From: Sulfolobus sp. E5-1-F | Lineage (GTDB): Archaea; Thermoproteota; Thermoprotei_A; Sulfolobales; Sulfolobaceae | Direction of reading: 5' to 3' | Assembly: GCF_009601705.1 (NCBI RefSeq) | Contig: NZ_CP045687.1 | Span: 718,630-782,629 of the forward strand | DNA length: 64,000 bases | In this document: piece after piece, positions 1-64,000 of the stretch | Numbering within the stretch: the first letter of the stretch is position 1 | Layout: each line of letters starts with the position of its first letter | The notes under the pieces: model-generated | What the model was told of the DNA's origin: nothing | The model's input: only the letters and a program-made list of their open reading frames with translations | Database searches by the model: none | Program-made: the position numbers and the translations under genes

Positions 1-67
1 AACTTCGCAACGTACTTTATATCGAAAGAAAAAGGGAAAAATCTCACTTTTTAACCCTTTCGATCTT

Positions 68-1213
68 TTAGAAACTTGAATTCGGTCTGTGCGGATTTGA
101 AAACCCATCGTAGTTAAATAAATAGTTAGGAGGAATTCTTTTAGCAACATCTTCTTTGTTTATTAGTAACAACTCCGGTTGAATTATGGATAGAAGGATT
201 CTTCCCTCTTCTCCATACTTAACTAGATCTCCATCATCACTTATTACTTGTGTATATGTGAAAGGTCTTGGAGAATAATAATGGATGTCATCTCCATTTA
301 CAAATCCAATTGAAGATTTACCTGCAAAGTGACCAAACATGGGTATAATTTTAACCCCGTAATAATTCTCTGCCTCTATAATAGACCTAGCATCAACTTC
401 AACCCCCGAAACTTTTAAAACGGGCTTACGTTTCTTTATAAGCTCATTAAGCGGAGGACGACTAATTGTAGATAAAGTAGAAGTCATTAAACCAACTTCT
501 GATTTATTAAGTAAATCGATTGCAGAAGACAGAGAATTACCTATTCTTTTTTGAACTTCTTCTTGAGGCAACAGTTTTAGTCCAGTAGTATCGAAACTCA
601 GATCTCTATATTGCATATTCAGAAGATCTGCCAAATATTGATGCTCCCTAACAAAAGCACCTTGAGGACCTAATATTAAGAGGAGTTTGTCTTTTAATTT
701 TTCATTATCAACAGTTGCGCTAATACCCGTATATTCATTTAACGCAGAGAATAACAAGGGCACTAGACCGTGGTAAACTGTCTTAGGTTTACCAGTAGTC
801 CCTGATGAGCTAGACTTAAATAATGAGTAATCTTTTTTTGTTTTTAGTGAATTGGGAAGGAAGTAATTAAAATAACCATCTTGCTGATATAGTAACGAAT
901 AATTAGCCTCTCCCAAAAGCTGATATAAAGTTGTAGGTGCAGTTGGATCATTTTCGAGAGCTTCTACATCTTTCTTATATATTCCCTTCTTTTGAGCTAC
1001 TTCCTTCCAAAAAGGAGCACCGTGATCAGGGTCAATATGTAAGGAAACTACTCTAGCTAGAAATGGAAATTTATTTTTCGATTTTAATTGTTCATATATT
1101 TCATCAAATGCCTCTTCAGGGTTTGAGTATCCTAAAACGTCTAAGAATGGTTTAGAAAAAGTAGTTAATACTAATTGTTTGTTATTGTTTATGTTTTCTA
1201 TATACTCTCCCAT
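68..1213 (-). CDS. ANL-superfamily adenylate-forming enzyme, phenylacetate-CoA-ligase-like, short
   Basis: The 381-residue product has a Ser/Gly/Thr-rich phosphate-binding loop (SSSSGTTGKPK, about residues 133-143), the signature of acyl-CoA synthetases and other adenylate-forming (ANL) enzymes. These activate a carboxylic acid with ATP, usually passing it to CoA. A later stretch around residues 290-320 (YGVKIIPMFGHFAGKSS) fits the adenine-binding region of the phenylacetate-CoA ligase branch. Most ANL enzymes are 430-600 residues and end in a mobile C-terminal domain after the hinge; this protein stops near the point where that domain would begin, so it is either a compact variant or C-terminally shortened. 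No partner gene adjoins it. The substrate cannot be inferred. Confidence 0.7.
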   Translation of the reverse strand: MGEYIENINNNKQLVLTTFSKPFLDVLGYSNPEEAFDEIYEQLKSKNKFPFLARVVSLHIDPDHGAPFWKEVAQKKGIYKKDVEALENDPTAPTTLYQLLGEANYSLLYQQDGYFNYFLPNSLKTKKDYSLFKSSSSGTTGKPKTVYHGLVPLLFSALNEYTGISATVDNEKLKDKLLLILGPQGAFVREHQYLADLLNMQYRDLSFDTTGLKLLPQEEVQKRIGNSLSSAIDLLNKSEVGLMTSTLSTISRPPLNELIKKRKPVLKVSGVEVDARSIIEAENYYGVKIIPMFGHFAGKSSIGFVNGDDIHYYSPRPFTYTQVISDDGDLVKYGEEGRILLSIIQPELLLINKEDVAKRIPPNYLFNYDGFSNPHRPNSSF

Positions 1214-1520
1214 ATTAATAACCTTTATAGGATATTTATCCTTTTAATATTTAAGCTTATTATTGATAGGTTTAATACTTTCTTAAAGACTAAAATTTCT
1301 GTTAAAGTCTTGAATGGAAGAAAAAGGTCCAATTCCTAATGGTCTACAGTAAATGTGGAAACTCCTTTATGAAAAGGAACGGACAGATAGTCCTTTAGAA
1401 GATTGAAGATATATACACACTAAAGGAGATCCCAAGAGCAGAGACTCATTGAAATTTCAATAAAGCCCAAAGTGTGCATACTCTTTTTATTAATATGTCC
1501 AATTTTATCCCCTTGCAATA
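1214..1520. other. Intergenic stretch, no gene seen
   Basis: This AT-rich stretch lies between two minus-strand genes and carries the promoter side of the ANL gene at its left end. A short perfect inverted pair, TTGAAATTTCAA, sits near 1450. No coding region, RNA gene or IS end was recognised. Confidence 0.4.
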
Positions 1521-1892
1521 TCATATAAGCTTCAATCCGTATTCCTCCAATCTCTCGAAGTGTTTCTTATTGTTAGTTCTTAAAGGTAAGTTATTTGCTA
1601 TACATATAGAAGCTATAAGTAAGTCTGGATCTTGTATCAAATTTCCTTTCTTCCTCAATTCAGCATAAATCTTTGAGGCAACCTTTAGGGAGACATTATC
1701 TATACACACTACTTTAAGGTTAGTCTCTATCCAGACCTTGAACTCCTCTATGTTTCTCCCTATAAACGCTAGACCTCTTAAAAACTCATAGAGGTTTATA
1801 CACGTAGTAAAATAACCTTTAATCTCGGTCGGATTACCTTTAAAATAGTCGATTATAACGTCAGTATCTAAGCAAACTCCCTTGCTTTCCAA
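1521..1892 (-). CDS. vapC: VapC-type PIN-domain ribonuclease toxin
   Basis: The 123-residue protein has the PIN-domain layout. The first Asp pair lies in CLDTDVIIDYF (D9, D11), the conserved Glu in CINLYEFLRG (E36), and the C-terminal acidic group in IQDPDLLIAS (D88, D90) followed by TNNKKHF. PIN toxins are Mg-dependent RNases that cleave tRNA, rRNA or mRNA when the antitoxin is lost. The start overlaps the end of the upstream vapB by 25 bases, the usual co-translated arrangement. All expected acidic residues are present, so it looks functional. The RNA target cannot be told from sequence. Confidence 0.88.
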   Translation of the reverse strand: MESKGVCLDTDVIIDYFKGNPTEIKGYFTTCINLYEFLRGLAFIGRNIEEFKVWIETNLKVVCIDNVSLKVASKIYAELRKKGNLIQDPDLLIASICIANNLPLRTNNKKHFERLEEYGLKLI

Positions 1893-2089
1893 TTCTTCCT
1901 ATCCTCCAATACAAGCTTTTTCAACATTTCAGCTTCCTTCTCTGTTAATCTTGGTACACTTTCCTCCTTAAATACTTCTTGAAAGAACTCATCCCAAGTT
2001 AAGGGTCTATTCAATTTGATTTCCATTTCCTTCTTCTTCCTCTCCAATAACTCCTTGACATCTTTGTTCACACTTATTGTAGACTTCAC
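1868..2089 (-). CDS. vapB: VapB-type antitoxin
   Basis: This 73-residue, highly charged protein starts with a short strand-like segment (STISVNKDVKELLE) followed by helical Lys/Glu-rich sequence. That fits a small DNA-binding antitoxin whose C-terminal tail wraps the PIN toxin. Its end overlaps the start of the downstream vapC. The start is GTG (bases 2087-2089). A TATA-like box (CTTAAATAAT on the minus strand, 2111-2120) lies about 26 bases before it, suggesting a leaderless transcript. Antitoxin identity rests mainly on the pairing with vapC; the fold (ribbon-helix-helix or AbrB-like) is not certain. Confidence 0.75.
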   Translation of the reverse strand: MKSTISVNKDVKELLERKKKEMEIKLNRPLTWDEFFQEVFKEESVPRLTEKEAEMLKKLVLEDRKNWKAREFA

Positions 2090-2110
2090 ATGTAATTATT
2101 TAATTATGTA

Positions 2111-2120
2111 ATTATTTAAG
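2111..2120 (-). promoter_or_regulatory. TATA box of the vapBC operon
   Basis: The minus-strand sequence CTTAAATAAT is centred about 26 bases before the GTG start of vapB, the spacing expected of an archaeal TATA box serving a leaderless message. Confidence 0.5.
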
Positions 2121-2129
2121 ATTATCGAA

Positions 2130-2666
2130 GAGTGTAATCAACAATTTAATTAATTTGAAAGTAATTCTACAAGTTGCTTTTATTATAGAAATAAATTGTT
2201 TTTATTTAGCGTAATACATTTTTGCCACACTCCACCTTGCTCTACTGTTATAAGAGGCTTGTAGGGTTAAGTATGTAGTATCCTTGAAACGCTATTGACT
2301 AGACTTTTGCGTTAGGGGTAATTATTATTAAGTTTGGATCGTTAGGGATATTGTAACTATTCCTTTCTTCATGGCTTGAGGAGTGGTTTTCACGTGTTAA
2401 CATGAGGGGGATTGCTAGTAAGTACTTTAGGAGGGTTGATCGAGTGATTTACTTGCATGACGGTTTACCAGCTTATAGTGCATTTGACTGGTTTAATGTT
2501 GGGCATAGGAGGGTTTGGTAGGAGGGATTACGCTGAGCAAGGACATTGAAGCATAGGCTCTCCTCTATGGACTTTCATTTCCCTTGGAGTTCAAATAGGT
2601 TAACGAGTTGGCTCTCGACCTTCTTCCTAATCTACAACATTCTTTATACTCAAGTGTATTTAGTGG
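2130..2666 (+). mobile_element. Truncated and decayed IS6-like element
   Basis: The left end (GAGTGTAATCAACAATTT) and internal pieces match the intact IS6-like copy that follows immediately. Large internal deletions and lost reading frames are obvious, for example the sequence jumps from the left end straight to CCACACTCCACCTTGC. The right end is missing: the homology stops in TATTTAGTGG exactly where the intact copy begins at 2667. It has no coding capacity. Confidence 0.85.
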
Positions 2667-2757
2667 GAGTGTGGTCAACAATTTAATTAATTTGAAATTA
2701 ATCGTATAAGTTGCTTCTATTATAGAAATAAATCCTTTTATTTAGCGTAATACCTTT

Positions 2758-3495
2758 TTGGGTGAGCACGGGATTTTTATTGGTGAGCACTTGATGAACA
2801 GATGGAACATCCCCGTGCTCACCCAAGTTATTTTAATCCTAATGGAGTATATTAATCTTAAGCCAAGATTTCACGTTAGGGAGGAGGTCGCGTTAGGCTT
2901 AGCGAGTTATCTAGCTGGCTTATCCTCTTGGAGGACTACGTTACCACATTCCACCTTGCTTTACTATTACAAGAGGCTTGGTAGGGTTAAGTACGTTGTG
3001 TCCTTGAGTGGTCTTTACGCTATTGACGAGACTAAGGTTGTTTGCGTTAGGGGTAATTATTATTACGTTTGGATCGTTAGGGATGTTGTGACTAAGGCTA
3101 TTCCTTTCTTCATGGTCACTAGCTTGAGGAGTGGTCTTCACGTGTTAATTGTCCTAGTTAACATGAGGGGGATTGAGGAGATCGCGAGTAGGTACTTTAA
3201 GAAGGTTGATCGAGTGGTTTACTTGCATGATGGTTTACCAGCTTATAATGCATTTGACTGGTTTAATGTTGGGCACAAGTGGGTTACGTTTGGTAGGAGG
3301 GATTACGCTGAGCAGGGGTTTAGGACATTGAAGCATAGGCTCTCCTCTATGGACTTTCATTTCCCTTGGAGTTCAAATAGGTTGACGATTACGAGTTGGC
3401 TCTCTACCTTCTTCCTAATCTACAACATTCTTTACACTCAAGTGTATTTAGTGGATAGGAGAGTGATAATAAATGCAAATATTTCAAATGCATGA
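2758..3495 (+). CDS. IS6-family DDE transposase
   Basis: The 245-residue protein has a helix-turn-helix-like N-terminal part (to about residue 78), then an RNase H-like core. The first Asp is in YAIDETKVV (D90), the second in VYLHDGLPAYNAF, and the Glu in YAEQGFRTLKHRL. The last two motifs are the recognisable IS6/IS240 signatures. Translation may start at TTG 2758 or at ATG 2794. The ATG is preceded by GGTGA at 2782-2786, complementary to the 3' end of Sulfolobus 16S rRNA, and is my preferred start. An intact paralogue lies at 10233-10967. One extra residue near position 85 distinguishes the two copies. Confidence 0.9.
   Translation: MGEHGIFIGEHLMNRWNIPVLTQVILILMEYINLKPRFHVREEVALGLASYLAGLSSWRTTLPHSTLLYYYKRLGRVKYVVSLSGLYAIDETKVVCVRGNYYYVWIVRDVVTKAIPFFMVTSLRSGLHVLIVLVNMRGIEEIASRYFKKVDRVVYLHDGLPAYNAFDWFNVGHKWVTFGRRDYAEQGFRTLKHRLSSMDFHFPWSSNRLTITSWLSTFFLIYNILYTQVYLVDRRVIINANISNA
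2760..2824 (+). promoter_or_regulatory. Inverted repeat over the transposase start, containing the ribosome-binding site
   Basis: GGGTGAGCACGGG (2760-2772) is perfectly complementary to CCCGTGCTCACCC (2812-2824). A third segment, GGTGAGCAC (2782-2790), can pair with the same downstream arm and contains the putative Shine-Dalgarno GGTGA of ATG 2794. Two mutually exclusive hairpins are therefore possible: the 13-bp one leaves the site free and the 9-bp one hides it. The same arrangement is present in the copy at 10216-11058. Confidence 0.6.
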
Positions 3496-3610
3496 AATTG
3501 TTGACCACACTCCCTCCAGCGATCACAAATTAGTCTCAAGAATAGTCAATCTAGTCTCATATGTTAGGTGTGGATATTGTTTGAGTTATTACTTTCGCTC
3601 GTCTCTATAC

Positions 3611-3617
3611 TTATATA
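3611..3617 (+). promoter_or_regulatory. TATA box of coiled-coil gene copy 1
   Basis: TTATATA is centred about 26 bases before ATG 3640, the expected spacing for a leaderless archaeal transcript. It argues for ATG 3640 over the longer open frame from GTG 3568, whose extra residues would be translated from promoter DNA. The same box occurs at 60301 in copy 2. Confidence 0.55.
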
Positions 3618-3639
3618 TTGGTTTTTAAGAGTTTTATTC

Positions 3640-4386
3640 ATGGATGTTTTCATTCAAGTGCTTAATGATGTTGTTACTGATTACGCTAAGAGTTTGGTGG
3701 AGAAGTCTAGGCAGGGTAAGAAGTTGTCTGAGCAAGACTACTTATTTCTAATGATGTATTTGAGTAGTAAGAGGATCGATGACTTGAGGCAAGATATGGA
3801 TAAGAAGATTGACGATCTGAAAAGTTACGTTGATAAGAGGTTTGACGATACTAAGGCGGAGATCATGAGCGTCAAAGAAGAAATTAAGGGCTTAAGGGAT
3901 TACACAGAGAGGAAATTCGAGGAATCGAGGGCCTATACGGACAAGAAATTCGAGGAGACTAATAAGAAAATTGAGGATTTGAGAAGCTACGTTGATAAGA
4001 AGTTCGAGGAATTAAGAACATATACTGACAAGAAGTTTGAAGAGACTAATAAGAGGTTCGAAGAGACTGACAAGAAGTTTGAAGATCTTAGAAGTTATGT
4101 TGATAGTAAGTTCGAGGAGTCGAGGGCCTTCACTGAGAAGAAGTTCGAGGAGTCGAGGGCTTATACGGACAAAAAATTCGAGGAGATGAAGTTGTATGTT
4201 GATTCTCAGTTTGTTAGGTTTAAGGAGTATGTTGATAAGCAATTTGAGCATATTGATAACAGGTTTGATGATCTACGTTCTGATATGAATTCGAAATTCG
4301 GTGAGCTAAAGAATGATCTGAATTTGATCATAAAGTTGTTAGTTGGGAAAAGGGGAGGAGAAGGAGAGGAAGAAAGATCATCATGA
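3640..4386 (+). CDS. Coiled-coil protein of 11- and 7-residue modules, copy 1
   Basis: From ATG 3640 the product is 248 residues. After a helical head (about 45 residues) comes a long run of modules that mostly end in KKFEE or KFEDL. Eleven-residue units (RSYVDKKFEEL, RTYTDKKFEET) alternate with seven-residue units (NKRFEET, DKKFEDL), followed by a hydrophobic C-terminal patch (LNLIIKLLV) and a charged tail. Mixed hendecads and heptads predict a long parallel coiled coil. An upstream in-frame GTG at 3568 would add a hydrophobic segment, but that stretch contains the promoter. A paralogue at 60330-61199, near-identical outside the repeat core, has 43 more core residues. The function is unknown; it may resemble DUF1640-type coiled-coil proteins. 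Confidence 0.75.
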   Translation: MDVFIQVLNDVVTDYAKSLVEKSRQGKKLSEQDYLFLMMYLSSKRIDDLRQDMDKKIDDLKSYVDKRFDDTKAEIMSVKEEIKGLRDYTERKFEESRAYTDKKFEETNKKIEDLRSYVDKKFEELRTYTDKKFEETNKRFEETDKKFEDLRSYVDSKFEESRAFTEKKFEESRAYTDKKFEEMKLYVDSQFVRFKEYVDKQFEHIDNRFDDLRSDMNSKFGELKNDLNLIIKLLVGKRGGEGEEERSS

Positions 4387-4629
4387 TCTTTCTCTTTCCT
4401 AGTATCATGATTCAACCTTTATTAGGTAAGTGAAATTTATTGGGGTTAAGGAGAAGAAGTTTTATTGAAATTTCATAAAAACAAACTGTATTCAATTCTC
4501 ACCCTTTGGATTTCGCTAAAGTTGCCGGCAAACCTATATAAGATACTAGGGTTAAGATGAGTGAGAAAATGGTGGATTAAAGCCTTACTTTGTTGAACAT
4601 AATGTCAGCAGTTATCATATTTTCCCTTA

Positions 4630-4677
4630 GTAGTACCGAGTCCACGGTACTACCTAGAAAGTTTTTAACATTCTAGG
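4630..4677 (+). promoter_or_regulatory. Two inverted repeats upstream of the ISC1217-like transposase
   Basis: GTAGTACCG-AGTCCA-CGGTACTAC (4630-4653) is a perfect 9-bp stem with a 6-base loop. CCTAGAA (4653-4659) pairs with TTCTAGG (4671-4677). Both lie between the element's left end and ATG 4695, so they could be transposase- or repressor-binding sites or RNA hairpins limiting read-through expression. They are identical in copy B. Confidence 0.5.
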
Positions 4678-4694
4678 TCATTTCATTAAAATAT

Positions 4695-5801
4695 ATGAAA
4701 AACGAGATCAAGGACTTGGTAAGTAGAGCTAAGGCAGAACTCGTAAACACCATCAATTTCGTAGTAGGAACACTAAGGATGCAAGGACTAACAAAAAAGG
4801 TCGCTATTGCTCTCGCCTTAATCGCATTCATAAGCGATAGAGCTAGCGTGAAGAACATCTCACAAACGTTCAACCTAGATTACAACAACCTACTCAAAGC
4901 GTTAGAGGAAGTGGAAAAAGCGTGGACGAACTACCTAGACAAATTAAGAGAACTAATCAAAGGACCAGTAATAATCATAATCGACGACACGTTCGACCAC
5001 AAGGAATACGCTAGAGCTAGAAACAGAGCGAGCGGACAAGGAAACTACATCATGTGGTGTCAAGCACACAAGAGATTCGAATCCGGAGTCCAATTACTAA
5101 CAATCGCAATCTACGATCTGAACACCAAGAAAGCTTACATGATAGGAGCCTTCCCCTACGCTACTAGAGAAATGTACGAGAGGGGAATGGTGAAGGAGTT
5201 CCAAACCAAGATCCAGATGGCCTCTGCATTAATGAAGCTGCTGAGAGCGAAGTTTCAAGTGATGAGAGTCGTCTTCGACTCTTGGTATTGGTCGAGTGAG
5301 CTCGTAACTGACAAGGTAGTGTCTGAACTGAAGTCCAATAGGAGAGTCCTCAGAGTCAAGTCAATCCAGGGGACCCATGATGAGGTGGAGGGTCACCTTC
5401 ACGTGGGCGATCTACCCCCTGGAAGTTACTTGGTTGACTTGACCCTGAAGGACAAAGTTATTACAGTTAAGTTGTTCGTCGAGGAATATAAAGATTACGG
5501 CAGGAGGAACCTCTATACTACTGACCTATCCCTTAGCAAGGAAGAGGTTGAGGAGACTTGGAGGATAAGGTGGGAGATCGAGAAGTTTCACAGGGACATT
5601 AAGGTTCTAGGTCTTCAAGATACCTCTTTCTTCAAGAGGGTTAGGCTTCAAGGTTATGTCCTCCTCTTCGTGATGCTCGTTAACGCGGTTAGGGAGCTAT
5701 TGGTCTCCCTTAACTTAAGGAGCGTTGAGGAGTTGTTGAGGTTCGTTGAAAGGCATTTAGGAGGGATAGTGGGATTAATGAAAATCTTTAAACTACGTTA
5801 A
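4695..5801 (+). CDS. ISC1217-type DDE transposase, copy A
   Basis: The 368-residue protein has catalytic carboxylates in IIIDDTFDHKEYAR (D97/D98), VVFDSWYWSSEL (D195) and TWRIRWEIEKFHRDIK (E294/E296). The last is the Y/W-R-x-RW-x-IE-x-FH signature of the IS4/IS701-like cut-and-paste superfamily. The N-terminal 80 residues are helical and probably bind the ends. The gene fills almost the whole element and appears intact. The translation is residue-for-residue the same as copy B. Confidence 0.93.
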   Translation: MKNEIKDLVSRAKAELVNTINFVVGTLRMQGLTKKVAIALALIAFISDRASVKNISQTFNLDYNNLLKALEEVEKAWTNYLDKLRELIKGPVIIIIDDTFDHKEYARARNRASGQGNYIMWCQAHKRFESGVQLLTIAIYDLNTKKAYMIGAFPYATREMYERGMVKEFQTKIQMASALMKLLRAKFQVMRVVFDSWYWSSELVTDKVVSELKSNRRVLRVKSIQGTHDEVEGHLHVGDLPPGSYLVDLTLKDKVITVKLFVEEYKDYGRRNLYTTDLSLSKEEVEETWRIRWEIEKFHRDIKVLGLQDTSFFKRVRLQGYVLLFVMLVNAVRELLVSLNLRSVEELLRFVERHLGGIVGLMKIFKLR

Positions 5802-5940
5802 AATCTTATAACTGCTGATAATGTATTTTCAAGGGAGATAACTTGAACGAGACTTACCTGACAATAGTACAGTATATTATAGATACTGATATAATTTTAC
5901 TAATAGCTCTCGAATAAGATGGCTACATGCCACATACAAT

Positions 5941-8055
5941 TCAGAATCTTATTATTTTCGTAAATATTCTAGAATTGATAAATACCGAAAACAGACTTAA
6001 TATCATTATAATCATTGCTAAATTCATAGACAATATTCCAATTACAGCTAACGGTATGCCAATTCCATTGTATGTTAATGCTAATATTATATTAGATGGA
6101 ATAGCATAACTTAATCTTTTTCTATTTATAATTAATCCTAATAAGGTTCCAATATCGTTACTAACTAGGATAATATCTGCTACATTCTTTGAAATATCTA
6201 CACCATTGCCCATAACAACAGAAACGTCAGCTAAAGCCAATGCGCCAGCATCATTAACACCGTCGCCTATCATTAAACATTTCTTTCCATTTTGCTTAAA
6301 ATTTTCGATTATTTTCACCTTATCTTCTGGTGATAAACTTGAATAATACTCTTGAATATCTAAGTCTTTAGCAAGTTCTTTTACTTTATCCTCTCTATCA
6401 CCACTTAAGATTACGAGCTCTAATCCCTCATTTTTTAACTCTTTTAAATGATCTTTTAGATTAGCTCTTGGAACGTCTGAGATATTGAAAGTTGCTTTTG
6501 GTTTACCATTTATGTAAACTATTATATCACTATTGCTATTCCTAGCCTTTTTTACTTCTATAAAATTATCACCTATCCTCCCTCTAACACCAACTCCGGG
6601 AATTTCTTCAAAATCTCTCACTTCATCTATGATTTTAACTCCTCTTTCTTTAGCATATCTAACTATAGCCTTAGCTATAGGGTGAGATGATAAAGCTTCA
6701 ACAGATGCTGCATAAATTAAACTAATAGAATCACCAATAAACCTTGTAACAATTGGTATACCGTAAGTTAGAGTGCCAGTTTTATCGAAAATAACTATGT
6801 TAATATCTTTAATTTTTTCGTATACGTTTGAATTCTTAATTATCATTCCTTTACGTAACATTTTTTCGTATAATGAAAGAGCCACGGAAGGACTTGAAAA
6901 ACCTATAGCACATGGATAAGCGATAGCCGATACGAGTAGACCATTAATAATACCATATAACCACAAATTTTCGCCTATTAAAATACCATAAATTCCCCAA
7001 GAAATTACGGTAAAGATTGATATAGCTAAAGCCAACGGTACCCATATCCTATCAATAACTTTATCAAAGAAAGTTAATGTAGCAGATTTTTTCTGTTTTG
7101 AGTTATTTACTAGACCAATTATTCTAGATAAGTAACTATTATCGTAATCTTCTGTAATTCTTACTTTTAAATATCCACTTCCATTGGTTGATCCTCCTAT
7201 AACCATATCTCCTTTCCTCTTTAGTATTAACTCGGATTCCCCGGTTATTATTGCCTCACTTACTTCACTCTCACCATCTATTACTATTCCATCTAATGGT
7301 ATTTTCTCTCCTGGCTTAACTATAACTACATCCCCCTTCTTTAGTTTAGTTATTGGAACATCCACACCATTAATTAAATGAGCATATGGAGGTCTTAATT
7401 CAATAATTTTATGGAACGCTTTTTCAACCTTATTATTCAACACTGCTCCCATCCATCCAGCTGATAAGTGTAACGATGTAAGTAGAGATGATATGAACAA
7501 GAAACCAACTAAATTTACATTAAAATTTAAAATCCCTATAATACCTAAAACATATGAGGAGATTCCTGCAACACCGTATAAAACATGTTCATTTAATATT
7601 CCTTTCCTTATAGCATACAATGCCCCTTTATAAATGGGTAACGCTATATAGAATAAGTTTAGAGAAGTCAATAATATTGAGAAGATATAAAATTCGTTAA
7701 AATTAGTTATAATGGGAAAAAGTTTAAATTCAAAGAAAAATAGTAAGCCCAAAAACGTAGTTAAGCTCCAGCTAATTATGGACCTTTTTCTTGAATCTTT
7801 TAATAACTCATTAGAATATTGACTCTTATCTGATACATAATATCCGAGTTTTTCTACCTCTTTTTTAATAGCTTCAGTGCTAACTAACGAAGGATCATAT
7901 TTTACAAACACCTCACCTGATTCTAAGACAACCTTTACCTCCTTGACTCCATTTACTTTCTTTAAACCTTTCTCTATAGTTGATGCACAAAACGCACAAG
8001 CCATACCACCTACGTAAAATCTTTCTATCTTTCTATGATTTTGTTCTTCTGTCAT
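5941..8055 (-). CDS. P1B-type metal-transporting ATPase with YPC in place of CPC
   Basis: The 704-residue membrane pump has an N-terminal heavy-metal-associated domain (MACAFCAST), membrane helices, an actuator domain with ITGES, a phosphorylation site DKTGTLT, an N domain with SSHPIAKA, and MIGDGVNDAGAL. TM7 has TYNG and TM8 has a Met/Ser pair, as in Cu(I) exporters. The ion-binding motif of TM6 reads AIAYPCAIG (Y380-P381-C382) instead of CPC; TGT to TAT is a single transition. The frame opens at TTG 8058, but ATG 8055 is the likelier start. It is divergent from an HxlR-type regulator across a 54-bp region with a palindrome. Metal specificity (copper, silver, mercury or other) is uncertain because of the Tyr. 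Confidence 0.88.
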   Translation of the reverse strand: MTEEQNHRKIERFYVGGMACAFCASTIEKGLKKVNGVKEVKVVLESGEVFVKYDPSLVSTEAIKKEVEKLGYYVSDKSQYSNELLKDSRKRSIISWSLTTFLGLLFFFEFKLFPIITNFNEFYIFSILLTSLNLFYIALPIYKGALYAIRKGILNEHVLYGVAGISSYVLGIIGILNFNVNLVGFLFISSLLTSLHLSAGWMGAVLNNKVEKAFHKIIELRPPYAHLINGVDVPITKLKKGDVVIVKPGEKIPLDGIVIDGESEVSEAIITGESELILKRKGDMVIGGSTNGSGYLKVRITEDYDNSYLSRIIGLVNNSKQKKSATLTFFDKVIDRIWVPLALAISIFTVISWGIYGILIGENLWLYGIINGLLVSAIAYPCAIGFSSPSVALSLYEKMLRKGMIIKNSNVYEKIKDINIVIFDKTGTLTYGIPIVTRFIGDSISLIYAASVEALSSHPIAKAIVRYAKERGVKIIDEVRDFEEIPGVGVRGRIGDNFIEVKKARNSNSDIIVYINGKPKATFNISDVPRANLKDHLKELKNEGLELVILSGDREDKVKELAKDLDIQEYYSSLSPEDKVKIIENFKQNGKKCLMIGDGVNDAGALALADVSVVMGNGVDISKNVADIILVSNDIGTLLGLIINRKRLSYAIPSNIILALTYNGIGIPLAVIGILSMNLAMIIMILSLFSVFINSRIFTKIIRF

Positions 8056-8078
8056 CAACCATATAATAGTTACATATG

Positions 8079-8100
8079 TTTATAAACTATAAAGTTTATA
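8079..8100. promoter_or_regulatory. Palindromic operator between the ATPase and regulator genes
   Basis: TATAAAC (8081-8087) and GTTTATA (8094-8100) form a perfect inverted repeat around TATAAA. It lies about 26 bases before ATG 8110 on one side and ATG 8055 on the other, so it overlaps the likely TATA boxes of both divergent genes. A regulator dimer bound here would block both promoters. Confidence 0.6.
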
Positions 8101-8109
8101 GCAATTAAT

Positions 8110-8493
8110 ATGGTAAAGAGAGATAAAGTTAGTAAACAGCAGAGTTGCCCATTAATGGAGACTATAAATTTAGTTTCTAGGAAATGGTTACTCCTAGTCC
8201 TAAATACTATAGGTAATGAGGGTGAAGTAGGGTTTAATTCCATTTTAAATAGTATTAATGGTCTTAGTCCTAAGGCGTTATCGGATATATTAAAAACTAT
8301 GGAGAATATGAGACTAATTAAAAAAGAGATAATAAGCTCTTCACCTCCTAGGGTTAAATATTCACTAACTCGTGAAGGGAAGAAGTTAAGGAAAGTGATA
8401 ATTCCTTTATTTAAATGGGCTTCAGAGTATACTGGACATTATGAGTGTCCAATACTTCAGTCAAATAAACTAAATAAAGAGAAGTATAGCTAA
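8110..8493 (+). CDS. HxlR-family winged-helix regulator
   Basis: The 127-residue protein begins with the typical HxlR pattern: a Cys-Pro near the N terminus (C13), then INLVSRKWLLLVLNTIGN, a recognition region (FNSILNSINGLSPKALSDILK) and a wing (PPRVKYSLTREGKKLRKVI). HxlR proteins are dimeric DNA-binding regulators. Its place next to a metal pump, and cysteines near both ends (C13 and the YEC motif near 116), suggest it senses metal or thiol stress and controls both genes through the palindrome at 8081-8100. The inducer is inferred from context only. Confidence 0.82.
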   Translation: MVKRDKVSKQQSCPLMETINLVSRKWLLLVLNTIGNEGEVGFNSILNSINGLSPKALSDILKTMENMRLIKKEIISSSPPRVKYSLTREGKKLRKVIIPLFKWASEYTGHYECPILQSNKLNKEKYS

Positions 8494-8538
8494 AGAATAA
8501 AAGTTGGAAATATCTAATTATGGATAGGGAAAGTAGAT

Positions 8539-8784
8539 ATGAGGAAATTAGAGGTTGAAGTAAAAGGTATGTGCTGTGACCATTGTGCTGCCAATGTCAA
8601 TAGAGGTTTAAAGGAGATAACCGGTGTAAAGGATGTGGAAGTAGATTTAAGGGAGGGATTGACATTTATTACCATAGATGAAAATACTGATATAAATAGG
8701 GTAATAAATAATATAAGAAATAAAATTAACTATCTTGGATATATACCGGGTGAAATAAGAATAATAGAGGTTGACGTGGCATGA
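8539..8784 (+). CDS. Heavy-metal-associated (HMA) metallochaperone
   Basis: This 81-residue single-domain protein has the ferredoxin-like HMA fold pattern. The metal-binding loop is GMCCDHCAANVNRGL (Cys-x2-Cys plus an extra Cys just before it), followed by GVKDVEVDLREG. Such proteins bind soft metals and hand them to P1B ATPases or, as MerP-type proteins, to mercury systems. It follows the HxlR regulator by 45 bases on the same strand and overlaps a 26-codon reading frame at its stop (ATGA). Copper is the default guess; the CCxxC motif leaves other metals open. Confidence 0.85.
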   Translation: MRKLEVEVKGMCCDHCAANVNRGLKEITGVKDVEVDLREGLTFITIDENTDINRVINNIRNKINYLGYIPGEIRIIEVDVA

Positions 8785-8861
8785 AAGCTATTACCAATAT
8801 TTTTCCAATACTCATCGTCTTGTTACCTATGCTATTTTTCACTATTAGGCATTCTTCATAG
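8781..8861 (+). CDS. Candidate 26-residue single-span membrane peptide
   Basis: An ATG overlaps the stop of the metallochaperone gene (ATGA, 8781-8784) and opens a 26-codon frame ending with TAG at 8861. After a short KAITN start, residues 8-22 (FPILIVLLPMLFFTI) are strongly hydrophobic and Arg-His follow: one membrane span. The stop/start overlap suggests coupled translation. Small membrane peptides next to metal pumps can modulate them, but no family is recognised. It could also be a chance frame. Confidence 0.4.
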   Translation: MKAITNIFPILIVLLPMLFFTIRHSS

Positions 8862-8917
8862 TACAGTTACCGGTAACTACATGACCCTAATACATACAGT
8901 GAATCAAGTTATCAATG

Positions 8918-8976
8918 ACTGTGAACAATTTGCACAATACTGCGGGTGCTGCTAAGAAAGTTTTTAAGGTATTTAA
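8918..8976 (+). repeat. Dispersed repeat (family R3), partial copy
   Basis: The segment from ACTGTGAACAATTTGCAC through AAGAAAGTTTTTAAGGTATTT recurs as the reverse complement at 13664-13746, with an internal stretch missing here. ISC1217-like copy B is inserted at its right edge. The repeat is non-coding and its origin is unknown; it may be the end of an IS or a MITE. Confidence 0.6.
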
Positions 8977-10188
8977 CAGCAGTTATAAGATTTTAACGTA
9001 GTTTAAAGATTTTCATTAATCCCACTATCCCTCCTAAATGCCTTTCAACGAACCTCAACAACTCCTCAACGCTCCTTAAGTTAAGGGAGACCAATAGCTC
9101 CCTAACCGCGTTAACGAGCATCACGAAGAGGAGGACATAACCTTGAAGCCTAACCCTCTTGAAGAAAGAGGTATCTTGAAGACCTAGAACCTTAATGTCC
9201 CTGTGAAACTTCTCGATCTCCCACCTTATCCTCCAAGTCTCCTCAACCTCTTCCTTGCTAAGGGATAGGTCAGTAGTATAGAGGTTCCTCCTGCCGTAAT
9301 CTTTATATTCCTCGACGAACAACTTAACTGTAATAACTTTGTCCTTCAGGGTCAAGTCAACCAAGTAACTTCCAGGGGGTAGATCGCCCACGTGAAGGTG
9401 ACCCTCCACCTCATCATGGGTCCCCTGGATTGACTTGACTCTGAGGACTCTCCTATTGGACTTCAGTTCAGACACTACCTTGTCAGTTACGAGCTCACTC
9501 GACCAATACCAAGAGTCGAAGACGACTCTCATCACTTGAAACTTCGCTCTCAGCAGCTTCATTAATGCAGAGGCCATCTGGATCTTGGTTTGGAACTCCT
9601 TCACCATTCCCCTCTCGTACATTTCTCTAGTAGCGTAGGGGAAGGCTCCTATCATGTAAGCTTTCTTGGTGTTCAGATCGTAGATTGCGATTGTTAGTAA
9701 TTGGACTCCGGATTCGAATCTCTTGTGTGCTTGACACCACATGATGTAGTTTCCTTGTCCGCTCGCTCTGTTTCTAGCTCTAGCGTATTCCTTGTGGTCG
9801 AACGTGTCGTCGATTATGATTATTACTGGTCCTTTGATTAGTTCTCTTAATTTGTCTAGGTAGTTCGTCCACGCTTTTTCCACTTCCTCTAACGCTTTGA
9901 GTAGGTTGTTGTAATCTAGGTTGAACGTTTGTGAGATGTTCTTCACGCTAGCTCTATCGCTTATGAATGCGATTAAGGCGAGAGCAATAGCGACCTTTTT
10001 TGTTAGTCCTTGCATCCTTAGTGTTCCTACTACGAAATTGATGGTGTTTACGAGTTCTGCCTTAGCTCTACTTACCAAGTCCTTGATCTCGTTTTTCATA
10101 TATTTTAATGAAATGACCTAGAATGTTAAAAACTTTCTAGGTAGTACCGTGGACTCGGTACTACTAAGGGAAAATATGATAACTGCTG
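8977..10188 (-). mobile_element. ISC1217-like insertion sequence, copy B (1212 bp)
   Basis: It has the same inverted ends and length as copy A, in the opposite orientation. A perfect octamer GTATTTAA flanks it (8969-8976 and 10189-10196). It landed in a nest of small repeats downstream of the metal-resistance genes. Confidence 0.92.
8993..10099 (-). CDS. ISC1217-type DDE transposase, copy B
   Basis: The 368-residue translation is identical to copy A, with the same catalytic Asp, Asp and Glu positions (D97/D98, D195, E294/E296). The hairpins ahead of the ATG are retained. Identity of two copies about 4 kb apart in opposite orientation means they can invert the metal-resistance segment between them by homologous recombination. 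Confidence 0.93.
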   Translation of the reverse strand: MKNEIKDLVSRAKAELVNTINFVVGTLRMQGLTKKVAIALALIAFISDRASVKNISQTFNLDYNNLLKALEEVEKAWTNYLDKLRELIKGPVIIIIDDTFDHKEYARARNRASGQGNYIMWCQAHKRFESGVQLLTIAIYDLNTKKAYMIGAFPYATREMYERGMVKEFQTKIQMASALMKLLRAKFQVMRVVFDSWYWSSELVTDKVVSELKSNRRVLRVKSIQGTHDEVEGHLHVGDLPPGSYLVDLTLKDKVITVKLFVEEYKDYGRRNLYTTDLSLSKEEVEETWRIRWEIEKFHRDIKVLGLQDTSFFKRVRLQGYVLLFVMLVNAVRELLVSLNLRSVEELLRFVERHLGGIVGLMKIFKLR

Positions 10189-10215
10189 GTATTTAATTTT
10201 TCTCTTTTCTCTCTA

Positions 10216-11058
10216 GAGTGTGGTCAACAATTTCATGCATTTGAAATATTTGCATTTATTATCACTCTCCTATCCACTAAATACACTTGAGTGTAAAGAA
10301 TGTTGTAGATTAGGAAGAAGGTAGAGAGCCAACTCGTAATCGTTAACCTATTTGAACTCCAAGGGAAATGAAAGTCCATAGAGGAGAGCCTATGCTTCAA
10401 TGTCCTAAACCCCTGCTCAGCGTAATCCCTCCTACCAAACGTAACCCACTTGTGCCCAACATTAAACCAGTCAAATGCATTATAAGCTGGTAAACCGTCA
10501 TGCAAGTAAATCACTCGATCAACCCTCTTAAAGTACTTACTCGCAATTTCCTCAATCCCCCTCATGTTAACTAGGACAATTAACACGTGAAAACCACTCC
10601 TCAAGCTAGTGACCATGAAGAAAGGAATAGCCTTTGTCACAACATCCCTAACGATCCAAACGTAATAGTAATTACCCCTAACGCAAACAACCTTAGTCTC
10701 GTCAATAGCGTAAAGACTCAAGGACACAACGTACTTAACGCTACCAAGCCTCTTGTAATAGTAAAGCAAGGTGGAATGTGGTAACGTAGTCCTCCAAGAG
10801 GATAAGCCAGCTAGATAACTCGCTAGGCTTAACGCGACCTCCTCCCTAACGTGAAATCTTGGCTTAAGATTAATATACTCCATTAGGATTAAAATAACTT
10901 GGGTGAGCACGGGGATGTTCCATCTGTTCATCATGTGCTCACCAATAAAAATCCCGTGCTCACCCAAAAAGGTATTACGCTAAATAAAAGGATTTATTTC
11001 TATAATAGAAGCAACTTATACGATTAATTTCAAATTAATTAAATTGTTGACCACACTC
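10216..11058 (-). mobile_element. IS6-like insertion sequence, intact (843 bp)
   Basis: The element is bounded by GAGTGTGGTCAACAATTT and its inverted copy and flanked by a perfect 8-bp direct repeat TCTCTCTA (10208-10215 and 11059-11066). The 8-bp duplication is typical of the IS6 family. The transposase gene is intact. Confidence 0.93.
10233..10967 (-). CDS. IS6-family DDE transposase, second intact copy
   Basis: This 244-residue protein is nearly identical to the product of 2758-3495, with the same DDE motifs (YAIDETKVV, YLHDGLPAYN, AEQGFRTLKHRL) and the same inverted repeat across the first codons. It lacks one residue of the other copy near position 85. A few substitutions (for example GLHVL to GFHVL, ASRYF to ASKYF) show the two are not the most recent pair. 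Confidence 0.9.
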   Translation of the reverse strand: MGEHGIFIGEHMMNRWNIPVLTQVILILMEYINLKPRFHVREEVALSLASYLAGLSSWRTTLPHSTLLYYYKRLGSVKYVVSLSLYAIDETKVVCVRGNYYYVWIVRDVVTKAIPFFMVTSLRSGFHVLIVLVNMRGIEEIASKYFKRVDRVIYLHDGLPAYNAFDWFNVGHKWVTFGRRDYAEQGFRTLKHRLSSMDFHFPWSSNRLTITSWLSTFFLIYNILYTQVYLVDRRVIINANISNA

Positions 11059-11162
11059 TCTCTCTAGATACCCTTAATAATATCTTCATTGGATCACTGA
11101 GAGGGAGTTAAAATTGCAAAGGAGCCTTAAATTGTCCCCCGGGCTGGGTTATAGTCTCCTGA

Positions 11163-11936
11163 TTATATAATATTTTCATAGATATTGTAATCATATTTAA
11201 TACTTATAATAAATTTCTTATTCTCTTCTAACGCGTTTTTAATGCGTTTAGTTAATGAAAGCATATCTTCACTTACACCAATCATAAAAGTTTTTTCAGA
11301 GTCTGAAAATTTTAATATTTCTAAATCATTAAATTCATTAATGTAAGAATCGGAAAATACCGAAAACATTACGATATTAGCTCTCTGTAGATCAACTAGA
11401 GGAATTTTTTTAATTAAGTCACTATTAAATAATTTTTTTATTTTATTAGAAATTTTACTCTTATTAAGATTTAATTTTAATGATAACTCGCCAAGATCAA
11501 TTTTCTGATTAAATTTTAAAAGATGTATTATTTGCTTATCAATATTATTAATGGAAATATTTTTGTTCACATTTATTTCCATAAATTTTTCGCCTTTAGT
11601 TAATGTTAATATTCTTTTCTTATTTTCTTCTAACTCTTTCTCACTTTTCCCAATGACCTCATAGATAGTATAACCTTCTATACACAAAAACTTAGATGTA
11701 ACATACGGTAAGTCATAACCATGATCATACCCCTTAATAATTATAAAAGAATGTAAGTATCCTAAAACATTAGGATTTATATATATACTAAAGCCCTTTA
11801 AGATTCTGTTTTTAATATGAGTTTTTAATCTATAGTGTACAGCTTGATGTGAAATTTTAAGTACTTTAGATATATGCCTTAAGGATGTATTTCCTCTAAA
11901 TAGCTCAATAATAATTTTCTTATCTATTTCGTCCAT
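11163..11936 (-). CDS. Lrp/AsnC-like transcription regulator with two HTH domains
   Basis: The 257-residue protein opens with an AsnC-type helix-turn-helix (DEIDKKIIIELFRGNTSLRHISKVLKI is typical in pattern, residues 2-45). A ligand/dimer-like alpha-beta region follows, then a second winged-helix region around residues 128-165 (NIDKQIIHLLKFNQ, LSLKLNLNKSKISNKIKKL), then another alpha-beta segment. The tandem arrangement resembles Lrp-like regulators known in Sulfolobales. It stands alone between mobile elements, so its target is unknown. Codon use is AT-rich like the neighbours. Confidence 0.7.
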   Translation of the reverse strand: MDEIDKKIIIELFRGNTSLRHISKVLKISHQAVHYRLKTHIKNRILKGFSIYINPNVLGYLHSFIIIKGYDHGYDLPYVTSKFLCIEGYTIYEVIGKSEKELEENKKRILTLTKGEKFMEINVNKNISINNIDKQIIHLLKFNQKIDLGELSLKLNLNKSKISNKIKKLFNSDLIKKIPLVDLQRANIVMFSVFSDSYINEFNDLEILKFSDSEKTFMIGVSEDMLSLTKRIKNALEENKKFIISIKYDYNIYENII

Positions 11937-11983
11937 AAAATCATTTTATTTAGTTGGTTTATAACAGTTATTATACTTTCTAC

Positions 11984-12029
11984 GAGTGTGGACAACAATT
12001 CTATGCATTTGAAACATTTGCATTACTCC
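11984..12029 (-). repeat. Fragment of an IS6-like end
   Basis: GAGTGTGGACAACAATTCT through ATGCATTTGAAACATTTGCATTA matches the 3' terminal region of the IS6-like elements. The rest of the element is absent. Confidence 0.7.
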
Positions 12030-12031
12030 TT

Positions 12032-12062
12032 TAGTAGTTTCCTGAAAATGACGTCAATTTGA
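12032..12062. repeat. MITE family R1 end fragment
   Basis: TAGTAGTTTCCTGAAAATGACGT matches the terminal segment of the R1 elements (full copies at 17998, 21270 and 40303). It is cut off by the R2 element that starts at 12063. The same 31-base fragment occurs at 13634. Confidence 0.6.
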
Positions 12063-12250
12063 CTTTGCAGATTGTAAGAGTGATCCAATGAAGATATTAT
12101 TAAGCGTATCTAGAGAGAAAAGAGAAAAATTAGATTGAATATAATATATTATTACAGTTAGGTTGCAGTTGAGGTCTACTGTTATCGTGATCTGGAATAA
12201 TCTCCGGAAGGATTTCCAGATCCTCTTACGTTCCCTTACAATCTGCAAAG
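12063..12250. repeat. MITE family R2 (188 bp) with 16-bp terminal inverted repeats
   Basis: CTTTGCAGATTGTAAG at the left is exactly complementary to CTTACAATCTGCAAAG at the right. The 188-bp body has no gene of its own; the 64-codon open frame across it is an accident. A partial second copy lies around 10197-11130. The parent transposon is not in the window. Confidence 0.75.
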
Positions 12251-12330
12251 GAATACTGAATCACTTTATCTAGGAGAATTCAAAAACCCTTAAAAAATAA
12301 AATAACTTGTTACAAAAATTATGATAATCA

Positions 12331-12510
12331 TTACTCTTTCTTAATTGCTTTTTGTATCATCGACATCATTTCTGGTGTGACTTCTTTAATATTATGAGCT
12401 TTTTCAGCATGCGCCTTAATTATTGCCATTAGTTCATCTTCCGACATAGCACCTTTCACTTCGAAATCGCATTTTTGTCCTACATCTTTGCACTTAAACG
12501 AATACGTCAT
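12331..12510 (-). CDS. DUF1059-like small Cys protein
   Basis: This 59-residue reading frame starts at ATG 12510 and ends at TAA 12331. It has the pattern of DUF1059 proteins: YSFKCKDVGQKCDFEVKG near the start (two Cys seven apart), then a helical part with HAEKAH and a Lys-rich end. The family is described as small putative metal-binding proteins; a biochemical role is not established. Its conserved Cys and His residues argue that it is real despite the length. It is monocistronic, divergent from the DsrE-like gene to the right. Confidence 0.75.
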   Translation of the reverse strand: MTYSFKCKDVGQKCDFEVKGAMSEDELMAIIKAHAEKAHNIKEVTPEMMSMIQKAIKKE

Positions 12511-12650
12511 ATGCTACTATTCATCAAACGCTAATATAAGGATTCTTCAAATTTATTTTGACGTTTTTCACAAGTCATTATTGTTACATGATAAAAATAT
12601 TTTTGACTTACTCTTTTATATTATCTATTTAATCGTGTTAATGGAGAGTC

Positions 12651-13004
12651 ATGAAATATCTAATCTCCGTGTTAACTGATCCTACGGAAAGTAGAGGTAA
12701 CATGGTGAAAGTAGCTCACGCTATCCTATATGCTATGGAACTAAAGAAAAATGGTCACGATGTTTTAATACATTTCGATGGAGGAGGAATTAAGACTTTT
12801 GAAAATGAAAGTTTGAGAAAGTATATAGAACTTGCTATAAAAGAGGGAATAGTGTATGGAGCATGTGGTTATTGTGCATCTCCCTCACATATAGGAGGTA
12901 AAGAAAAAATTGAGAAAATTGGGGTAAGATTGATTGGAAATGAAAGCAGTCATATTGGCATAGCAGAATTAATTAATGAAGGTTACTATCCAATTATAAT
13001 GTGA
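12651..13004 (+). CDS. DsrE-like sulfur-relay family protein
   Basis: The 117-residue alpha/beta protein has the DsrE/DsrF pattern: an N-terminal strand then a helix (KVAHAILYAMELKKNGHDVLIHFDGGGI) and a Cys pair in GACGYCASPSHIG (around residues 76-88). DsrE-like proteins bind or transfer persulfide sulfur through a cysteine, and Sulfolobales have several in sulfur oxidation. GGAG lies a few bases before the ATG. It ends 6 bases before the HAD gene and is probably co-transcribed with it. The exact sulfur role is unknown. Confidence 0.75.
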   Translation: MKYLISVLTDPTESRGNMVKVAHAILYAMELKKNGHDVLIHFDGGGIKTFENESLRKYIELAIKEGIVYGACGYCASPSHIGGKEKIEKIGVRLIGNESSHIGIAELINEGYYPIIM

Positions 13005-13010
13005 TATGAA

Positions 13011-13601
13011 ATGTTATATGCATTCGACGTATACGGTACTTTATTTGACGTTAATAGCATAGTCGAGGAAGTTGGAAATATGGAGTTAGTAAATGAGTGG
13101 AGGAGGAAACAACTAGAGTATAGCTGGCTTTTAACAATTATGAATAGATATGAAAGTTTTTGGGAAATAACAAGAAAGGCATTAATGCACGCCATGAAGA
13201 AGTTTAACGTCTCTTTAGACGTAAACAAAGTCATGAGGGCATGGCTTAATCTTAAACCTTTCGAAGACGTAATAGAAGCTTTACCCAAAATAAAGGCAAG
13301 AAAAGTAACGTTAACAAATGGTGATGAATGGATGGTTAGAGAACTACTGAAAAATTCAAACTTATTAGAATATTTTGATGAAATGATAGCTGCTGAAAGA
13401 GTTAAAAAGTACAAGCCAGCTAGAGAAGTTTATAAATTAGTTGAAGGAGCAATTTTCATATCTTCTAACCCCTGGGATATAGCTGGTGCACATAATGCTG
13501 GATTATCTGTAATTTATATTAATAGATATGGTTATAATTTAGAGGAGATAGATATCGGAGGCGAATTAAAAATAATTAAATCCCTAAGGGAATTACTGTA
13601 A
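13011..13601 (+). CDS. (S)-2-haloacid-dehalogenase-like HAD hydrolase
   Basis: The 196-residue protein has all HAD motifs in the haloacid-dehalogenase type II form. The nucleophile is in FDVYGTLFD (D6), motif II is LTNGDEW, the Lys is in KKYKPAREVYKL, and motif IV is SSNPWDIAGAHNAG. That last motif is characteristic of L-2-haloacid dehalogenases, of which a Sulfolobus example is known. The enzyme would hydrolyse 2-halo acids or a related small substrate in the cytoplasm. It is slightly shorter than most (about 220), with a reduced cap. It follows the DsrE-like gene by 6 bases. Confidence 0.8.
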   Translation: MLYAFDVYGTLFDVNSIVEEVGNMELVNEWRRKQLEYSWLLTIMNRYESFWEITRKALMHAMKKFNVSLDVNKVMRAWLNLKPFEDVIEALPKIKARKVTLTNGDEWMVRELLKNSNLLEYFDEMIAAERVKKYKPAREVYKLVEGAIFISSNPWDIAGAHNAGLSVIYINRYGYNLEEIDIGGELKIIKSLRELL

Positions 13602-13633
13602 GATATACAAGTTACACAATTCCATAATACTTA

Positions 13634-13746
13634 CAGTAGTTTCCTGAAAATGACGTCAATTTGAAATACCTTAAAAACTTCTTAGGATGATAATACCAAG
13701 ATTAAAACAATGCCACACCCGCAGTATTGTGCAAATTGTTCACAGT
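13634..13746 (-). repeat. R1 end fragment joined to repeat R3
   Basis: Bases 13634-13662 are the R1 terminal fragment (AGTAGTTTCCTGAAAATGAC). Bases 13664-13746 are repeat R3, the reverse complement of 8918-8976 and containing CACCCGCAGTATTGTGCA. There is no coding capacity. Confidence 0.55.
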
Positions 13747-13855
13747 AGGAGTTCTTGAATAATATCTCCTTTTTTTTGATTACAAGTCATTATTGTTTTA
13801 AACTCAATCATAGCAATGATGAGAGAATTCTTTTTATTTTCATCTAGTCCAATTA

Positions 13856-14041
13856 TTATACATTTCTAGAGCTAAATAGTTCTGCTATATTGATAATTCT
13901 TTGTGTGTTTTCAACATCGATTATTATAGTAGTTGTTACATCCTTTCCTACTAATGAGCTAATTTTACTGCAGCACTCCATTTTATTATCACATATATAG
14001 CAAAAGTTAGCACAAATACAATTAGGACGTTCTTGACTCAT
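13856..14041 (-). CDS. Small Cys-rich protein, unrecognised
   Basis: The 61-residue frame has five cysteines in its first 24 residues (CICANFCYICDNKMECC), then a strand-rich segment (VTTTIIIDVENTQRIINIAEL). The Cys cluster could bind zinc or an Fe-S cluster. It lies just beyond the right end of the IS200/IS605 element. I do not recognise the family; a real gene is plausible because the Cys spacing is unlikely by chance, but support is limited. Confidence 0.4.
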   Translation of the reverse strand: MSQERPNCICANFCYICDNKMECCSKISSLVGKDVTTTIIIDVENTQRIINIAELFSSRNV

Positions 14042-14069
14042 TATCAGATATTTTCATTTCCCATGTGAA

Positions 14070-15308
14070 CTACTTCGCCCTTGCGGACGGAGCATCCCCA
14101 CCTCGCGATGAGGATTTCCTGCTTCTTCCGGGAAACTTGCTATACACTCCCTCTGAAAAGGGAATGTATAGTAGAGGTTTCCCGTCCACAGGCACTAAGG
14201 GCAGTCCCGACCCCGCACAAAGAATATTTAGAGAAGCATTATAATCACGATCTGCCACCCAACCACACTTAGGACAAACAAATGTTCTGTCAGCAAGAGT
14301 AAGGTCGTTTCTCACATAACCACATCTCGCACACATCCTTGACGTGTTTCTTGGGTCTACCTTCACCACCCTCCTACCAGCTCTTTCAGCCTTGTAGGAG
14401 AGGTGATGAAGGAAGAGGGAGAAGTTTGAGTGAAGAATATGCTTCCTAAGGGTCTTGCTTTTTGGTCTCTCTACCATTTGTTTAGTTTCCAGATCTTCAA
14501 CGTAAATCTCGTCATATTGTTCCACTAGCCATGTGGTTATCTTGTGTATGTAATCGTTCATAACGTTCTTTGCGTGTTCGTGAAGTTTTGCGAGCTTAAC
14601 CCTAGTCTTTTCATAGTTTTTAGAACCTTTCTTTTTCCTAGATAATATTCGTTGGACAAGACGTATTTTCTTCTCGATCTTGTCGAACACTTTTGGATTT
14701 TCTATAACAATACCATCTGATGTTGTAACTAGTTTCTCAACACCAACGTCAACACCAACTCTCCTACCGTTACTTGGTAATGGTTTCTTTTCAACCTCAA
14801 TCTGGAATATGGCATACCAGCCTGTAGCATTTTTCACTATAAGCACTCCCTTCACTCTCCCTTCTAAAGGTCTGTGAAAGAGTACCTTTACGGAACCTAT
14901 CTTTGAGAGAATTAGCTTATCTCCCTCAACCTTGAAGCCAGATTGGTTGTAGTTTATGAACTTGAGGATCTTCTTATATCTGAGCTTACCAACTTTCTTT
15001 CCTTTCTTCTTGAGTTCGTGAAGTGCTCTAATATTATACCATAATACATTGTTTACCATTTGGAGGGCCTTTGAGTATACCAGTTCCTTTCCCTCAACTT
15101 TCAAGTCCTTGATCATTGCTTGGGTGTCACTTGGGGTTATCTTCTTTCCCTCTCTTCTCGCTTTCGTAATAACGTCTAACAACGTGTTGTAAACTTTTGC
15201 TTCAACTTGCATTACTCTGAGGAGTTTCTCCTCTACTTCTTTAGACGGGTAAATCTTGTACTTGAAGGATAGTTGTACTACGTTACTCTTTTCCTTGGCT
15301 CTCCACAT
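14070..15308 (-). CDS. tnpB: TnpB RNA-guided nuclease of an IS200/IS605 element
   Basis: The 412-residue protein has the split RuvC active site of TnpB: D187 in RVGVDVGVEKL, E271 in IYVEDLETKQM and D355 in ADRDYNASLNI. A zinc ribbon C326-x2-C329 and C345-x2-C348 lies before the last Asp. TnpB proteins are omega-RNA-guided DNA nucleases, ancestors of Cas12, that help the element persist at its donor site. The guide RNA normally comes from the gene's 3' end and the element's right end, here about 14050-14200. The start ATGTGGAG overlaps the end of tnpA. All catalytic residues are intact. Confidence 0.92.
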   Translation of the reverse strand: MWRAKEKSNVVQLSFKYKIYPSKEVEEKLLRVMQVEAKVYNTLLDVITKARREGKKITPSDTQAMIKDLKVEGKELVYSKALQMVNNVLWYNIRALHELKKKGKKVGKLRYKKILKFINYNQSGFKVEGDKLILSKIGSVKVLFHRPLEGRVKGVLIVKNATGWYAIFQIEVEKKPLPSNGRRVGVDVGVEKLVTTSDGIVIENPKVFDKIEKKIRLVQRILSRKKKGSKNYEKTRVKLAKLHEHAKNVMNDYIHKITTWLVEQYDEIYVEDLETKQMVERPKSKTLRKHILHSNFSLFLHHLSYKAERAGRRVVKVDPRNTSRMCARCGYVRNDLTLADRTFVCPKCGWVADRDYNASLNILCAGSGLPLVPVDGKPLLYIPFSEGVYSKFPGRSRKSSSRGGDAPSARAK

Positions 15309-15665
15309 AGTTCTCCTCTAACGTAACTTGTCCGCTAGTTGCCAAGAAGTAGGATGGGGACCATAGATGTCCTTTCCATAACTTGTGGAAATTTTCTCTG
15401 TATCTCCCTTGAGGTTATTGTCTTTATAGCGTTTATGTACCTTGGTATGTTAAGGGTTGGTTTAGCCTTGAATATGTGGAAGTGATCCTTGTCAACGCTA
15501 ATGTCTATAACTTTGAATGTTTTGCTTATTTCACGAATTGTTTCTTTCTAAGAAATTTATGATCTCCTCATTGTCGAACACTTTCCTGCGGTACTTGACT
15601 ACTTGGACATAGTGGTAGTAAAGCACGTAAACTGAATGTGCATTTCTGCTCAATCTTTTCCGCAT
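15283..15665 (-). pseudogene. tnpA: tnpA (Y1 HUH transposase), frameshifted
   Basis: From ATG 15665 the translation (MRKRLSRNAHSVYVLYYHYV) matches the intact start of the second copy at 63840. An extra base near 15549 (TTCTTAGAAAG against TTCTTGAAAG) breaks the frame. A second shift near 15385 is needed to reach the normal C-terminal sequence (HKLWKGHLWSPSYF), which ends in TAA at 15283 inside tnpB. TnpA proteins are tyrosine transposases acting on single-stranded DNA; this one cannot be made intact. Confidence 0.85.
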
Positions 15666-15704
15666 AGTTACATGTATTTTTCAAAAACTATAAAAATCTT
15701 TCTA

Positions 15705-15746
15705 TAAGGGGGCTATCCCTCACGGAAGGGGACTTTCGCCCCCTTA
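15705..15746 (-). promoter_or_regulatory. Left-end hairpin of the IS200/IS605 element
   Basis: TAAGGGGGC (15705-15713) pairs with GCCCCCTTA (15738-15746). Sub-terminal hairpins like this are recognised by TnpA as single-stranded DNA. The identical structure is found at 63759-63800. Confidence 0.7.
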
Positions 15747-15776
15747 ACCCCCATAAAGTTAAACGTTATATGCCAT

Positions 15777-15800
15777 ACGTAATTTTTAGGAAACTACTAT
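15777..15800. repeat. MITE family R1 end fragment
   Basis: ACGTAATTTTTAGGAAACTACTA matches the inverted terminal segment of R1 elements. It lies directly beside the left end of the IS200/IS605 element, which may have inserted next to it. Confidence 0.45.
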
Positions 15801-15874
15801 ATAGGTAATATACTAAAATCTCTCCACGAGTTAGTATAATAGTTCTAGTAATTGTTAAAGCAACACACATCTCA

Positions 15875-17665
15875 TCATAAATTTTTAAGTACAAAACCTC
15901 CTCCTTCATAAGCCCAAACACTGTTATTAGCGTATGCATATTCCACATAATTTCTTAACAAATTATCATTTGGTAAATTCCTTATACTATTCTCATTACC
16001 TAAAACAATCAGCTTATACCTAGCCCTAGTAAAGGCTACATTCAACCTACGCTTATTAGTAGCAAACTTCAGATCATTAGTAGTAGCAGTCACACTGAAA
16101 ATTATCACATCCTTCTCCCTCCCTTGAAACGCATCAACAGTATTAATCTCAACATCGTAGTCACTTAACTCCTCAACCAACCTATTCCTCTGAGCCCTAT
16201 AAGGTGAAATTATCCCAACCTCTACACCTCTTAACCAAGGGACAATCTCCTTAATAGCTTTGATTTCCATCTCGTTATAAAGACTCTTGCTCACCTTATT
16301 TTCAGTAACCTTTACCTCCCTACCATTAACGTGCACAAACACTACCTGCTTTAAAGGATCTAGTAGAGGGAAGTCCGACTTAATATGTAGAGATAGGTTA
16401 AAACACCTCGAATCTGGAACAATCTCGTTATTATACACATGTTTAGCAACAAAATTAATTATCTTAACATTACTTCTGTAATGCTTTCTCAATCAAAGAC
16501 TCCTATGCTTATACTTCTCTATTAGTGTAATAAAGGAGCTGTACTTTGCAACCTCATCATCGTCATTAATAGACTTTAAAATTGGTGGCAATTGGTTATG
16601 ATCACCAACAACCACCCACTTCCTCCCCTTAACCATTCCCAATAAGGCCAAAGTTATTGATGCTTGACTCGCCTCATCAATTATTACAGTATCAAATGAT
16701 ATATTTGTGAGTGGTGCTAACTGGGACTTAATAAGCGTTGAACCCACAACCTTAACGTCTTTAAGCACTTCCTCTGAAATCTTACTGATTAACGCATTCC
16801 TCTTCTCTAATTCTTCACTTAACTTTTCGTAAACGAGAGGAGAAGTATTACCCCTAGAAATTTCATCTAATAATTTCTCAATTTCAAGTTCGATCTTAGA
16901 GAGAATATCTCTAGCACGTTCCCTAACTTGAGGGGTCAGAAGGAACGGTCTTACCTCCTTTGAGACCTTTTCAACCATCCCAACCCTCACAATGTCATTT
17001 GGAATCCTCTTACCTAAGAGCTCAATAACGTTATCAACTGCCCTATTTGTGTGAGAAGTTACTAACACCTTTTCTCCTCGTGAAGATAAAGCCTCGGCTA
17101 TCTTACTTATCACCCTAGTCTTACCAGTGCCAGGTGGGCCAATTATAAGAAGTAACTCATTATCGTTCAAATCTAGTGCTGAGTTTAACGCCTTATTCTG
17201 GTGCTCATCTAATTCAACATCTTTAACACTTACTCTCTGTGAAAGAGGTGGTAATTCAACATCTTTGAAGAATAAATCTAATGCATTATGGTTAAATATC
17301 TTAAAACCTCGAACATAATCTACTACACCCCCTGTGTTAAATGCTCTTTCGAGTAGTTCTAATTGGACAAGATAACTAATTAGTAACTCATTATCGCGGA
17401 TAGACACTTTTTTCTTAGGGAAATGAACGTCTTTTCCAAACTTAACTAATAACCTCCCACCGCGTGAAGATATTACAGTTCCGGGGATATTTCCTACAAG
17501 TACTTGATCCCCAGGTTCAAAGAGGTTTGCGTACTTGGTCTTAAACACAACTAGAGAGAAGTAATAATTCTCAACCTCAGCATTATAATGGATTATGTCC
17601 TCTTTAGCAATCTCCATTTCATTCAAAATTGTATAATATAACTTGTAAGGGTCCATCACTTTCAC
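15875..17665 (-). pseudogene. Upf1/IGHMBP2-like SF1 helicase interrupted by one TGA
   Basis: Two same-frame pieces (390 and 205 residues) make one 597-codon gene. An N-terminal beta-rich domain precedes Walker A GPPGTGKTRVI. It then has motif Ia (VTSHTNRAVDNV), Walker B DEASQAS, motif III GDHNQLPP, and, after the stop, motif IV LRKHYRSN, EINTVDAFQGREKDVI (motif V) and FTRARYKLIVLG (motif VI). Such helicases unwind RNA or DNA 5' to 3'. The only lesion is TGA (16493-16495) in HRSL-stop-LRKHYR, where the family would allow Trp (TGG), so a single change or a sequencing error explains it. No selenocysteine context is expected in Sulfolobales. Confidence 0.85.
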
Positions 17666-17997
17666 TTAACCCTCTAATTATTTAAATGGATCTTAAAGAA
17701 TTAAGGATTATTTTCACAAGTTGTCAAGGAAACTAGTTAAACCGAGTAGTCAACCTAAAAGATTTCTTTGACGTTAATAGGTAGTTTAGCTATGGTCGTT
17801 ATGAGAGGTCATTCCAATTTGGAGAACTTGTATAAATAAAGAGAAAATGTATGCCTTAATTTTACGAGAGCTTAAAGAGAAAGCTGAGAGATTTTAGGTA
17901 CAGATATAAGTAGCAGAAAGAATAGTAGAGATATTGCTATATATAAAAGAAAAGCCGAAGAAAATAACAGAATGAATGGAATATTTTGAGGAATGGA
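17666..17997. other. Intergenic stretch, no gene seen
   Basis: This AT-rich DNA upstream of the helicase gene runs up to an R1 element. No open frame of note and no recognisable IS end was found. Confidence 0.35.
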
Positions 17998-18172
17998 TAG
18001 TACTTTACGTAAACTTGCCTTAAACCTCAAATACTAACGTAAATTCTCTTCGAAAAGATTTAAGTAATCGTAAATAGTTCAAGCGTAGTATATAGTGTAG
18101 TATAAATATACCTTAGTCTTATATTGGAAAAACTAAACGTCACATACTGACGTCATTTTCAAGAAACTCCTA
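17998..18172 (+). repeat. MITE family R1, full copy
   Basis: This 175-bp element begins TAGTACTTTACGTAAAC and ends TTTCAAGAAACTCCTA. Read inward from both ends these form an imperfect inverted repeat (consensus TAGTA-TTT-C-AAA). The body includes AAGATTTAAGTAATCGTAAA, shared with the other copies. It is non-coding and no parent transposase is identified. Confidence 0.75.
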
Positions 18173-18325
18173 TACATTAATTAAAAAATAAAATATAGAG
18201 ACTTTTCTTCTCTAAGATGTATTGAACCAGTATTGTGCAATTTTCTCGCTCCTAGATCTAATCTCAGTTAATTGCTAAAGTATCGATATCAATCATTGTT
18301 TACGCTCCTTGTTTTTACCACTATC

Positions 18326-19108
18326 TTATGATGGTTTATAGTTCTGTAAACACTCCTCTACGAATTTCTTAAGTTTCCATCTATTTACACTCCCATTAAC
18401 ATTTTCAGCAGCAACTCTGACGTCTAACTCCAGATCTCGTATGTCGTCAAATTTAAAGCATGGATTTAATATACGATTCCAAGCTTCAGAAGATTCGCCT
18501 GGAGGCACTGTAAAGCATATTTTATCAATATTCCCTAATAATTTGTTAACATCTTCTAATGAGCTCTTATCACTCGTACCTTGTCCGGAACTATCAGTTT
18601 TCAATCTAATAAAAAGTACAACTAATGATTCTTCACCAACAATGTCTAATGAATATTTATATGTGTAACCCCAAGGTGCCATAGCACCATGTTTATCGTC
18701 AAGTTTTACCCATCCTCTTGAATTCTTAGCTAATGCCCTACTACCAAAAGGTATATACTCAACTTCGTATCTCATACTACATTGAATACATTTATATTTT
18801 TGTTTCTCGTCACATGGGATATATTCACTTTCTTGCGGGTCTACTTCTTTGACTCTTATCTTTAAACCTTCTATCTCATTCCCCGTAACCTTCAAAAATT
18901 TAAACTCAGGTTTGAAAAGCGTGTCTAAATATCTACCTAAAATAACTCCAAAAATAGTTCCAAGTATGGAAATAACTTTAATAGCTTGAGGAATAAAAGA
19001 GGTAATCAAAATAATAATGATAATAGATAAAAATAGGATGATGAGTAATAGGGTCACTTTATCGTTTATCACTCTCTTGACAGCAATTTTCAAAGATGAC
19101 GCTTGCAT
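18326..19108 (-). CDS. Membrane-anchored protein of unknown function
   Basis: The 260-residue protein has two hydrophobic segments near the N terminus (about residues 17-38, VTLLLIILFLSIIIIILITS, and 44-60). A soluble domain of about 190 residues follows, mostly beta strand by pattern, with a C-x7-C-x2-C cysteine group (CDEKQKYKCIQCSM, residues 99-112) that may bind metal. It starts with ATG 19108. The family is not recognised. It stands between AT-rich gaps on the minus strand, with no obvious operon partner. Confidence 0.55.
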   Translation of the reverse strand: MQASSLKIAVKRVINDKVTLLLIILFLSIIIIILITSFIPQAIKVISILGTIFGVILGRYLDTLFKPEFKFLKVTGNEIEGLKIRVKEVDPQESEYIPCDEKQKYKCIQCSMRYEVEYIPFGSRALAKNSRGWVKLDDKHGAMAPWGYTYKYSLDIVGEESLVVLFIRLKTDSSGQGTSDKSSLEDVNKLLGNIDKICFTVPPGESSEAWNRILNPCFKFDDIRDLELDVRVAAENVNGSVNRWKLKKFVEECLQNYKPS

Positions 19109-19815
19109 AATTAAACTATCTATAATTATGATTTATTAAAATTTATTGTGTTATAGATTATTTTTTGTGTTATTGAGAGTTTGATAAGGCTTAAATAACT
19201 TTTTCCATTTAGAAACCTTCATTAGGAGATATTCTAAACAGCTGTTACGTATAAAAATTTTTACACTTCCAACCGAGTAACTTTTCTCTTTTTTCTCATA
19301 ATTCTCTCCATGGATTAGGAAATATTTTCAAAGGCAATATTGAAACTGATAGGATCAAAACTACTGCTCCTTTACATGCGTAATATAAGGGCTATATCTC
19401 CTATCCCCCGCTGAACTATTATTTTTCCGTATCGTAATGATAAAAAAGTAAGTTTCAGCAGATAAGCTATTGAGATTAATAATGTTAAGCCTACATATAC
19501 ATATATATTGAACTATATATATATTGAATATTTTCTTCTAAATTGGGAAAAGATAGAAGCGTTTAATTAACACATTGAAAGAATATGCGCTTAAATAAAT
19601 AAGGAAAGAACATATAAGTATAATTGTGATATTTATAACTAGCACGGTTGTTTTTAAAGAATGACTTACAATACGATGAAAACTTAAAACTCTACATCAA
19701 ATATTCCAGCAGGAATTTGGTTAGATCAACATTAATCCGAGTGGAAAAAGGAAATAGTTGATGAAAGATGAAGAAGGTTTGAAAATACGTAGAAAACTCA
19801 TAACTGCAAAGGAGC
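19109..19815. other. Long AT-rich intergenic region, no gene seen
   Basis: The stretch contains a run of TATA-rich dinucleotide sequence around 19497-19530 (ACATATATATTGAAC and similar) and GCAAAGGAGCTTAGAG near 19806, a motif echoed at 11109. No coding region or IS end was identified. Confidence 0.35.
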
Positions 19816-20373
19816 TTAGAGTAATGACAGTAAGACTCTAACCGCATATGTTAATATAACTAAATCAAACATATCTATCTTCCCTTCTGGTAGTTTAAAC
19901 CCATGTATAACATGATTTGATATTTGTTTAAGGTTTCTCAACATTTCGTCGAGTTTTCTATCTTTTAAACTTGTTATCTCATAAATGTAGTCCCATACAT
20001 TTTTTAGAATTATATCGTTGACTTGCTTACAACATTCTCTCACACTCTTCACGTTATAATTCGAATTACATAATCTCTTGACGATCTTTTCAATTTGACT
20101 TTTTATATTTTCAATATTTTTCTCTAATTCTTTCTCATATTTATCTTTTACTTTATCTTGCAATGTTCTTTGGAATATTATTAAATTGTAATATGCAAAT
20201 ACACGATTATCATTATCAATAGCATTTTCGATTTCATTTATTAGAAAAGAGACTTCCATATGCTTATTTTTAATTTCTTTTAAGGTTTCTTTTATCCATT
20301 TTTTTAAAGCAGTTTCGTCTTGACTAGCATAAACTATGAGGTCCTGCGGTAATTTGTTAAGCTTTAATAGCAC
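19816..20373 (-). CDS. Helical protein of unknown function
   Basis: The 185-residue protein is charged and mostly helical by pattern: a central Lys/Glu-rich part (KDKYEKELEKNIENIKSQIEKIVKR) suits a coiled coil, then a C-terminal hydrophobic helix (DMFDLVILTYAVRVLLSLL). A Cys trio (CNSNY..RECCKQ) lies near residues 100-115. Translation starts at GTG 20373, only 34 bases from the divergent gene at 20408, so the two share a promoter region and are probably regulated together. I do not recognise the family. Confidence 0.5.
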   Translation of the reverse strand: MLLKLNKLPQDLIVYASQDETALKKWIKETLKEIKNKHMEVSFLINEIENAIDNDNRVFAYYNLIIFQRTLQDKVKDKYEKELEKNIENIKSQIEKIVKRLCNSNYNVKSVRECCKQVNDIILKNVWDYIYEITSLKDRKLDEMLRNLKQISNHVIHGFKLPEGKIDMFDLVILTYAVRVLLSLL

Positions 20374-20407
20374 AATTTTTTAATGTATGAGGAATATATA
20401 AAACGAG

Positions 20408-21214
20408 ATGGTTAAAAAAGTAATATACTACGATCGGACCGTTAGTCCAAGCTTTTTAGACACAAAGGTAATCTTAAGTAAACCACCAGATTATGACGTA
20501 GTTGATTATTTTACTATTTCTGAATGGTTAGAAGTAGCTGGCAAGGGTGATATTTTAGTCTTCGCTCACGATATTATTCCTTATACTGCATATGAGATTA
20601 CCCCATATTCCACAGATAGTAAATTACTAAGGTTTTTGCAGAGAGGCGGAATCGTAGTCTGGTTGGGTGACGTCCCATTCTTTTACAGGCTACATTGTTA
20701 TGATAGTTCGCAAGAGAAAGAAATAGAAGAGACTAAAGAATTGCTAAAAAAGAACGTTAGCTATACATTAATACCTGAATTTTACTTAAAGAAATACGGT
20801 CCATATGAAAGAGATAAACAGTTGTGCACGCTTGACATAATTGGCGGATTCTATGCAGATCTTAACAACGTTAGTTGGATTGGATTAGATTTTAAACATT
20901 TAAACTTCTATAAGTTAAATGATGTTTGCTATCTAAATACACCAGCAAGAATTACCCCAACGATTATAGGAAAGCTTTTGGGTTATCAAAGCAGAGAAAC
21001 GATAAGGCCGGTAAAGCTAACTACCAAAATCTTTCCATTAACTATGACAGAGTTAGATGGGATTTGTCAAGGAAAATACGCCGGTTCGTGGATAGCACAG
21101 ATAGGTGAAGGAGTATTTGTAAGATTATATGACCACAGGGAGGACATTGTTAACGTTTCGAATATATTCAAAATAGCAGAAACATTATCTAACTCAATAC
21201 AGTTAAAACTGTGA
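20408..21214 (+). CDS. Alpha/beta protein of unknown function, glutamine-amidotransferase-like pattern
   Basis: The 268-residue protein starts with VKKVIYYDRTVSP, and has GDILVFAHDIIPY, then LLRFLQRGGIVVWLGDVPFFYR (residues about 75-95). A strand, a Gly-Gly turn and a second strand after a helix recall the ThuA/class-I-amidotransferase-like fold, but the nucleophile Cys is absent where expected. A later GEGVFVRLYDHRED segment is also conserved-looking. It is divergent from the 19816-20373 gene with a 34-base gap. A role as a ligand-binding, non-catalytic relative is a guess. Confidence 0.5.
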   Translation: MVKKVIYYDRTVSPSFLDTKVILSKPPDYDVVDYFTISEWLEVAGKGDILVFAHDIIPYTAYEITPYSTDSKLLRFLQRGGIVVWLGDVPFFYRLHCYDSSQEKEIEETKELLKKNVSYTLIPEFYLKKYGPYERDKQLCTLDIIGGFYADLNNVSWIGLDFKHLNFYKLNDVCYLNTPARITPTIIGKLLGYQSRETIRPVKLTTKIFPLTMTELDGICQGKYAGSWIAQIGEGVFVRLYDHREDIVNVSNIFKIAETLSNSIQLKL

Positions 21215-21269
21215 AAAAGACGTGGAGAGTCAAAATTCCTATTATTTCATTATAGAGGGAGAATTTTCA

Positions 21270-21447
21270 GCAGTTGTTTTCTGAAAATAACGTATATATA
21301 GTAGACAACATTAAATTCTTCCGATGTAAGACTAAGGTGGATTTATATTATACGCGCTTGAACTATTTACGATTACTTAAATTTGAAAAGAATTTACGTT
21401 AGTATTTAAGGTTTAAGTGATTTGAGGTAAATTTACGCAAAGTACTA
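21270..21447 (-). repeat. MITE family R1, full copy
   Basis: In reverse orientation relative to 17998, this copy begins GCAGTTGTTTTCTGAAAAT and ends TTTACGCAAAGTACTA. The 178-bp body shares AACTATTTACGATTACTTAA with the others. The rest of the 21215-21759 gap is AT-rich with no gene; it contains TATAGAAACAAATTGAAAT (21611-21629), echoed near 61470. Confidence 0.75.
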
Positions 21448-21759
21448 TACTTTATCTCCGAGATCGATTTATTTGATAACGCGTATTTAGAACGCTAGGG
21501 ACTAGCATGGTTTGCTCTATTAAATTGATTTTTTCATGATATTACCTTCTACTCTTCACTTGGTAGTCTTACCCATTAAAATGTAGAATCAATTACTCTA
21601 ATCAAGGTCTATAGAAACAAATTGAAATCACAAAGGAGACTTGAATGGCCCATTTATTTCTTATTACTCTATGATATAATTCTATTGAAATTTCTTGAAG
21701 AGCTCCACAAAGTACATTAAACCGCTAAGCTTATTTAATTTCTGTCTTTCCTTTTATCT

Positions 21760-22740
21760 ATGAAAGTTTTAGTGACTGGAGCTGGAGGATATATCGGAAC
21801 TGTTCTTGTCCCATTATTACTCTCAAAAGGCTATGAAGTAATAGCCCTAGATAGGTTCTTTTTCGGAAAGACATTGCAAGAAGATAAGGGACTTAAAATA
21901 GTAGATGATGACATCAGATTTGTTGAACCAGACGTTTTAAGAGGAGTTGATGCAGTAATTGACTTAGCCGCACTCTCAAATGATCCATCTGGTGAACTAG
22001 ATCCAATAAAGACTTGGTCTATAAATTATCTAGGAAGATTTAGGATAGCAAACTTAGCTAAGAGAATGGGAGTTAAACGCTATATTTTACCGTCCTCATG
22101 TAGTGTTTATGGTTTCAGAGAAGACATAGCTGATGAAACCTCATCAACTAATCCTTTAACCACTTATGCCAAAGCTAACTTAAAAGGTGAAAAAGATATT
22201 TTACCTTTAGCTGATAAGAACTTTACAGTTACAGTATTTAGAATAGCAACAGTATATGGTTATGCAAAGACTCGAAGAATGAGGTTTGATCTTGTAATAA
22301 ATGCTTTTGTTAGAGATCTAGTTACCAAGAACAAGATATTTGTAATGAAAGACGGTACTCAATGGAGACCTTTCGTCCATGTTTGGGATGTAGCTAACGC
22401 TTTTACCATTGCCTTAGAAAAGGAAACAATAAATGGTGAAGTATTTAACTTGGGTAGTGATGACCAAAATTATCAAATATTTGATTTAGCTGTGAGGATT
22501 TCTAAGGCCTTAAACAAAGAGTTAAATTATGAATGGTACGGTTCACCAGATAAGAGGTCCTATAGAGTCTCCTTCAAGAAACTTAAGGAGAAGTTTGGTT
22601 ACGTTCCAAAATATAGGGTTGAAGATGCTGCTGTAGAAATTTCTAAGGCTATTTTATCTGGTGAATTAGATCCAAATGATCCGAGATACATTACTGTAAG
22701 TTGGTATAAGAAGTTAATAAGTGAGGGAGTTTTAGTTTAA
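21760..22740 (+). CDS. NAD-dependent nucleotide-sugar epimerase/dehydratase (extended SDR)
   Basis: The 326-residue protein has the Rossmann motif VTGAGGYIGTVL (residues 5-16), DLAALSNDPS and PSSCSVYG, typical of extended SDRs acting on UDP- or dTDP-sugars. Tyr136 lies in TTYAKANLKGE, but the residue four positions later, usually the catalytic Lys, is Asn140. It heads a same-strand run with rmlC, rmlD and rmlA, so it probably makes or modifies a sugar for the same surface glycan. Substrate unknown. The start ATG 21760 follows a long non-coding gap. Confidence 0.8.
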   Translation: MKVLVTGAGGYIGTVLVPLLLSKGYEVIALDRFFFGKTLQEDKGLKIVDDDIRFVEPDVLRGVDAVIDLAALSNDPSGELDPIKTWSINYLGRFRIANLAKRMGVKRYILPSSCSVYGFREDIADETSSTNPLTTYAKANLKGEKDILPLADKNFTVTVFRIATVYGYAKTRRMRFDLVINAFVRDLVTKNKIFVMKDGTQWRPFVHVWDVANAFTIALEKETINGEVFNLGSDDQNYQIFDLAVRISKALNKELNYEWYGSPDKRSYRVSFKKLKEKFGYVPKYRVEDAAVEISKAILSGELDPNDPRYITVSWYKKLISEGVLV

Positions 22741-22816
22741 CTCACTAGGGGTGAAGACAATAAGACCCACTATATAAGTTAATTTTTTAGTCTCCTTCTA
22801 TTAGAAGAATAAACAC

Positions 22817-23377
22817 ATGCCATTTGAGTTCAAACGTTTAGAAATACCAGAGGTAATATTAGTAGAGGCTAAACAATTTCTAGATAATAGAGGTTATTTT
22901 GAAGAAATCTACAAGAGGAGTGACTTTGAACCTCACATACCGTGCAATTTCGTCCAGGTAAATCATTCCTTTTCAAAAAAGGGCGTATTAAGGGGCTTAC
23001 ACTTTCAACTAAAACCAATCCCTCAGGGTAAATTAGTAACTGTGACTTCTGGAAGGATTTTCGACGTAGCTGTTGACTTAAGAAAAAACTCTCCATACTA
23101 CAAGAAGTGGGTTTCAGTTATTTTAACACCAAGTAAACTATTATGGATCCCAGTAGGCTTTGCTCACGGCTTTCTTGCATTAGAGGAATCCCACGTAGTT
23201 TACATGGTAACTAGAGAGTTCTCAAAAGAACACGATGCTGGTATTAGCTATGATGACCCAGAAATAAATGTCAAGTGGCCCACTGATTCTGAAATTATAG
23301 TATCAGATAAGGATAGAAACTTACCCTATCTAAAAGATGCCAAAATTAACTTTGAGTATGGAGATGATCTTTGCTAA
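22817..23377 (+). CDS. rmlC: dTDP-4-dehydrorhamnose 3,5-epimerase
   Basis: The 186-residue cupin matches RmlC: FLDNRGYFEEIYKRSDF near the start, the catalytic His region KGVLRGLHFQ, then GKLVTVTSGRIFDVAVDLRKNSP and the Asp-containing HDAGISYDDPEINVKWP. RmlC epimerises C3 and C5 of dTDP-4-keto-6-deoxyglucose on the way to dTDP-L-rhamnose. The length is normal. It is flanked by rmlD and rmlA downstream. Confidence 0.92.
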   Translation: MPFEFKRLEIPEVILVEAKQFLDNRGYFEEIYKRSDFEPHIPCNFVQVNHSFSKKGVLRGLHFQLKPIPQGKLVTVTSGRIFDVAVDLRKNSPYYKKWVSVILTPSKLLWIPVGFAHGFLALEESHVVYMVTREFSKEHDAGISYDDPEINVKWPTDSEIIVSDKDRNLPYLKDAKINFEYGDDLC

Positions 23378-23466
23378 TAGTAAGTCAGTGTAAGTTCCTT
23401 CATTAATACCTTTATATAACTCTTCCCTTCATTAAGATTTTTATTAGTCAATTAGAACTGTATTCT

Positions 23467-24285
23467 ATGAAAACGCTTATTATTGGAGCTTCTGGACAAT
23501 TAGGTATCGAGCTATCTAAACTATTTCCAGATGCAATCAAAACTTACTCTTCTCACGAAATACCTGGAGGTATTAAGTTGGACGTAACAAATTTCAGTGC
23601 CGTTGAAGATTTAATTCTTAAGGTTAAGCCAGATGTTGTAATAAACACCGTAGCTTTTACAGACGTTGATGGCTGTGAAAAATACAAGGACAAGGCGTAC
23701 AATATAAATGCAGAGGCTGTAAAACACATTGTAAGGCCTTCAAGGGTAGTTGAAGCTTATTTAATCCACGTTAGCACAGACTACGTATTTGATGGGGAAA
23801 AAGGGAACTACAATGAGAACGATATACCAAACCCAATCAACTACTACGGCCTAACAAAACTCATGGGAGAAGCTTACGCCATGTCTTATGATGACGCTCT
23901 TATAATTAGGACTTCCGGAGTGTTTAGACATAAAGCTTTTCCAGTCTACGTTTATAAAACACTAAAAAGTGGGAAAGAAGTCTTAGCATTTAAGGGTTAT
24001 TATTCCCCAATATCAGCTAGAAAGTTGGCAAATGCAATCAAGGAACTAGTTGAGTTAAGGAAAACTGGGATCTTAAACGTAGCTGGGGAGAGAATATCGC
24101 GTTATGACCTAGCCTTAAAAATTGCAGAGAAGTTCGGTTTTGAAAAAAGGGTAAGGGAAGTAGACCAAATCTCAACGTGGGTAGCAAAAAGGCCTTATGA
24201 TTCCTCCCTAGATATATCGAGAGCTAAGAAACTCCTTTCAACAGATTTTTACACATTAGACCTAGACGGGATGGTGGTAGATTAA
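23467..24285 (+). CDS. rmlD: dTDP-4-dehydrorhamnose reductase
   Basis: The 272-residue SDR has GASGQLG (residues 7-13), NTVAFTDVDGCE, STDYVFDGEKGNYNE and YYGLTKLMGE, the Tyr-x3-Lys pair being intact. RmlD reduces the keto sugar from RmlC to dTDP-L-rhamnose with NAD(P)H. Its stop overlaps the ATG of rmlA by one base (TAATG), so the two are translated together. Confidence 0.92.
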   Translation: MKTLIIGASGQLGIELSKLFPDAIKTYSSHEIPGGIKLDVTNFSAVEDLILKVKPDVVINTVAFTDVDGCEKYKDKAYNINAEAVKHIVRPSRVVEAYLIHVSTDYVFDGEKGNYNENDIPNPINYYGLTKLMGEAYAMSYDDALIIRTSGVFRHKAFPVYVYKTLKSGKEVLAFKGYYSPISARKLANAIKELVELRKTGILNVAGERISRYDLALKIAEKFGFEKRVREVDQISTWVAKRPYDSSLDISRAKKLLSTDFYTLDLDGMVVD

Positions 24286-25319
24286 TGGAGGCAGTAATTT
24301 TACACGGCGGTCAAGGTACACGTTTAAGGCCTTTAACACACACTGGACCAAAGCAATTAATAAAAGTTGCAGGGAAACCGGTCTCACAATGGGTATTAGA
24401 ACAAATAAGAGATGCTGGGATAAAACACGTCATAATCGTGCTAGGTGACAACATACCTACAAAAGTTACAGAATATTACGGAGACGGGAGTAGATTTGGA
24501 GTTGAAATAACTTACGTTTATCAAGGTAAGGCTAGGGGATTGGCTGATGCAGTTTATAAGGTTAAAGATGTTGTTTCAGACAAGTTCCTAGTTTATCTAG
24601 GAGACAACATTGTATCATACGACTTGAGGAGGTTCATGGAGTTTAATGGATCAGCCTCAATACTTTTAGCTAAAGTTGAGAACCCTAATCGCTTTGGTGT
24701 TGCTGTAGTCGAGAATGGAAAGGTGGTTAAGTTAGTGGAAAAACCAAAAGAGCCAATCTCAGACCTAGCTCTCGTAGGTGTGTACGCTTTCACTAAGGAT
24801 GTCTTTGATGTAATAGAGGGTTTAAAACCTAGTTGGAGGGGTGAGCTAGAAATAACTGATGCACTTCAAGGGCTAATTAACAGAGGCAAAGATGTCAACT
24901 ATGAAATTGTTGAGGGTTGGTGGAAAGATACGGGTACTCCAAAGGACATACTTGATGCAAATGCATTCTTACTAGACAAATACGCTGAAAAGAGAGTTGA
25001 AGGTGAAATAGAGAACTCTACCTTGGACGGAAGGGTAATAGTGGAAAAGGGTGCAGTAATTAAAAACTCTGTAATTAGAGGGCCAGCATATATAGGAAAG
25101 GGTAGTAAAGTAATTAATTCATATGTTGGTTCATTTACCTCTGTTGGAGATAATTGTGAGATAATAGAGAGCGAAATTGAATACAGTGTGTTGCTAGACA
25201 ATGTGAAAGTGAAGGGAGTAGCGTTAATGGATTCGATAATAGGAAATAACTCCATCGTAGAAAAGGGAAAGAGATGGCAAAAATTAATTATTGGTGAAAA
25301 CTCATCGGTGATATTATGA
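24285..25319 (+). CDS. rmlA: Glucose-1-phosphate thymidylyltransferase, long form
   Basis: The 344-residue protein has the nucleotidyltransferase signature LHGGQGTRLRPLTHTGPKQLIKVAGKP (residues 5-31), VYLGDNIVSYD and VEKPKEP, then WWKDTGTP. A C-terminal left-handed beta-helix-like extension follows (hexapeptides such as GPAYIGKGSKVI). RmlA makes dTDP-glucose from dTTP and glucose-1-phosphate, the first step to rhamnose; the long form is common in archaea. The stop overlaps the start of the rmlB pseudogene (ATGA). Confidence 0.9.
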   Translation: MEAVILHGGQGTRLRPLTHTGPKQLIKVAGKPVSQWVLEQIRDAGIKHVIIVLGDNIPTKVTEYYGDGSRFGVEITYVYQGKARGLADAVYKVKDVVSDKFLVYLGDNIVSYDLRRFMEFNGSASILLAKVENPNRFGVAVVENGKVVKLVEKPKEPISDLALVGVYAFTKDVFDVIEGLKPSWRGELEITDALQGLINRGKDVNYEIVEGWWKDTGTPKDILDANAFLLDKYAEKRVEGEIENSTLDGRVIVEKGAVIKNSVIRGPAYIGKGSKVINSYVGSFTSVGDNCEIIESEIEYSVLLDNVKVKGVALMDSIIGNNSIVEKGKRWQKLIIGENSSVIL

Positions 25320-26260
25320 TCATGATAATTGGAGGTGCTGGTTTCATAGGCTCAGCTTTCGTAAGAGAAGTTAACAAAAGGGGATAACACCAGTAGTGGT
25401 AGATTTACTTACATACGCCGGTAGGTTGGAGAACTTAAAGGATACATCATACGAATTTGTAAGAGCAGACGTAAGAGATGAAAAGCTACATGAGATAATT
25501 GAGAAGTACAAGCCAGAAATTGTAATAAACTTTGCACCGAGACGCATGTAGATAGGTCAATATATAAGCCACAAGAGTTTATAACGACAAACATAATAGG
25601 ATAACGTGCTAGAAGCGTCTAGGAAGTACAACTTCAAGTATATTCACATTTCAACAGATGAGGTATATGGTGAGGAGTGTAGCGACGAGAATGCCCCTTT
25701 AAATCCTTCTTCTCCTTATAGTGCTTCAAAAGCCTCAGCAGATCTTTTCGTAAAGTCTTACGTAAGGACTTATGGTGTAGAAGCAGTGATAATCAGACCT
25801 TCTAACAACTACGGACCTAGACAGTACCCAGAGAAGTTAATTCCCAAGGTCATTATACGCACTCTTTTAGGACTCCATGTACCAATTTACGGTAATGGTG
25901 AACAAGAGAGGGACTGGATTTACGTCGAGGACACTGCTAGGATAATCTTTAATATAATAGAGAAAGCGGAGTGGAAAGGTGAGGTTTATAACATCCCCGG
26001 GGGGAAATAGGGTTAAAAACTTAGAGTTAGTTAAGATGTTGGAGAAAATAATGGGAAGGGAGATTAAGATTAAGTTTGTCTCTGATAGACCGGGGCATGA
26101 TAGGAGGTATTGTATGATAAGCACTAAACTGAGCTATGCCACGACTCCATTAGAGGAAGGACTTAGAAGGACATATGAGTGGTATATTAATAACCAGTGG
26201 TGGTGGGCTCTGCTAATTGAGGACAAATCCTTTAAGGAAGATGAACCGTGGAAGGCTTAG
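25316..26260 (+). pseudogene. rmlB: dTDP-glucose 4,6-dehydratase gene with four frame breaks
   Basis: Read across frames this is a full RmlB: IIGGAGFIGSAF, VVDLLTYAGRLENLKD, DEVYGEECSDENAPL, SPYSASKASADLFVKSY and NNYGPRQYPEKLIPK. Frame breaks lie near 25384 (AAAAGGGGATAA), 25538 (TTTGCACCGAG), 25602 (GGATAACGTG) and 26002 (a run of six G, one too many). The Tyr-x3-Lys pair is retained. The active enzyme converts dTDP-glucose to the 4-keto-6-deoxy sugar. Since rmlA, C and D are intact, another rmlB is expected elsewhere, or the pathway is off. Confidence 0.9.
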
Positions 26261-26841
26261 TGAAATCGAATGCTCTAATCTATTAATAGATGCTGTTAAA
26301 AAGAATTTTAAACTAAACAATTCTTAAACTGTCATTAAATTACCTAGTTTAAAACATAAAATGAATTAGGTGTGTTTAACTGCCTATAGTAAATAGCAAA
26401 TTATAGTCTAAATATGTTATAATATGAATGCTTTCTAACACCAGTCCTTTTACATCAGTTGTTTTAAGTAACTAAATAGAGCCTATCTAGGCAAAAAGCT
26501 TTGAGGCTAATATAAATCCAGAGTCTAATAAGATTAAGATTAAAAATGTGGGTAAAAGATAAAAGGACTTGTAACCACATTTTCCAATAAAGATACCAGA
26601 TAGAACCGAATCATCGTTAGAATTACAGTAGACAAAATTGATAAAACCTATTAGACATTTATTCTTCTTTTTGTTTCTTTCATACATTTGTCACTCCCTT
26701 TAAATTTTTTCAATTAAAGGATAGGTATTACCATTTCACAATTAAGCCTTTCCAATTTGAAACTTTAGAAATAAGTTCTAAAAAAATAACTATACGAATA
26801 TTTCATAGCTAAAAAGTGAGAAAGAATTTTTCCTCCTCGCT
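26261..26841. other. Intergenic stretch, no convincing gene
   Basis: The AT-rich stretch contains only a 66-codon minus-strand frame (26487-26687), hydrophobic at its end and with no family resemblance. There are no IS ends or repeats that I can place. Confidence 0.35.
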
Positions 26842-28623
<1,782 letters not shown>

Positions 28624-28744
28624 ATTAAGTAATGGTAAATTTAATACTTTAAATTTTTCTATGAAATTTACTTTGTATAACTCTTCTTAAAAACAGCGAA
28701 ATTAATGTTTATGGTTACGATATAGGAGATTCTTTGCCAGATAA

Positions 28745-28810
28745 GAGTGTGGACAACAATTTACTTAATTTGAAATAAATTGTGTAACTTGTTTTGAGCA
28801 TGAAATAAAT
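28745..28810 (+). repeat. IS6-like left-end fragment
   Basis: GAGTGTGGACAACAATTTAC and the following bases match the left end of the IS6-like elements. The fragment stops where the IS1-like element begins at 28811. Confidence 0.7.
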
Positions 28811-28945
28811 GGGAGTGTTCTCATGCAGTCATCTTATTCGATATCTAATTGTAAAATTATATCAGACTAGTAATTTTTATAATTACTCATCTTGATCTAG
28901 AGGTAACTACGAAACTGGAACGTACAAAATAGTCTAAGAAGCTTT

Positions 28946-29924
28946 ATGTGCGAGAACTGCGAGTTTTTTGAGCGAGCGAATAGCATGCAGCTCGCAGTTC
29001 TCGCACAACTAATACTTATGATTTTAAGAAATTTAAATCTTAAAAGAAAGTACGAGCTAAAGGATATTGCACTAGCGTTAGCAGCATACTCCTTGGGAGT
29101 TCAGATCACGAAAATAGGAATCCCACCATCAACACTATACTACTACTTGAGGAAAGTGGGAATAAGGAGGAGAAGGGAGAAGAGACCAACATGCCCATCA
29201 TGCAACTCCAACAGAGTAGTCAAGAACGGCTCATCCAGAGGGAAAGAAAAATACAAGTGTAAAGCGTGTGGAAGAACGTTTTACAACACGCTGAAGCACA
29301 GAATGAATAAGGAACAAAGGGAGAGAATCTTAAAGGAGTACTTGAACAAGATGAGCATGAGGGCAATATCAAGAGTTGAGGGAAAGCCATTAACTACGGT
29401 CTACAGCCTAATGAAGAGGATTGGAGCAAAGGCCTTCACGAGCTTAATAATATTGAGGGGTCAACTCAAGGGTTTCATGGCTAAGTCTACAGTGTTTGAC
29501 GAGTTCTGGACTTATCTTCGTGTTAGGCATGGGAAGGTTAGAGCGGATCTCTGGATTTGGACTGCTCTTTCTGATGGGGTACCTTTTTACGAGTCTGGGG
29601 ATAGGGATTACAAGACCTTCCGTCTCCTCTTGAGCTGGTTACCTAGGAGTGGGGTAAATTATACTGATCACTACTGTGTTTATCAAGTTCTTGATAAGCG
29701 CGTAGCTAGTAAGAAGTACACTTACATTGTGGAGGGTCAAAATTCTTGGTGTAGCTCTTGCTAGGTTAGCTAGGGATACTAGGGTTAATAGGAGTCAGAG
29801 GATGGTGGATTACAGTTTGGCCTTGTTGAACGTTATGTATCCTCACGTGTTCTCAAGGGAGATAACGCCCTTAAACGAGATCTACTTGAAGGGAATACAG
29901 TATATTAGAGATGATCTGATATAA
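28946..29924 (+). pseudogene. IS1-family transposase, one frameshift
   Basis: The first frame (272 residues) has an N-terminal helical domain, a zinc ribbon (CPSCNSNRVVKNG, YKCKACGRTF), an HTH region, and an IS1-type DDE core with DEFWTYLRVRHGKVRADLW and DHYCVY. The Glu segment IVEGQNS is followed by a frame break near 29740. The C-terminal part (ARLARDTRVNRSQRMVDYS) continues in another frame to 29924. The N-terminal domain (residues about 14-75) is similar to that of the IS6-like transposases here. An alternative start is ATG 28984. Inactive unless frameshifting is programmed. Confidence 0.85.
28948..29006 (+). promoter_or_regulatory. 16-bp inverted repeat over the IS1-like transposase start
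   Basis: GTGCGAGAACTGCGAG (28948-28963) is perfectly complementary to CTCGCAGTTCTCGCAC (28991-29006). It brackets the in-frame ATG 28984 and begins at the last base of ATG 28946. The arrangement parallels that of the IS6-like elements and probably limits translation of read-through messages. Confidence 0.6.
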
Positions 29925-30132
29925 TTTTACAACTGAATATCGAATAGGATGACTGCATGAGAACACTCCCAACAATATTATATCAGCTATAAGTTGTTAA
30001 CTTTATCTTCTTTTATAAGATTATAAATTAATTAACCAAATTTATTAATCTCAAAGTTTTATCTAATATGGAGATTAACAGATACTGGTCATGAATTAAA
30101 AATGATTTGACAGTTAACCTAATTTTTATTAT

Positions 30133-31053
30133 CTATTTCAATAATGTATAAAATTTATAGTTGAAATAAGAAAGATTTATAATACCGTTTTTAAAATTAA
30201 TTGCAAGGTCTCTTTCTAGAGATCCACGTATAATATCTCCTATCTTATAATTTATTTCCCCAAATCTTGGTTTTATCTGATAAAATATTCTGAAATATAA
30301 ATCTACATCTTCATAGCCATTTATATATGTTTCGTCCAATAGTTCAGCTCCGATTTTTTTAACAAAACTGCTAGAGAAAACAATAAAACTACCTCCATTA
30401 ACTATTTTATATATTTTCCTACATATTAATTTTAACTTCTTTTCTATTCCTTTTCTTCCAATGTCACCAAATATATCGTATTTTATTCCAAATCTCCTTC
30501 TAATATTTGATAAGTAAAATATATAACGCAATTCTAAGGGGTTGTAGCTTATTCCGGCGTATACACTATATAACATATGACTTATTAACTTACATATATA
30601 TACTGGAATAGAATGATAATCTGATTGAGGAGTAAAGACAACCTCTACACCTTTAACCTTTTCCAATTCCCTAACCAAAACATCGCTTTTATCTATCATA
30701 ATCATGTCGTCGTTAGATACTACTATCCATTCTGGATCTAATTTTAGAGCTTCACGTATTCCCATATTGACAGAATGTGCAAAGTTAAAATACTGACCCC
30801 TACTCTCTACAAATACAATTGATAAACCATCAAAGATTTTCCTTGCTTCGTTAGCATATTTTCCCTTAATGTCAGCAGTAGGTATAACCACAGCTACTCT
30901 TGGATCTCCATCTATAACATGAATATTAGTCTGAGCCCTTGGTCTATTTCTACTCCATTTAATTATATCTTCAACGGAATCAAAACTATCTAGGAAAGAT
31001 TTTATAGAATTTGGATCCTTACTAATAAAAAGTTCATCTAAATCATTAGTCAT
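30133..31053 (-). CDS. GT2-like glycosyltransferase
   Basis: The 306-residue protein has VAVVIPTADIKGKYANEA near residue 52, then VFVESRGQYFNFAHSVNMGIREALKLDPEWIVVSNDDM, the nucleotide-binding and Asp-Asp metal site of family 2 transferases. A late YINGYEDVDLYFR segment follows, like the ED acid motif. It is a clear paralogue of the product of 33349-34269 (same ESRG-YFNF pattern). It probably adds one sugar to a lipid-linked glycan at the inner membrane face. No terminal membrane span is seen. Confidence 0.75.
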   Translation of the reverse strand: MTNDLDELFISKDPNSIKSFLDSFDSVEDIIKWSRNRPRAQTNIHVIDGDPRVAVVIPTADIKGKYANEARKIFDGLSIVFVESRGQYFNFAHSVNMGIREALKLDPEWIVVSNDDMIMIDKSDVLVRELEKVKGVEVVFTPQSDYHSIPVYICKLISHMLYSVYAGISYNPLELRYIFYLSNIRRRFGIKYDIFGDIGRKGIEKKLKLICRKIYKIVNGGSFIVFSSSFVKKIGAELLDETYINGYEDVDLYFRIFYQIKPRFGEINYKIGDIIRGSLERDLAINFKNGIINLSYFNYKFYTLLK

Positions 31054-31174
31054 ATAAGGTAATCTGTTATAACTTTAATATATTTACAGCATTTCATGAG
31101 ACTTTAAGGGAATTTAAGATTTTCATCAGACTCTTCGTCCTATCTAAATTATTTTTAGCAACTTCCTCAATTTT

Positions 31175-31986
31175 GAGTGTGGTCAACAATTTCATGCATT
31201 TGAAATATTTGCATTTATTATCACTCCCCTATCCACTAAATACACTTGTGAGTATAAAGAATGTTGTAGATTAGGAAGAAGGTAGAGAGCCAACTCGTTA
31301 ACCTATTTGAACTCCAAGGGAAATGAAGGTCCATAGAGGAGAGCCTATGCTTTAATGTCCTTGCTCAGCGTAATCCCTCCTACCAAACGTAACCCACTTG
31401 TGCCCAACATTAAACCAGTCAAATGCATTATAAGCTGGTAAACCATCATGCAAGTAAACTACTCGATCAACCCTCTTAAAGTACTTACTAATCTCCTCAA
31501 TCCCCCTCATGTTAACTAGGACAACTAACACGTGAAAACCACTCCTCAAGCTAGTGACCATGAAGAAAGGAATAGTTACAACATCCCTAACGATCTAAAC
31601 GTAATAATAATTACCCCTAACGCAAAAGTCTCGTCAATGGCGTAAAGACTCAAGGATACTACATACTTAACCCTACCAAGCCTCTTATAATAGTAAAGCA
31701 AGGTGGAGTGTGGTATACTCCAAGAGGATAAGCCAGCTAGATAACTCGCTAAGCCTAACGCGATCTCCTCCCTAACATGAAATCTTGGCTTAAAATTAAT
31801 ATTATACTCCATTAGGATTAAAATAAGCTGGATGAGCAAGGGGATATTCCATGTTCATCATGTGCTCATCAATAAAAATCCCGTGCTCACCCAAAAAGGT
31901 ATTACGCTAAATAAAAACAATTTATTTCTGTAGTAGAAGCAACTTATACAATTAATTTCAAATTAATTAAATTGTTGACCACACTC
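31175..31986 (-). mobile_element. Decayed IS6-like element
   Basis: Both inverted ends are recognisable (GAGTGTGGTCAACAATTTC and the matching right end near 31986). The transposase is split into pieces at 31352-31561 and 31576-31839 by several small deletions and stops. The flanking octamers do not match. Inactive. Confidence 0.85.
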
Positions 31987-32165
31987 CTCTTGTTTTTACA
32001 TAAATTCAACATATATCCTCACCCATAGTTTTTGTTAAAAGTATTAAGCACATTAATACTAATACTTTTCAATTTTCGTCTTATTATAGATTAGATAAAA
32101 ATGTCATAATAAATCAGTAATACATAATTGTTAAAGTTATTATTGTTTAATGAATAAAAGATTTA

Positions 32166-32930
32166 CTAGAAATAATATCCCAAGGTAAATGGTATTCCTT
32201 TTACTAAAGTGGGAATAAGTAGTTTAATCTTTTCTGATGTAGTTAACCCTGGCCTTGTTTTTCTCTCCTTAGCGATTATCTCATATTTTGTACCTTTTAA
32301 TAATTTAGCATTCTTCCCGTACTTATACCACTTCCTTATGAACTGAGGAAGAGAATCGTCCTCTATATGATAAACTGCATTTGGAATAAATTGTACTTTG
32401 CCCTTGTATATTTTCATTACTTCATAATAGATTACACTATCCTCAAAAGCATTAAGCCTTTCCGCTAAACTTCTAGGAATATTTTCATAAGCCTTTAACA
32501 ACAACTCTCTTTCATACATTCTGGGAATGATCCCACCTTTAATCACATCTAAGTTTTCCCTCCACTTCTTGTGAGTTATTTCCCTATCGATCGACATTAT
32601 CTTATGAACTAAACCCTTACCTACTGTAATCTCACCTAAAGCAATAACTTTCTCTTCAAAACCTTTGAAGTTCTCAGAAAAATACATATCAGAGTCTAGG
32701 TTAACTATGTAATCACCTTTAGCAATTTTAGAACCATCAATTCTAGCAATTAACCTACTTCCCTTAACTTGAATAACCTTAGCTCCTTCTTTTTCAGCAA
32801 TCTCAGCCGTATTATCGGAGGAAAAGGAATCTACCACGATTACCTCATCAGCGATCTTTAATGCACTTCTAACGACAAGGTGAATAGTACGTGAAGAATT
32901 GAAAGTAGGAATGATAACTGAAAGCTTCAT
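32166..32930 (-). CDS. GT2-family glycosyltransferase
   Basis: The 254-residue protein starts LSVIIPTFNSSRTIHLVVRSAL, followed by DEVIVVDSFSSDNTAEIAEKEGA and NLDSDMYFSENF, the classic GT-A signature with its DxD-like motif (DSD, about residue 78). A short hydrophobic C-terminal end may touch the membrane. It lies between decayed IS copies and the other transferases of the island. The sugar cannot be predicted. Confidence 0.85.
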   Translation of the reverse strand: MKLSVIIPTFNSSRTIHLVVRSALKIADEVIVVDSFSSDNTAEIAEKEGAKVIQVKGSRLIARIDGSKIAKGDYIVNLDSDMYFSENFKGFEEKVIALGEITVGKGLVHKIMSIDREITHKKWRENLDVIKGGIIPRMYERELLLKAYENIPRSLAERLNAFEDSVIYYEVMKIYKGKVQFIPNAVYHIEDDSLPQFIRKWYKYGKNAKLLKGTKYEIIAKERKTRPGLTTSEKIKLLIPTLVKGIPFTLGYYF

Positions 32931-33348
32931 TGAAATTAAGAAAGAGAAATCAAGTATTAATGCTTAACTAACTGTAGTAAGTTTTAATAAGTATCTCGTA
33001 TCATTAAAGTATTTGTAACTTACTACTAAATTGAGTAATATCATATTATATTGCTTAAGGTATTAATTTTTACACATTCTAGATCATAATAATTAACAAC
33101 GGACTCAAAAAATTTTTAGTAGGCAAATTCAATCAAGACTTCTCTAGTTATTTTTGGCTGTGTATAATTAAGTTAGAAAGGGAATGTTGCCTTGATATGG
33201 CCGTAGATTTAGTTAATTTGATATATATGATCACTTATACTTTCTAACTAATAAGTTATATCAAATTCAACATTTAGGTTGTTGGGAATAAATTTCCTTT
33301 AAATGTGAAACAAAACTGATGTGATATAGCTTATAGAATTCAACTTTT
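32931..33348. other. Intergenic stretch, no gene seen
   Basis: The stretch is AT-rich, with inverted matches around GAAAGTATAAG/CTTTCTAACT near 33175-33250 but no clear element. It may hold the promoter of the GT2 gene to its left. Confidence 0.3.
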
Positions 33349-34269
33349 TTATATTATTAAAAGCTTATTAAGTATTTTATAATTAAAATATATAAAATTA
33401 ATAATATTTCTATAATGTCTAATTCTACTAGTTCCTAGACTCTTACTACCTAGATCCTTGACCTTATTCTTCAAGATTTTTATCTCCCCTTCACTTTTAT
33501 ATAGTCTTATTAAAAGATCTATGTCCTCAACTCCATTTATATATAGAGGATCTAGCAGATAGTCAGTATTAATAAATCGTGAGCTAATAGTCATAAAAAT
33601 TCCCCATTTTCCTTTTGGATAAATTTCCAAAACAGTTTTTGAAAGACTGAAAATCATTTTAGTTTTTAAATTATTTTCCCCTATGTATAAATAAAATGGC
33701 AATCTAAATCTATTTAAAATAGATATTCTATCGTAAAATAATTTAACGACTTCATTACTACCTTTTATTAAACGAATCATATTTGGTAATATCCATGACA
33801 ATTTTACTACTTTTACTATTTGATTTTTACCTTCTCCTGCAATCATAGCTTTTACCTTTCTATTATCTTCATTGAGAATTTCGGACATCAATGAATCAAC
33901 ATTATCCACTTTAATGTCATCATTTGAGATAATTACATATTTCGGCTTATATTTCATTGCAATCTTTACACCTTCATTAACGCTTTTAGAGAAATTAAAA
34001 TACCTTCCTCTGCTTTCCACAAAAATTAAATGATATTTCTTAAAGGTTCTTTTTATATAATTACTAAACTGGTTATTTACATCAGATGTAGGAATAACAA
34101 AAACTACTTCTGAATCTCCTTCAAATTCGTATATTTTCCTCTCTGCCTCTGGTCTATTCTTAAGCCACTCTACTATATCTTCCACGTCTTCGAATTTGTA
34201 ATAAAAACTTAAGATTTTTTCATAATCATTACTGTAGTATAGCTCCTCAAAGTCACTATTATAATGCAT
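33349..34269 (-). CDS. GT2-like glycosyltransferase, paralogue of the 30133 gene
   Basis: The 306-residue protein shares the length and layout of the 30133-31053 product: VVFVIPTSDVNNQFSN, IFVESRGRYFNFSKSVNEG and YVIISNDDIKVDN, and late YINGVEDIDLLIRLY. The two probably arose by duplication and now use different sugars or acceptors. The start ATG lies at 34269. Confidence 0.72.
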   Translation of the reverse strand: MHYNSDFEELYYSNDYEKILSFYYKFEDVEDIVEWLKNRPEAERKIYEFEGDSEVVFVIPTSDVNNQFSNYIKRTFKKYHLIFVESRGRYFNFSKSVNEGVKIAMKYKPKYVIISNDDIKVDNVDSLMSEILNEDNRKVKAMIAGEGKNQIVKVVKLSWILPNMIRLIKGSNEVVKLFYDRISILNRFRLPFYLYIGENNLKTKMIFSLSKTVLEIYPKGKWGIFMTISSRFINTDYLLDPLYINGVEDIDLLIRLYKSEGEIKILKNKVKDLGSKSLGTSRIRHYRNIINFIYFNYKILNKLLII

Positions 34270-34460
34270 ACATATTTCCTCAAGTTTAAGTAGATTAAAA
34301 TCTTTCTACGTACTTGTCCAATGTACTGGTTGAATTTGTACAAAGAGTTAAGAAGTGTTAGAGGTACATATTCTGTATCTATATCAATTGAAATAAAGAG
34401 TATAAAATTTATTAGAAAAAATATTCAAGAAATCAAGCATTACATAATTACTACAAAAAT

Positions 34461-35666
34461 TTACTTGATGAGTTTTAGAAACGTATCTAATTCTAATTTA
34501 GCTACTAAGTCCCAGCTCTGATGAAGTTTAAGAAATTCTCTTACTTTTTCATTGTCAAACATAGAATTATATTCCTCTTCTTTCATGTTTAAAATCCTAA
34601 GTATTCGTTGTGCTATTCCATTAACATTTTCCTCTAAAAATACTGGCTCAATGTCTTTGTAAAGATATTCTAGTGTGGGTAACTTTAGTCCTATATAAAC
34701 AGTTTTTAAAGATAGCGCTTCAAGTATAGCCATCGAATATGAATCTCCTAATGAAGGGATGATTACTCCTTTAGATTTGGAAATTTTTGGATAGTAATTC
34801 TCTTTATTTAGATATCCTATGAATTCTATATATTTATCTAAATTGAATTTTTTAATTAATTTAGTTAAACGGATGACATTACGATCATTGGTATTTCTAT
34901 CTGCAGTTATCAATAGTTTTACTTTTTCTTTCTTTACTACCTCTTTCCATATAAATGGAAGAAGAAGAAATCCTTTTGGCGGGCTCAGTCTAGCTGCATA
35001 AATAAAATAATCCTCTTTTTTAGAAGAATCTATTATGGGAACTGTCACTGCATTACCTGGAAAGATTACATTTTTCAATATATTCTTCTTCCTCGTTAAA
35101 ATAGTGTATTCAGGGTTCATAGGATTAATAGTATTTATAAAAGTAATCCTCTTAATAATATAATGAAAATAAATATTCCTTAATAAAGATCTTTTAATGG
35201 TATTTATAAGTACAGTAGCTACACTTAAATCTGGATTAGCAGATCTTTCGAATTTAAAATCTTTAATAATATCGTGCTGAAACCAAAAACCTTGAATGAT
35301 AAAACCTTTATGTTTGCTCTTTAATTTACTTAATAAGAGTAAGTCCTCAATAATTTCAGCTTGAGAGTAGGCTAATTCAACATTTCCAAATCTTTGGGAT
35401 ATAAAATTTATTAAATTTAAAACTGAATATTTTTTTCTTTCTTCTAATAATTTAAGTATAAAATCAGGTATATTCAAATTTAACTCGAATATCTTCTCCT
35501 TTAGCCTTCTGCAATAGTTAAGGTTAACTAATGCAGGGTAGATGTTCCATCTAATTGACGGTATAAAAATAAAATCTATTTTACTTTTAAATCTTTTTAA
35601 TAATTCTTCGTTTCTAACACTTCCACCTCCTTGATTTATAAGTTCTCCAATAACAACAATTGTCAT
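34461..35666 (-). CDS. GT4-type glycosyltransferase (GT-B fold)
   Basis: The 401-residue protein has a Gly-rich N-terminal turn (VIGELINQGGGSVRNEELL) and, in its second half, the typical GT4 arrangement: AARLSPPKGFLLLPFIWKEV, then LDKYIEFIGYLNKENYY, then KGVIIPSLGDSYSMAILEAL with the E-x7-E-like acidic end. These retaining transferases use NDP-sugars. It overlaps no neighbour and lies upstream of the GT2 genes on the same strand, probably in one surface-glycan unit. Confidence 0.8.
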   Translation of the reverse strand: MTIVVIGELINQGGGSVRNEELLKRFKSKIDFIFIPSIRWNIYPALVNLNYCRRLKEKIFELNLNIPDFILKLLEERKKYSVLNLINFISQRFGNVELAYSQAEIIEDLLLLSKLKSKHKGFIIQGFWFQHDIIKDFKFERSANPDLSVATVLINTIKRSLLRNIYFHYIIKRITFINTINPMNPEYTILTRKKNILKNVIFPGNAVTVPIIDSSKKEDYFIYAARLSPPKGFLLLPFIWKEVVKKEKVKLLITADRNTNDRNVIRLTKLIKKFNLDKYIEFIGYLNKENYYPKISKSKGVIIPSLGDSYSMAILEALSLKTVYIGLKLPTLEYLYKDIEPVFLEENVNGIAQRILRILNMKEEEYNSMFDNEKVREFLKLHQSWDLVAKLELDTFLKLIK

Positions 35667-35751
35667 TAAGGATAAACAAAGTTATAGGCTTAAAAAATTG
35701 ATCATGTCTAGATATTACAATGTCTTTCATTAAATCTAAAGAAAAGCTTTC

Positions 35752-37902
35752 CTATATTACTTTTTTCATTAAATATTTTTCCCCTAATATATATATAATA
35801 AAGGAAAAAAACACAGGTAATACTAACATCATCTCTATCTGTTTAATACCATTATCTAAGGTTTGTTGTACAAATCCATTATAAAATATTAACTTAGTAT
35901 TAGTAATATTTACCTTAAATAATATATAACCAAAGTAGTTGGATACATTAAGAATCTTTCCTCCTTCTTCAATCTGCCAACCTTGAGAATAAGGTAGAAT
36001 GAGATACAAATATACGCTTTTCCCAATATAACTAGAATTTATATATGCAACATACTCAATAGGTGATATATACTTAACGGGAATTGGTTTAAGGAAATAT
36101 GAAGCATTATTGGAATATAATAGTTGCGTAATATTATAATAACTTTCACTAACAAATAACATGGAAGATTTAATATTTGTAGAATAGATTTCATATAAAG
36201 AATTATTATATAAAAGTTTTATTAAACCAGATTTAGCGTATTCTTCCAAACCTTTATTTAGCTGGTCAATTGAGAAACCACTAGGCTCTGGAACTAAAGG
36301 TCCAGAACTAGTAGCTGTCTTTTCCACTATTATATCATGAACATTAAAAAGATAAATAAAATTGTTAAAATAACTAATAGCTTTAGGTGCTACATTCCCA
36401 TAGTAAACATTATAGTAGAAATCATTTATTAGTGCGTACATGATTGATGACGGACTATAATAAATTCCACCTAAAATAACTATAGGCTTTAGAAATAATG
36501 GAAATATACTTGGTCCATGATACCATGCCTCTGCATTTTCAAGAAGAAATATTGGAAATATTATTACAGACATATTGTAGTTGCTATTTCCATTTAAATA
36601 ATTAGTAACGCTTAGAAATTCTGTTGGCACGTGAACTATAGATTGACCTCCACCCTCTGTTAAAACATTAAAAGGGACAACTATAATAGCTAAAGCTACT
36701 AGAATAATTGATAATAGTTTGTAAACTCTTCTCTTATTTCTGACCATGTCAAATAATGCATAACTGCCAAAGCCTACAGCATATGAAAAAGCTAACCCTT
36801 CAAACGGTGATACTAATATATATTGTGTTCTTATATCTGTTAAAATTGGAAATTCGAAAAATAACTTTTCCCAAAAATGCTGAAAAGGTACATTTGGCAT
36901 AGAATATAAGAAGGCAAAAATGAAAGATAATGAAAGAAAAAGCAAAATTTCACTGTTTTTACTTGTCTTCCTATTCATAAGGGAGAATAAATATAGTATT
37001 GGGATAGCAAAAGACGCAATATCAATATAAATAGGTGGAGAACCAAAGATATAATTTATACCTCTTAATGTAGCAAATAATGGAGAACCGTAAGAGTTTG
37101 ATACCCAATAATAATATGAAATAAAAATGAATGACTTACTTGATGCAAATGACTTATATATAGTAAGTATTTCATTATGTTTTAGAAGAACTCCTAAAGC
37201 TAGGGTAATACCAAGAAGTGAAACTTTAAAAAATTTCTTTTCCATTAAACTTTTTATAGAATAAAACACAAGGATTGTGCCTATAAATATTGCTGTAGAT
37301 AATGCATAAACTGGTATAGCATAATAATATATTAGAACCAAGGAAGGAATTAAAAGCAAAAAGAACTCTAATGTTCTTAAGAAATTCTTAGAGTTAAAAA
37401 ATTTTATGAGCAAGAAAATGAATAATGGAATTGCTATATAATATATATAGATTTGTTCAAACAAATCGTCAGATATTCCCCCGGAATTTGGTCCTAACGC
37501 GAAATATAAGGTAGCTATAATCGAGGCTAATCTTGCAATTTTTGAAAATTCTCCTATAATATCTATTACCACTTCGTAAATAAGTATTGATCCAATGTAA
37601 AGAAAGAAAAATTCGTAAAATATGCTGGAATAAGGAAGATTAGAAAACAAATATATTGGAAAATTAACTAAAAATGTTTCTAGAGAAAATCCTCCTATTG
37701 TATATGTCCATGGAGAAAAGCCATATACTGAAAATTCTAAATATCTTAATTCTACCAACTGATTATTAAACGGAAAGATATTACTATCAATAGCGTATAT
37801 ATTCCCCAACCTCGTAAAATCAATAATTAAGATTAAATCTAGTAGTGCTAATATAATGTAATCAACAAACTTGGCATTTCTTTCACTGAGGAACTTTAAC
37901 AC
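35752..37902 (-). CDS. Large polytopic membrane protein, glycan-island
   Basis: The 716-residue protein has about a dozen hydrophobic segments spread over residues 15-430 (for example DYIILALLDLILIIDF, LLLIPSLVLIYYYAIPVYAL, IILVALAIIVVPF). An extracytoplasmic domain of about 260 residues rich in Tyr/Asn/Ser follows, and a final span. That layout is seen in GT-C-like transferases and YfhO-type proteins that use lipid-linked sugars, but I see no firm motif. Placement next to GT genes and a flippase supports a role in extracellular glycan assembly. Confidence 0.6.
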   Translation of the reverse strand: MLKFLSERNAKFVDYIILALLDLILIIDFTRLGNIYAIDSNIFPFNNQLVELRYLEFSVYGFSPWTYTIGGFSLETFLVNFPIYLFSNLPYSSIFYEFFFLYIGSILIYEVVIDIIGEFSKIARLASIIATLYFALGPNSGGISDDLFEQIYIYYIAIPLFIFLLIKFFNSKNFLRTLEFFLLLIPSLVLIYYYAIPVYALSTAIFIGTILVFYSIKSLMEKKFFKVSLLGITLALGVLLKHNEILTIYKSFASSKSFIFISYYYWVSNSYGSPLFATLRGINYIFGSPPIYIDIASFAIPILYLFSLMNRKTSKNSEILLFLSLSFIFAFLYSMPNVPFQHFWEKLFFEFPILTDIRTQYILVSPFEGLAFSYAVGFGSYALFDMVRNKRRVYKLLSIILVALAIIVVPFNVLTEGGGQSIVHVPTEFLSVTNYLNGNSNYNMSVIIFPIFLLENAEAWYHGPSIFPLFLKPIVILGGIYYSPSSIMYALINDFYYNVYYGNVAPKAISYFNNFIYLFNVHDIIVEKTATSSGPLVPEPSGFSIDQLNKGLEEYAKSGLIKLLYNNSLYEIYSTNIKSSMLFVSESYYNITQLLYSNNASYFLKPIPVKYISPIEYVAYINSSYIGKSVYLYLILPYSQGWQIEEGGKILNVSNYFGYILFKVNITNTKLIFYNGFVQQTLDNGIKQIEMMLVLPVFFSFIIYILGEKYLMKKVI

Positions 37903-38001
37903 AATAGGATATTTTAGATTTTAACTATAAAACTTATGCCAAATGATTAGTGAGTTAGCTTTAGAATTTTCACAAATTTAACACTAGCCTATAACTTAGT
38001 A

Positions 38002-38791
38002 GAGTGTGGTCAACAATTTAATTAATTTGAAATTAATCGTATAAGTTGCTTCTATTATAGAAATAAATTGTTTTTATTTAGCGTAACACCTTTTTGGATG
38101 AGCACAGGATTTTATTGGTGAGCACATGCCTAACAGATGGACTATTCCCGTCTAACCCAGGTTATTTTGATCCTAATGGAGTATAATATTAATCTTAAGC
38201 CAAGATTTCACGTTAGGGAGGAGATCGCGTTAGGCTTAGCGAGTTATCTTGCTAGCTTATCCTCTTGGAGGACTACATTACCGCACTTTACCTTGTTGTA
38301 CTATTATAAGAGGCTTAGTAGGGTTAAGTATGTAGTGTTCTTGAGTCTTTACGGGACTAAGGTTGTTTGTGTTAGGGGTAATTATTATTACGTTTGGATC
38401 GTTAGGGATGTTGTGACAAAGGCTATTCCCTTCTTCATGGCTTGAGGAGTGGTTTTCACGTGTTAACATGAGGAGATCGCGAGTAAGTACTTTAGGAGGG
38501 TTGATCGAGTGATTTACTTGCATGATGGTTTACCAGCTTATAGTGCCTTTGACTAGTTTAATGTTGGGCACAAGATGGTTTGGTAGGAGGGATTACGCTG
38601 AGCAAGACATTGAAGTATAGACTCTCCTCTATGGACTTTCATTTTCCTTGGAGTTCAAATAGGTTAACGAGTTGGCTCTCTACCTTCTTCCTAATCTACA
38701 ACATTCTTTATACTCAAGTGTATTTAGTGGATAGGGGAGTGATAATTATAAATGCAAATATCTCAAATGCATGAAATTATTGACCACACTC
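38002..38791 (+). mobile_element. Decayed IS6-like element
   Basis: The left end GAGTGTGGTCAACAATTTAA and right end TTATTGACCACACTC are present, but the transposase has many deletions; only fragments at 38137-38445 and 38580-38774 are readable. No matching flanking octamers. Inactive. Confidence 0.85.
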
Positions 38792-38841
38792 TAAGCATTG
38801 CTAGAAAGTTTTTAAAACCTATTATAAAAATAAAAAGGTGA

Positions 38842-40236
38842 ATGAATCCGATAATTAACGCCCTTAAGAATCTCAGCGTGGCTACAGTTAACATCATTGT
38901 TGCACTCATATTCTTTGTGATAACTGCTAAGATTACTAACCCAGCGTTTTTCGGTAAAGTAGCAATAATACAACTTCTTGAAGTAGTCACGGTATCATTC
39001 TTTGCCTTGATTAATGCGAATATAATAACTAGGGAAGTAAGTTATATGTTTGCAAAACATGAAATAGACAAAAAACTCATTAGCACTGTCTTACTCACAC
39101 CTTTAGTCGTCTCTCCAGTTTTTCTCATCCTTTTAATCTTTCCTAACTACGTTAAGCTTACAATACCTTACCTAATACTCTATCTCTTTACCTCATATGC
39201 CTCAAGTATAATGAGTGGGCTTAATAAGTATACTGAAGGGGCAATCTCTGGCATAACTTTCTTGATAATTAGGTGGGGAATCTCAATAATTGCTGTTCTT
39301 CAACAGAATATTTACTTATTTGTGGAGATTTGGTTAGCTGGTGCAATTTTCTCCTCTATGTTTGATGCTTTAGTTATTGCGAGAAGTATAGGAGGACTGC
39401 AATTCGCATTCTCTTTCTCAATTTTTAAGAAGATTTTCAAGGAGGGATTAACACTTTACTTTTCCTCAATGGCAGGATTTTTAGCTGGGCAAGGTGATAG
39501 GGTTTCTACAGCTTATCTACTAGGTTCATATTACCTTGGTATTTATCAATTTGCAGCTTTAGTTGGTGGTGTTCCTAATATGATAATGGGAGCATTAACT
39601 AACGTTTTATTACCTTCAGCCTCATACTATAAAGCTTTAGGAAAAGATGAGTTAACAATCTCTAGGTTATCTTTTAAGGTTACTGCGTTTATTACTTTCC
39701 TCCTAGTCACAGTTTCAATTCCTTTTGCTTACTTTTTCATTCCTAGGTTTTTCCCAGACTACACAAATGGATTAGAGGCAATGACTATAATACTTTTGGC
39801 TACTACATTACCTCAACCCATTAGCGCTTTAACTTACTTTCTAATAGCGTTTAAAAAGAGCTTGAGACCATTTCTATATCTTTCCGTAATTAACACTTTA
39901 ACCACAGTAACAACTTCGTTCTTACTTATCCCTAGAATTGGAATAATGGGTGGTGCAATATCCCAGCTTATAGTAGCATCAATTTCTTCAGCCTTCACTT
40001 TATACTATGTACTATCTAATAAGGTATTTCACCCTACTAGGAGAGAAATTGCTGTTTTGTCACTTATACCAATTATCTTTTCTTATGAGCTTTTCATTGA
40101 CCCTCCCTTCCTAGACCTGATAGTTCTTGTGTTCTTAATCATTTTCTTTAAAAAGGTTTTTACAGCAGAGGAGAAAAGAGTTGTTGAAACATTTTCGCCT
40201 AAGGTCTTTAGAGTAATCATGAGAATTCTTTTATAA
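38842..40236 (+). CDS. Polysaccharide/oligosaccharide flippase (MOP superfamily, Wzx-like)
   Basis: The 464-residue protein has 12 or more hydrophobic segments from residue 13 onward (VATVNIIVALIFFVITAKI, then PYLILYLFTSYASSIMSGL and others). An internal hydrophilic region has SMAGFLAGQGDRVSTAYLLG, a pattern shared with Wzx/RfbX flippases. These turn lipid-linked glycans across the membrane. A TATA-like TTTTTAAAAC lies about 26 bases before ATG 38842. It fits with the GT genes of the same island. Confidence 0.85.
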   Translation: MNPIINALKNLSVATVNIIVALIFFVITAKITNPAFFGKVAIIQLLEVVTVSFFALINANIITREVSYMFAKHEIDKKLISTVLLTPLVVSPVFLILLIFPNYVKLTIPYLILYLFTSYASSIMSGLNKYTEGAISGITFLIIRWGISIIAVLQQNIYLFVEIWLAGAIFSSMFDALVIARSIGGLQFAFSFSIFKKIFKEGLTLYFSSMAGFLAGQGDRVSTAYLLGSYYLGIYQFAALVGGVPNMIMGALTNVLLPSASYYKALGKDELTISRLSFKVTAFITFLLVTVSIPFAYFFIPRFFPDYTNGLEAMTIILLATTLPQPISALTYFLIAFKKSLRPFLYLSVINTLTTVTTSFLLIPRIGIMGGAISQLIVASISSAFTLYYVLSNKVFHPTRREIAVLSLIPIIFSYELFIDPPFLDLIVLVFLIIFFKKVFTAEEKRVVETFSPKVFRVIMRILL

Positions 40237-40302
40237 CTCTGGAAATGTTATCTTCTACATATTCCTAGTTATGTTTCTCTAGATCTAAAAATTCTTTATT
40301 CT

Positions 40303-40479
40303 TAGTACCACTTTACGTGAATTTACCTTAGACCTTAAATACTAATATTGATTCTCCTCGAAAAGATTTAAGTAATTGTAAATAGTTGAAGTGTATATAG
40401 TATAAATAATTTATACCTTTATCTTGCATTGGTAAAATTAAACGTCACATAATATACGTCATTTTCAAGAAACTACTAT
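40303..40479 (+). repeat. MITE family R1, full copy
   Basis: The 177-bp copy begins TAGTACCACTTTACGTGAAT and ends TTCAAGAAACTACTA, with the shared AAGATTTAAGTAATTGTAAA core. It is in the same orientation as 17998-18172. Confidence 0.75.
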
Positions 40480-40578
40480 CCTAGGAATGCTGGTTCCGTT
40501 TAATAAGGATAGAAACTCTCCTCCATCATATTTAATCAAAAAAGAAAACTATTTTAAGTAGAATGTGGTATTGTAAAT

Positions 40579-41334
40579 ATGATATTTAGTTATGGTAAAA
40601 GTAGGATTGAAATACCAGACGAGTATGGTTATGTTTATTATGCTACCTTTATTGCTGGAGAATGGGATTTTCTGAGAGTTAATAATAATGACGTAGTCCT
40701 TGATGCTGGAGCTTTTATTGGAGATTTTACTATAAAAGTTGCAAGAAAAGCTAAGGAAGTTGTTGCTGTAGAACCTTTACCTTGGGCTTTTAAGTTGTTG
40801 AAAAGGAACGTTGAGCTAAATGAGTTGAAGAATGTAGTTCTAGTTAATAAAGCACTATATTTCACCGATGGTTTGAAGGTTAAAATAAGAGATAATGGAG
40901 TCGGTAGTAGAGTGGATGAAAAGGAAGGAGAGATCGAAGTTGATACAGTAACAATAGATTCCTTAGGAAAATTTAGTGTGGTAAAGATGGATATAGAGGG
41001 AGCTGAAAGTGAAGTATTTAAAAGGGAGGAGTGGCTAAACTATGTAAGACTTTTGGGTATTGAATTACACGGTGAAGGAAACATAGTAAGAATACCCAGA
41101 TATCTTACGTCGAAAGGTTTTAGTATTAAGGAAATGACTAAGACTGATCTTATTAAAAACGCTATAAGAAATATTGTAACTCATCCTCTGGATTTCCTAA
41201 AGGCTGAAACTAGAACTAAGACTATTATGAGAACTATGAGTAGGGAATATAAAGTTCCAGCATTGTCTAATGAAAACCTTGTGAGGATAGTTTACGGTAA
41301 AAGAATTGTAAATGCAAGAAGTACGGTTATTTAA
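40579..41334 (+). CDS. FkbM-family SAM-dependent methyltransferase
   Basis: The 251-residue protein has the SAM-binding motif VLDAGAFIGDFTIKVA (residues about 39-54), AVEPLPWAFKLLKRNVELN, and KMDIEGAESEVFKR, the pattern of FkbM methyltransferases. They O-methylate sugars or polyketides. In this island a sugar hydroxyl is the likely target. Monocistronic on the plus strand, facing the next methyltransferase. Confidence 0.85.
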   Translation: MIFSYGKSRIEIPDEYGYVYYATFIAGEWDFLRVNNNDVVLDAGAFIGDFTIKVARKAKEVVAVEPLPWAFKLLKRNVELNELKNVVLVNKALYFTDGLKVKIRDNGVGSRVDEKEGEIEVDTVTIDSLGKFSVVKMDIEGAESEVFKREEWLNYVRLLGIELHGEGNIVRIPRYLTSKGFSIKEMTKTDLIKNAIRNIVTHPLDFLKAETRTKTIMRTMSREYKVPALSNENLVRIVYGKRIVNARSTVI

Positions 41335-41360
41335 TATTTCAAATTCTTGTTGATTCTGAG

Positions 41361-42089
41361 TTAGTTCTTAGCAACTATAAACATATGAGAAGCAAGGCTA
41401 GGGAACTTAGAAAATAATGAATCGACTTTTGCTAAAAATCCAGAGATACCATCACCCTCAACCCCATTTATTTCTAAAATTTTAAAATTAAAAAAGGATA
41501 AATAGTTGATCATAGCTCTTAAGGTAAAAGACTTTATATGACCGTTAGTTTGAGTCTTATATTTAATCCTTCCAAATCCACCCAAAAACGAGACGTCGTG
41601 GGAAAAAGGTTGATAACCCAGTAATAGAACTAGTCTATTTATCCATGATGAAAGGTTTGGAGTACTTAAAATAAGGATACCATCTTCAGATCTTAGTAAT
41701 CTTTTTATTTCACTCATCACTAAATCAGAATTGTAAAGATGTTCTATAACTTCTTCGAAAATTATGACATCTATTGAAGAATTCGCTAAAGGAATTTTAT
41801 CGGTATTTACATCAAGTATGAGGGGATTAATTCCTTTTTCCTTTATTTTATCCTCTGCTGCAGTAGCTATTTCTACACAATAAGCTTTATTAAAACCAAA
41901 CCAAGAAACGTAATTATATAAATTCTCACCAGTCCCGCAACCTATTTCTAGGATAGATTCTTTCTTCCTAGCATATTTCCTAATCGCTTCTTCTGTTAGT
42001 TCCACCCTTTTCTTCATGTGTCGAGTCAACTCAATCTTAGCATAATGTTCTTCATAAAACTCTTTTAGTACGTCTCTTTTCTTATTCAA
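41361..42089 (-). CDS. Class I SAM-dependent methyltransferase
   Basis: The 242-residue protein has motif I SILEIGCGTGENLYNYV (residues about 44-60), LDVNTDKIPLANSSIDVIIFEEVIEHL, and LILSTPNLSSWINRLVLLLG, as in small-molecule methyltransferases of the UbiE/biotin-O type often found in glycan or lipid clusters. It converges with the FkbM gene, 26 bases between the two stops. Substrate unknown. Confidence 0.8.
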   Translation of the reverse strand: MNKKRDVLKEFYEEHYAKIELTRHMKKRVELTEEAIRKYARKKESILEIGCGTGENLYNYVSWFGFNKAYCVEIATAAEDKIKEKGINPLILDVNTDKIPLANSSIDVIIFEEVIEHLYNSDLVMSEIKRLLRSEDGILILSTPNLSSWINRLVLLLGYQPFSHDVSFLGGFGRIKYKTQTNGHIKSFTLRAMINYLSFFNFKILEINGVEGDGISGFLAKVDSLFSKFPSLASHMFIVAKN

Positions 42090-42335
42090 GGCGTATATAG
42101 AATATAAATTTGTATTTATAAACTTTTATCCAGTTAACTTTACAGCTATTACTTTTGAGGAAATTCACCTCAAATTTATGCCGTAAATTAGTGGACTCAC
42201 AAGAATAAACGTTGTAACACTAGAACAATTAATACTTCTTTCGAAGAAACCTAATTTTTGGAATAAAGTACAAGTTAGAAAACTTAGAATCAGTAATAGT
42301 AATCTTATCAAGAGTTAAAATAATTAAACTAGAAT

Positions 42336-42413
42336 AACAGTATATTATTATTAGAGATAATTTAATATGATTTTACAATAAATGTCGAATGGGATCACTA
42401 ATGAGAACACTCC
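42336..42413 (+). repeat. IS1-like 3' end remnant
   Basis: ACAGTATATTATTATTAGAG and GAGAACACTCC at the edges match the terminal part of the IS1-like element at 28811-29970. Only the end survives. Confidence 0.65.
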
Positions 42414-42433
42414 TTGCTGTCATTAGCTTACGC

Positions 42434-42582
42434 AGTAGTTTCCTGAAAATGATGTGTAGTATATAACGTTTAATTTTTCCAATATAAGGTGTATTTATGC
42501 TATTTACGCTTTAACTATTTACGATTACTTAAATCTGAAGAGAATCTATGTTAGTATTTAAGGTTTAAGGTAAATTTACATA
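42434..42582 (-). repeat. MITE family R1, slightly truncated copy
   Basis: It begins CAGTAGTTTCCTGAAAATGA and shares AACTATTTACGATTACTTAA with the full copies. The opposite end is lost after GGTAAATTTACA. Confidence 0.7.
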
Positions 42583-42782
42583 TTTAAATTAAGTTAGAAA
42601 ACTCAATAGGAAAGGCTATTGAGGTTATTACATAACCTGTTGTCTAACTGACTTATTACGTAAAGATTATTGACGCATGATCTTCTTTCTATATTTCTAA
42701 AATGGATAATAGATTCCCGTAAAAATTGCTAAATATTATACTAAGATTGAGAAACGTTGTGACTCTCCTTTAGCTTAGAGTC

Positions 42783-43237
42783 CTATTTAGTAAAAGCAAC
42801 CTCTACCATTTCCTTTACTCTTTCAAAATCACTGTTCTTGGTAAATATAATTCCTTTAAATTTAATAGAAGATATTGTCAGTAACGTCTATATTTTTACT
42901 AACAGCTAGGTTGATCGCGTTGAAATAGTCTTCATAAGAATGAATAACTAATGATGCATGTTTACTAAGTAACTCTCCTAGTATTTAAATAACTTGAAGC
43001 GTCCTAATGTTCTGTTCTTTTGAGAGGCGTTAGTTAACTTTACATATTTTTCGTAAATAAACTCTGCAAAGTTGTGAAGTACACTTTTAGTGATGACGAT
43101 ATCTTGAATTGAAAGTATTTTCTTACTTACTTACTTATTATTATGTTTGTATTGATGAAAATCTTCTTTCTCTCGATCTCTTCCTCTACAGACGGTTCAC
43201 CTAAGAATTCAAAGAGTTCCTTTTTTGAGAAACTCAT
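42783..43237 (-). pseudogene. Decayed PIN-domain (VapC-like) gene
   Basis: From ATG 43237 the minus strand reads MSFSKKELFEFLGEPSVEEE, leading into KKIFINTNIIIS, a PIN-like first strand. Then, in shifted frames, come FAEFIYEKYVKLTNASQK, YFNAINLAVSKNIDVTDN and FKGIIFTKNSDFERVKE, ending near 42783. At least three frame breaks separate these blocks. It was probably a toxin with a short N-terminal antitoxin-like fusion or overlap. The surrounding 42090-43800 region has no other gene. Confidence 0.55.
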
Positions 43238-43801
43238 GCTTTCTCCTCTCAATGACGGTATGTTTATAACAGATAATAAAGAAAAGGCGGATGAAAAAGA
43301 CCTTTTTATTATTGCAGTGCTTTATTGAGAAAATCGCTTCCTAAATAAACTCTGCCCTTATCGTCAACTTTTCTTACTTCCATTAAAAGGAGATGTTGTG
43401 TATAAAATATATAGAGAGGATAGCCCTTCATGTAAGTGATGAAATAGATCAAAGGCTTTCCCACTGGGTTAGGTTAATAATCTTTCGTTCGTACGTAAGT
43501 ATTAATTAGAACCTTTGGTTCAATTTGCCTTTAACGTTAAACACTTCGTTCTTCGAAATGATGTGGTAATTACTAATATTATTCTACAAAAAGAAGTATC
43601 TAGTGGGATTCTTATCAAATGACATAGTAGTAAAGTGATTCATTTACCTCTAGGCTTTTTTCACTAGACAATTGTTTTTTATTCAGTAATGTTAGAAGCA
43701 TAATTTATGTTTAAAAATGCGTTAAAGCTCAATAAAATCCGTGAGATCTACGGTTTTAGATTTACCGAAAATTTATATATTTTCGTTTCTATACTTTTCA
43801 T

Positions 43802-45241
43802 ATGCAGGATAGTAAAAAAATATATGATTTATCAACTAGGATCGCTATTGATAGTTATTTTAAGGGTTTGTCTAGTACTCAACTGGTTAAACTTGCTGAA
43901 AATATTTATTACCATTACGATAGTTATCTTGATAAGGGTAACGTTAACGCTAGTCTCCCTAATTTTGACGTTAACCTCCAATACGATAAGGAAACGCTTG
44001 CAACAATATACTCTATTGCGAGTTTTATTCTAGATAATTTACGTTTAAATAATGTAAGTTATGGAGTTTTAAGTGGAATTTCAGATTTTAAAAGGTTGAG
44101 TGCTACGATTCCCCTTAAGGTTAAGGTTAAAGAATATAATAAAGGGTTATCGAAGTCTTCTGAGTATTATTTCGTGGAGGAGGGTGATAGTGTCTATCAC
44201 ATTTCTAGATACGCTAACGTAAAGGAAGGTGGGGGTGAGGCTATTACTTATTGGATTCCATTTGACGTAATAAAGAATAAGACCATTATTGAAGTTCTTT
44301 CTTCAAACAGTGGTCTTTTCGATTCAGTTAATGTATTTAGTGGTGAAGAGTTTGCTAAATATAACAATTTCTTTCTATTTTTTAAAAATTCTAGTAGAAA
44401 ACCTTTATCCTATTTAAATAGATTTAATTTTGCTTGGTTATCGAGACAAGAAATTAACTTCATGAAAAGCGATTGGAAGAAGTATTATGTACCCATGTTA
44501 GCTGAAATTAGCAACTTAGTTAATAAATGGGCGGTAATATATGCAAAACAGATTGGTTTTTCGACACCTTATTATGGTCTTCCGAATTTATTAGATGCTA
44601 CAATTAAGGGGAACGCATCTTACCCTGTAGCTTATTTAATACCTTACTCAAAGAAAGCGAGGGATTACTCTCTACAAGGATTAACAAAGGAGATTCATCA
44701 AATTTGGATTGTATTGAAGATATTGGAAGCACGTGCTCATCAGCTTAACGAACTTAGATTAGACTTTAAACAAAGCTCGTCTGTTCCGATTTTTGTTTAT
44801 GGTAATTATTCTGTCTGGCATGAATTTGATCTTTACCCTCACACAATGTGTGATGGGGAATTATGGTACAATAAGGTTCAATGGGTACAAGGAATTTATG
44901 AGAAGGTTGAGAGATGTGTGGAAGGTGGTCAAAGTATTCCGCTTAGACCAGACATTGCAATTTTACGTAATGCTAGAAGTTGTAAGGATCTGGAAAAGGG
45001 TTTGAAGGTTGATGTGATTATTGAAGCTAAGAATTTGGAATTTTCAGTATGGGAAAAGAATATTGATACTCAAATTTTGCCTTATAAATGCATATTTGAT
45101 CCTAAATTAATGATCGTTGCTTCTTTACACTCCGTTCCACAAATTGTGAAACAATATTTAAATAAGCAAGGTATTTATCTCATAGAAAATGTTTACCCCG
45201 GTGGTAATGGAATGGAACAAATTTTGAAAATGATACCATAA
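43802..45241 (+). CDS. Large protein with a C-terminal PD-(D/E)XK nuclease-like motif
   Basis: The 479-residue protein has a helical, Tyr/Ser-rich N-terminal two-thirds (for example LTKEIHQIWIVLKILEARAHQL near residue 305). In the C-terminal part come a Glu in SVWHEFDLYPH (E341), RPDIAILRNA (D384) and VDVIIEAKNLEF (E408-x-K410), followed by a beta strand (LMIVASLH). The D-x23-E-x-K spacing is that of restriction-endonuclease-like nucleases. A TATA box (TTTATATAT, 43772-43780) lies about 26 bases before ATG 43802. Single gene; defence role is possible but unproven. The family is not recognised. Confidence 0.65.
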   Translation: MQDSKKIYDLSTRIAIDSYFKGLSSTQLVKLAENIYYHYDSYLDKGNVNASLPNFDVNLQYDKETLATIYSIASFILDNLRLNNVSYGVLSGISDFKRLSATIPLKVKVKEYNKGLSKSSEYYFVEEGDSVYHISRYANVKEGGGEAITYWIPFDVIKNKTIIEVLSSNSGLFDSVNVFSGEEFAKYNNFFLFFKNSSRKPLSYLNRFNFAWLSRQEINFMKSDWKKYYVPMLAEISNLVNKWAVIYAKQIGFSTPYYGLPNLLDATIKGNASYPVAYLIPYSKKARDYSLQGLTKEIHQIWIVLKILEARAHQLNELRLDFKQSSSVPIFVYGNYSVWHEFDLYPHTMCDGELWYNKVQWVQGIYEKVERCVEGGQSIPLRPDIAILRNARSCKDLEKGLKVDVIIEAKNLEFSVWEKNIDTQILPYKCIFDPKLMIVASLHSVPQIVKQYLNKQGIYLIENVYPGGNGMEQILKMIP

Positions 45242-45477
45242 TATTGAGAGATAACAAATTCTCTAGATAGAGGAAGGTCACATTAAAAATTGTGATTATT
45301 TTTCTTCTTTATATATATATTATTAATTATTGCAGTGATATACGTACATATACACACATATAAGTATATATAATTACTATGTAAACATTAAGAAAAAATT
45401 TGAGGAAAATCTCTCACTGTAAAGTATTTGATCACTCTTCCCCATTTCATTAAAATGCTAAAAAGGAGGAAAAACAA

Positions 45478-46956
45478 CTATTTTTCCAATTTTTCTTTCT
45501 TACATCGACATAATTGTATAGGAGGCATTCTGTTCAAATGTTCTATTTCATCCGTTATTCCGCCGTTTTTGGCTATTTCTCTATAGACAAACGCTGAGGG
45601 TCTCCAATATAATTTTTTAGTGTTATAGTCTACTTTTAATAAACCAAATTTCATCGAAAAGCCAACACCCCATTCGTAGTTATCTGTTAAAGACCAGTGC
45701 AAATAACCCCTAACGTCAGCTCCCTCATTTATTGCTCTATGAGTTTGATAAATGTGAGAAACTAAAGAGTATGGTCTTAAATAGTCGGCGTCATCGGCAA
45801 TACCGTTTTCTGTGACGTAGAGGGGTATGTGATATCTGTTCCAATATTTAACAAGTACGTCGTATAATCCTTCTGGTGCCATTTCCCAACCGTTATCGCT
45901 ACACGGAAAACCAGCAGCGCTTATGGAGTTCCTTTCACATCCATGACCATATCCGCTTACTCTTGTATACCCTTTTTCAGTCTTTTTTACAACAGCTCTT
46001 GTATAGTAGTTTACTCCTATCCAATCTACTTTATTTTTTAGATCATCTCTTATTATTATAGTTATTTCTTTCCCTTGTTGTTTATTAATTTCCCCTCTTA
46101 TTATGGCGTCAAAAAATCTCCATCTATTTTCATATTCCGCTATTTCTACTGCTTCAATATCGTTTTCACTTTCCGGTTGAAATGAAGTGTTAGCGTAAAC
46201 TATTCCAATTGGTTTCCTTGAAATGTTTTTTATGGCATCGTATGCCCTAGCGTGAGCTTGAACGAGGTTGTAATAAGCCTTTTCCCTAAGTTCTAAACTC
46301 TGTTTCACTGAGGGAATAAACGAATTTCCCCAAATCACGTTTGGCTCATTGATCGTAACGTATAAGTCTACTAAGTCGTCAAATTTCCACGCTATGTAAG
46401 CTGAGAACCTTGCAAATTCGTAAACTAAACGTGGACTTAACCATCCTGTAGGTCCAGTAAGGTCTCCATTTCTGATTCTGATTGGATCGTGTAACCATAG
46501 TGGTAAAGGCCACACGTATATGTTCAGTATAAAGAAGATTCCCCTATCTTTAATATCTTTGAATATTTCTCTATAATGATTTATTGCGTCATTACTGGCG
46601 TAGTGATCCATTTCTCTCAATATATTCTCATTTATTTCTACTTCCGTTATATCTTTTTGATTTTCTGTAACAGGTTTAGGTAAAGGTTTAGGGAAGATTC
46701 TTGACCATTCAATACCTAATCTGACTATTTTTAAATGCATTCTTTCAGCATTATCGTGAAAAATTCTATAATTCTCCCAATAATTAGGTCCATCCTCTGG
46801 AAAATCTCCGCTCACTAATCCAGAAGCTATATTCTCTTTATCGTGGACCCAAACATACCAATCGCTATTAGGATCTTTAGAACTTGAACTACCCATCTCA
46901 AATTGAAATCCAGATTGAGACCAGCCGAACTTAAAATTGGTAGGAAAACTTATCAC
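45478..46956 (-). CDS. GH1 beta-glycosidase, LacS homologue with altered active site
   Basis: The 492-residue protein follows Sulfolobus LacS throughout: [13 protein letters not shown] with Q18, [17 protein letters not shown] (acid/base E204), [10 protein letters not shown] (nucleophile E383) and [12 protein letters not shown]. The family cleaves beta-glycosides in the cytoplasm. Two changes stand out: Val148 replaces the conserved His of the HWP motif that contacts the glycone, and the loop after NEPN is about six residues shorter than in LacS, lacking the GFPPG element. Overall it is diverged but not decayed. A different substrate range is likely. Confidence 0.88.
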
Positions 46957-47159
46957 TTTGTTCGCCTTACGATTATTATCTCTAAATTAATATTTAAGCT
47001 TATGAGAAGAAGTGTACTAGGGATTAGAGTAAGGAAGAGGAAAACGTAATTATTATTATTATTAGTATAAGCATAAGCTAATTCTCCCCTTTTACATTTT
47101 CTTTGTGGGATATACTAGTAGAGGAGATATGAGAAAAAAGAGGTACAGAATCTAAGGGG

Positions 47160-47700
47160 TTTAGGTATTACAAATAAGCCCAAACTTAAGGGGGAAGAAA
47201 ACAGACGCTGAGAAACTTGAAAACATGGTTAATAAGGCTGAAGAATAGAAGGAGCTAGTCTCACTCTACCTCTTATATACAGATAAAACAAGAGAATTGA
47301 GGGGAACTCTCTTCCTCGTTACAAACGATGTAAGTGATGAGGGGTTGGAGAAGTTCTCAAATGGTGTCTCAGTGTTGCTCGCTATTCCAGAGTAGGGAGA
47401 CTAGCTGGAATTGGTGTTGTAGGGGGATATTAAGTGTTTTTAAGAAAGTCCTTTATTGCCTACTGTGGTTTTGATCCAGTGGTAGGGTTGGGATCAGAAA
47501 GGATTTCTAAGAGGGGTAATAAGTATTTGCGTTCTACTTCCTTACTTTGACTCAGTGCTCTCGTGATCCAATTCTCAAGTTTCACGAGTCGCATGAGGCT
47601 TAAGGGTAGGCTAGGATAGTGCGTTTAGTATAATGAGGTGAAGTGACCTTCTCCTAATCACGTGAATTGAAAGAAGGCGTGGCAATTGTTAACACTATGC
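47160..47700 (+). pseudogene. Remnant of an IS110-family transposase
   Basis: The reading KSFIAYCGFDPVV followed by ERISKRGNKYLRSTSLL matches the C-terminal Tnp20 domain of IS110 transposases. Upstream frames give only scattered pieces with stops (TDAEKLENMVNKAEE, LVTNDVSDEGLEKFS). There is no start or complete end. The rest of the 46957-47743 gap has nothing else. Confidence 0.7.
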
Positions 47701-47743
47701 TTAAAGTTAGATCGAGAAATGTTTATTACTGAACTGCCCTTGT

Positions 47744-47880
47744 GCATAAAGCTTCTTAGACTATTTTGTATGTTCTAGTTTCGTGGTTACCTCTAGATCA
47801 AGATGAGTAATTATAAAAATTTCCAGTCTGATATAATTTTACCGTAATATATCAAATAAGATATCCGCATGAGAACACTC
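47744..47880 (-). repeat. Solo IS1-like left end
   Basis: The reverse complement of the first 137 bases of the 28811 element ends at GAGAACACTC (47880). It includes AGCTTCTTAGACTATTTTG and GATATAATTTTAC. No transposase is attached. It lies 45 bases before the first of two small genes upstream of the CRISPR island. Confidence 0.75.
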
Positions 47881-47925
47881 CGCGTAATATTAGATATAAA
47901 TACATGTACGCACAAGATAATACAC

Positions 47926-48150
47926 ATGAAAGTGAGGCTAACTAGTGCGATGTCAACTTATGATGTAAAAACTGGGAATTACATGGTACAACTTAATTTT
48001 GGAGAAGTAATTAAAAATGAACCACAAATAGCAGCCAGACTTCCCTCAAGCGATGTGGATTCTTCATCTTTAAGTGAAGTGGCAGTAAATAAGCTTATTC
48101 TCATAGTTAATTTGGAGGAAGCTAAATACTTCAGAGTAGGGTCTACATGA
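47926..48150 (+). CDS. Small protein of unknown function, CRISPR-island flank
   Basis: The 74-residue product from ATG 47926 (MKVRLTSAMSTYDVKTGNYM) is strand-rich, ending LILIVNLEEAKYFRVGST. The longer open frame from 47869 runs into the IS1 end and is not used here. A TATA-like GATATAAATA lies about 27 bases before ATG 47926, which supports that start. The next gene follows after about 55 bases. No family recognised. It could be a CRISPR-linked accessory protein or a leftover of an integrated element. Confidence 0.5.
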   Translation: MKVRLTSAMSTYDVKTGNYMVQLNFGEVIKNEPQIAARLPSSDVDSSSLSEVAVNKLILIVNLEEAKYFRVGST

Positions 48151-48210
48151 GAGTTAGAAATTAAAGAGACTGGTTAAAACCAGCTGATGAAAGGGGATGA
48201 ATAGGTGTCA

Positions 48211-48702
48211 ATGCAAACTGAAGTTAGATCTAAGGGAACAATTATATCTCCACAACTTAATTTTATAAAGCCTAATTATCAAAATCCTAGTCCAAGTACA
48301 AATATTCCAATTTTTTATGTCTATAATATTGGGAGTCCAATTTCCTTAAGTCAGGAGTTTGATGTAACTATTCCACGTCATTCCGTTATCAATTTTGATA
48401 AAAAACTAATTTCCTTAAGTCATGAGTTTGGTATTAGTGATAAAGATGTAATTTCGATCTTAATAATGTTTCTTCATACTGTAGAGAGTGCGTGCAAAAA
48501 ATACAATTGTGAAATTAGTGATTTAGGTTACGACAATGACGGTATTTATATTTTCATTAAGAGGTGTAACAATAATAAATGGGATAAGATAATTGAGGTA
48601 GTAGATATTAAATATATAGCTCTACTTAATCAGTTTGGTAAAAAAGCTGAAGATGCTAGAGGAGTACTAGGGATAATATGCGAGGATGGAATCAATGAGT
48701 AG
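48211..48702 (+). CDS. Protein of unknown function, CRISPR-island flank
   Basis: The 163-residue protein from ATG 48211 has AGGTG a few bases ahead, complementary to 16S rRNA; an upstream in-frame GTG (48205) is less likely. After a Ser/Pro-rich start (NYQNPSPSTNIP) comes SPISLSQEFDVTIPRHSV, then KKLISLSHEFGISDKDVIS with a near repeat of the SLSxEF pattern, then YDNDGIYIFIKRC. It forms a pair with the preceding 74-residue gene and converges on the long cmr1 paralogue. Confidence 0.5.
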   Translation: MQTEVRSKGTIISPQLNFIKPNYQNPSPSTNIPIFYVYNIGSPISLSQEFDVTIPRHSVINFDKKLISLSHEFGISDKDVISILIMFLHTVESACKKYNCEISDLGYDNDGIYIFIKRCNNNKWDKIIEVVDIKYIALLNQFGKKAEDARGVLGIICEDGINE

Positions 48703-48759
48703 ATTAGATCCCGTAGATTATTTAAATAAACTAAAAAATTATCTAATCAAAGTTCAATG

Positions 48760-48864
48760 TAGTAGTTTCCTAAAAATTACGTGTAATATATACGTTTAAT
48801 TTTTCCAGTATGAAATCTAAGGCGTATATATTATACACGCTTGGTGTATTAATGATTATTTAAA
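48760..48864 (-). repeat. MITE family R1, truncated copy
   Basis: TAGTAGTTTCCTAAAAATTA and TTTAATTTTTCCAGTAT match the R1 elements. The distal third is missing or diverged after TGATTATTTAAA. It lies in the gap before the long cmr1-like gene. Confidence 0.6.
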
Positions 48865-48984
48865 CAACATAGACGTATTTGGAAATTAGACTCACAACGT
48901 CTAAGGATAAAGCTACTGGTCTTTTTTACTAGGTGTAACAGTAGAAGAAGAAGGAGGAGGGAGAAGGAAAAACTCGTCTAATTG

Positions 48985-50496
48985 CTAACTATCAATAAAA
49001 CATTTCTCAATGAATTCGATAGCTGACTCTATTGCATTTTGTATATAAGTGGACTTATCATAAGGAGGATTATTAGAAGTTGTAGCTCTACAATCGAGTA
49101 TATCACTAGGTCCTCTACAATTTAGTATATCACTAGGTTTTGCAATTTTCAGTTCATATACGCTCTTCTCGCCTTCTTCACTACTTACCCAATTTAACTT
49201 ATCGTAAAAATCGGAGGAGTAAAAGTAAGTTAGAAGTACTATGTTGTCGTTAATGACTTTAAAGGATATATAGGACTTCCTTCTATCTTCTTTATTGTTA
49301 CCATCAATTACATTATACCCAGTAGTAATGGTACCCCTTCCACGTCTGTTATCCCGGGAACTTCCTCTTCTAGGTAATCCCAAAATGTCTGTATGGAGAT
49401 TTCCTCCGTGACACTTCTGACAGTCTTGATTAAAACTTCCCCATATTACTTTTTTCCAATTCGCTTTCTGTACACTGCTCCAAATTTTCTCTAAGCATAG
49501 GAATCGGTTTTGAGAATTACAACTTAAGATTTTATAACCAAGGCTTTTAGCTGATGCTACTTTTGTGTATGATGTTGGGGTGCCATTAGGAGGTATTAAA
49601 TAACCATGTGTTCCAGCCTCTCTTATAATCTCTTCCAACTTCATGTTAGCACATTCAGGGTTCTGGCATCTAAATAATTCTATTACATTTTTCTTTAGAT
49701 TCTCCGATATATAATTACTGTAAATATTCCTAATTATAATACTACCTAATCCTCTATCATTTCCAGAACCGACTCCACCGAAGATAAACCCAAAAATGAG
49801 AGGTATTAAGTCCTTCTCAACTTCTCCTCCATCTTTTCTTGAGTAAACTATAAGTTTTAGAGTAAAGGTCTCATTAACGAAGAAGGTATCGTTTATAATT
49901 CTCTTAATGTAGTTTTGAAGCTCTACACTTTCATCGAGTATTAATTCCCTATTTTTGGTAATTTTGTATATTATATCAGATTCCCCTTGTTTGCTCCTCG
50001 GTTGTATATATAAAAAGTATCTAGTTTTATACGCACTCTTAATTTTTTCTATTACCTTCTTTACGTCGTTACTACAATTAGCTAAACATTTATTTAATAA
50101 TGTTTCGGCTTCAGTGTTCTCAGCTACTTTACGTAGTATTTTCCTTAGAGTGATCTCCGATCTGAGCATATTTGGTAATATTTCCTTAAAGAACGAAATC
50201 ACATCATCAACTACTTTACGGTCATAAGGAGATGGTAAAGACTCTGGAATAACTCTAATAATATAATTAGATGCGACGTTTTGTGAACCTAAGACCTTTC
50301 CAACCTCTTCATCTAAACTTTCGTAGTCTTTGCTACCATCATTTATTAGAACTCTATACCACCACCTCCATAAAGCTTTGAACTCAGTTGGTCTAGGAGG
50401 TTCTATATACTGGGAATCTACATCATAAGGGCTACCATTATATCCTCCCATATGAGGAGATATAAGCTCAATATCAAATTCAGCAACTTTTTCCAT
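48985..50496 (-). CDS. Second Cmr1-like RAMP protein, long form
   Basis: The 503-residue protein starts with a RAMP fold segment (DIELISPHMGGYNG) and has the Cmr1 signature RPTEFKALWRWWYRVL (residues 35-50), plus a Gly-rich loop GGVGSGNDRGLGS (240-252). The in-operon Cmr1 (53354) has the same landmarks in 270 residues. This long form adds a C-terminal half with four cysteines, C277-x4-C282 and C359-x2-C362, which could bind zinc. It is transcribed away from the operon, with a decayed IS1 remnant between. Whether it joins the Cmr complex or acts alone is open. Confidence 0.85.
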   Translation of the reverse strand: MEKVAEFDIELISPHMGGYNGSPYDVDSQYIEPPRPTEFKALWRWWYRVLINDGSKDYESLDEEVGKVLGSQNVASNYIIRVIPESLPSPYDRKVVDDVISFFKEILPNMLRSEITLRKILRKVAENTEAETLLNKCLANCSNDVKKVIEKIKSAYKTRYFLYIQPRSKQGESDIIYKITKNRELILDESVELQNYIKRIINDTFFVNETFTLKLIVYSRKDGGEVEKDLIPLIFGFIFGGVGSGNDRGLGSIIIRNIYSNYISENLKKNVIELFRCQNPECANMKLEEIIREAGTHGYLIPPNGTPTSYTKVASAKSLGYKILSCNSQNRFLCLEKIWSSVQKANWKKVIWGSFNQDCQKCHGGNLHTDILGLPRRGSSRDNRRGRGTITTGYNVIDGNNKEDRRKSYISFKVINDNIVLLTYFYSSDFYDKLNWVSSEEGEKSVYELKIAKPSDILNCRGPSDILDCRATTSNNPPYDKSTYIQNAIESAIEFIEKCFIDS

Positions 50497-50714
50497 AAAA
50501 TAAATTCATCAATTACCATTATTTAAAGATTCATTGCTTGATCCTTCTTTATACACTGAGTTTTCCTTCTTCTTTAAGATTAGGAAGGTTTGAATAATAA
50601 TAATAGTAGCGTAGTAATAAACTTAAAAAAGAAAAAAGAGAGACATAACAATCATAATAACTACTACTATTATTATTATGTCATCACTGTCATATCAAGG
50701 ATTGAGGGTAAGGT

Positions 50715-51030
50715 ATTGACCACAGGCTAGTGAAGAGGGTTTAAGTCAAAAGCCTTTGCGGTTGGGAATCTTGAAAGGTTAGCTTAAAAGTTTTGTGACT
50801 GAATGTGTAGTGTTTTGTAAGTTAGACTTACGTTAGGCATGAAAAGAGGAGGGAGTTTGGATAGGTTTATCACGTGGAATGCTGTTCTTTAACACTAAGA
50901 ATTGTGATTACAATACTTTCCGTAGTATGCTACTATTAAAGAGATTACTACAGTGACCACTACTGTGTTTATCAGATTTTTTACAATTGTATAATAATAA
51001 TAAGAAGAAGAACATTGTTGACTGTCAAGC
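50715..51030 (+). repeat. Diverged IS1-like remnant
   Basis: Pieces such as AATCTTGAAAGGTTAGCTTAA, ATTGTGATTACAATACTTTCCG and TGACCACTACTGTGTTTATC correspond to the middle of the IS1-like transposase gene, out of frame. It fills most of the region between the divergent cmr genes. The rest (51031-51395) is AT-rich with no gene. Confidence 0.55.
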
Positions 51031-51395
51031 ACTCAACTGGTTATGTATCACTGATGATAATAGTTTTTCTTCCATCATAATGTAAACTTCACTGCTCGTT
51101 TTAAACTGTTGTCAGCGATAAAGAGCGAAGCTTCACCGCAATATAATCTCGAAAAGTGATAGATTATGCATTCCTATCCTTTAACGTTCATTTAGTGCTG
51201 AGAGTCTTTATGTAGAGAATTTTTAACTTCACCATAATATAATATACAACCATTATATATATAGTTCACATAATACGTTACATACCATGTCTCAATAATG
51301 TTATAAATTATGTAGTTATTCTCGTATATATGTTAAACACTAGTATATTTGATATCTTTTTGTATAAAAACTTTATAGTCATATGAAGCTTAACA

Positions 51396-51404
51396 CTTTT
51401 AAAC
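51396..51404 (+). promoter_or_regulatory. TATA box of the cmr operon
   Basis: CTTTTAAAC is centred about 25 bases before ATG 51425 of cmr7, the usual archaeal spacing for a leaderless message. No other promoter is evident within the packed operon, so this probably drives all seven genes. Confidence 0.5.
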
Positions 51405-51424
51405 AATAAAACGTTCATAATGTT

Positions 51425-52048
51425 ATGAGTAGTGGAGGATCAAGCAATAATACACAAGAAGAGTGGGAGGCTCATCATTTATTTGTACCAGTTGTAAAAA
51501 AGGAGAAGTATGAAGATCTTGATAGGGAGTATGAGAATTCCAGTATTAATATTGGACAACCAACAGATCCTAAAGTTTCAGATGTAATATCTAGTAGGGG
51601 AAGGCCGATGATCGCTAATATTCTCACACTTGTAGGTTTTGCTACGGCCAGTGAACAAAGCTACACATTGGTATTTACTGGAGATCCTTGTGACTATGTG
51701 AGGGGAGTGATTCTACCATTAAGAGATGGAGATAAGGTAAAACTTGATAAGTCAAAATATTCAGCAATTATAATTACAATAACAAATTCAAATTATGATA
51801 AACTATATATTTTGAACCGAGAAAATAGTTTATTAGATAAATTGAGAGATAAAAGGTTAATTCTAATTTTATCTAAAAATCATGAGTTAAAAGAAACTAG
51901 AATAGGTAAAGTGGATAGAGATAACTTATCTAACTTTCTCAAGAAGTTTTATGGAGGTAATACAAGTGTCAATCTGAATGATCTTACAAACAACAATAAG
52001 GAACTGGAAAAGATGGCTAAACCGTTCACTTATACTTATATTAGCTAG
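51425..52048 (+). CDS. cmr7: Cmr7, crenarchaeal subunit of the type III-B complex
   Basis: The 207-residue protein opens SSGGSSNNTQEEWEAHHLF and has a beta-rich core (GFATASEQSYTLVFTGDP, RGVILPLRDGDKVKLDKSKYSAIIITI), as I remember for Cmr7 of Sulfolobus. Cmr7 is an accessory dimer decorating the Cmr complex, found only in Sulfolobales. It heads the operon, 17 bases before cmr4, in the order known from S. solfataricus. Identification rests on both sequence pattern and position. Confidence 0.8.
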   Translation: MSSGGSSNNTQEEWEAHHLFVPVVKKEKYEDLDREYENSSINIGQPTDPKVSDVISSRGRPMIANILTLVGFATASEQSYTLVFTGDPCDYVRGVILPLRDGDKVKLDKSKYSAIIITITNSNYDKLYILNRENSLLDKLRDKRLILILSKNHELKETRIGKVDRDNLSNFLKKFYGGNTSVNLNDLTNNNKELEKMAKPFTYTYIS

Positions 52049-52065
52049 CAAAAAATTGCCGAGTA

Positions 52066-52887
52066 GTGAAAATAATGAATAATTATTATTCAAAGTCATT
52101 TCCTTTTATAATCAAAGCTATTACGAATATTCATGTTGGTAGTGGTGGTTCTATAGAAAGTGGAGTTGACCTTCCTTTTCAAAGGGATGAACTAGGATTT
52201 CCCACTATTTACGCATCCAGTTTGAAGGGTTCATTTAAATCACACCTCCTAAAAGTTATTAGTGATAACTGGTTAGTTAAGAAAGGATTGGGTTTTGAGG
52301 AGGGTGATGAAGAGGAAGAAGCTTCAAATATTGGGTTTCTTGACGCACTTCTTCTAGGCATTCCTGCTAGGTATATAGGTGATGGTTCAGATAGGTATTG
52401 GGTTTACGTTACAGCTGAGTCGATAAAAGAGAAGTTATGTAATTATCTTAAAGCGTTAAGCGAAATTTCGGATGTGACAGAAGAAGATGTGTGCAAAAAT
52501 TCAACTACTAATAATAATGCGACGCCAGTTATTTTAAATGAGGAATACGTAACTGATTACTCGAAAATTGTCTTCGAGGGCTATGAAATTTACGTCTTGA
52601 AGGATCTTATTGCAAAGGCTATAATCGAGAAATCTATGATTAAGGCGAGGAGAATAAAGATTGATAGGACAACGAAAACTGTAGTTAGAGGAGGTTTGTG
52701 GACTGAGGAATACGCTCCATCAAATACCCTCTTCTTCTCAGCTTTTTTAGTTAAGCCGGATAGACCCTCTAATCATTTATCCTATATGATATATAAAAAA
52801 GTGAATTACTTAATTATTGGTGGAAAGGAAACAATAGGAAAAGGTATTGGTGAGATAATATGGATTCCAAGGACAGTAATAAGTTAG
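52066..52887 (+). CDS. cmr4: Cmr4, backbone RAMP nuclease of the type III-B complex
   Basis: The 273-residue Cas7-like RAMP has NIHVGSGGSIESGVDLPFQRDE (residues 21-42), in which D35 matches the catalytic Asp of Cmr4. That residue cuts target RNA at 6-base intervals. It also has TIYASSLKGSFKSHLL and the Gly-rich GGKETIGKGIGEI near the end. The start is GTG 52066 or ATG 52075. It overlaps cmr5 by 28 bases. Several copies of this subunit line the crRNA. Confidence 0.92.
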   Translation: MKIMNNYYSKSFPFIIKAITNIHVGSGGSIESGVDLPFQRDELGFPTIYASSLKGSFKSHLLKVISDNWLVKKGLGFEEGDEEEEASNIGFLDALLLGIPARYIGDGSDRYWVYVTAESIKEKLCNYLKALSEISDVTEEDVCKNSTTNNNATPVILNEEYVTDYSKIVFEGYEIYVLKDLIAKAIIEKSMIKARRIKIDRTTKTVVRGGLWTEEYAPSNTLFFSAFLVKPDRPSNHLSYMIYKKVNYLIIGGKETIGKGIGEIIWIPRTVIS

Positions 52888-53351
52888 CTATCGAAGTAAT
52901 GAACATTATCTTAAGTAACGTAAACAATCAAGCGATCTTACAAGGATTTAGAGGTAGAGCAAGGTCTCTTATCGATTCCTTATTAGAGGATTTTTTCAGT
53001 ACTTTTGGATTTATTATTGCGAAAGCGGAAATACATTCAGAGGAAAGTCGTGAAATACTCCTTAAGCTAAATTTCTTAGATATGGAAAGGGTTAAAATGG
53101 CATTAGAAGATGTTAATAATTTAGGAAAAGAGAAGGCGGGATATCTTTTATACTTGATCGTCATTTTATACTTCTTAACTAAAACTGAAATAATAAGTGA
53201 AAAGGATATCGTGAACATGGCAATTTGTAACAAAACCACTATGGATATTTACGAGAGAATTTATGAGAATAGTGTAGTTATACAGAACTTAATAAGGAGA
53301 TATTTAATAGCTGTGAAGAACCTAGCCACGGGTTTGATCGGGGAGGAATAA
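52860..53351 (+). CDS. cmr5: Cmr5, small helical subunit
   Basis: The 163-residue helical protein has ILQGFRGRARSLIDSLLEDFFSTFGFIIAK near residues 21-50, the pattern of Cmr5, which stabilises the complex on the opposite face from Cmr4. It starts within the 3' end of cmr4 in another frame (28-base overlap) and stops two bases before cmr1. Coupled translation keeps the subunits in ratio. Confidence 0.85.
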   Translation: MDSKDSNKLAIEVMNIILSNVNNQAILQGFRGRARSLIDSLLEDFFSTFGFIIAKAEIHSEESREILLKLNFLDMERVKMALEDVNNLGKEKAGYLLYLIVILYFLTKTEIISEKDIVNMAICNKTTMDIYERIYENSVVIQNLIRRYLIAVKNLATGLIGEE

Positions 53352-53353
53352 AC

Positions 53354-54166
53354 ATGATATTACTTTCTGCTGACCTCTCTCTTTTTTGCCCAGAAACTGG
53401 AGGATATAGTAGGAGACCACAAAACTACTTCTACAAACAGTTCGTTAGACCTACGGAAATAAAGGGACTGTGGAGATGGTGGAATAGAGTACTATATAAT
53501 GGCGTAAGCTACGTTAAAAACGAGAAGATGTTATATCCCTATAATCAAATAGATGAAGAGTTCGGAGAAGTTTTAGGAGGGGTTGAAAATAAGTCCTTGT
53601 TCACAATACGAGTAGAGGAGAAACAAGAGGAAGTATCGCCTTTAGAAGTTAAGTTTGACTTAAACGTTTACGTAGATGAGGATAGAATGAGAGACGAAAA
53701 TAAAGTGAGATTTGCAATTCTCTCCCTTTATGGGAGAAGAACTAGAATAGGAATAGGGAGTATTCAGATCAAGAATGTGAACTGTTACAGCGAACTCTGC
53801 TATGAAGAAGTTGCAAAAAAGATTTCTGATCTTCAACAAAGTTTGATAAATGCTGATGATATTGGAAAAGTTGTAAAAGAAATAGGAGAGGTTTCAAATT
53901 TAGTGGAATTTAAATCCTCGAGAAGTAGTAAATACCCTCTATGTTATTTCCTAGACTATGAGAACTTTCAAGTTTCTTTACAGAATTTCGTCTCTGATGA
54001 TAACAAGAAATTATTGGCTAGTACTTATTATAACATACTTTCTAAAGAATTTGAGTGTAATGAAGAGGAGAGTTCATCGCGTTATTTAATGAACAAAATT
54101 TATCCCTTTAGAATAAAAATATTAAGAAATAGAATAGTTATGTATTGTCTTTCTTACACGAGGTGA
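53354..54166 (+). CDS. cmr1: Cmr1, in-operon short form
   Basis: The 270-residue RAMP has DLSLFCPETGGYS, RPTEIKGLWRWWNRVL (residues 37-52) and a Gly-rich loop RRTRIGIGSIQIKN. Cmr1 caps the crRNA 3' end together with Cmr6. It is shorter than most Cmr1 proteins (about 340 in Pyrococcus) and half the length of the second Cmr1-like protein at 48985. The spacing is two bases after cmr5 and seven before cmr6. Confidence 0.88.
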   Translation: MILLSADLSLFCPETGGYSRRPQNYFYKQFVRPTEIKGLWRWWNRVLYNGVSYVKNEKMLYPYNQIDEEFGEVLGGVENKSLFTIRVEEKQEEVSPLEVKFDLNVYVDEDRMRDENKVRFAILSLYGRRTRIGIGSIQIKNVNCYSELCYEEVAKKISDLQQSLINADDIGKVVKEIGEVSNLVEFKSSRSSKYPLCYFLDYENFQVSLQNFVSDDNKKLLASTYYNILSKEFECNEEESSSRYLMNKIYPFRIKILRNRIVMYCLSYTR

Positions 54167-54173
54167 AGCTATA

Positions 54174-54917
54174 ATGTTACAAGAGATAATAGGGAAATTA
54201 AATTCTCAAAATACCCGATATAACCTTTACTCTTATTATATATTTAAGAGTATAGAGTATAACCTTTATGGGGTTATAAATAGGGAGCAAAAGGTAAAAT
54301 TAGCTAAGGAATTCGGAAAATTTTCTATCTTGAATGGTGACACTATTGGAAAAATAGAGGAAATGTTTGAGAAAATATACCTAGCCTTGAAAAGTAGTGG
54401 TTATTCGATAATAGACGTTAAGATCGTTACAAGTGCTAGGACTCTTATTGGTGTTTCGGGTAACTTTTTGCGTAATATATTTGAAATTGGTCTTAACTTT
54501 GATTGGGTATATAACGTCCCTTACATTCCTGGTTCAGAGATAAAAGGTGTTATTAGAAGTAGTATTGATGATGAGGAACTGGAAAGGGAAATATTTGGTT
54601 CTGAAGAGGAAGGGATAAGTCAAGTTGGATTTACTGATGCTTATCCAATAGAGCCAGTAGGTGAAGAGTTGCTAGTCCCAGATGTTATGACACCCCATTA
54701 TGTTGGTGCAAGAGATGAAACTGAGGTAAAACCTAGGCCAATTATCTTCTTAACTATTCGTGAAGGTGTAGTGTTTAGGTTTCTCATATATTATAGACAA
54801 CAGGAATTAGGTAGGGAGATTTGCAGAAGGTTACGCATTGCAGTATTGCAAGGTTTAGGTGCTAGGACCTCTACTGGTTACTCATATTTTCAGTTAAGGG
54901 AAATATCGTTTAGATGA
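54174..54917 (+). CDS. cmr6: Cmr6, terminal RAMP subunit
   Basis: The 247-residue RAMP has NIFEIGLNFDWVYNVPYIPGSEIKGVIRS (residues 103-131), FTDAYPIEP, then VPDVMTPHYVGARDE, and GLGARTSTGYSYF at the end, all typical of Cmr6. It sits at the 3' end of the crRNA in the complex. It is followed after 13 bases by cmr2. Motifs are intact and length is normal. Confidence 0.92.
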   Translation: MLQEIIGKLNSQNTRYNLYSYYIFKSIEYNLYGVINREQKVKLAKEFGKFSILNGDTIGKIEEMFEKIYLALKSSGYSIIDVKIVTSARTLIGVSGNFLRNIFEIGLNFDWVYNVPYIPGSEIKGVIRSSIDDEELEREIFGSEEEGISQVGFTDAYPIEPVGEELLVPDVMTPHYVGARDETEVKPRPIIFLTIREGVVFRFLIYYRQQELGREICRRLRIAVLQGLGARTSTGYSYFQLREISFR

Positions 54918-54930
54918 GAGGTGAAAGTAA

Positions 54931-57900
54931 ATGGTTCGCAGGAGTAGTAGAACACAAAGTAGTGGAAGGTTACCTACATTATCTGAACTATTAGAACATA
55001 AGTTATCTGCACTATTTCACGATCCCCCTAATAAAGCATGGATGGTAGCTAAGAAAAAAGTGAAGGGAATGTCACATTCGAAATTTGGGATTAGATTGTT
55101 TAACGTAGTTACTTCTGATATGTTTCTATTTGAAAAAGGTAAAGTCGATAAGGCTGACAAATTTGCGTCAACTATGGACAGATATTTAGGGAATATAGCT
55201 TATAGGGGTGGAAGATGTTTTCCAACATCAAACATAGAGTTAAAAAATATTATCTATCCTTCTTATAGAATTGATATAGATGGCGATAGGGAAAAAGATC
55301 TGCTTGAGATATTGAAAGAATTTCATTGTTTAAGTTCTTACATAAGTAAATTAATTAGTCCTAACGACTTATTAACTTTTTACCAACTAGTTTATCTTAT
55401 TTATGAATTATTTTGGATAGATAAAGGCTTTCAAAACTCCCCAGCAGATACTAGAACTCCAACTCATTCAATATTTGATCACGTTTACGCAACTGCATCA
55501 GCGATAAACTGGATTGATAGTGAGAACTACCTTTTCTTAGTAGGAATTGACGTTGTTGGTATTAATGATTTTATAAGTAAAGGTAGGAAAACAAGAGACT
55601 TCTGGGTTTCAAGCTACTTGGTTTCAGCGTTGTTGTGGCATGTAATTTTACACTTTGTTGAAGAGTATGGACCGGACGTAGTTATTTTTCCTTCTTTAAG
55701 ATTTAACCAATTTTATGCCTACTACATGATAGATAAGTTGCAGAGAATTAGCGGAAACGATCCAGAAAGAGTTACAGTACTGAATTATGTTAAAGGGTTA
55801 GTTAAAAAGTACGTTTTTAACAATGATGATTCTTTTGAAGAGGATAAGTTAGGGATCCCACCTTATCCTATAATTCCAGGCAGGATTACAATGATTTTGC
55901 CGGATCTAAAATTCGTTAATGGTAAGACTGACGCGATTAATGATGAAATGGATATTGAAACGGATATTGAAAATGAATTTGAAAGTGGATGGAATATTCT
56001 GATAAATAACATTTGTAAAGTAGCAAAAGAGAAAACGGATGATCCTTTCTGGAGAATAGTTTTCACTACAATAACTACCTATGGGGACATTGTGAGAACC
56101 ACACCTATAAGAATAAGAGTTAAGGTAGTTAAAGAAGTAAAAAATAGAGTCAGTCTGAGTAATAATTATTTAAATTGGAATGTTTATGATAATTTATATC
56201 GGGAATTAGTGGAAAAATTTAAGAAATCAAAACTAGTTAAAATATCACCGGAAAGTAGTTTAGATGTAGAGAAGATTATTAGTAAAAACAAAAATCTTTC
56301 CGGAAGAGGTTTCGAGTATTGTACCTCATGTAACTTATTGCCAGCTGTTTTCATAATGCCTAAAAGTAAAGAGGAGGTTAGTGATATAAGTGAAGAAGAT
56401 TATGAAACTTTGCAAAAAGAGATTTCACCCGGTGAAAGATTATGCCCATGGTGCTTAATAAAGAGAGCGATCGCAACTGAACCCAGAGTTCTAAAAGTAC
56501 TTCTGACTCGAAGAGATCTAGATGATAGCGAAATAAAGAAATTAAGAAAGAATATATTCATTCCTTCTACAAGTCATATATCCTCAATTCCACTATTTGA
56601 GGAATTGATCAGAAGGGGAAATGAGATCTGCAATAATAATGATAGAATTTCTGAGGAGTTATGTAATAAGGGTGGAAAACCAGAATTAATTTCCTTGTGG
56701 AAATGGTTTAATGAAGCTGTAGATAAATCTAAAATTAAATTACAAGTAAACCCAGAGGAACTGTGGTTTTCTGAAAATCCAGAGTTTAGGAGATTATTGA
56801 GAGAGAAATATTCAGTATCTACACCATCACCTTATTACGCTTTAGTTAGGGCTGACAGTGATTATTTAGGAGATCTACTGGAAGGAAAACTCACTCCTTA
56901 TTTAGCTGGTATTATTGATTCAGATTATTTAAAACTGAACAATGAAAAAGAAGACGTAATAAGAGAATTTCTTAAAGAATACTTAATGAATTCAGCAGCG
57001 ACTTTTAATCAGAAATTACAAAGTTATATAGAGATGTTAATTTTGGAAGCAGAAGACTCTTCTTCATGTGGACAAGAGCCCAGGGCTAATTTATTTAAAT
57101 GTCTTAGTTCTAATTGCTTTAGTAAACTATCATCCGACGATGCTAAAATAAGTGATGCTATAAAAGAATCAATTAAATACTTTGCAGAAATTCTAAATAA
57201 CAAAAGGATAATATTATCACCGGCTTTTCATGTCTCAATTTCAGCAGCTTTGAATAGGGCGTTGCTTTATGAAATATATTTGGTAAATAAACATAAAGGC
57301 TTTGTTATTTACGCAGGGGGAGATGACTTACTAGCCATGTTACCAGTATCTGAAGCTTTAGATTTCGTGATTGAGAGTAGAAAAGCTTTTGCAGGTATAA
57401 GAAATTCTGAAAACGATGAGGATTCAGTTATTACTCCACATCAACAAGGTTTCATGAAAATCAATAACGCAGTTTTCACTGCCCCTGCAATTATAGGAAG
57501 AACATACTCCATAGTCCTTTCACATTATGCTGATCCATTACAATTAGTTATCAGAAAGTCTTACGAATTAGTGGAAGACGAAAAGGAAATGATAATGACG
57601 ATGGATAAAAATGGACAGGCTGTTCTGAAGAAAGACTTAACTTTTATTTACTATAACAACTCTCTGGCAATTATTCCTAATTCCTTTGAGAGGCCTATTC
57701 AAAATGTTGGTGAGGTATTGGAATTCATGAAGAAATTAAGGAACGAAATAAAAGATGAGAAGGGCAAGATAAGTAAAAGTCTCCTTTACGACTATGAGGA
57801 TTTCAAAGAGTTAATTGGAAAACTAACTGATGAAGGAAAGGAGCATTCTCTAAATTACATAAAACATATTATAAATTCTAATTCCAGGATAAAAGGGGAA

Positions 57901-58059
57901 ACAAGTGAAATAGTTAATGATATCGAAAAACTTTTAGATTACCTTACCTTTGAGATTAAGAAACTTGAAGGAAATGAATCCAATAAAGGAGGTAAAACAA
58001 CTGTTTTAGATGAGGTAATTAAAGGGGTTAGACTATTGCTTAGTGGTGAGAAGTCGTGA
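54931..58059 (+). CDS. cmr2: Cmr2/Cas10, cyclic-oligoadenylate synthase and HD nuclease subunit
   Basis: The 1042-residue protein has the HD motif LSALFHDPPNKAW (H30-D31), a zinc site C464-x2-C467 and C505-x2-C508, and the palm motif VIYAGGDDLLAML (GGDD 796-799). With GGDD intact it should make cyclic oligoadenylate from ATP upon target RNA binding, activating CARF proteins, and its HD domain may cut single-stranded DNA. A second HSIFDH segment lies near residue 187. Its stop overlaps the cmr3 start. Confidence 0.95.
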   Translation: MVRRSSRTQSSGRLPTLSELLEHKLSALFHDPPNKAWMVAKKKVKGMSHSKFGIRLFNVVTSDMFLFEKGKVDKADKFASTMDRYLGNIAYRGGRCFPTSNIELKNIIYPSYRIDIDGDREKDLLEILKEFHCLSSYISKLISPNDLLTFYQLVYLIYELFWIDKGFQNSPADTRTPTHSIFDHVYATASAINWIDSENYLFLVGIDVVGINDFISKGRKTRDFWVSSYLVSALLWHVILHFVEEYGPDVVIFPSLRFNQFYAYYMIDKLQRISGNDPERVTVLNYVKGLVKKYVFNNDDSFEEDKLGIPPYPIIPGRITMILPDLKFVNGKTDAINDEMDIETDIENEFESGWNILINNICKVAKEKTDDPFWRIVFTTITTYGDIVRTTPIRIRVKVVKEVKNRVSLSNNYLNWNVYDNLYRELVEKFKKSKLVKISPESSLDVEKIISKNKNLSGRGFEYCTSCNLLPAVFIMPKSKEEVSDISEEDYETLQKEISPGERLCPWCLIKRAIATEPRVLKVLLTRRDLDDSEIKKLRKNIFIPSTSHISSIPLFEELIRRGNEICNNNDRISEELCNKGGKPELISLWKWFNEAVDKSKIKLQVNPEELWFSENPEFRRLLREKYSVSTPSPYYALVRADSDYLGDLLEGKLTPYLAGIIDSDYLKLNNEKEDVIREFLKEYLMNSAATFNQKLQSYIEMLILEAEDSSSCGQEPRANLFKCLSSNCFSKLSSDDAKISDAIKESIKYFAEILNNKRIILSPAFHVSISAALNRALLYEIYLVNKHKGFVIYAGGDDLLAMLPVSEALDFVIESRKAFAGIRNSENDEDSVITPHQQGFMKINNAVFTAPAIIGRTYSIVLSHYADPLQLVIRKSYELVEDEKEMIMTMDKNGQAVLKKDLTFIYYNNSLAIIPNSFERPIQNVGEVLEFMKKLRNEIKDEKGKISKSLLYDYEDFKELIGKLTDEGKEHSLNYIKHIINSNSRIKGETSEIVNDIEKLLDYLTFEIKKLEGNESNKGGKTTVLDEVIKGVRLLLSGEKS

Positions 58060-58988
58060 TAATGATTAAGATAAGAATGATCGAACCAATAATTGTTAGA
58101 GGTTCTGGTGAGTTTGGGCCATATGTGATAGGAAGCAGAAACTTTGCTGAATCGCTATTCATTCCAAGACCATCAACTATTGCAGGTATGTTGGGGAGTA
58201 TATTTTTTCACGAGAACGATAATGGAACGTGGCGTGAAAAATTAAAGAAAATATTTGATAATCAAGGTATCCAAGGATTAATAGGGCCTTTAATTGTAAC
58301 AGATAAGCTACTCTACCCATTTAGATTTGGCGACTCCCTAGCACTTGTGGAGAATAAAAAGGAATTGTTAGAAGTAGTTAACAGTATAATTCAAGAGACT
58401 CACGATTATTGGGAGCCTGAACTTTACTCGCTCTTTAGAAAATACTCTATAGAGAGATACTTTAAATCGATAACTAAGGTTGGAATTGCTTTAGATAGAG
58501 ATAAGAAAATAACAAAGGAGAGTTACTTATATTACGAAAAATATGTTATGCCTAAAGAAGGTTTGTATTTTAGTGTTATAGTCCTAGGGGATGATAAAAA
58601 CTTGTCATCATTAGATGGGAGAATTGTGAATTTAGGTGGTGAAAGAAGGGTAATTCAACTGCAAGTCACTTCACCTACAGTTTACGCTGATAAGGTTAAC
58701 GATATAAATTACGTTGAAAACAAATGCGCTAGTTACGATTATTACTTAACCTTAACTCCATTAATCCTTAAAGAAAATGTTAATCCGGAGTTAATTTTAA
58801 CTGGTAAGGTTGAAAAAATAAGCTTAGGTTATGATATTTCTCACGGAAAAAGGAAAGAAATGGTAAATACTATACTTGAGGGTAGTATTGTGAAGAAGGA
58901 TGTCGTATTGTCAATGATAGATACAAACTACTCCTTCTTAGGTTATAACACCGTACTGCCGTTATTAACAGTTTCAGATGATCCGTGA
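58056..58988 (+). CDS. cmr3: Cmr3, Cas5-like subunit
   Basis: The 310-residue RAMP has IRMIEPIIVRGSGEFGP near the start, ESLFIPRPSTIAGMLGSIFF, and LGYDISHGKRKEM in the last third, as in Cmr3. Cmr3 holds the 5' tag of the crRNA and contacts Cmr2. The start GTG 58056 overlaps the cmr2 stop by four bases; ATG 58062 is an alternative. It ends the operon. Confidence 0.9.
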   Translation: MIMIKIRMIEPIIVRGSGEFGPYVIGSRNFAESLFIPRPSTIAGMLGSIFFHENDNGTWREKLKKIFDNQGIQGLIGPLIVTDKLLYPFRFGDSLALVENKKELLEVVNSIIQETHDYWEPELYSLFRKYSIERYFKSITKVGIALDRDKKITKESYLYYEKYVMPKEGLYFSVIVLGDDKNLSSLDGRIVNLGGERRVIQLQVTSPTVYADKVNDINYVENKCASYDYYLTLTPLILKENVNPELILTGKVEKISLGYDISHGKRKEMVNTILEGSIVKKDVVLSMIDTNYSFLGYNTVLPLLTVSDDP

Positions 58989-59177
58989 AAAAGTTATATG
59001 ATTTTATGAGCATTTAAATACAATACTAAGGTTAAGAGAGATCTAGTAAAGTCTTAGAATATATATCTTGTTGCATAATAACAACAACAGTATAAGCTTA
59101 TGTAAAGAAAGGTTACATAAACCCAATTATTCTCGAAAGCGGTAGAGGAAGGTTTAGAGAAGAACAAGTTGACAAAT

Positions 59178-59420
59178 CGGGAGTTCTCATGCAGTCATCT
59201 TATTTTCGATATATAGTAGTTTTCTTATTTTCCCTCCCTTACTAATACTAATCAATAGCTTTATCTAGAAAGTTTTTAACATTTAGATCATTTTATTAAA
59301 AAATTGTAAAGGCAAGGCTAAGAACTTTGTAAGGCTAAGACACTCATAATTGCCTTTAACTCCACTAGGTTAGGTATCAAGTAATGCATTACCTTGTGGT
59401 CTTAAAATCTTTTTAGAAAG
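59178..59420. repeat. IS1-like and ISC1217-like remnants
   Basis: GGGAGTTCTCATGCAGTCAT (59179-59198) is a short IS1-like left end. TCTAGAAAGTTTTTAACATTT (about 59265) and the following bases match the 5' region of the ISC1217-like elements in diverged form. Neither has a gene. The preceding part (58989-59177) has nothing recognisable. Confidence 0.55.
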
Positions 59421-59455
59421 AAATTTAATGCTTCGTTTTTATATAATATTAACTT

Positions 59456-59713
59456 ATGATCCAAACGCCAGCCGGTAATACTGTTACCAATCCAATGGTA
59501 CTATCTACTAGTAATACTAGTAATAATAATAGCTACACTCAGCCAGAATTCATTTATACTTCTCCTATTGTCCTAGATAACGAGGCTGGTATTATAGTAC
59601 GCTTTAGCAATAACTGGAGTAGGATTGAGTACCATGATGCGAGAGTAGTAGTTTACAGAGACGATAAGGGAAAGATTAGCATCTTAGAGGTTGAGTATAT
59701 TGATGAGGAATAG
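59456..59713 (+). CDS. Small protein with Asn/Thr-rich start, CRISPR-island
   Basis: The 85-residue protein has an Asn/Ser/Thr-rich, probably disordered start (NTVTNPMVLSTSNTSNNNS) and a strand-rich C-terminal half (IIVRFSNNWSRIEYHD, VVVYRDDKGKISILEVEY). A TATA-like block ATTTAATGC and TTTTTATATAAT precede ATG 59456. It overlaps the next gene by 11 bases. I do not recognise it. Its place between the cmr operon and the CARF gene suggests, but does not prove, a type III link. Confidence 0.55.
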   Translation: MIQTPAGNTVTNPMVLSTSNTSNNNSYTQPEFIYTSPIVLDNEAGIIVRFSNNWSRIEYHDARVVVYRDDKGKISILEVEYIDEE

Positions 59714-60119
59714 AGAAACGGAATATCAATTGTTTGAAGTAATAAATGTAAAGCCCTTAATAGTTAAGTTTAGTGTAAAGGATGAAAATATTACTTTGAT
59801 GTTCTATCTGATTCCTAACTTGGTTAGGATTGAAAAAGACCAAGTTGTCTCAGTTGTTAGTTCTGCAATTTTCTCAGTATTTTCAGATAAGCCAAGATTT
59901 GATGATATGTGTGATCCTCGAAAATTCATTAACAAAACCCCAATTATTCCGGAAATTACTACAATAGATGAGGGTGGAACAGAGATTAGAGTAAACGATA
60001 AAAAAATTATTAAAATTAAAGCCAAAATAACTAACATAAATGTTTATTCAGATTTAAGAGATAATTTAGGGAATCCTTGTGTGAACGTCTCATGGATTCA
60101 ATCGATAAATGTAGAATAA
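59703..60119 (+). CDS. Protein of unknown function, CRISPR-island
   Basis: The 138-residue protein from ATG 59703 (an in-frame TTG at 59691 is also possible) overlaps the preceding gene by 11 bases, implying coupled translation. It is mainly beta strand by pattern: FEVINVKPLIVKFSVKDEN, LMFYLIPNLVRIEKDQVVSVV and KIIKIKAKITNINVY. It has no catalytic motif I can see and no family I recognise. With the 85-residue protein it forms a pair that recalls the other pair at 47926-48702. Confidence 0.5.
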   Translation: MRNRETEYQLFEVINVKPLIVKFSVKDENITLMFYLIPNLVRIEKDQVVSVVSSAIFSVFSDKPRFDDMCDPRKFINKTPIIPEITTIDEGGTEIRVNDKKIIKIKAKITNINVYSDLRDNLGNPCVNVSWIQSINVE

Positions 60120-60329
60120 ACTGTAGCTTCGTTGAAAATGAGTCAAAAAGAGATTTCTTGGAAGATAGAGAAAGCCCACCAAACATAAGATCGTAAACAT
60201 CCCCCAGCGATCACAAATTAGTCTCAAGAATAGTCAAATTCTAGTCTTATATGTTAGGAGTTGGTATTGTTTGAGTTATTACTTTCGCTCGTCTCTATAC
60301 TTATATATTGGTTTTTAAGAGTTTTATTC

Positions 60330-61199
60330 ATGGATGTTTTCATTCAAGTGCTTAATGATGTTGTTACTGATTACGCTAAGAGTTTGGTGGAGAAGTCTAG
60401 GCAGGGTAAGAAGTTGTCTGAGCAAGACTACTTATTTCTAATGATGTATTTGAGTAGTAAGAGGATCGATGACTTGAGGCAAGATATGGATAAGAAGCTC
60501 GACGATCTGAAAAGTTACGTTGATAAGAGGTTTGACGATACTAAGGCGGAGATCACGAGCGTCAAAGAAGAAATTAAGGGCTTAAGGGATTACACGGAGA
60601 GGAAATTCGAGGAATCGAGGGCCTATACGGACAAGAAATTCGAGGAGACTAATAAGAAAATTGAGGACTTGAGAAGCTACGTGGACAAGAAGTTCGAGGA
60701 ATTAAGAACATATACTGACAAGAAGTTTGAAGAGACTAATAAGAAAGTTGAGGACTTGAGAAGCTACGTGGACAAGAAGTTTGAAGAGACTAATAAGAGG
60801 TTCGAGGAGACTAACAAGAAGTTCGAAGATCTTAAAAGTTATGTTGATACTAAATTCGAGGAGTCGAGAGCTTATACGGATAAAAAATTTGAGGAGACTA
60901 ATAAGAGGTTCGAGGAAATGGACAAGAAGTTTGAGGACCTCAGAAGCTACGTGGACAAGAAGTTTGAGGAGTCGAGGGTTTATACGGATAAGAAGTTTGA
61001 GGAGATGAAGTTGTATGTTGATTCTCAGTTTGTTAGGTTTAAGGAGTATGTTGATAAGCAATTTGAGCATATTGATAATAGGTTTGATGATCTACGTTCT
61101 GATATGAATTCGAAATTCGGTGAGCTAAAGAATGATCTGAACTTGATCATAAAGTTATTAGTTGGGAAAAGGGGAGGAGAGGAAGAGAGATCATCATGA
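60330..61199 (+). CDS. Coiled-coil protein of 11- and 7-residue modules, copy 2
   Basis: The 289-residue product from ATG 60330 matches copy 1 (3640-4386) almost exactly in its head and its end. Between RTYTDKKFEET and KLYVDSQFVRF it has ten modules (90 residues) against five (47 residues) in copy 1. The difference is two 11-residue and three 7-residue units. A TATA box TTATATA at 60301 gives a leaderless start; the upstream open frame from TTG 60261 covers the promoter. The duplicated block begins with AGCGATCACAAATTAGTCTC at about 60203. Function unknown. Confidence 0.75.
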   Translation: MDVFIQVLNDVVTDYAKSLVEKSRQGKKLSEQDYLFLMMYLSSKRIDDLRQDMDKKLDDLKSYVDKRFDDTKAEITSVKEEIKGLRDYTERKFEESRAYTDKKFEETNKKIEDLRSYVDKKFEELRTYTDKKFEETNKKVEDLRSYVDKKFEETNKRFEETNKKFEDLKSYVDTKFEESRAYTDKKFEETNKRFEEMDKKFEDLRSYVDKKFEESRVYTDKKFEEMKLYVDSQFVRFKEYVDKQFEHIDNRFDDLRSDMNSKFGELKNDLNLIIKLLVGKRGGEEERSS

Positions 61200-61567
61200 T
61201 CTTTCTTTCTCTAGTAGTCTTTAGAAACTTTAGGAGTTAAAATTGGTCCTACATCACATTGAGTTCAGAATAAAATCTATAATTAGTAAATGGAGACATT
61301 ACTAAGGAACTTGTGTGAGAACACTATACTAATTCCTAACGAAGCGTAATATTTAACTTCAAGATAAGATTCAAAATTTCTATATTATTTATCTTATCTT
61401 TTGAATAATTCTCTAAAAACTTGTACATAGATTTATTGAATTATTTTCGTTCGGGACACTCTCTTGGGCCTATAGAAGCAAACTGAAATTACGAAGGAGA
61501 TCTTAATCACCTACGAAAGATCTCATTATTATTTAAACTTAAATATTTCTAGTAATAATATATACAT

Positions 61568-62401
61568 ATGACTAAGGTTGTACATTTTTCTGCAGTAGGG
61601 ACTTCTTTACTAAGGAATGCCTCTAGTGATGAAGATATTAGGAATGAGATAAAAAAACTAAATATCGAGGGATGGGAATATTTAAAATTTGACGATCCCA
61701 AACAAGATAAAATTACAGCTAATTCCTCCGAACTCAAATCGAAACTTCTCCTTTTTATTAATAAAAAAGGAAATAGCGCATCTGCTGAGATCCAAAGCAT
61801 TGAACAAGCAGTTGAAAAATTTGGGCATAAGCCTGATGATACTCTTATACTTCTGTACTCTACAAATTCCGCTAATGCTCAACTCGCTGCTGAAACTATA
61901 CAAGAATATTTTAATAGTAAGAAATACGAAACTCAAAATATAGTAGTCCAATCTATCAATAGTGAAGATGAGTTCGATAAAGGTCTGGCTGATTTATTGG
62001 ATAAGGTAGCCTCTAAAATGATTGAGTGGAAAAATCGCGGTAGTGATATTTACGTAAACGTTACAACTGGATTTAAGGCTGAGAGTATATTCTTAGCCTT
62101 GTCAGCATTTATGATAGGTGGTAAAGTATATTATAGGTATGAGACGTTTAATGATATTATTTTACTTCCTTCGCCACCAATTATACCAGATCAAAACATT
62201 GTTAACAAACTGTCCCAGATATTAAACAGTAGTACTTATATAATATCGAAGAGTAATAGATATAATCTATCCGATGAAGATATAGAAAACTTTACAAAAA
62301 ACGGAATACTAAAGGAGAAAGATAAAGATGCATACGAAATTCGAGAGTGGGTTAAGAAATTCATAGACTTTGCAAATAAGATAAAAAAGGAGACTCATTA
62401 A
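61568..62401 (+). CDS. CARF-domain protein, probable Crn1-type ring nuclease
   Basis: The 277-residue protein has an N-terminal CARF domain (about 1-200) and a C-terminal winged-helix part. VVHFSAVGTSLLRNASS includes S13, and DIYVNVTTGFKAESI includes K170. These match the catalytic Ser and Lys of Crn1 of S. solfataricus (S11 and K168) with an offset of two. Crn1 degrades cyclic tetra-adenylate and so ends type III signalling. No HEPN RNase motif (R-x4-6-H) is present, so it is not a Csx1-type effector. It lies downstream of the cmr operon with its own promoter (CTTAAATAT about 25 bases before ATG). Confidence 0.82.
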   Translation: MTKVVHFSAVGTSLLRNASSDEDIRNEIKKLNIEGWEYLKFDDPKQDKITANSSELKSKLLLFINKKGNSASAEIQSIEQAVEKFGHKPDDTLILLYSTNSANAQLAAETIQEYFNSKKYETQNIVVQSINSEDEFDKGLADLLDKVASKMIEWKNRGSDIYVNVTTGFKAESIFLALSAFMIGGKVYYRYETFNDIILLPSPPIIPDQNIVNKLSQILNSSTYIISKSNRYNLSDEDIENFTKNGILKEKDKDAYEIREWVKKFIDFANKIKKETH

Positions 62402-62514
62402 CTTCTCCCATTATTTAAAGAAAGTCGATAATTAGAAATTTTGAGTTTTTCTAAGAATAAGAAGACTTTATAATGGAATGATCACTTAAAGAGCTACAAA
62501 TTAAATAGCCCGGA

Positions 62515-62960
62515 GTTTTTATATAGTCATCTTATTCGACATATCGTAGTAAAATTATATCAGTTTTCATAATATACTGTACAGCCCTCAAGTATGTGCT
62601 GTTCAGTTATCTCCCTTGAAAATACATGACGTTCAATAAGGCCAGGATGTAATCCACAATTCTCTCACATAAACCTTTCAAGATCTGTCTTAGATTTCTA
62701 ATGCCTTTAGCTTGAGTGAACTAATAAGTTTGTATTTTTTATTAGTGTCCAGTTGTTCTGTTCTGTAATGCCCTAACTCTTTGCGACAGTTCAATATTTC
62801 CATGATCCGAGTTTCCTTGAAGAAACGTCTTGAAATGGGAACTATCAAGGACGATTAGTCGTCAATTACTAGTCTAGAGTTTTTTATTTGTGCTAGTTCA
62901 AATCCTGAGTTAGAGAGGATATACTTACGAGATCATGAAGAGTGTTTCTTTTATAGAGAA
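62515..62960 (-). repeat. Decayed IS1-like element
   Basis: It begins GGAGTTTTTATATAGTCATC, an eroded left-end sequence, and has TATCTCCCTTGAAAATACATGA and TGTCCAGTTGTTCTG further in. Many changes leave no reading frame. The rest of the 62402-63032 gap is empty. Confidence 0.55.
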
Positions 62961-63032
62961 TTAGTGCAAGTCTTAATTGCTCAGGGAATATCTCAATAAG
63001 TGAAAGATTAAATTCAAAAACAACATCGCTAG

Positions 63033-63458
63033 CTATTCAATAAGTTTTAGTATTATTCCTCTCCTAGATAGAAAGTCTGAAGCTTTCTTGAATTCCTTAT
63101 CAGCAGTTACGAATTCATCTACTTGAAACAATATTACGTAAGCTAGATGAAGTAGATCTAAGGTCTTTAGTCTAACTTCATTAGCTATAAATAATGCGTG
63201 GTAAATTAGTTCATTTAGTTTACCTAATGGTGTATCTATGACGTTGTTTATACTCTTTATACTAATGTTGAACTCGGTAAGTAGCCTAATTGCGTAAGGG
63301 AGTGGATCCTCATTCAAATTCCTTGATAAATAACTTATCAATTCCACTAAACCCAATTCCGATATTATCCCTCCAGTCTTAAGTTCATTTATTGCAAGAT
63401 CTCGTCTAGGATCCTTCAATAATGGAAGTATTACCACGCTAGTATCAAAATATTTCAA
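63033..63458 (-). CDS. vapC: VapC-type PIN-domain toxin
   Basis: The 141-residue protein has the first Asp in MKYFDTSVVI (D5), a Glu in ISELGLVELISYLS, and a C-terminal Asp in LKTLDLLHLAYVI and TADKEF, as in VapC. It follows its antitoxin with a four-base overlap. It is not closely similar to the first VapC (1521) and is a separate family member. Confidence 0.85.
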   Translation of the reverse strand: MKYFDTSVVILPLLKDPRRDLAINELKTGGIISELGLVELISYLSRNLNEDPLPYAIRLLTEFNISIKSINNVIDTPLGKLNELIYHALFIANEVRLKTLDLLHLAYVILFQVDEFVTADKEFKKASDFLSRRGIILKLIE

Positions 63459-63685
63459 TACCTATCCCTTTCTGAAAGGAAATCTTCCAATCCTTTTTCA
63501 ATTATTGGCAGTTTAACCTCTTTAGACTTTCTTATAATATTTTTCCATTTATTAGCCTCATTTAGACCTTGCAGTATTAGGAAGTTTAACGCTTCATTTC
63601 TAGATGAAAAAATCCCTCTAGATACCAGCTCATCAATTTCCTTTACTATTTCCTTTTTCAACCTAACGGATATTACTTCACTCAC
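63455..63685 (-). CDS. vapB: Ribbon-helix-helix antitoxin
   Basis: From GTG 63685 the 76-residue product begins SEVISVRLKKEIVKEIDELV and then IFSSRNEALNFLILQGL, a typical ribbon-helix-helix (CopG-like) pattern. The longer open frame from 63736 would include 17 odd residues across the promoter region. A TATA-like TTTATTA on the minus strand about 26 bases before the GTG supports the shorter start. It overlaps the toxin gene by four bases. Confidence 0.8.
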   Translation of the reverse strand: MSEVISVRLKKEIVKEIDELVSRGIFSSRNEALNFLILQGLNEANKWKNIIRKSKEVKLPIIEKGLEDFLSERDRY

Positions 63686-63741
63686 GTAGTATACTATGAA
63701 TAGTACACTAATAAAGCTTTCCCTGTTATGACGCATAGGGT

Positions 63742-63839
63742 TTTAACTTTATGGGGGTTAAGGGGGCGAAAGTCCCCTTCCGTGAGGGATAGCCCCCTTA
63801 TAGAAAGATTTTTATAGTTTTTGAAAAATACATGTAACT
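63742..63839 (+). mobile_element. Left end of a second IS200/IS605-type element
   Basis: TTTAACTTTATGGGGGTT and the hairpin TAAGGGGGC (63759-63767) with GCCCCCTTA (63792-63800) are identical to the left end at 15700-15763. The element begins about 57 bases upstream of the vapB start and is cut off by the window edge. Confidence 0.85.
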
Positions 63840-64000
63840 ATGCGGAAAAGATTGGACAGAAGTGCACATTCAATTTACGTGCTTTACTACCACTATGTCC
63901 AAGTAGTCAAGTACCGCAGGAAGGTGTTCGACAATGAGGAGATCATAAATTTCTTGAAAGAAACAATTCATGAAATAAGCAAGACATTCGAAGTAGAAGT
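63840..64000 (+). CDS. tnpA: TnpA (Y1 HUH transposase), partial at window edge
   Basis: The visible 53 residues (MRKRLDRSAHSIYVLYYHYV onwards) match the broken tnpA at 15283-15665 but keep the frame through INFLKETIHEISK, where that copy has an extra base. If the rest is intact this copy could mobilise both. The HUH and Tyr motifs lie beyond the window. Confidence 0.85.
   Translation, partial: MRKRLDRSAHSIYVLYYHYVQVVKYRRKVFDNEEIINFLKETIHEISKTFEVE

Follow-up and report, generated by a model that had tools for sequence, protein, structure and literature searches.

A duplicated head-rod protein of Sulfolobus and its archaeal family, with rods that differ in length by 7- and 11-residue modules

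Introduction

Variation of coiled-coil length by whole units is already known from Mycoplasma DUF16 and from chicken BG proteins. Strains of Mycoplasma pneumoniae, for example, differ in RepMP1/DUF16 by whole 21-nt (7-residue) repeats, for which slipped-strand mispairing and unequal crossover have been invoked (PMC3472980). Transitions from one periodicity to another are present in many natural coiled coils, and in coiled-coil theory a change of 4 residues, a stutter, corresponds to the swap of a heptad and a hendecad (PMC4786415). Among archaeal proteins, those of the PD-(D/E)XK type DUF1626/PDDEXK_10 with DUF3782 are often mis-annotated as tropomyosin or microtubule-binding proteins (PMC1913061).

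The window analysed here, a stretch of 64,000 nucleotides from Sulfolobus sp. E5-1-F (NZ_CP045687.1, positions 718,630 to 782,629) to which all coordinates refer unless otherwise indicated, holds two copies of a gene, A and B, that belong to a multi-copy family of Thermoproteota. Its members combine an N-terminal, predicted helical hairpin (motif GKKLS) with one long predicted helix, the rod, whose length differs between A and B.

The two copies and their family

Copy A (3640-4386, coding to 4383; 248 aa) and copy B (60330-61199, coding to 61196; 289 aa, an open reading frame with homologues) both lie on the + strand with 56.7 kb between their starts. They match at 380 of the first 387 nt and at 179 of 182 nt near the 3′ end (98 % DNA identity at the ends), in agreement with the preliminary description of copies about 57 kb apart that are nearly identical at both ends. 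The head of B, predicted to form the hairpin, comprises 52 codons (60330-60485, + strand) whose DNA is the same as in A (dS = dN = 0). Identity also reaches about 120 nt upstream, into the promoter (60205-60329 for B, 3515-3639 for A, both + strand), and about 20 nt beyond the stop. At A, the 5′ limit of this common region abuts an ISC774 (IS6-type) element. ISC774 is present as a broken copy at 2400-2690 and as intact copies at 2758-3495 and 10233-10967; furthermore, two ISC1217 elements with the same 368-aa transposase flank a copper-ATPase-like gene at 5941-8058 (IS regions 2400-5801 and 8993-10967).

A TATA-like box, CTTATATA, is located about 25-30 nt 5′ of the ATG in A, B (near 60299-60306) and a homologue from another genome (G015), and copy C, a third and more diverged paralogue of about 180 residues elsewhere in the same 2.54-Mb genome, has a similar box, TTTATATA, at the same place. 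Because of the box common to A, B and G015, B is likely to start at the ATG at 60330, though the open frame continues upstream. A start farther upstream, with a transmembrane helix, was ruled out, as that frame spans the TATA-like promoter and homologues begin at or near the same methionine.

Besides the genus, where its presence is patchy, the family is found in further genera of Sulfolobaceae level and more widely in the phylum. A head profile built from 16 sequences (copy A included), which matches both window copies at E of about 1e-28, detects it in 43 of the 299 genomes of the phylum, a single genome carrying as many as 11 copies, and the head sequence alone finds it in 18 of the 147 genomes of the order. 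In every member, a head of some 50 residues containing G-K-K-L-S precedes a rod whose length varies widely. The proteins in the set range from 90 to 290 residues, and frames are intact in nearly all homologues. Pfam contains no model for the family, head searches of Pfam and PDB returned no convincing match, PDB searches by sequence and by fold (Foldseek on the prediction for copy A) gave nothing significant, and no published name was found in the literature searched.

Matches that were obtained concern the coil. Those in PHROGs and Pfam were dismissed as generic coils, as were candidate relatives on mobile replicons: viral contigs hold no relative, on plasmids the matches are YadA-like coils, and the one phage match covers the coil only. 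The sll1863 stress-response family (NF052504; cut-off 35 bits) scores 41.6 bits with B and 32.9 bits with A, in the coil region only, which probably reflects coiled-coil composition. Apolipoprotein A1/A4/E (39.3 and 34.1 bits) and Spectrin (29.4 and 19.5 bits) stay under their Pfam gathering thresholds of 90 and 29.9 bits, respectively. Mycoplasma DUF16 (PF01519) is absent among the Pfam matches of A and B, and one distant homologue matches it weakly, below the cut-off and in the coil only. Neither copy has a Pfam nuclease match, and the rod extends to about 20 residues from the C-terminus, which leaves no C-terminal PD-(D/E)XK domain.

Modules of the two rods

Segmentation by the hydrophobic seam divides the rod of A (3796-4317, + strand) into 16 blocks, 11-25-11-7-11-11-7-7-11-11-11-11-11-7-11-11, and that of B (60486-61136, + strand) into 21, 11-25-11-7-11-11-7-11-7-7-11-11-7-7-11-11-11-11-7-11-11, the block of 25 being 14 + 11. 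The rod of B is longer by 43 residues or five modules (2 × 11 + 3 × 7), and the C-tail of A has 2 extra residues compared to B. Module alignment thereby bears out, for the rod, the earlier reading of 43 residues as two hendecads plus three heptads. In the stretch that differs in length (60717-61019 of B, + strand; 101 vs 58 residues by module and mosaic alignment), the difference of five modules likewise stands, with the counts changing from 5 and 10 to 6 (A) and 11 (B). The 43 residues are a net sum of at least three changes in B relative to A, namely +36 (7,7,11,11), +18 (7,11) and -11. Taken alone, their fit to 7a+11b is weak evidence and proves little, because half of the integers from 1 to 60 can be written in this way; the 7/11 steps are established by aligning A and B module by module and by the test across the family, not by arithmetic.

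Tandem Repeats Finder (TRF) detects periods of 21, 33, 54, 87 and 108 bp in the rod DNA (7, 11, 18, 29 and 36 codons; 21, 33 and 108 bp in A and 21, 54, 87 and 108 bp in B), together with short G/A-rich tracts that repeat every 8 or 11 bp in the same rods. Two 36-residue blocks of B agree at only 83 of 108 nt, as compared to 98 % at the gene ends, and middle pieces of A and B match the other copy at only 84-94 % and at shifted positions. As B's extra blocks go back further than the split of A from B, it seems that each copy has lost or exchanged its own subset of ancient modules. Two simpler accounts could be excluded: a single 129-bp insertion, as the mosaic alignment requires several segments, and a fresh tandem duplication in B, as the repeat blocks are 77-91 % DNA-identical and hence older than the 2 % divergence of the A and B ends.

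The 7/11 rule across the family

Among 92 homologues, the 24 strongest lags of rod self-identity are all of the form 7a+11b, led by 18, 7, 11, 25, 36 and 43. The lag contrast of 0.070 exceeds that of shuffled rods, whether the shuffling keeps composition (at most 0.003) or the hydrophobic pattern (at most 0.021), and the rods are therefore truly repetitive rather than merely endowed with a periodic core. Indels were counted in 24 independent, non-overlapping close pairs (identity of at least 75 %), where 49 of 56 rod indels equal 7a+11b against 27 % expected locally (P about 3e-21); in these pairwise alignments of repeats single borders are uncertain, and pairs from the same clade are not fully independent. 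When indel sizes are shifted by 1 or 2 residues, 7 at most fit. Of the other seven, six measure 4 residues (11-7) and one measures 3 residues, so that the register-breaking length changes in other genomes, which the preliminary description had named as the counter-evidence to look for, come down to this sole misfit. An apparent extra 4 residues, read by eye as one rod step of 11+4, is also found in copy C. The description of mixed heptad/hendecad coils as uncommon, by contrast, was overstated, as many coils with transitions have been reported (PMC4786415) and mixing is the norm in this phylum-wide family.

The DNA offers a route by which such steps could arise. Exact direct repeats of at least 12 nt in the family's rod DNA are spaced by 7a+11b codons in 256 of 256 cases, and 97 % of those at 9 nt show this spacing. 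Due to this layout, gain or loss mediated by repeats stays in frame and in register, and selection for phase at each event is therefore unnecessary, yet selection probably shaped the module pattern originally. A homologue in genome G020 contains a 96-bp unit (32 codons = 3 × 7 + 11) in 5.4 copies with 100 % match, by its sequence the length-change process caught fresh. Genome G204 has two paralogues, about 5 kb from each other, whose aligned parts are 99 % identical although their lengths differ by 97 residues. This pair, the A-B pair and a third from genome G210, all with differing rods, show zero synonymous change in their heads, which suggests recent duplication or conversion of the head; dS values of the rods may be too high wherever the alignment pairs modules that do not correspond.

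Predicted structure and constraint

For copy A, AlphaFold2 predicts a helix at residues 2-24, a turn at the GKK motif and a helix at 31-237, with a mean pLDDT of 84 and a pTM of 0.31 in a run on this copy alone, without homologues and as a monomer. The hydrophobic period is 3.62 in A and 3.61 in B, with a median of 3.59 in 67 rods (10th-90th percentile 3.55-3.63). As this lies near the relaxed α-helix at about 3.63 residues per turn (PMC4786415), the rods are expected to be nearly straight; a Fourier estimate of the 7:11 balance per protein is too coarse for testing selection on straightness. In most pairs dN/dS amounts to 0.03-0.17, and one very close pair reaches 0.66 on four changes. These ratios show purifying selection on the protein sequence; rod length, by contrast, varies freely.

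Genomic neighbourhood

A type III-B CRISPR (Cmr) cluster (cmr7, cmr4, cmr1, cmr6, cas10/cmr2 and cmr3; 51425-58988) and a ring-nuclease-like gene (61568-62401; PF09651 well above cut-off, NF040951 at 221 bits vs a cut-off of 600) flank copy B, the latter 370 bp 3′ of it. A further RAMP gene occupies 48985-50496 on the strand opposite to the Cmr cluster. Paralogue C (L106 3087-6751; G000:C1 at about 991-995 kb) resides about 1.6 kb upstream of crn1 and near cas4. The neighbours of 94 family loci (138 in total), however, include no recurrent partner gene, and no fusion points to one, for which reason we do not call the head-rod protein a CRISPR component: the commonest neighbour, ATPase_2, accounts for 5 of 138, and CRISPR matches are single cases. 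Archaeal ATPase_2 genes stand beside or between head-rod genes in several genomes (L107, L108, L113, L039 and L042), possibly by chance in shared variable regions.

Two other kinds of coiled-coil protein were noted. In several at Sulfolobaceae level (L017-L019, L133-L135, L150 and L151), a head resembling that of the family is combined with a rod built in multiples of 11 and with a C-terminal domain that is nuclease-like but goes unrecognised by Pfam. Others (L012 and L016), likewise with rods of multiples of 11, differ at the N-terminus and carry a hydrophobic segment at the C-terminus that is likely a membrane anchor.

Discussion

Rod length would shift by slippage or unequal recombination inside the gene, and probably also by exchange between paralogues; with all usable DNA repeats at 7a+11b codons, every change would preserve both frame and coil register. 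The preliminary description had attributed in-phase change to selection or to recombination constrained by the repeat: the phase and the recombination are upheld, a single event is not, and selection at each event is not needed. A contribution of this latter kind, with indels of every size arising and those that throw the coiled-coil core out of phase being lost, is conceivable but unlikely as the main cause. The rods are indeed under purifying selection and register-breaking indels are almost absent, but repeats of this layout permit nearly only in-phase events in the first place; selection may still purge the rare others, and the layout itself presumably mirrors past selection.

As to function, the protein could be a stand-alone relative of the head-rod-nuclease proteins, with a role in defence linked to DNA or in the biology of mobile elements, and might pair with them via the common head. 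The hhalign link of the head to the N-terminus of L017-L019 and L133-L135 (probability 94 %, E about 1e-7) speaks for such kinship, as do, for defence, the CRISPR-related genes around B and C and the patchy, multi-copy distribution. We nevertheless regard this as rather improbable: the aligned part covers just 33 columns at 21 % identity, the C-terminal domain alone finds no Pfam nuclease match and its D...EVK motif was read by eye, neighbours are not conserved, and the homologue in G015 lacks CRISPR genes among its neighbours over the 6 kb that were read. The likeness of the heads is a lead to DNA-linked functions at the level of sequence. Less probable still is a selfish single-gene unit without cellular role, spread by IS activity or conversion. 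The abrupt end of A-B identity just beyond the gene, adjoining ISC774 at A, and the patchy presence in the genus would fit, but a dN/dS well under 1 and frames that are intact in almost every homologue argue against it, and a non-exhaustive search recognised no terminal repeats or target duplications.

We thus favour, with reasonable though by no means full confidence, a soluble head-rod protein whose rod of 7/11 modules changes length via repeat slippage or recombination and which most likely serves as a spacer or scaffold. The N-terminal hairpin (motif about I..K...GKKLS..E...L) would fold back into a continuous helix of about 200 residues that probably oligomerises as a coiled coil. Alternating 7- and 11-residue modules, at an average of about 3.6 residues per turn, would render this rod nearly straight; the conserved head (and C-end) would bind, and the rod would set a tunable reach, a role that is a guess from shape. 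A bolder extension, which we consider a long shot, is that Thermoproteota hold sets of near-straight rods written in a two-letter length alphabet (7, 11), with the paralogues of one genome as graded rulers or spacers, sequence constrained, length diversified and the 7/11 balance kept because the rod stays untwisted.

In any case, the family represents a natural case of protein length evolving in quanta while sequence is constrained, with an indel rule that can be tested genome by genome in a multi-copy archaeal family, and protein designers can draw on it as a natural collection of thermophile rods that mix 7 and 11 at many different lengths. The family further illustrates that in-phase length change is not in itself a sign of selection, because a DNA repeat layout may permit almost nothing else.

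Comparison with known systems

As far as the sources searched extend, the two-size module alphabet, the phylum-wide reach and the enforcement of phase by DNA repeat layout alone are new. Mycoplasma DUF16 is likewise a multi-paralogue family with a common proximal region and a variable coiled coil, and its paralogues recombine; it is, however, confined to heptads as reported and to one bacterium (PMC3472980), whereas modules of 7 and 11 residues are used here, in an archaeal phylum and without sequence kinship. The predicted coiled-coil cytoplasmic tail of chicken BG also varies by 7-residue units, but these are separate exons of a eukaryotic transmembrane protein (PMC4046983). The DUF1626/PDDEXK_10 proteins with DUF3782 from Sulfolobales and Pyrobaculum share repetitive coiled coils with the window protein but carry a nuclease domain that it does not have (PMC1913061), and control coils sampled from archaeal nuclease-type proteins repeat at multiples either of 11 or of 7 and do not show the combination 18/25/29/36/43. 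The rods also resemble 18/5 and hendecad-containing coils in general, where a stutter shifts the heptad period to 11/3 or 18/5, close to that of the relaxed helix (PMC4786415); in those coils the mixture is as a rule a fixed property of a single protein, whereas in the head-rod family the number of modules is evolutionarily fluid.
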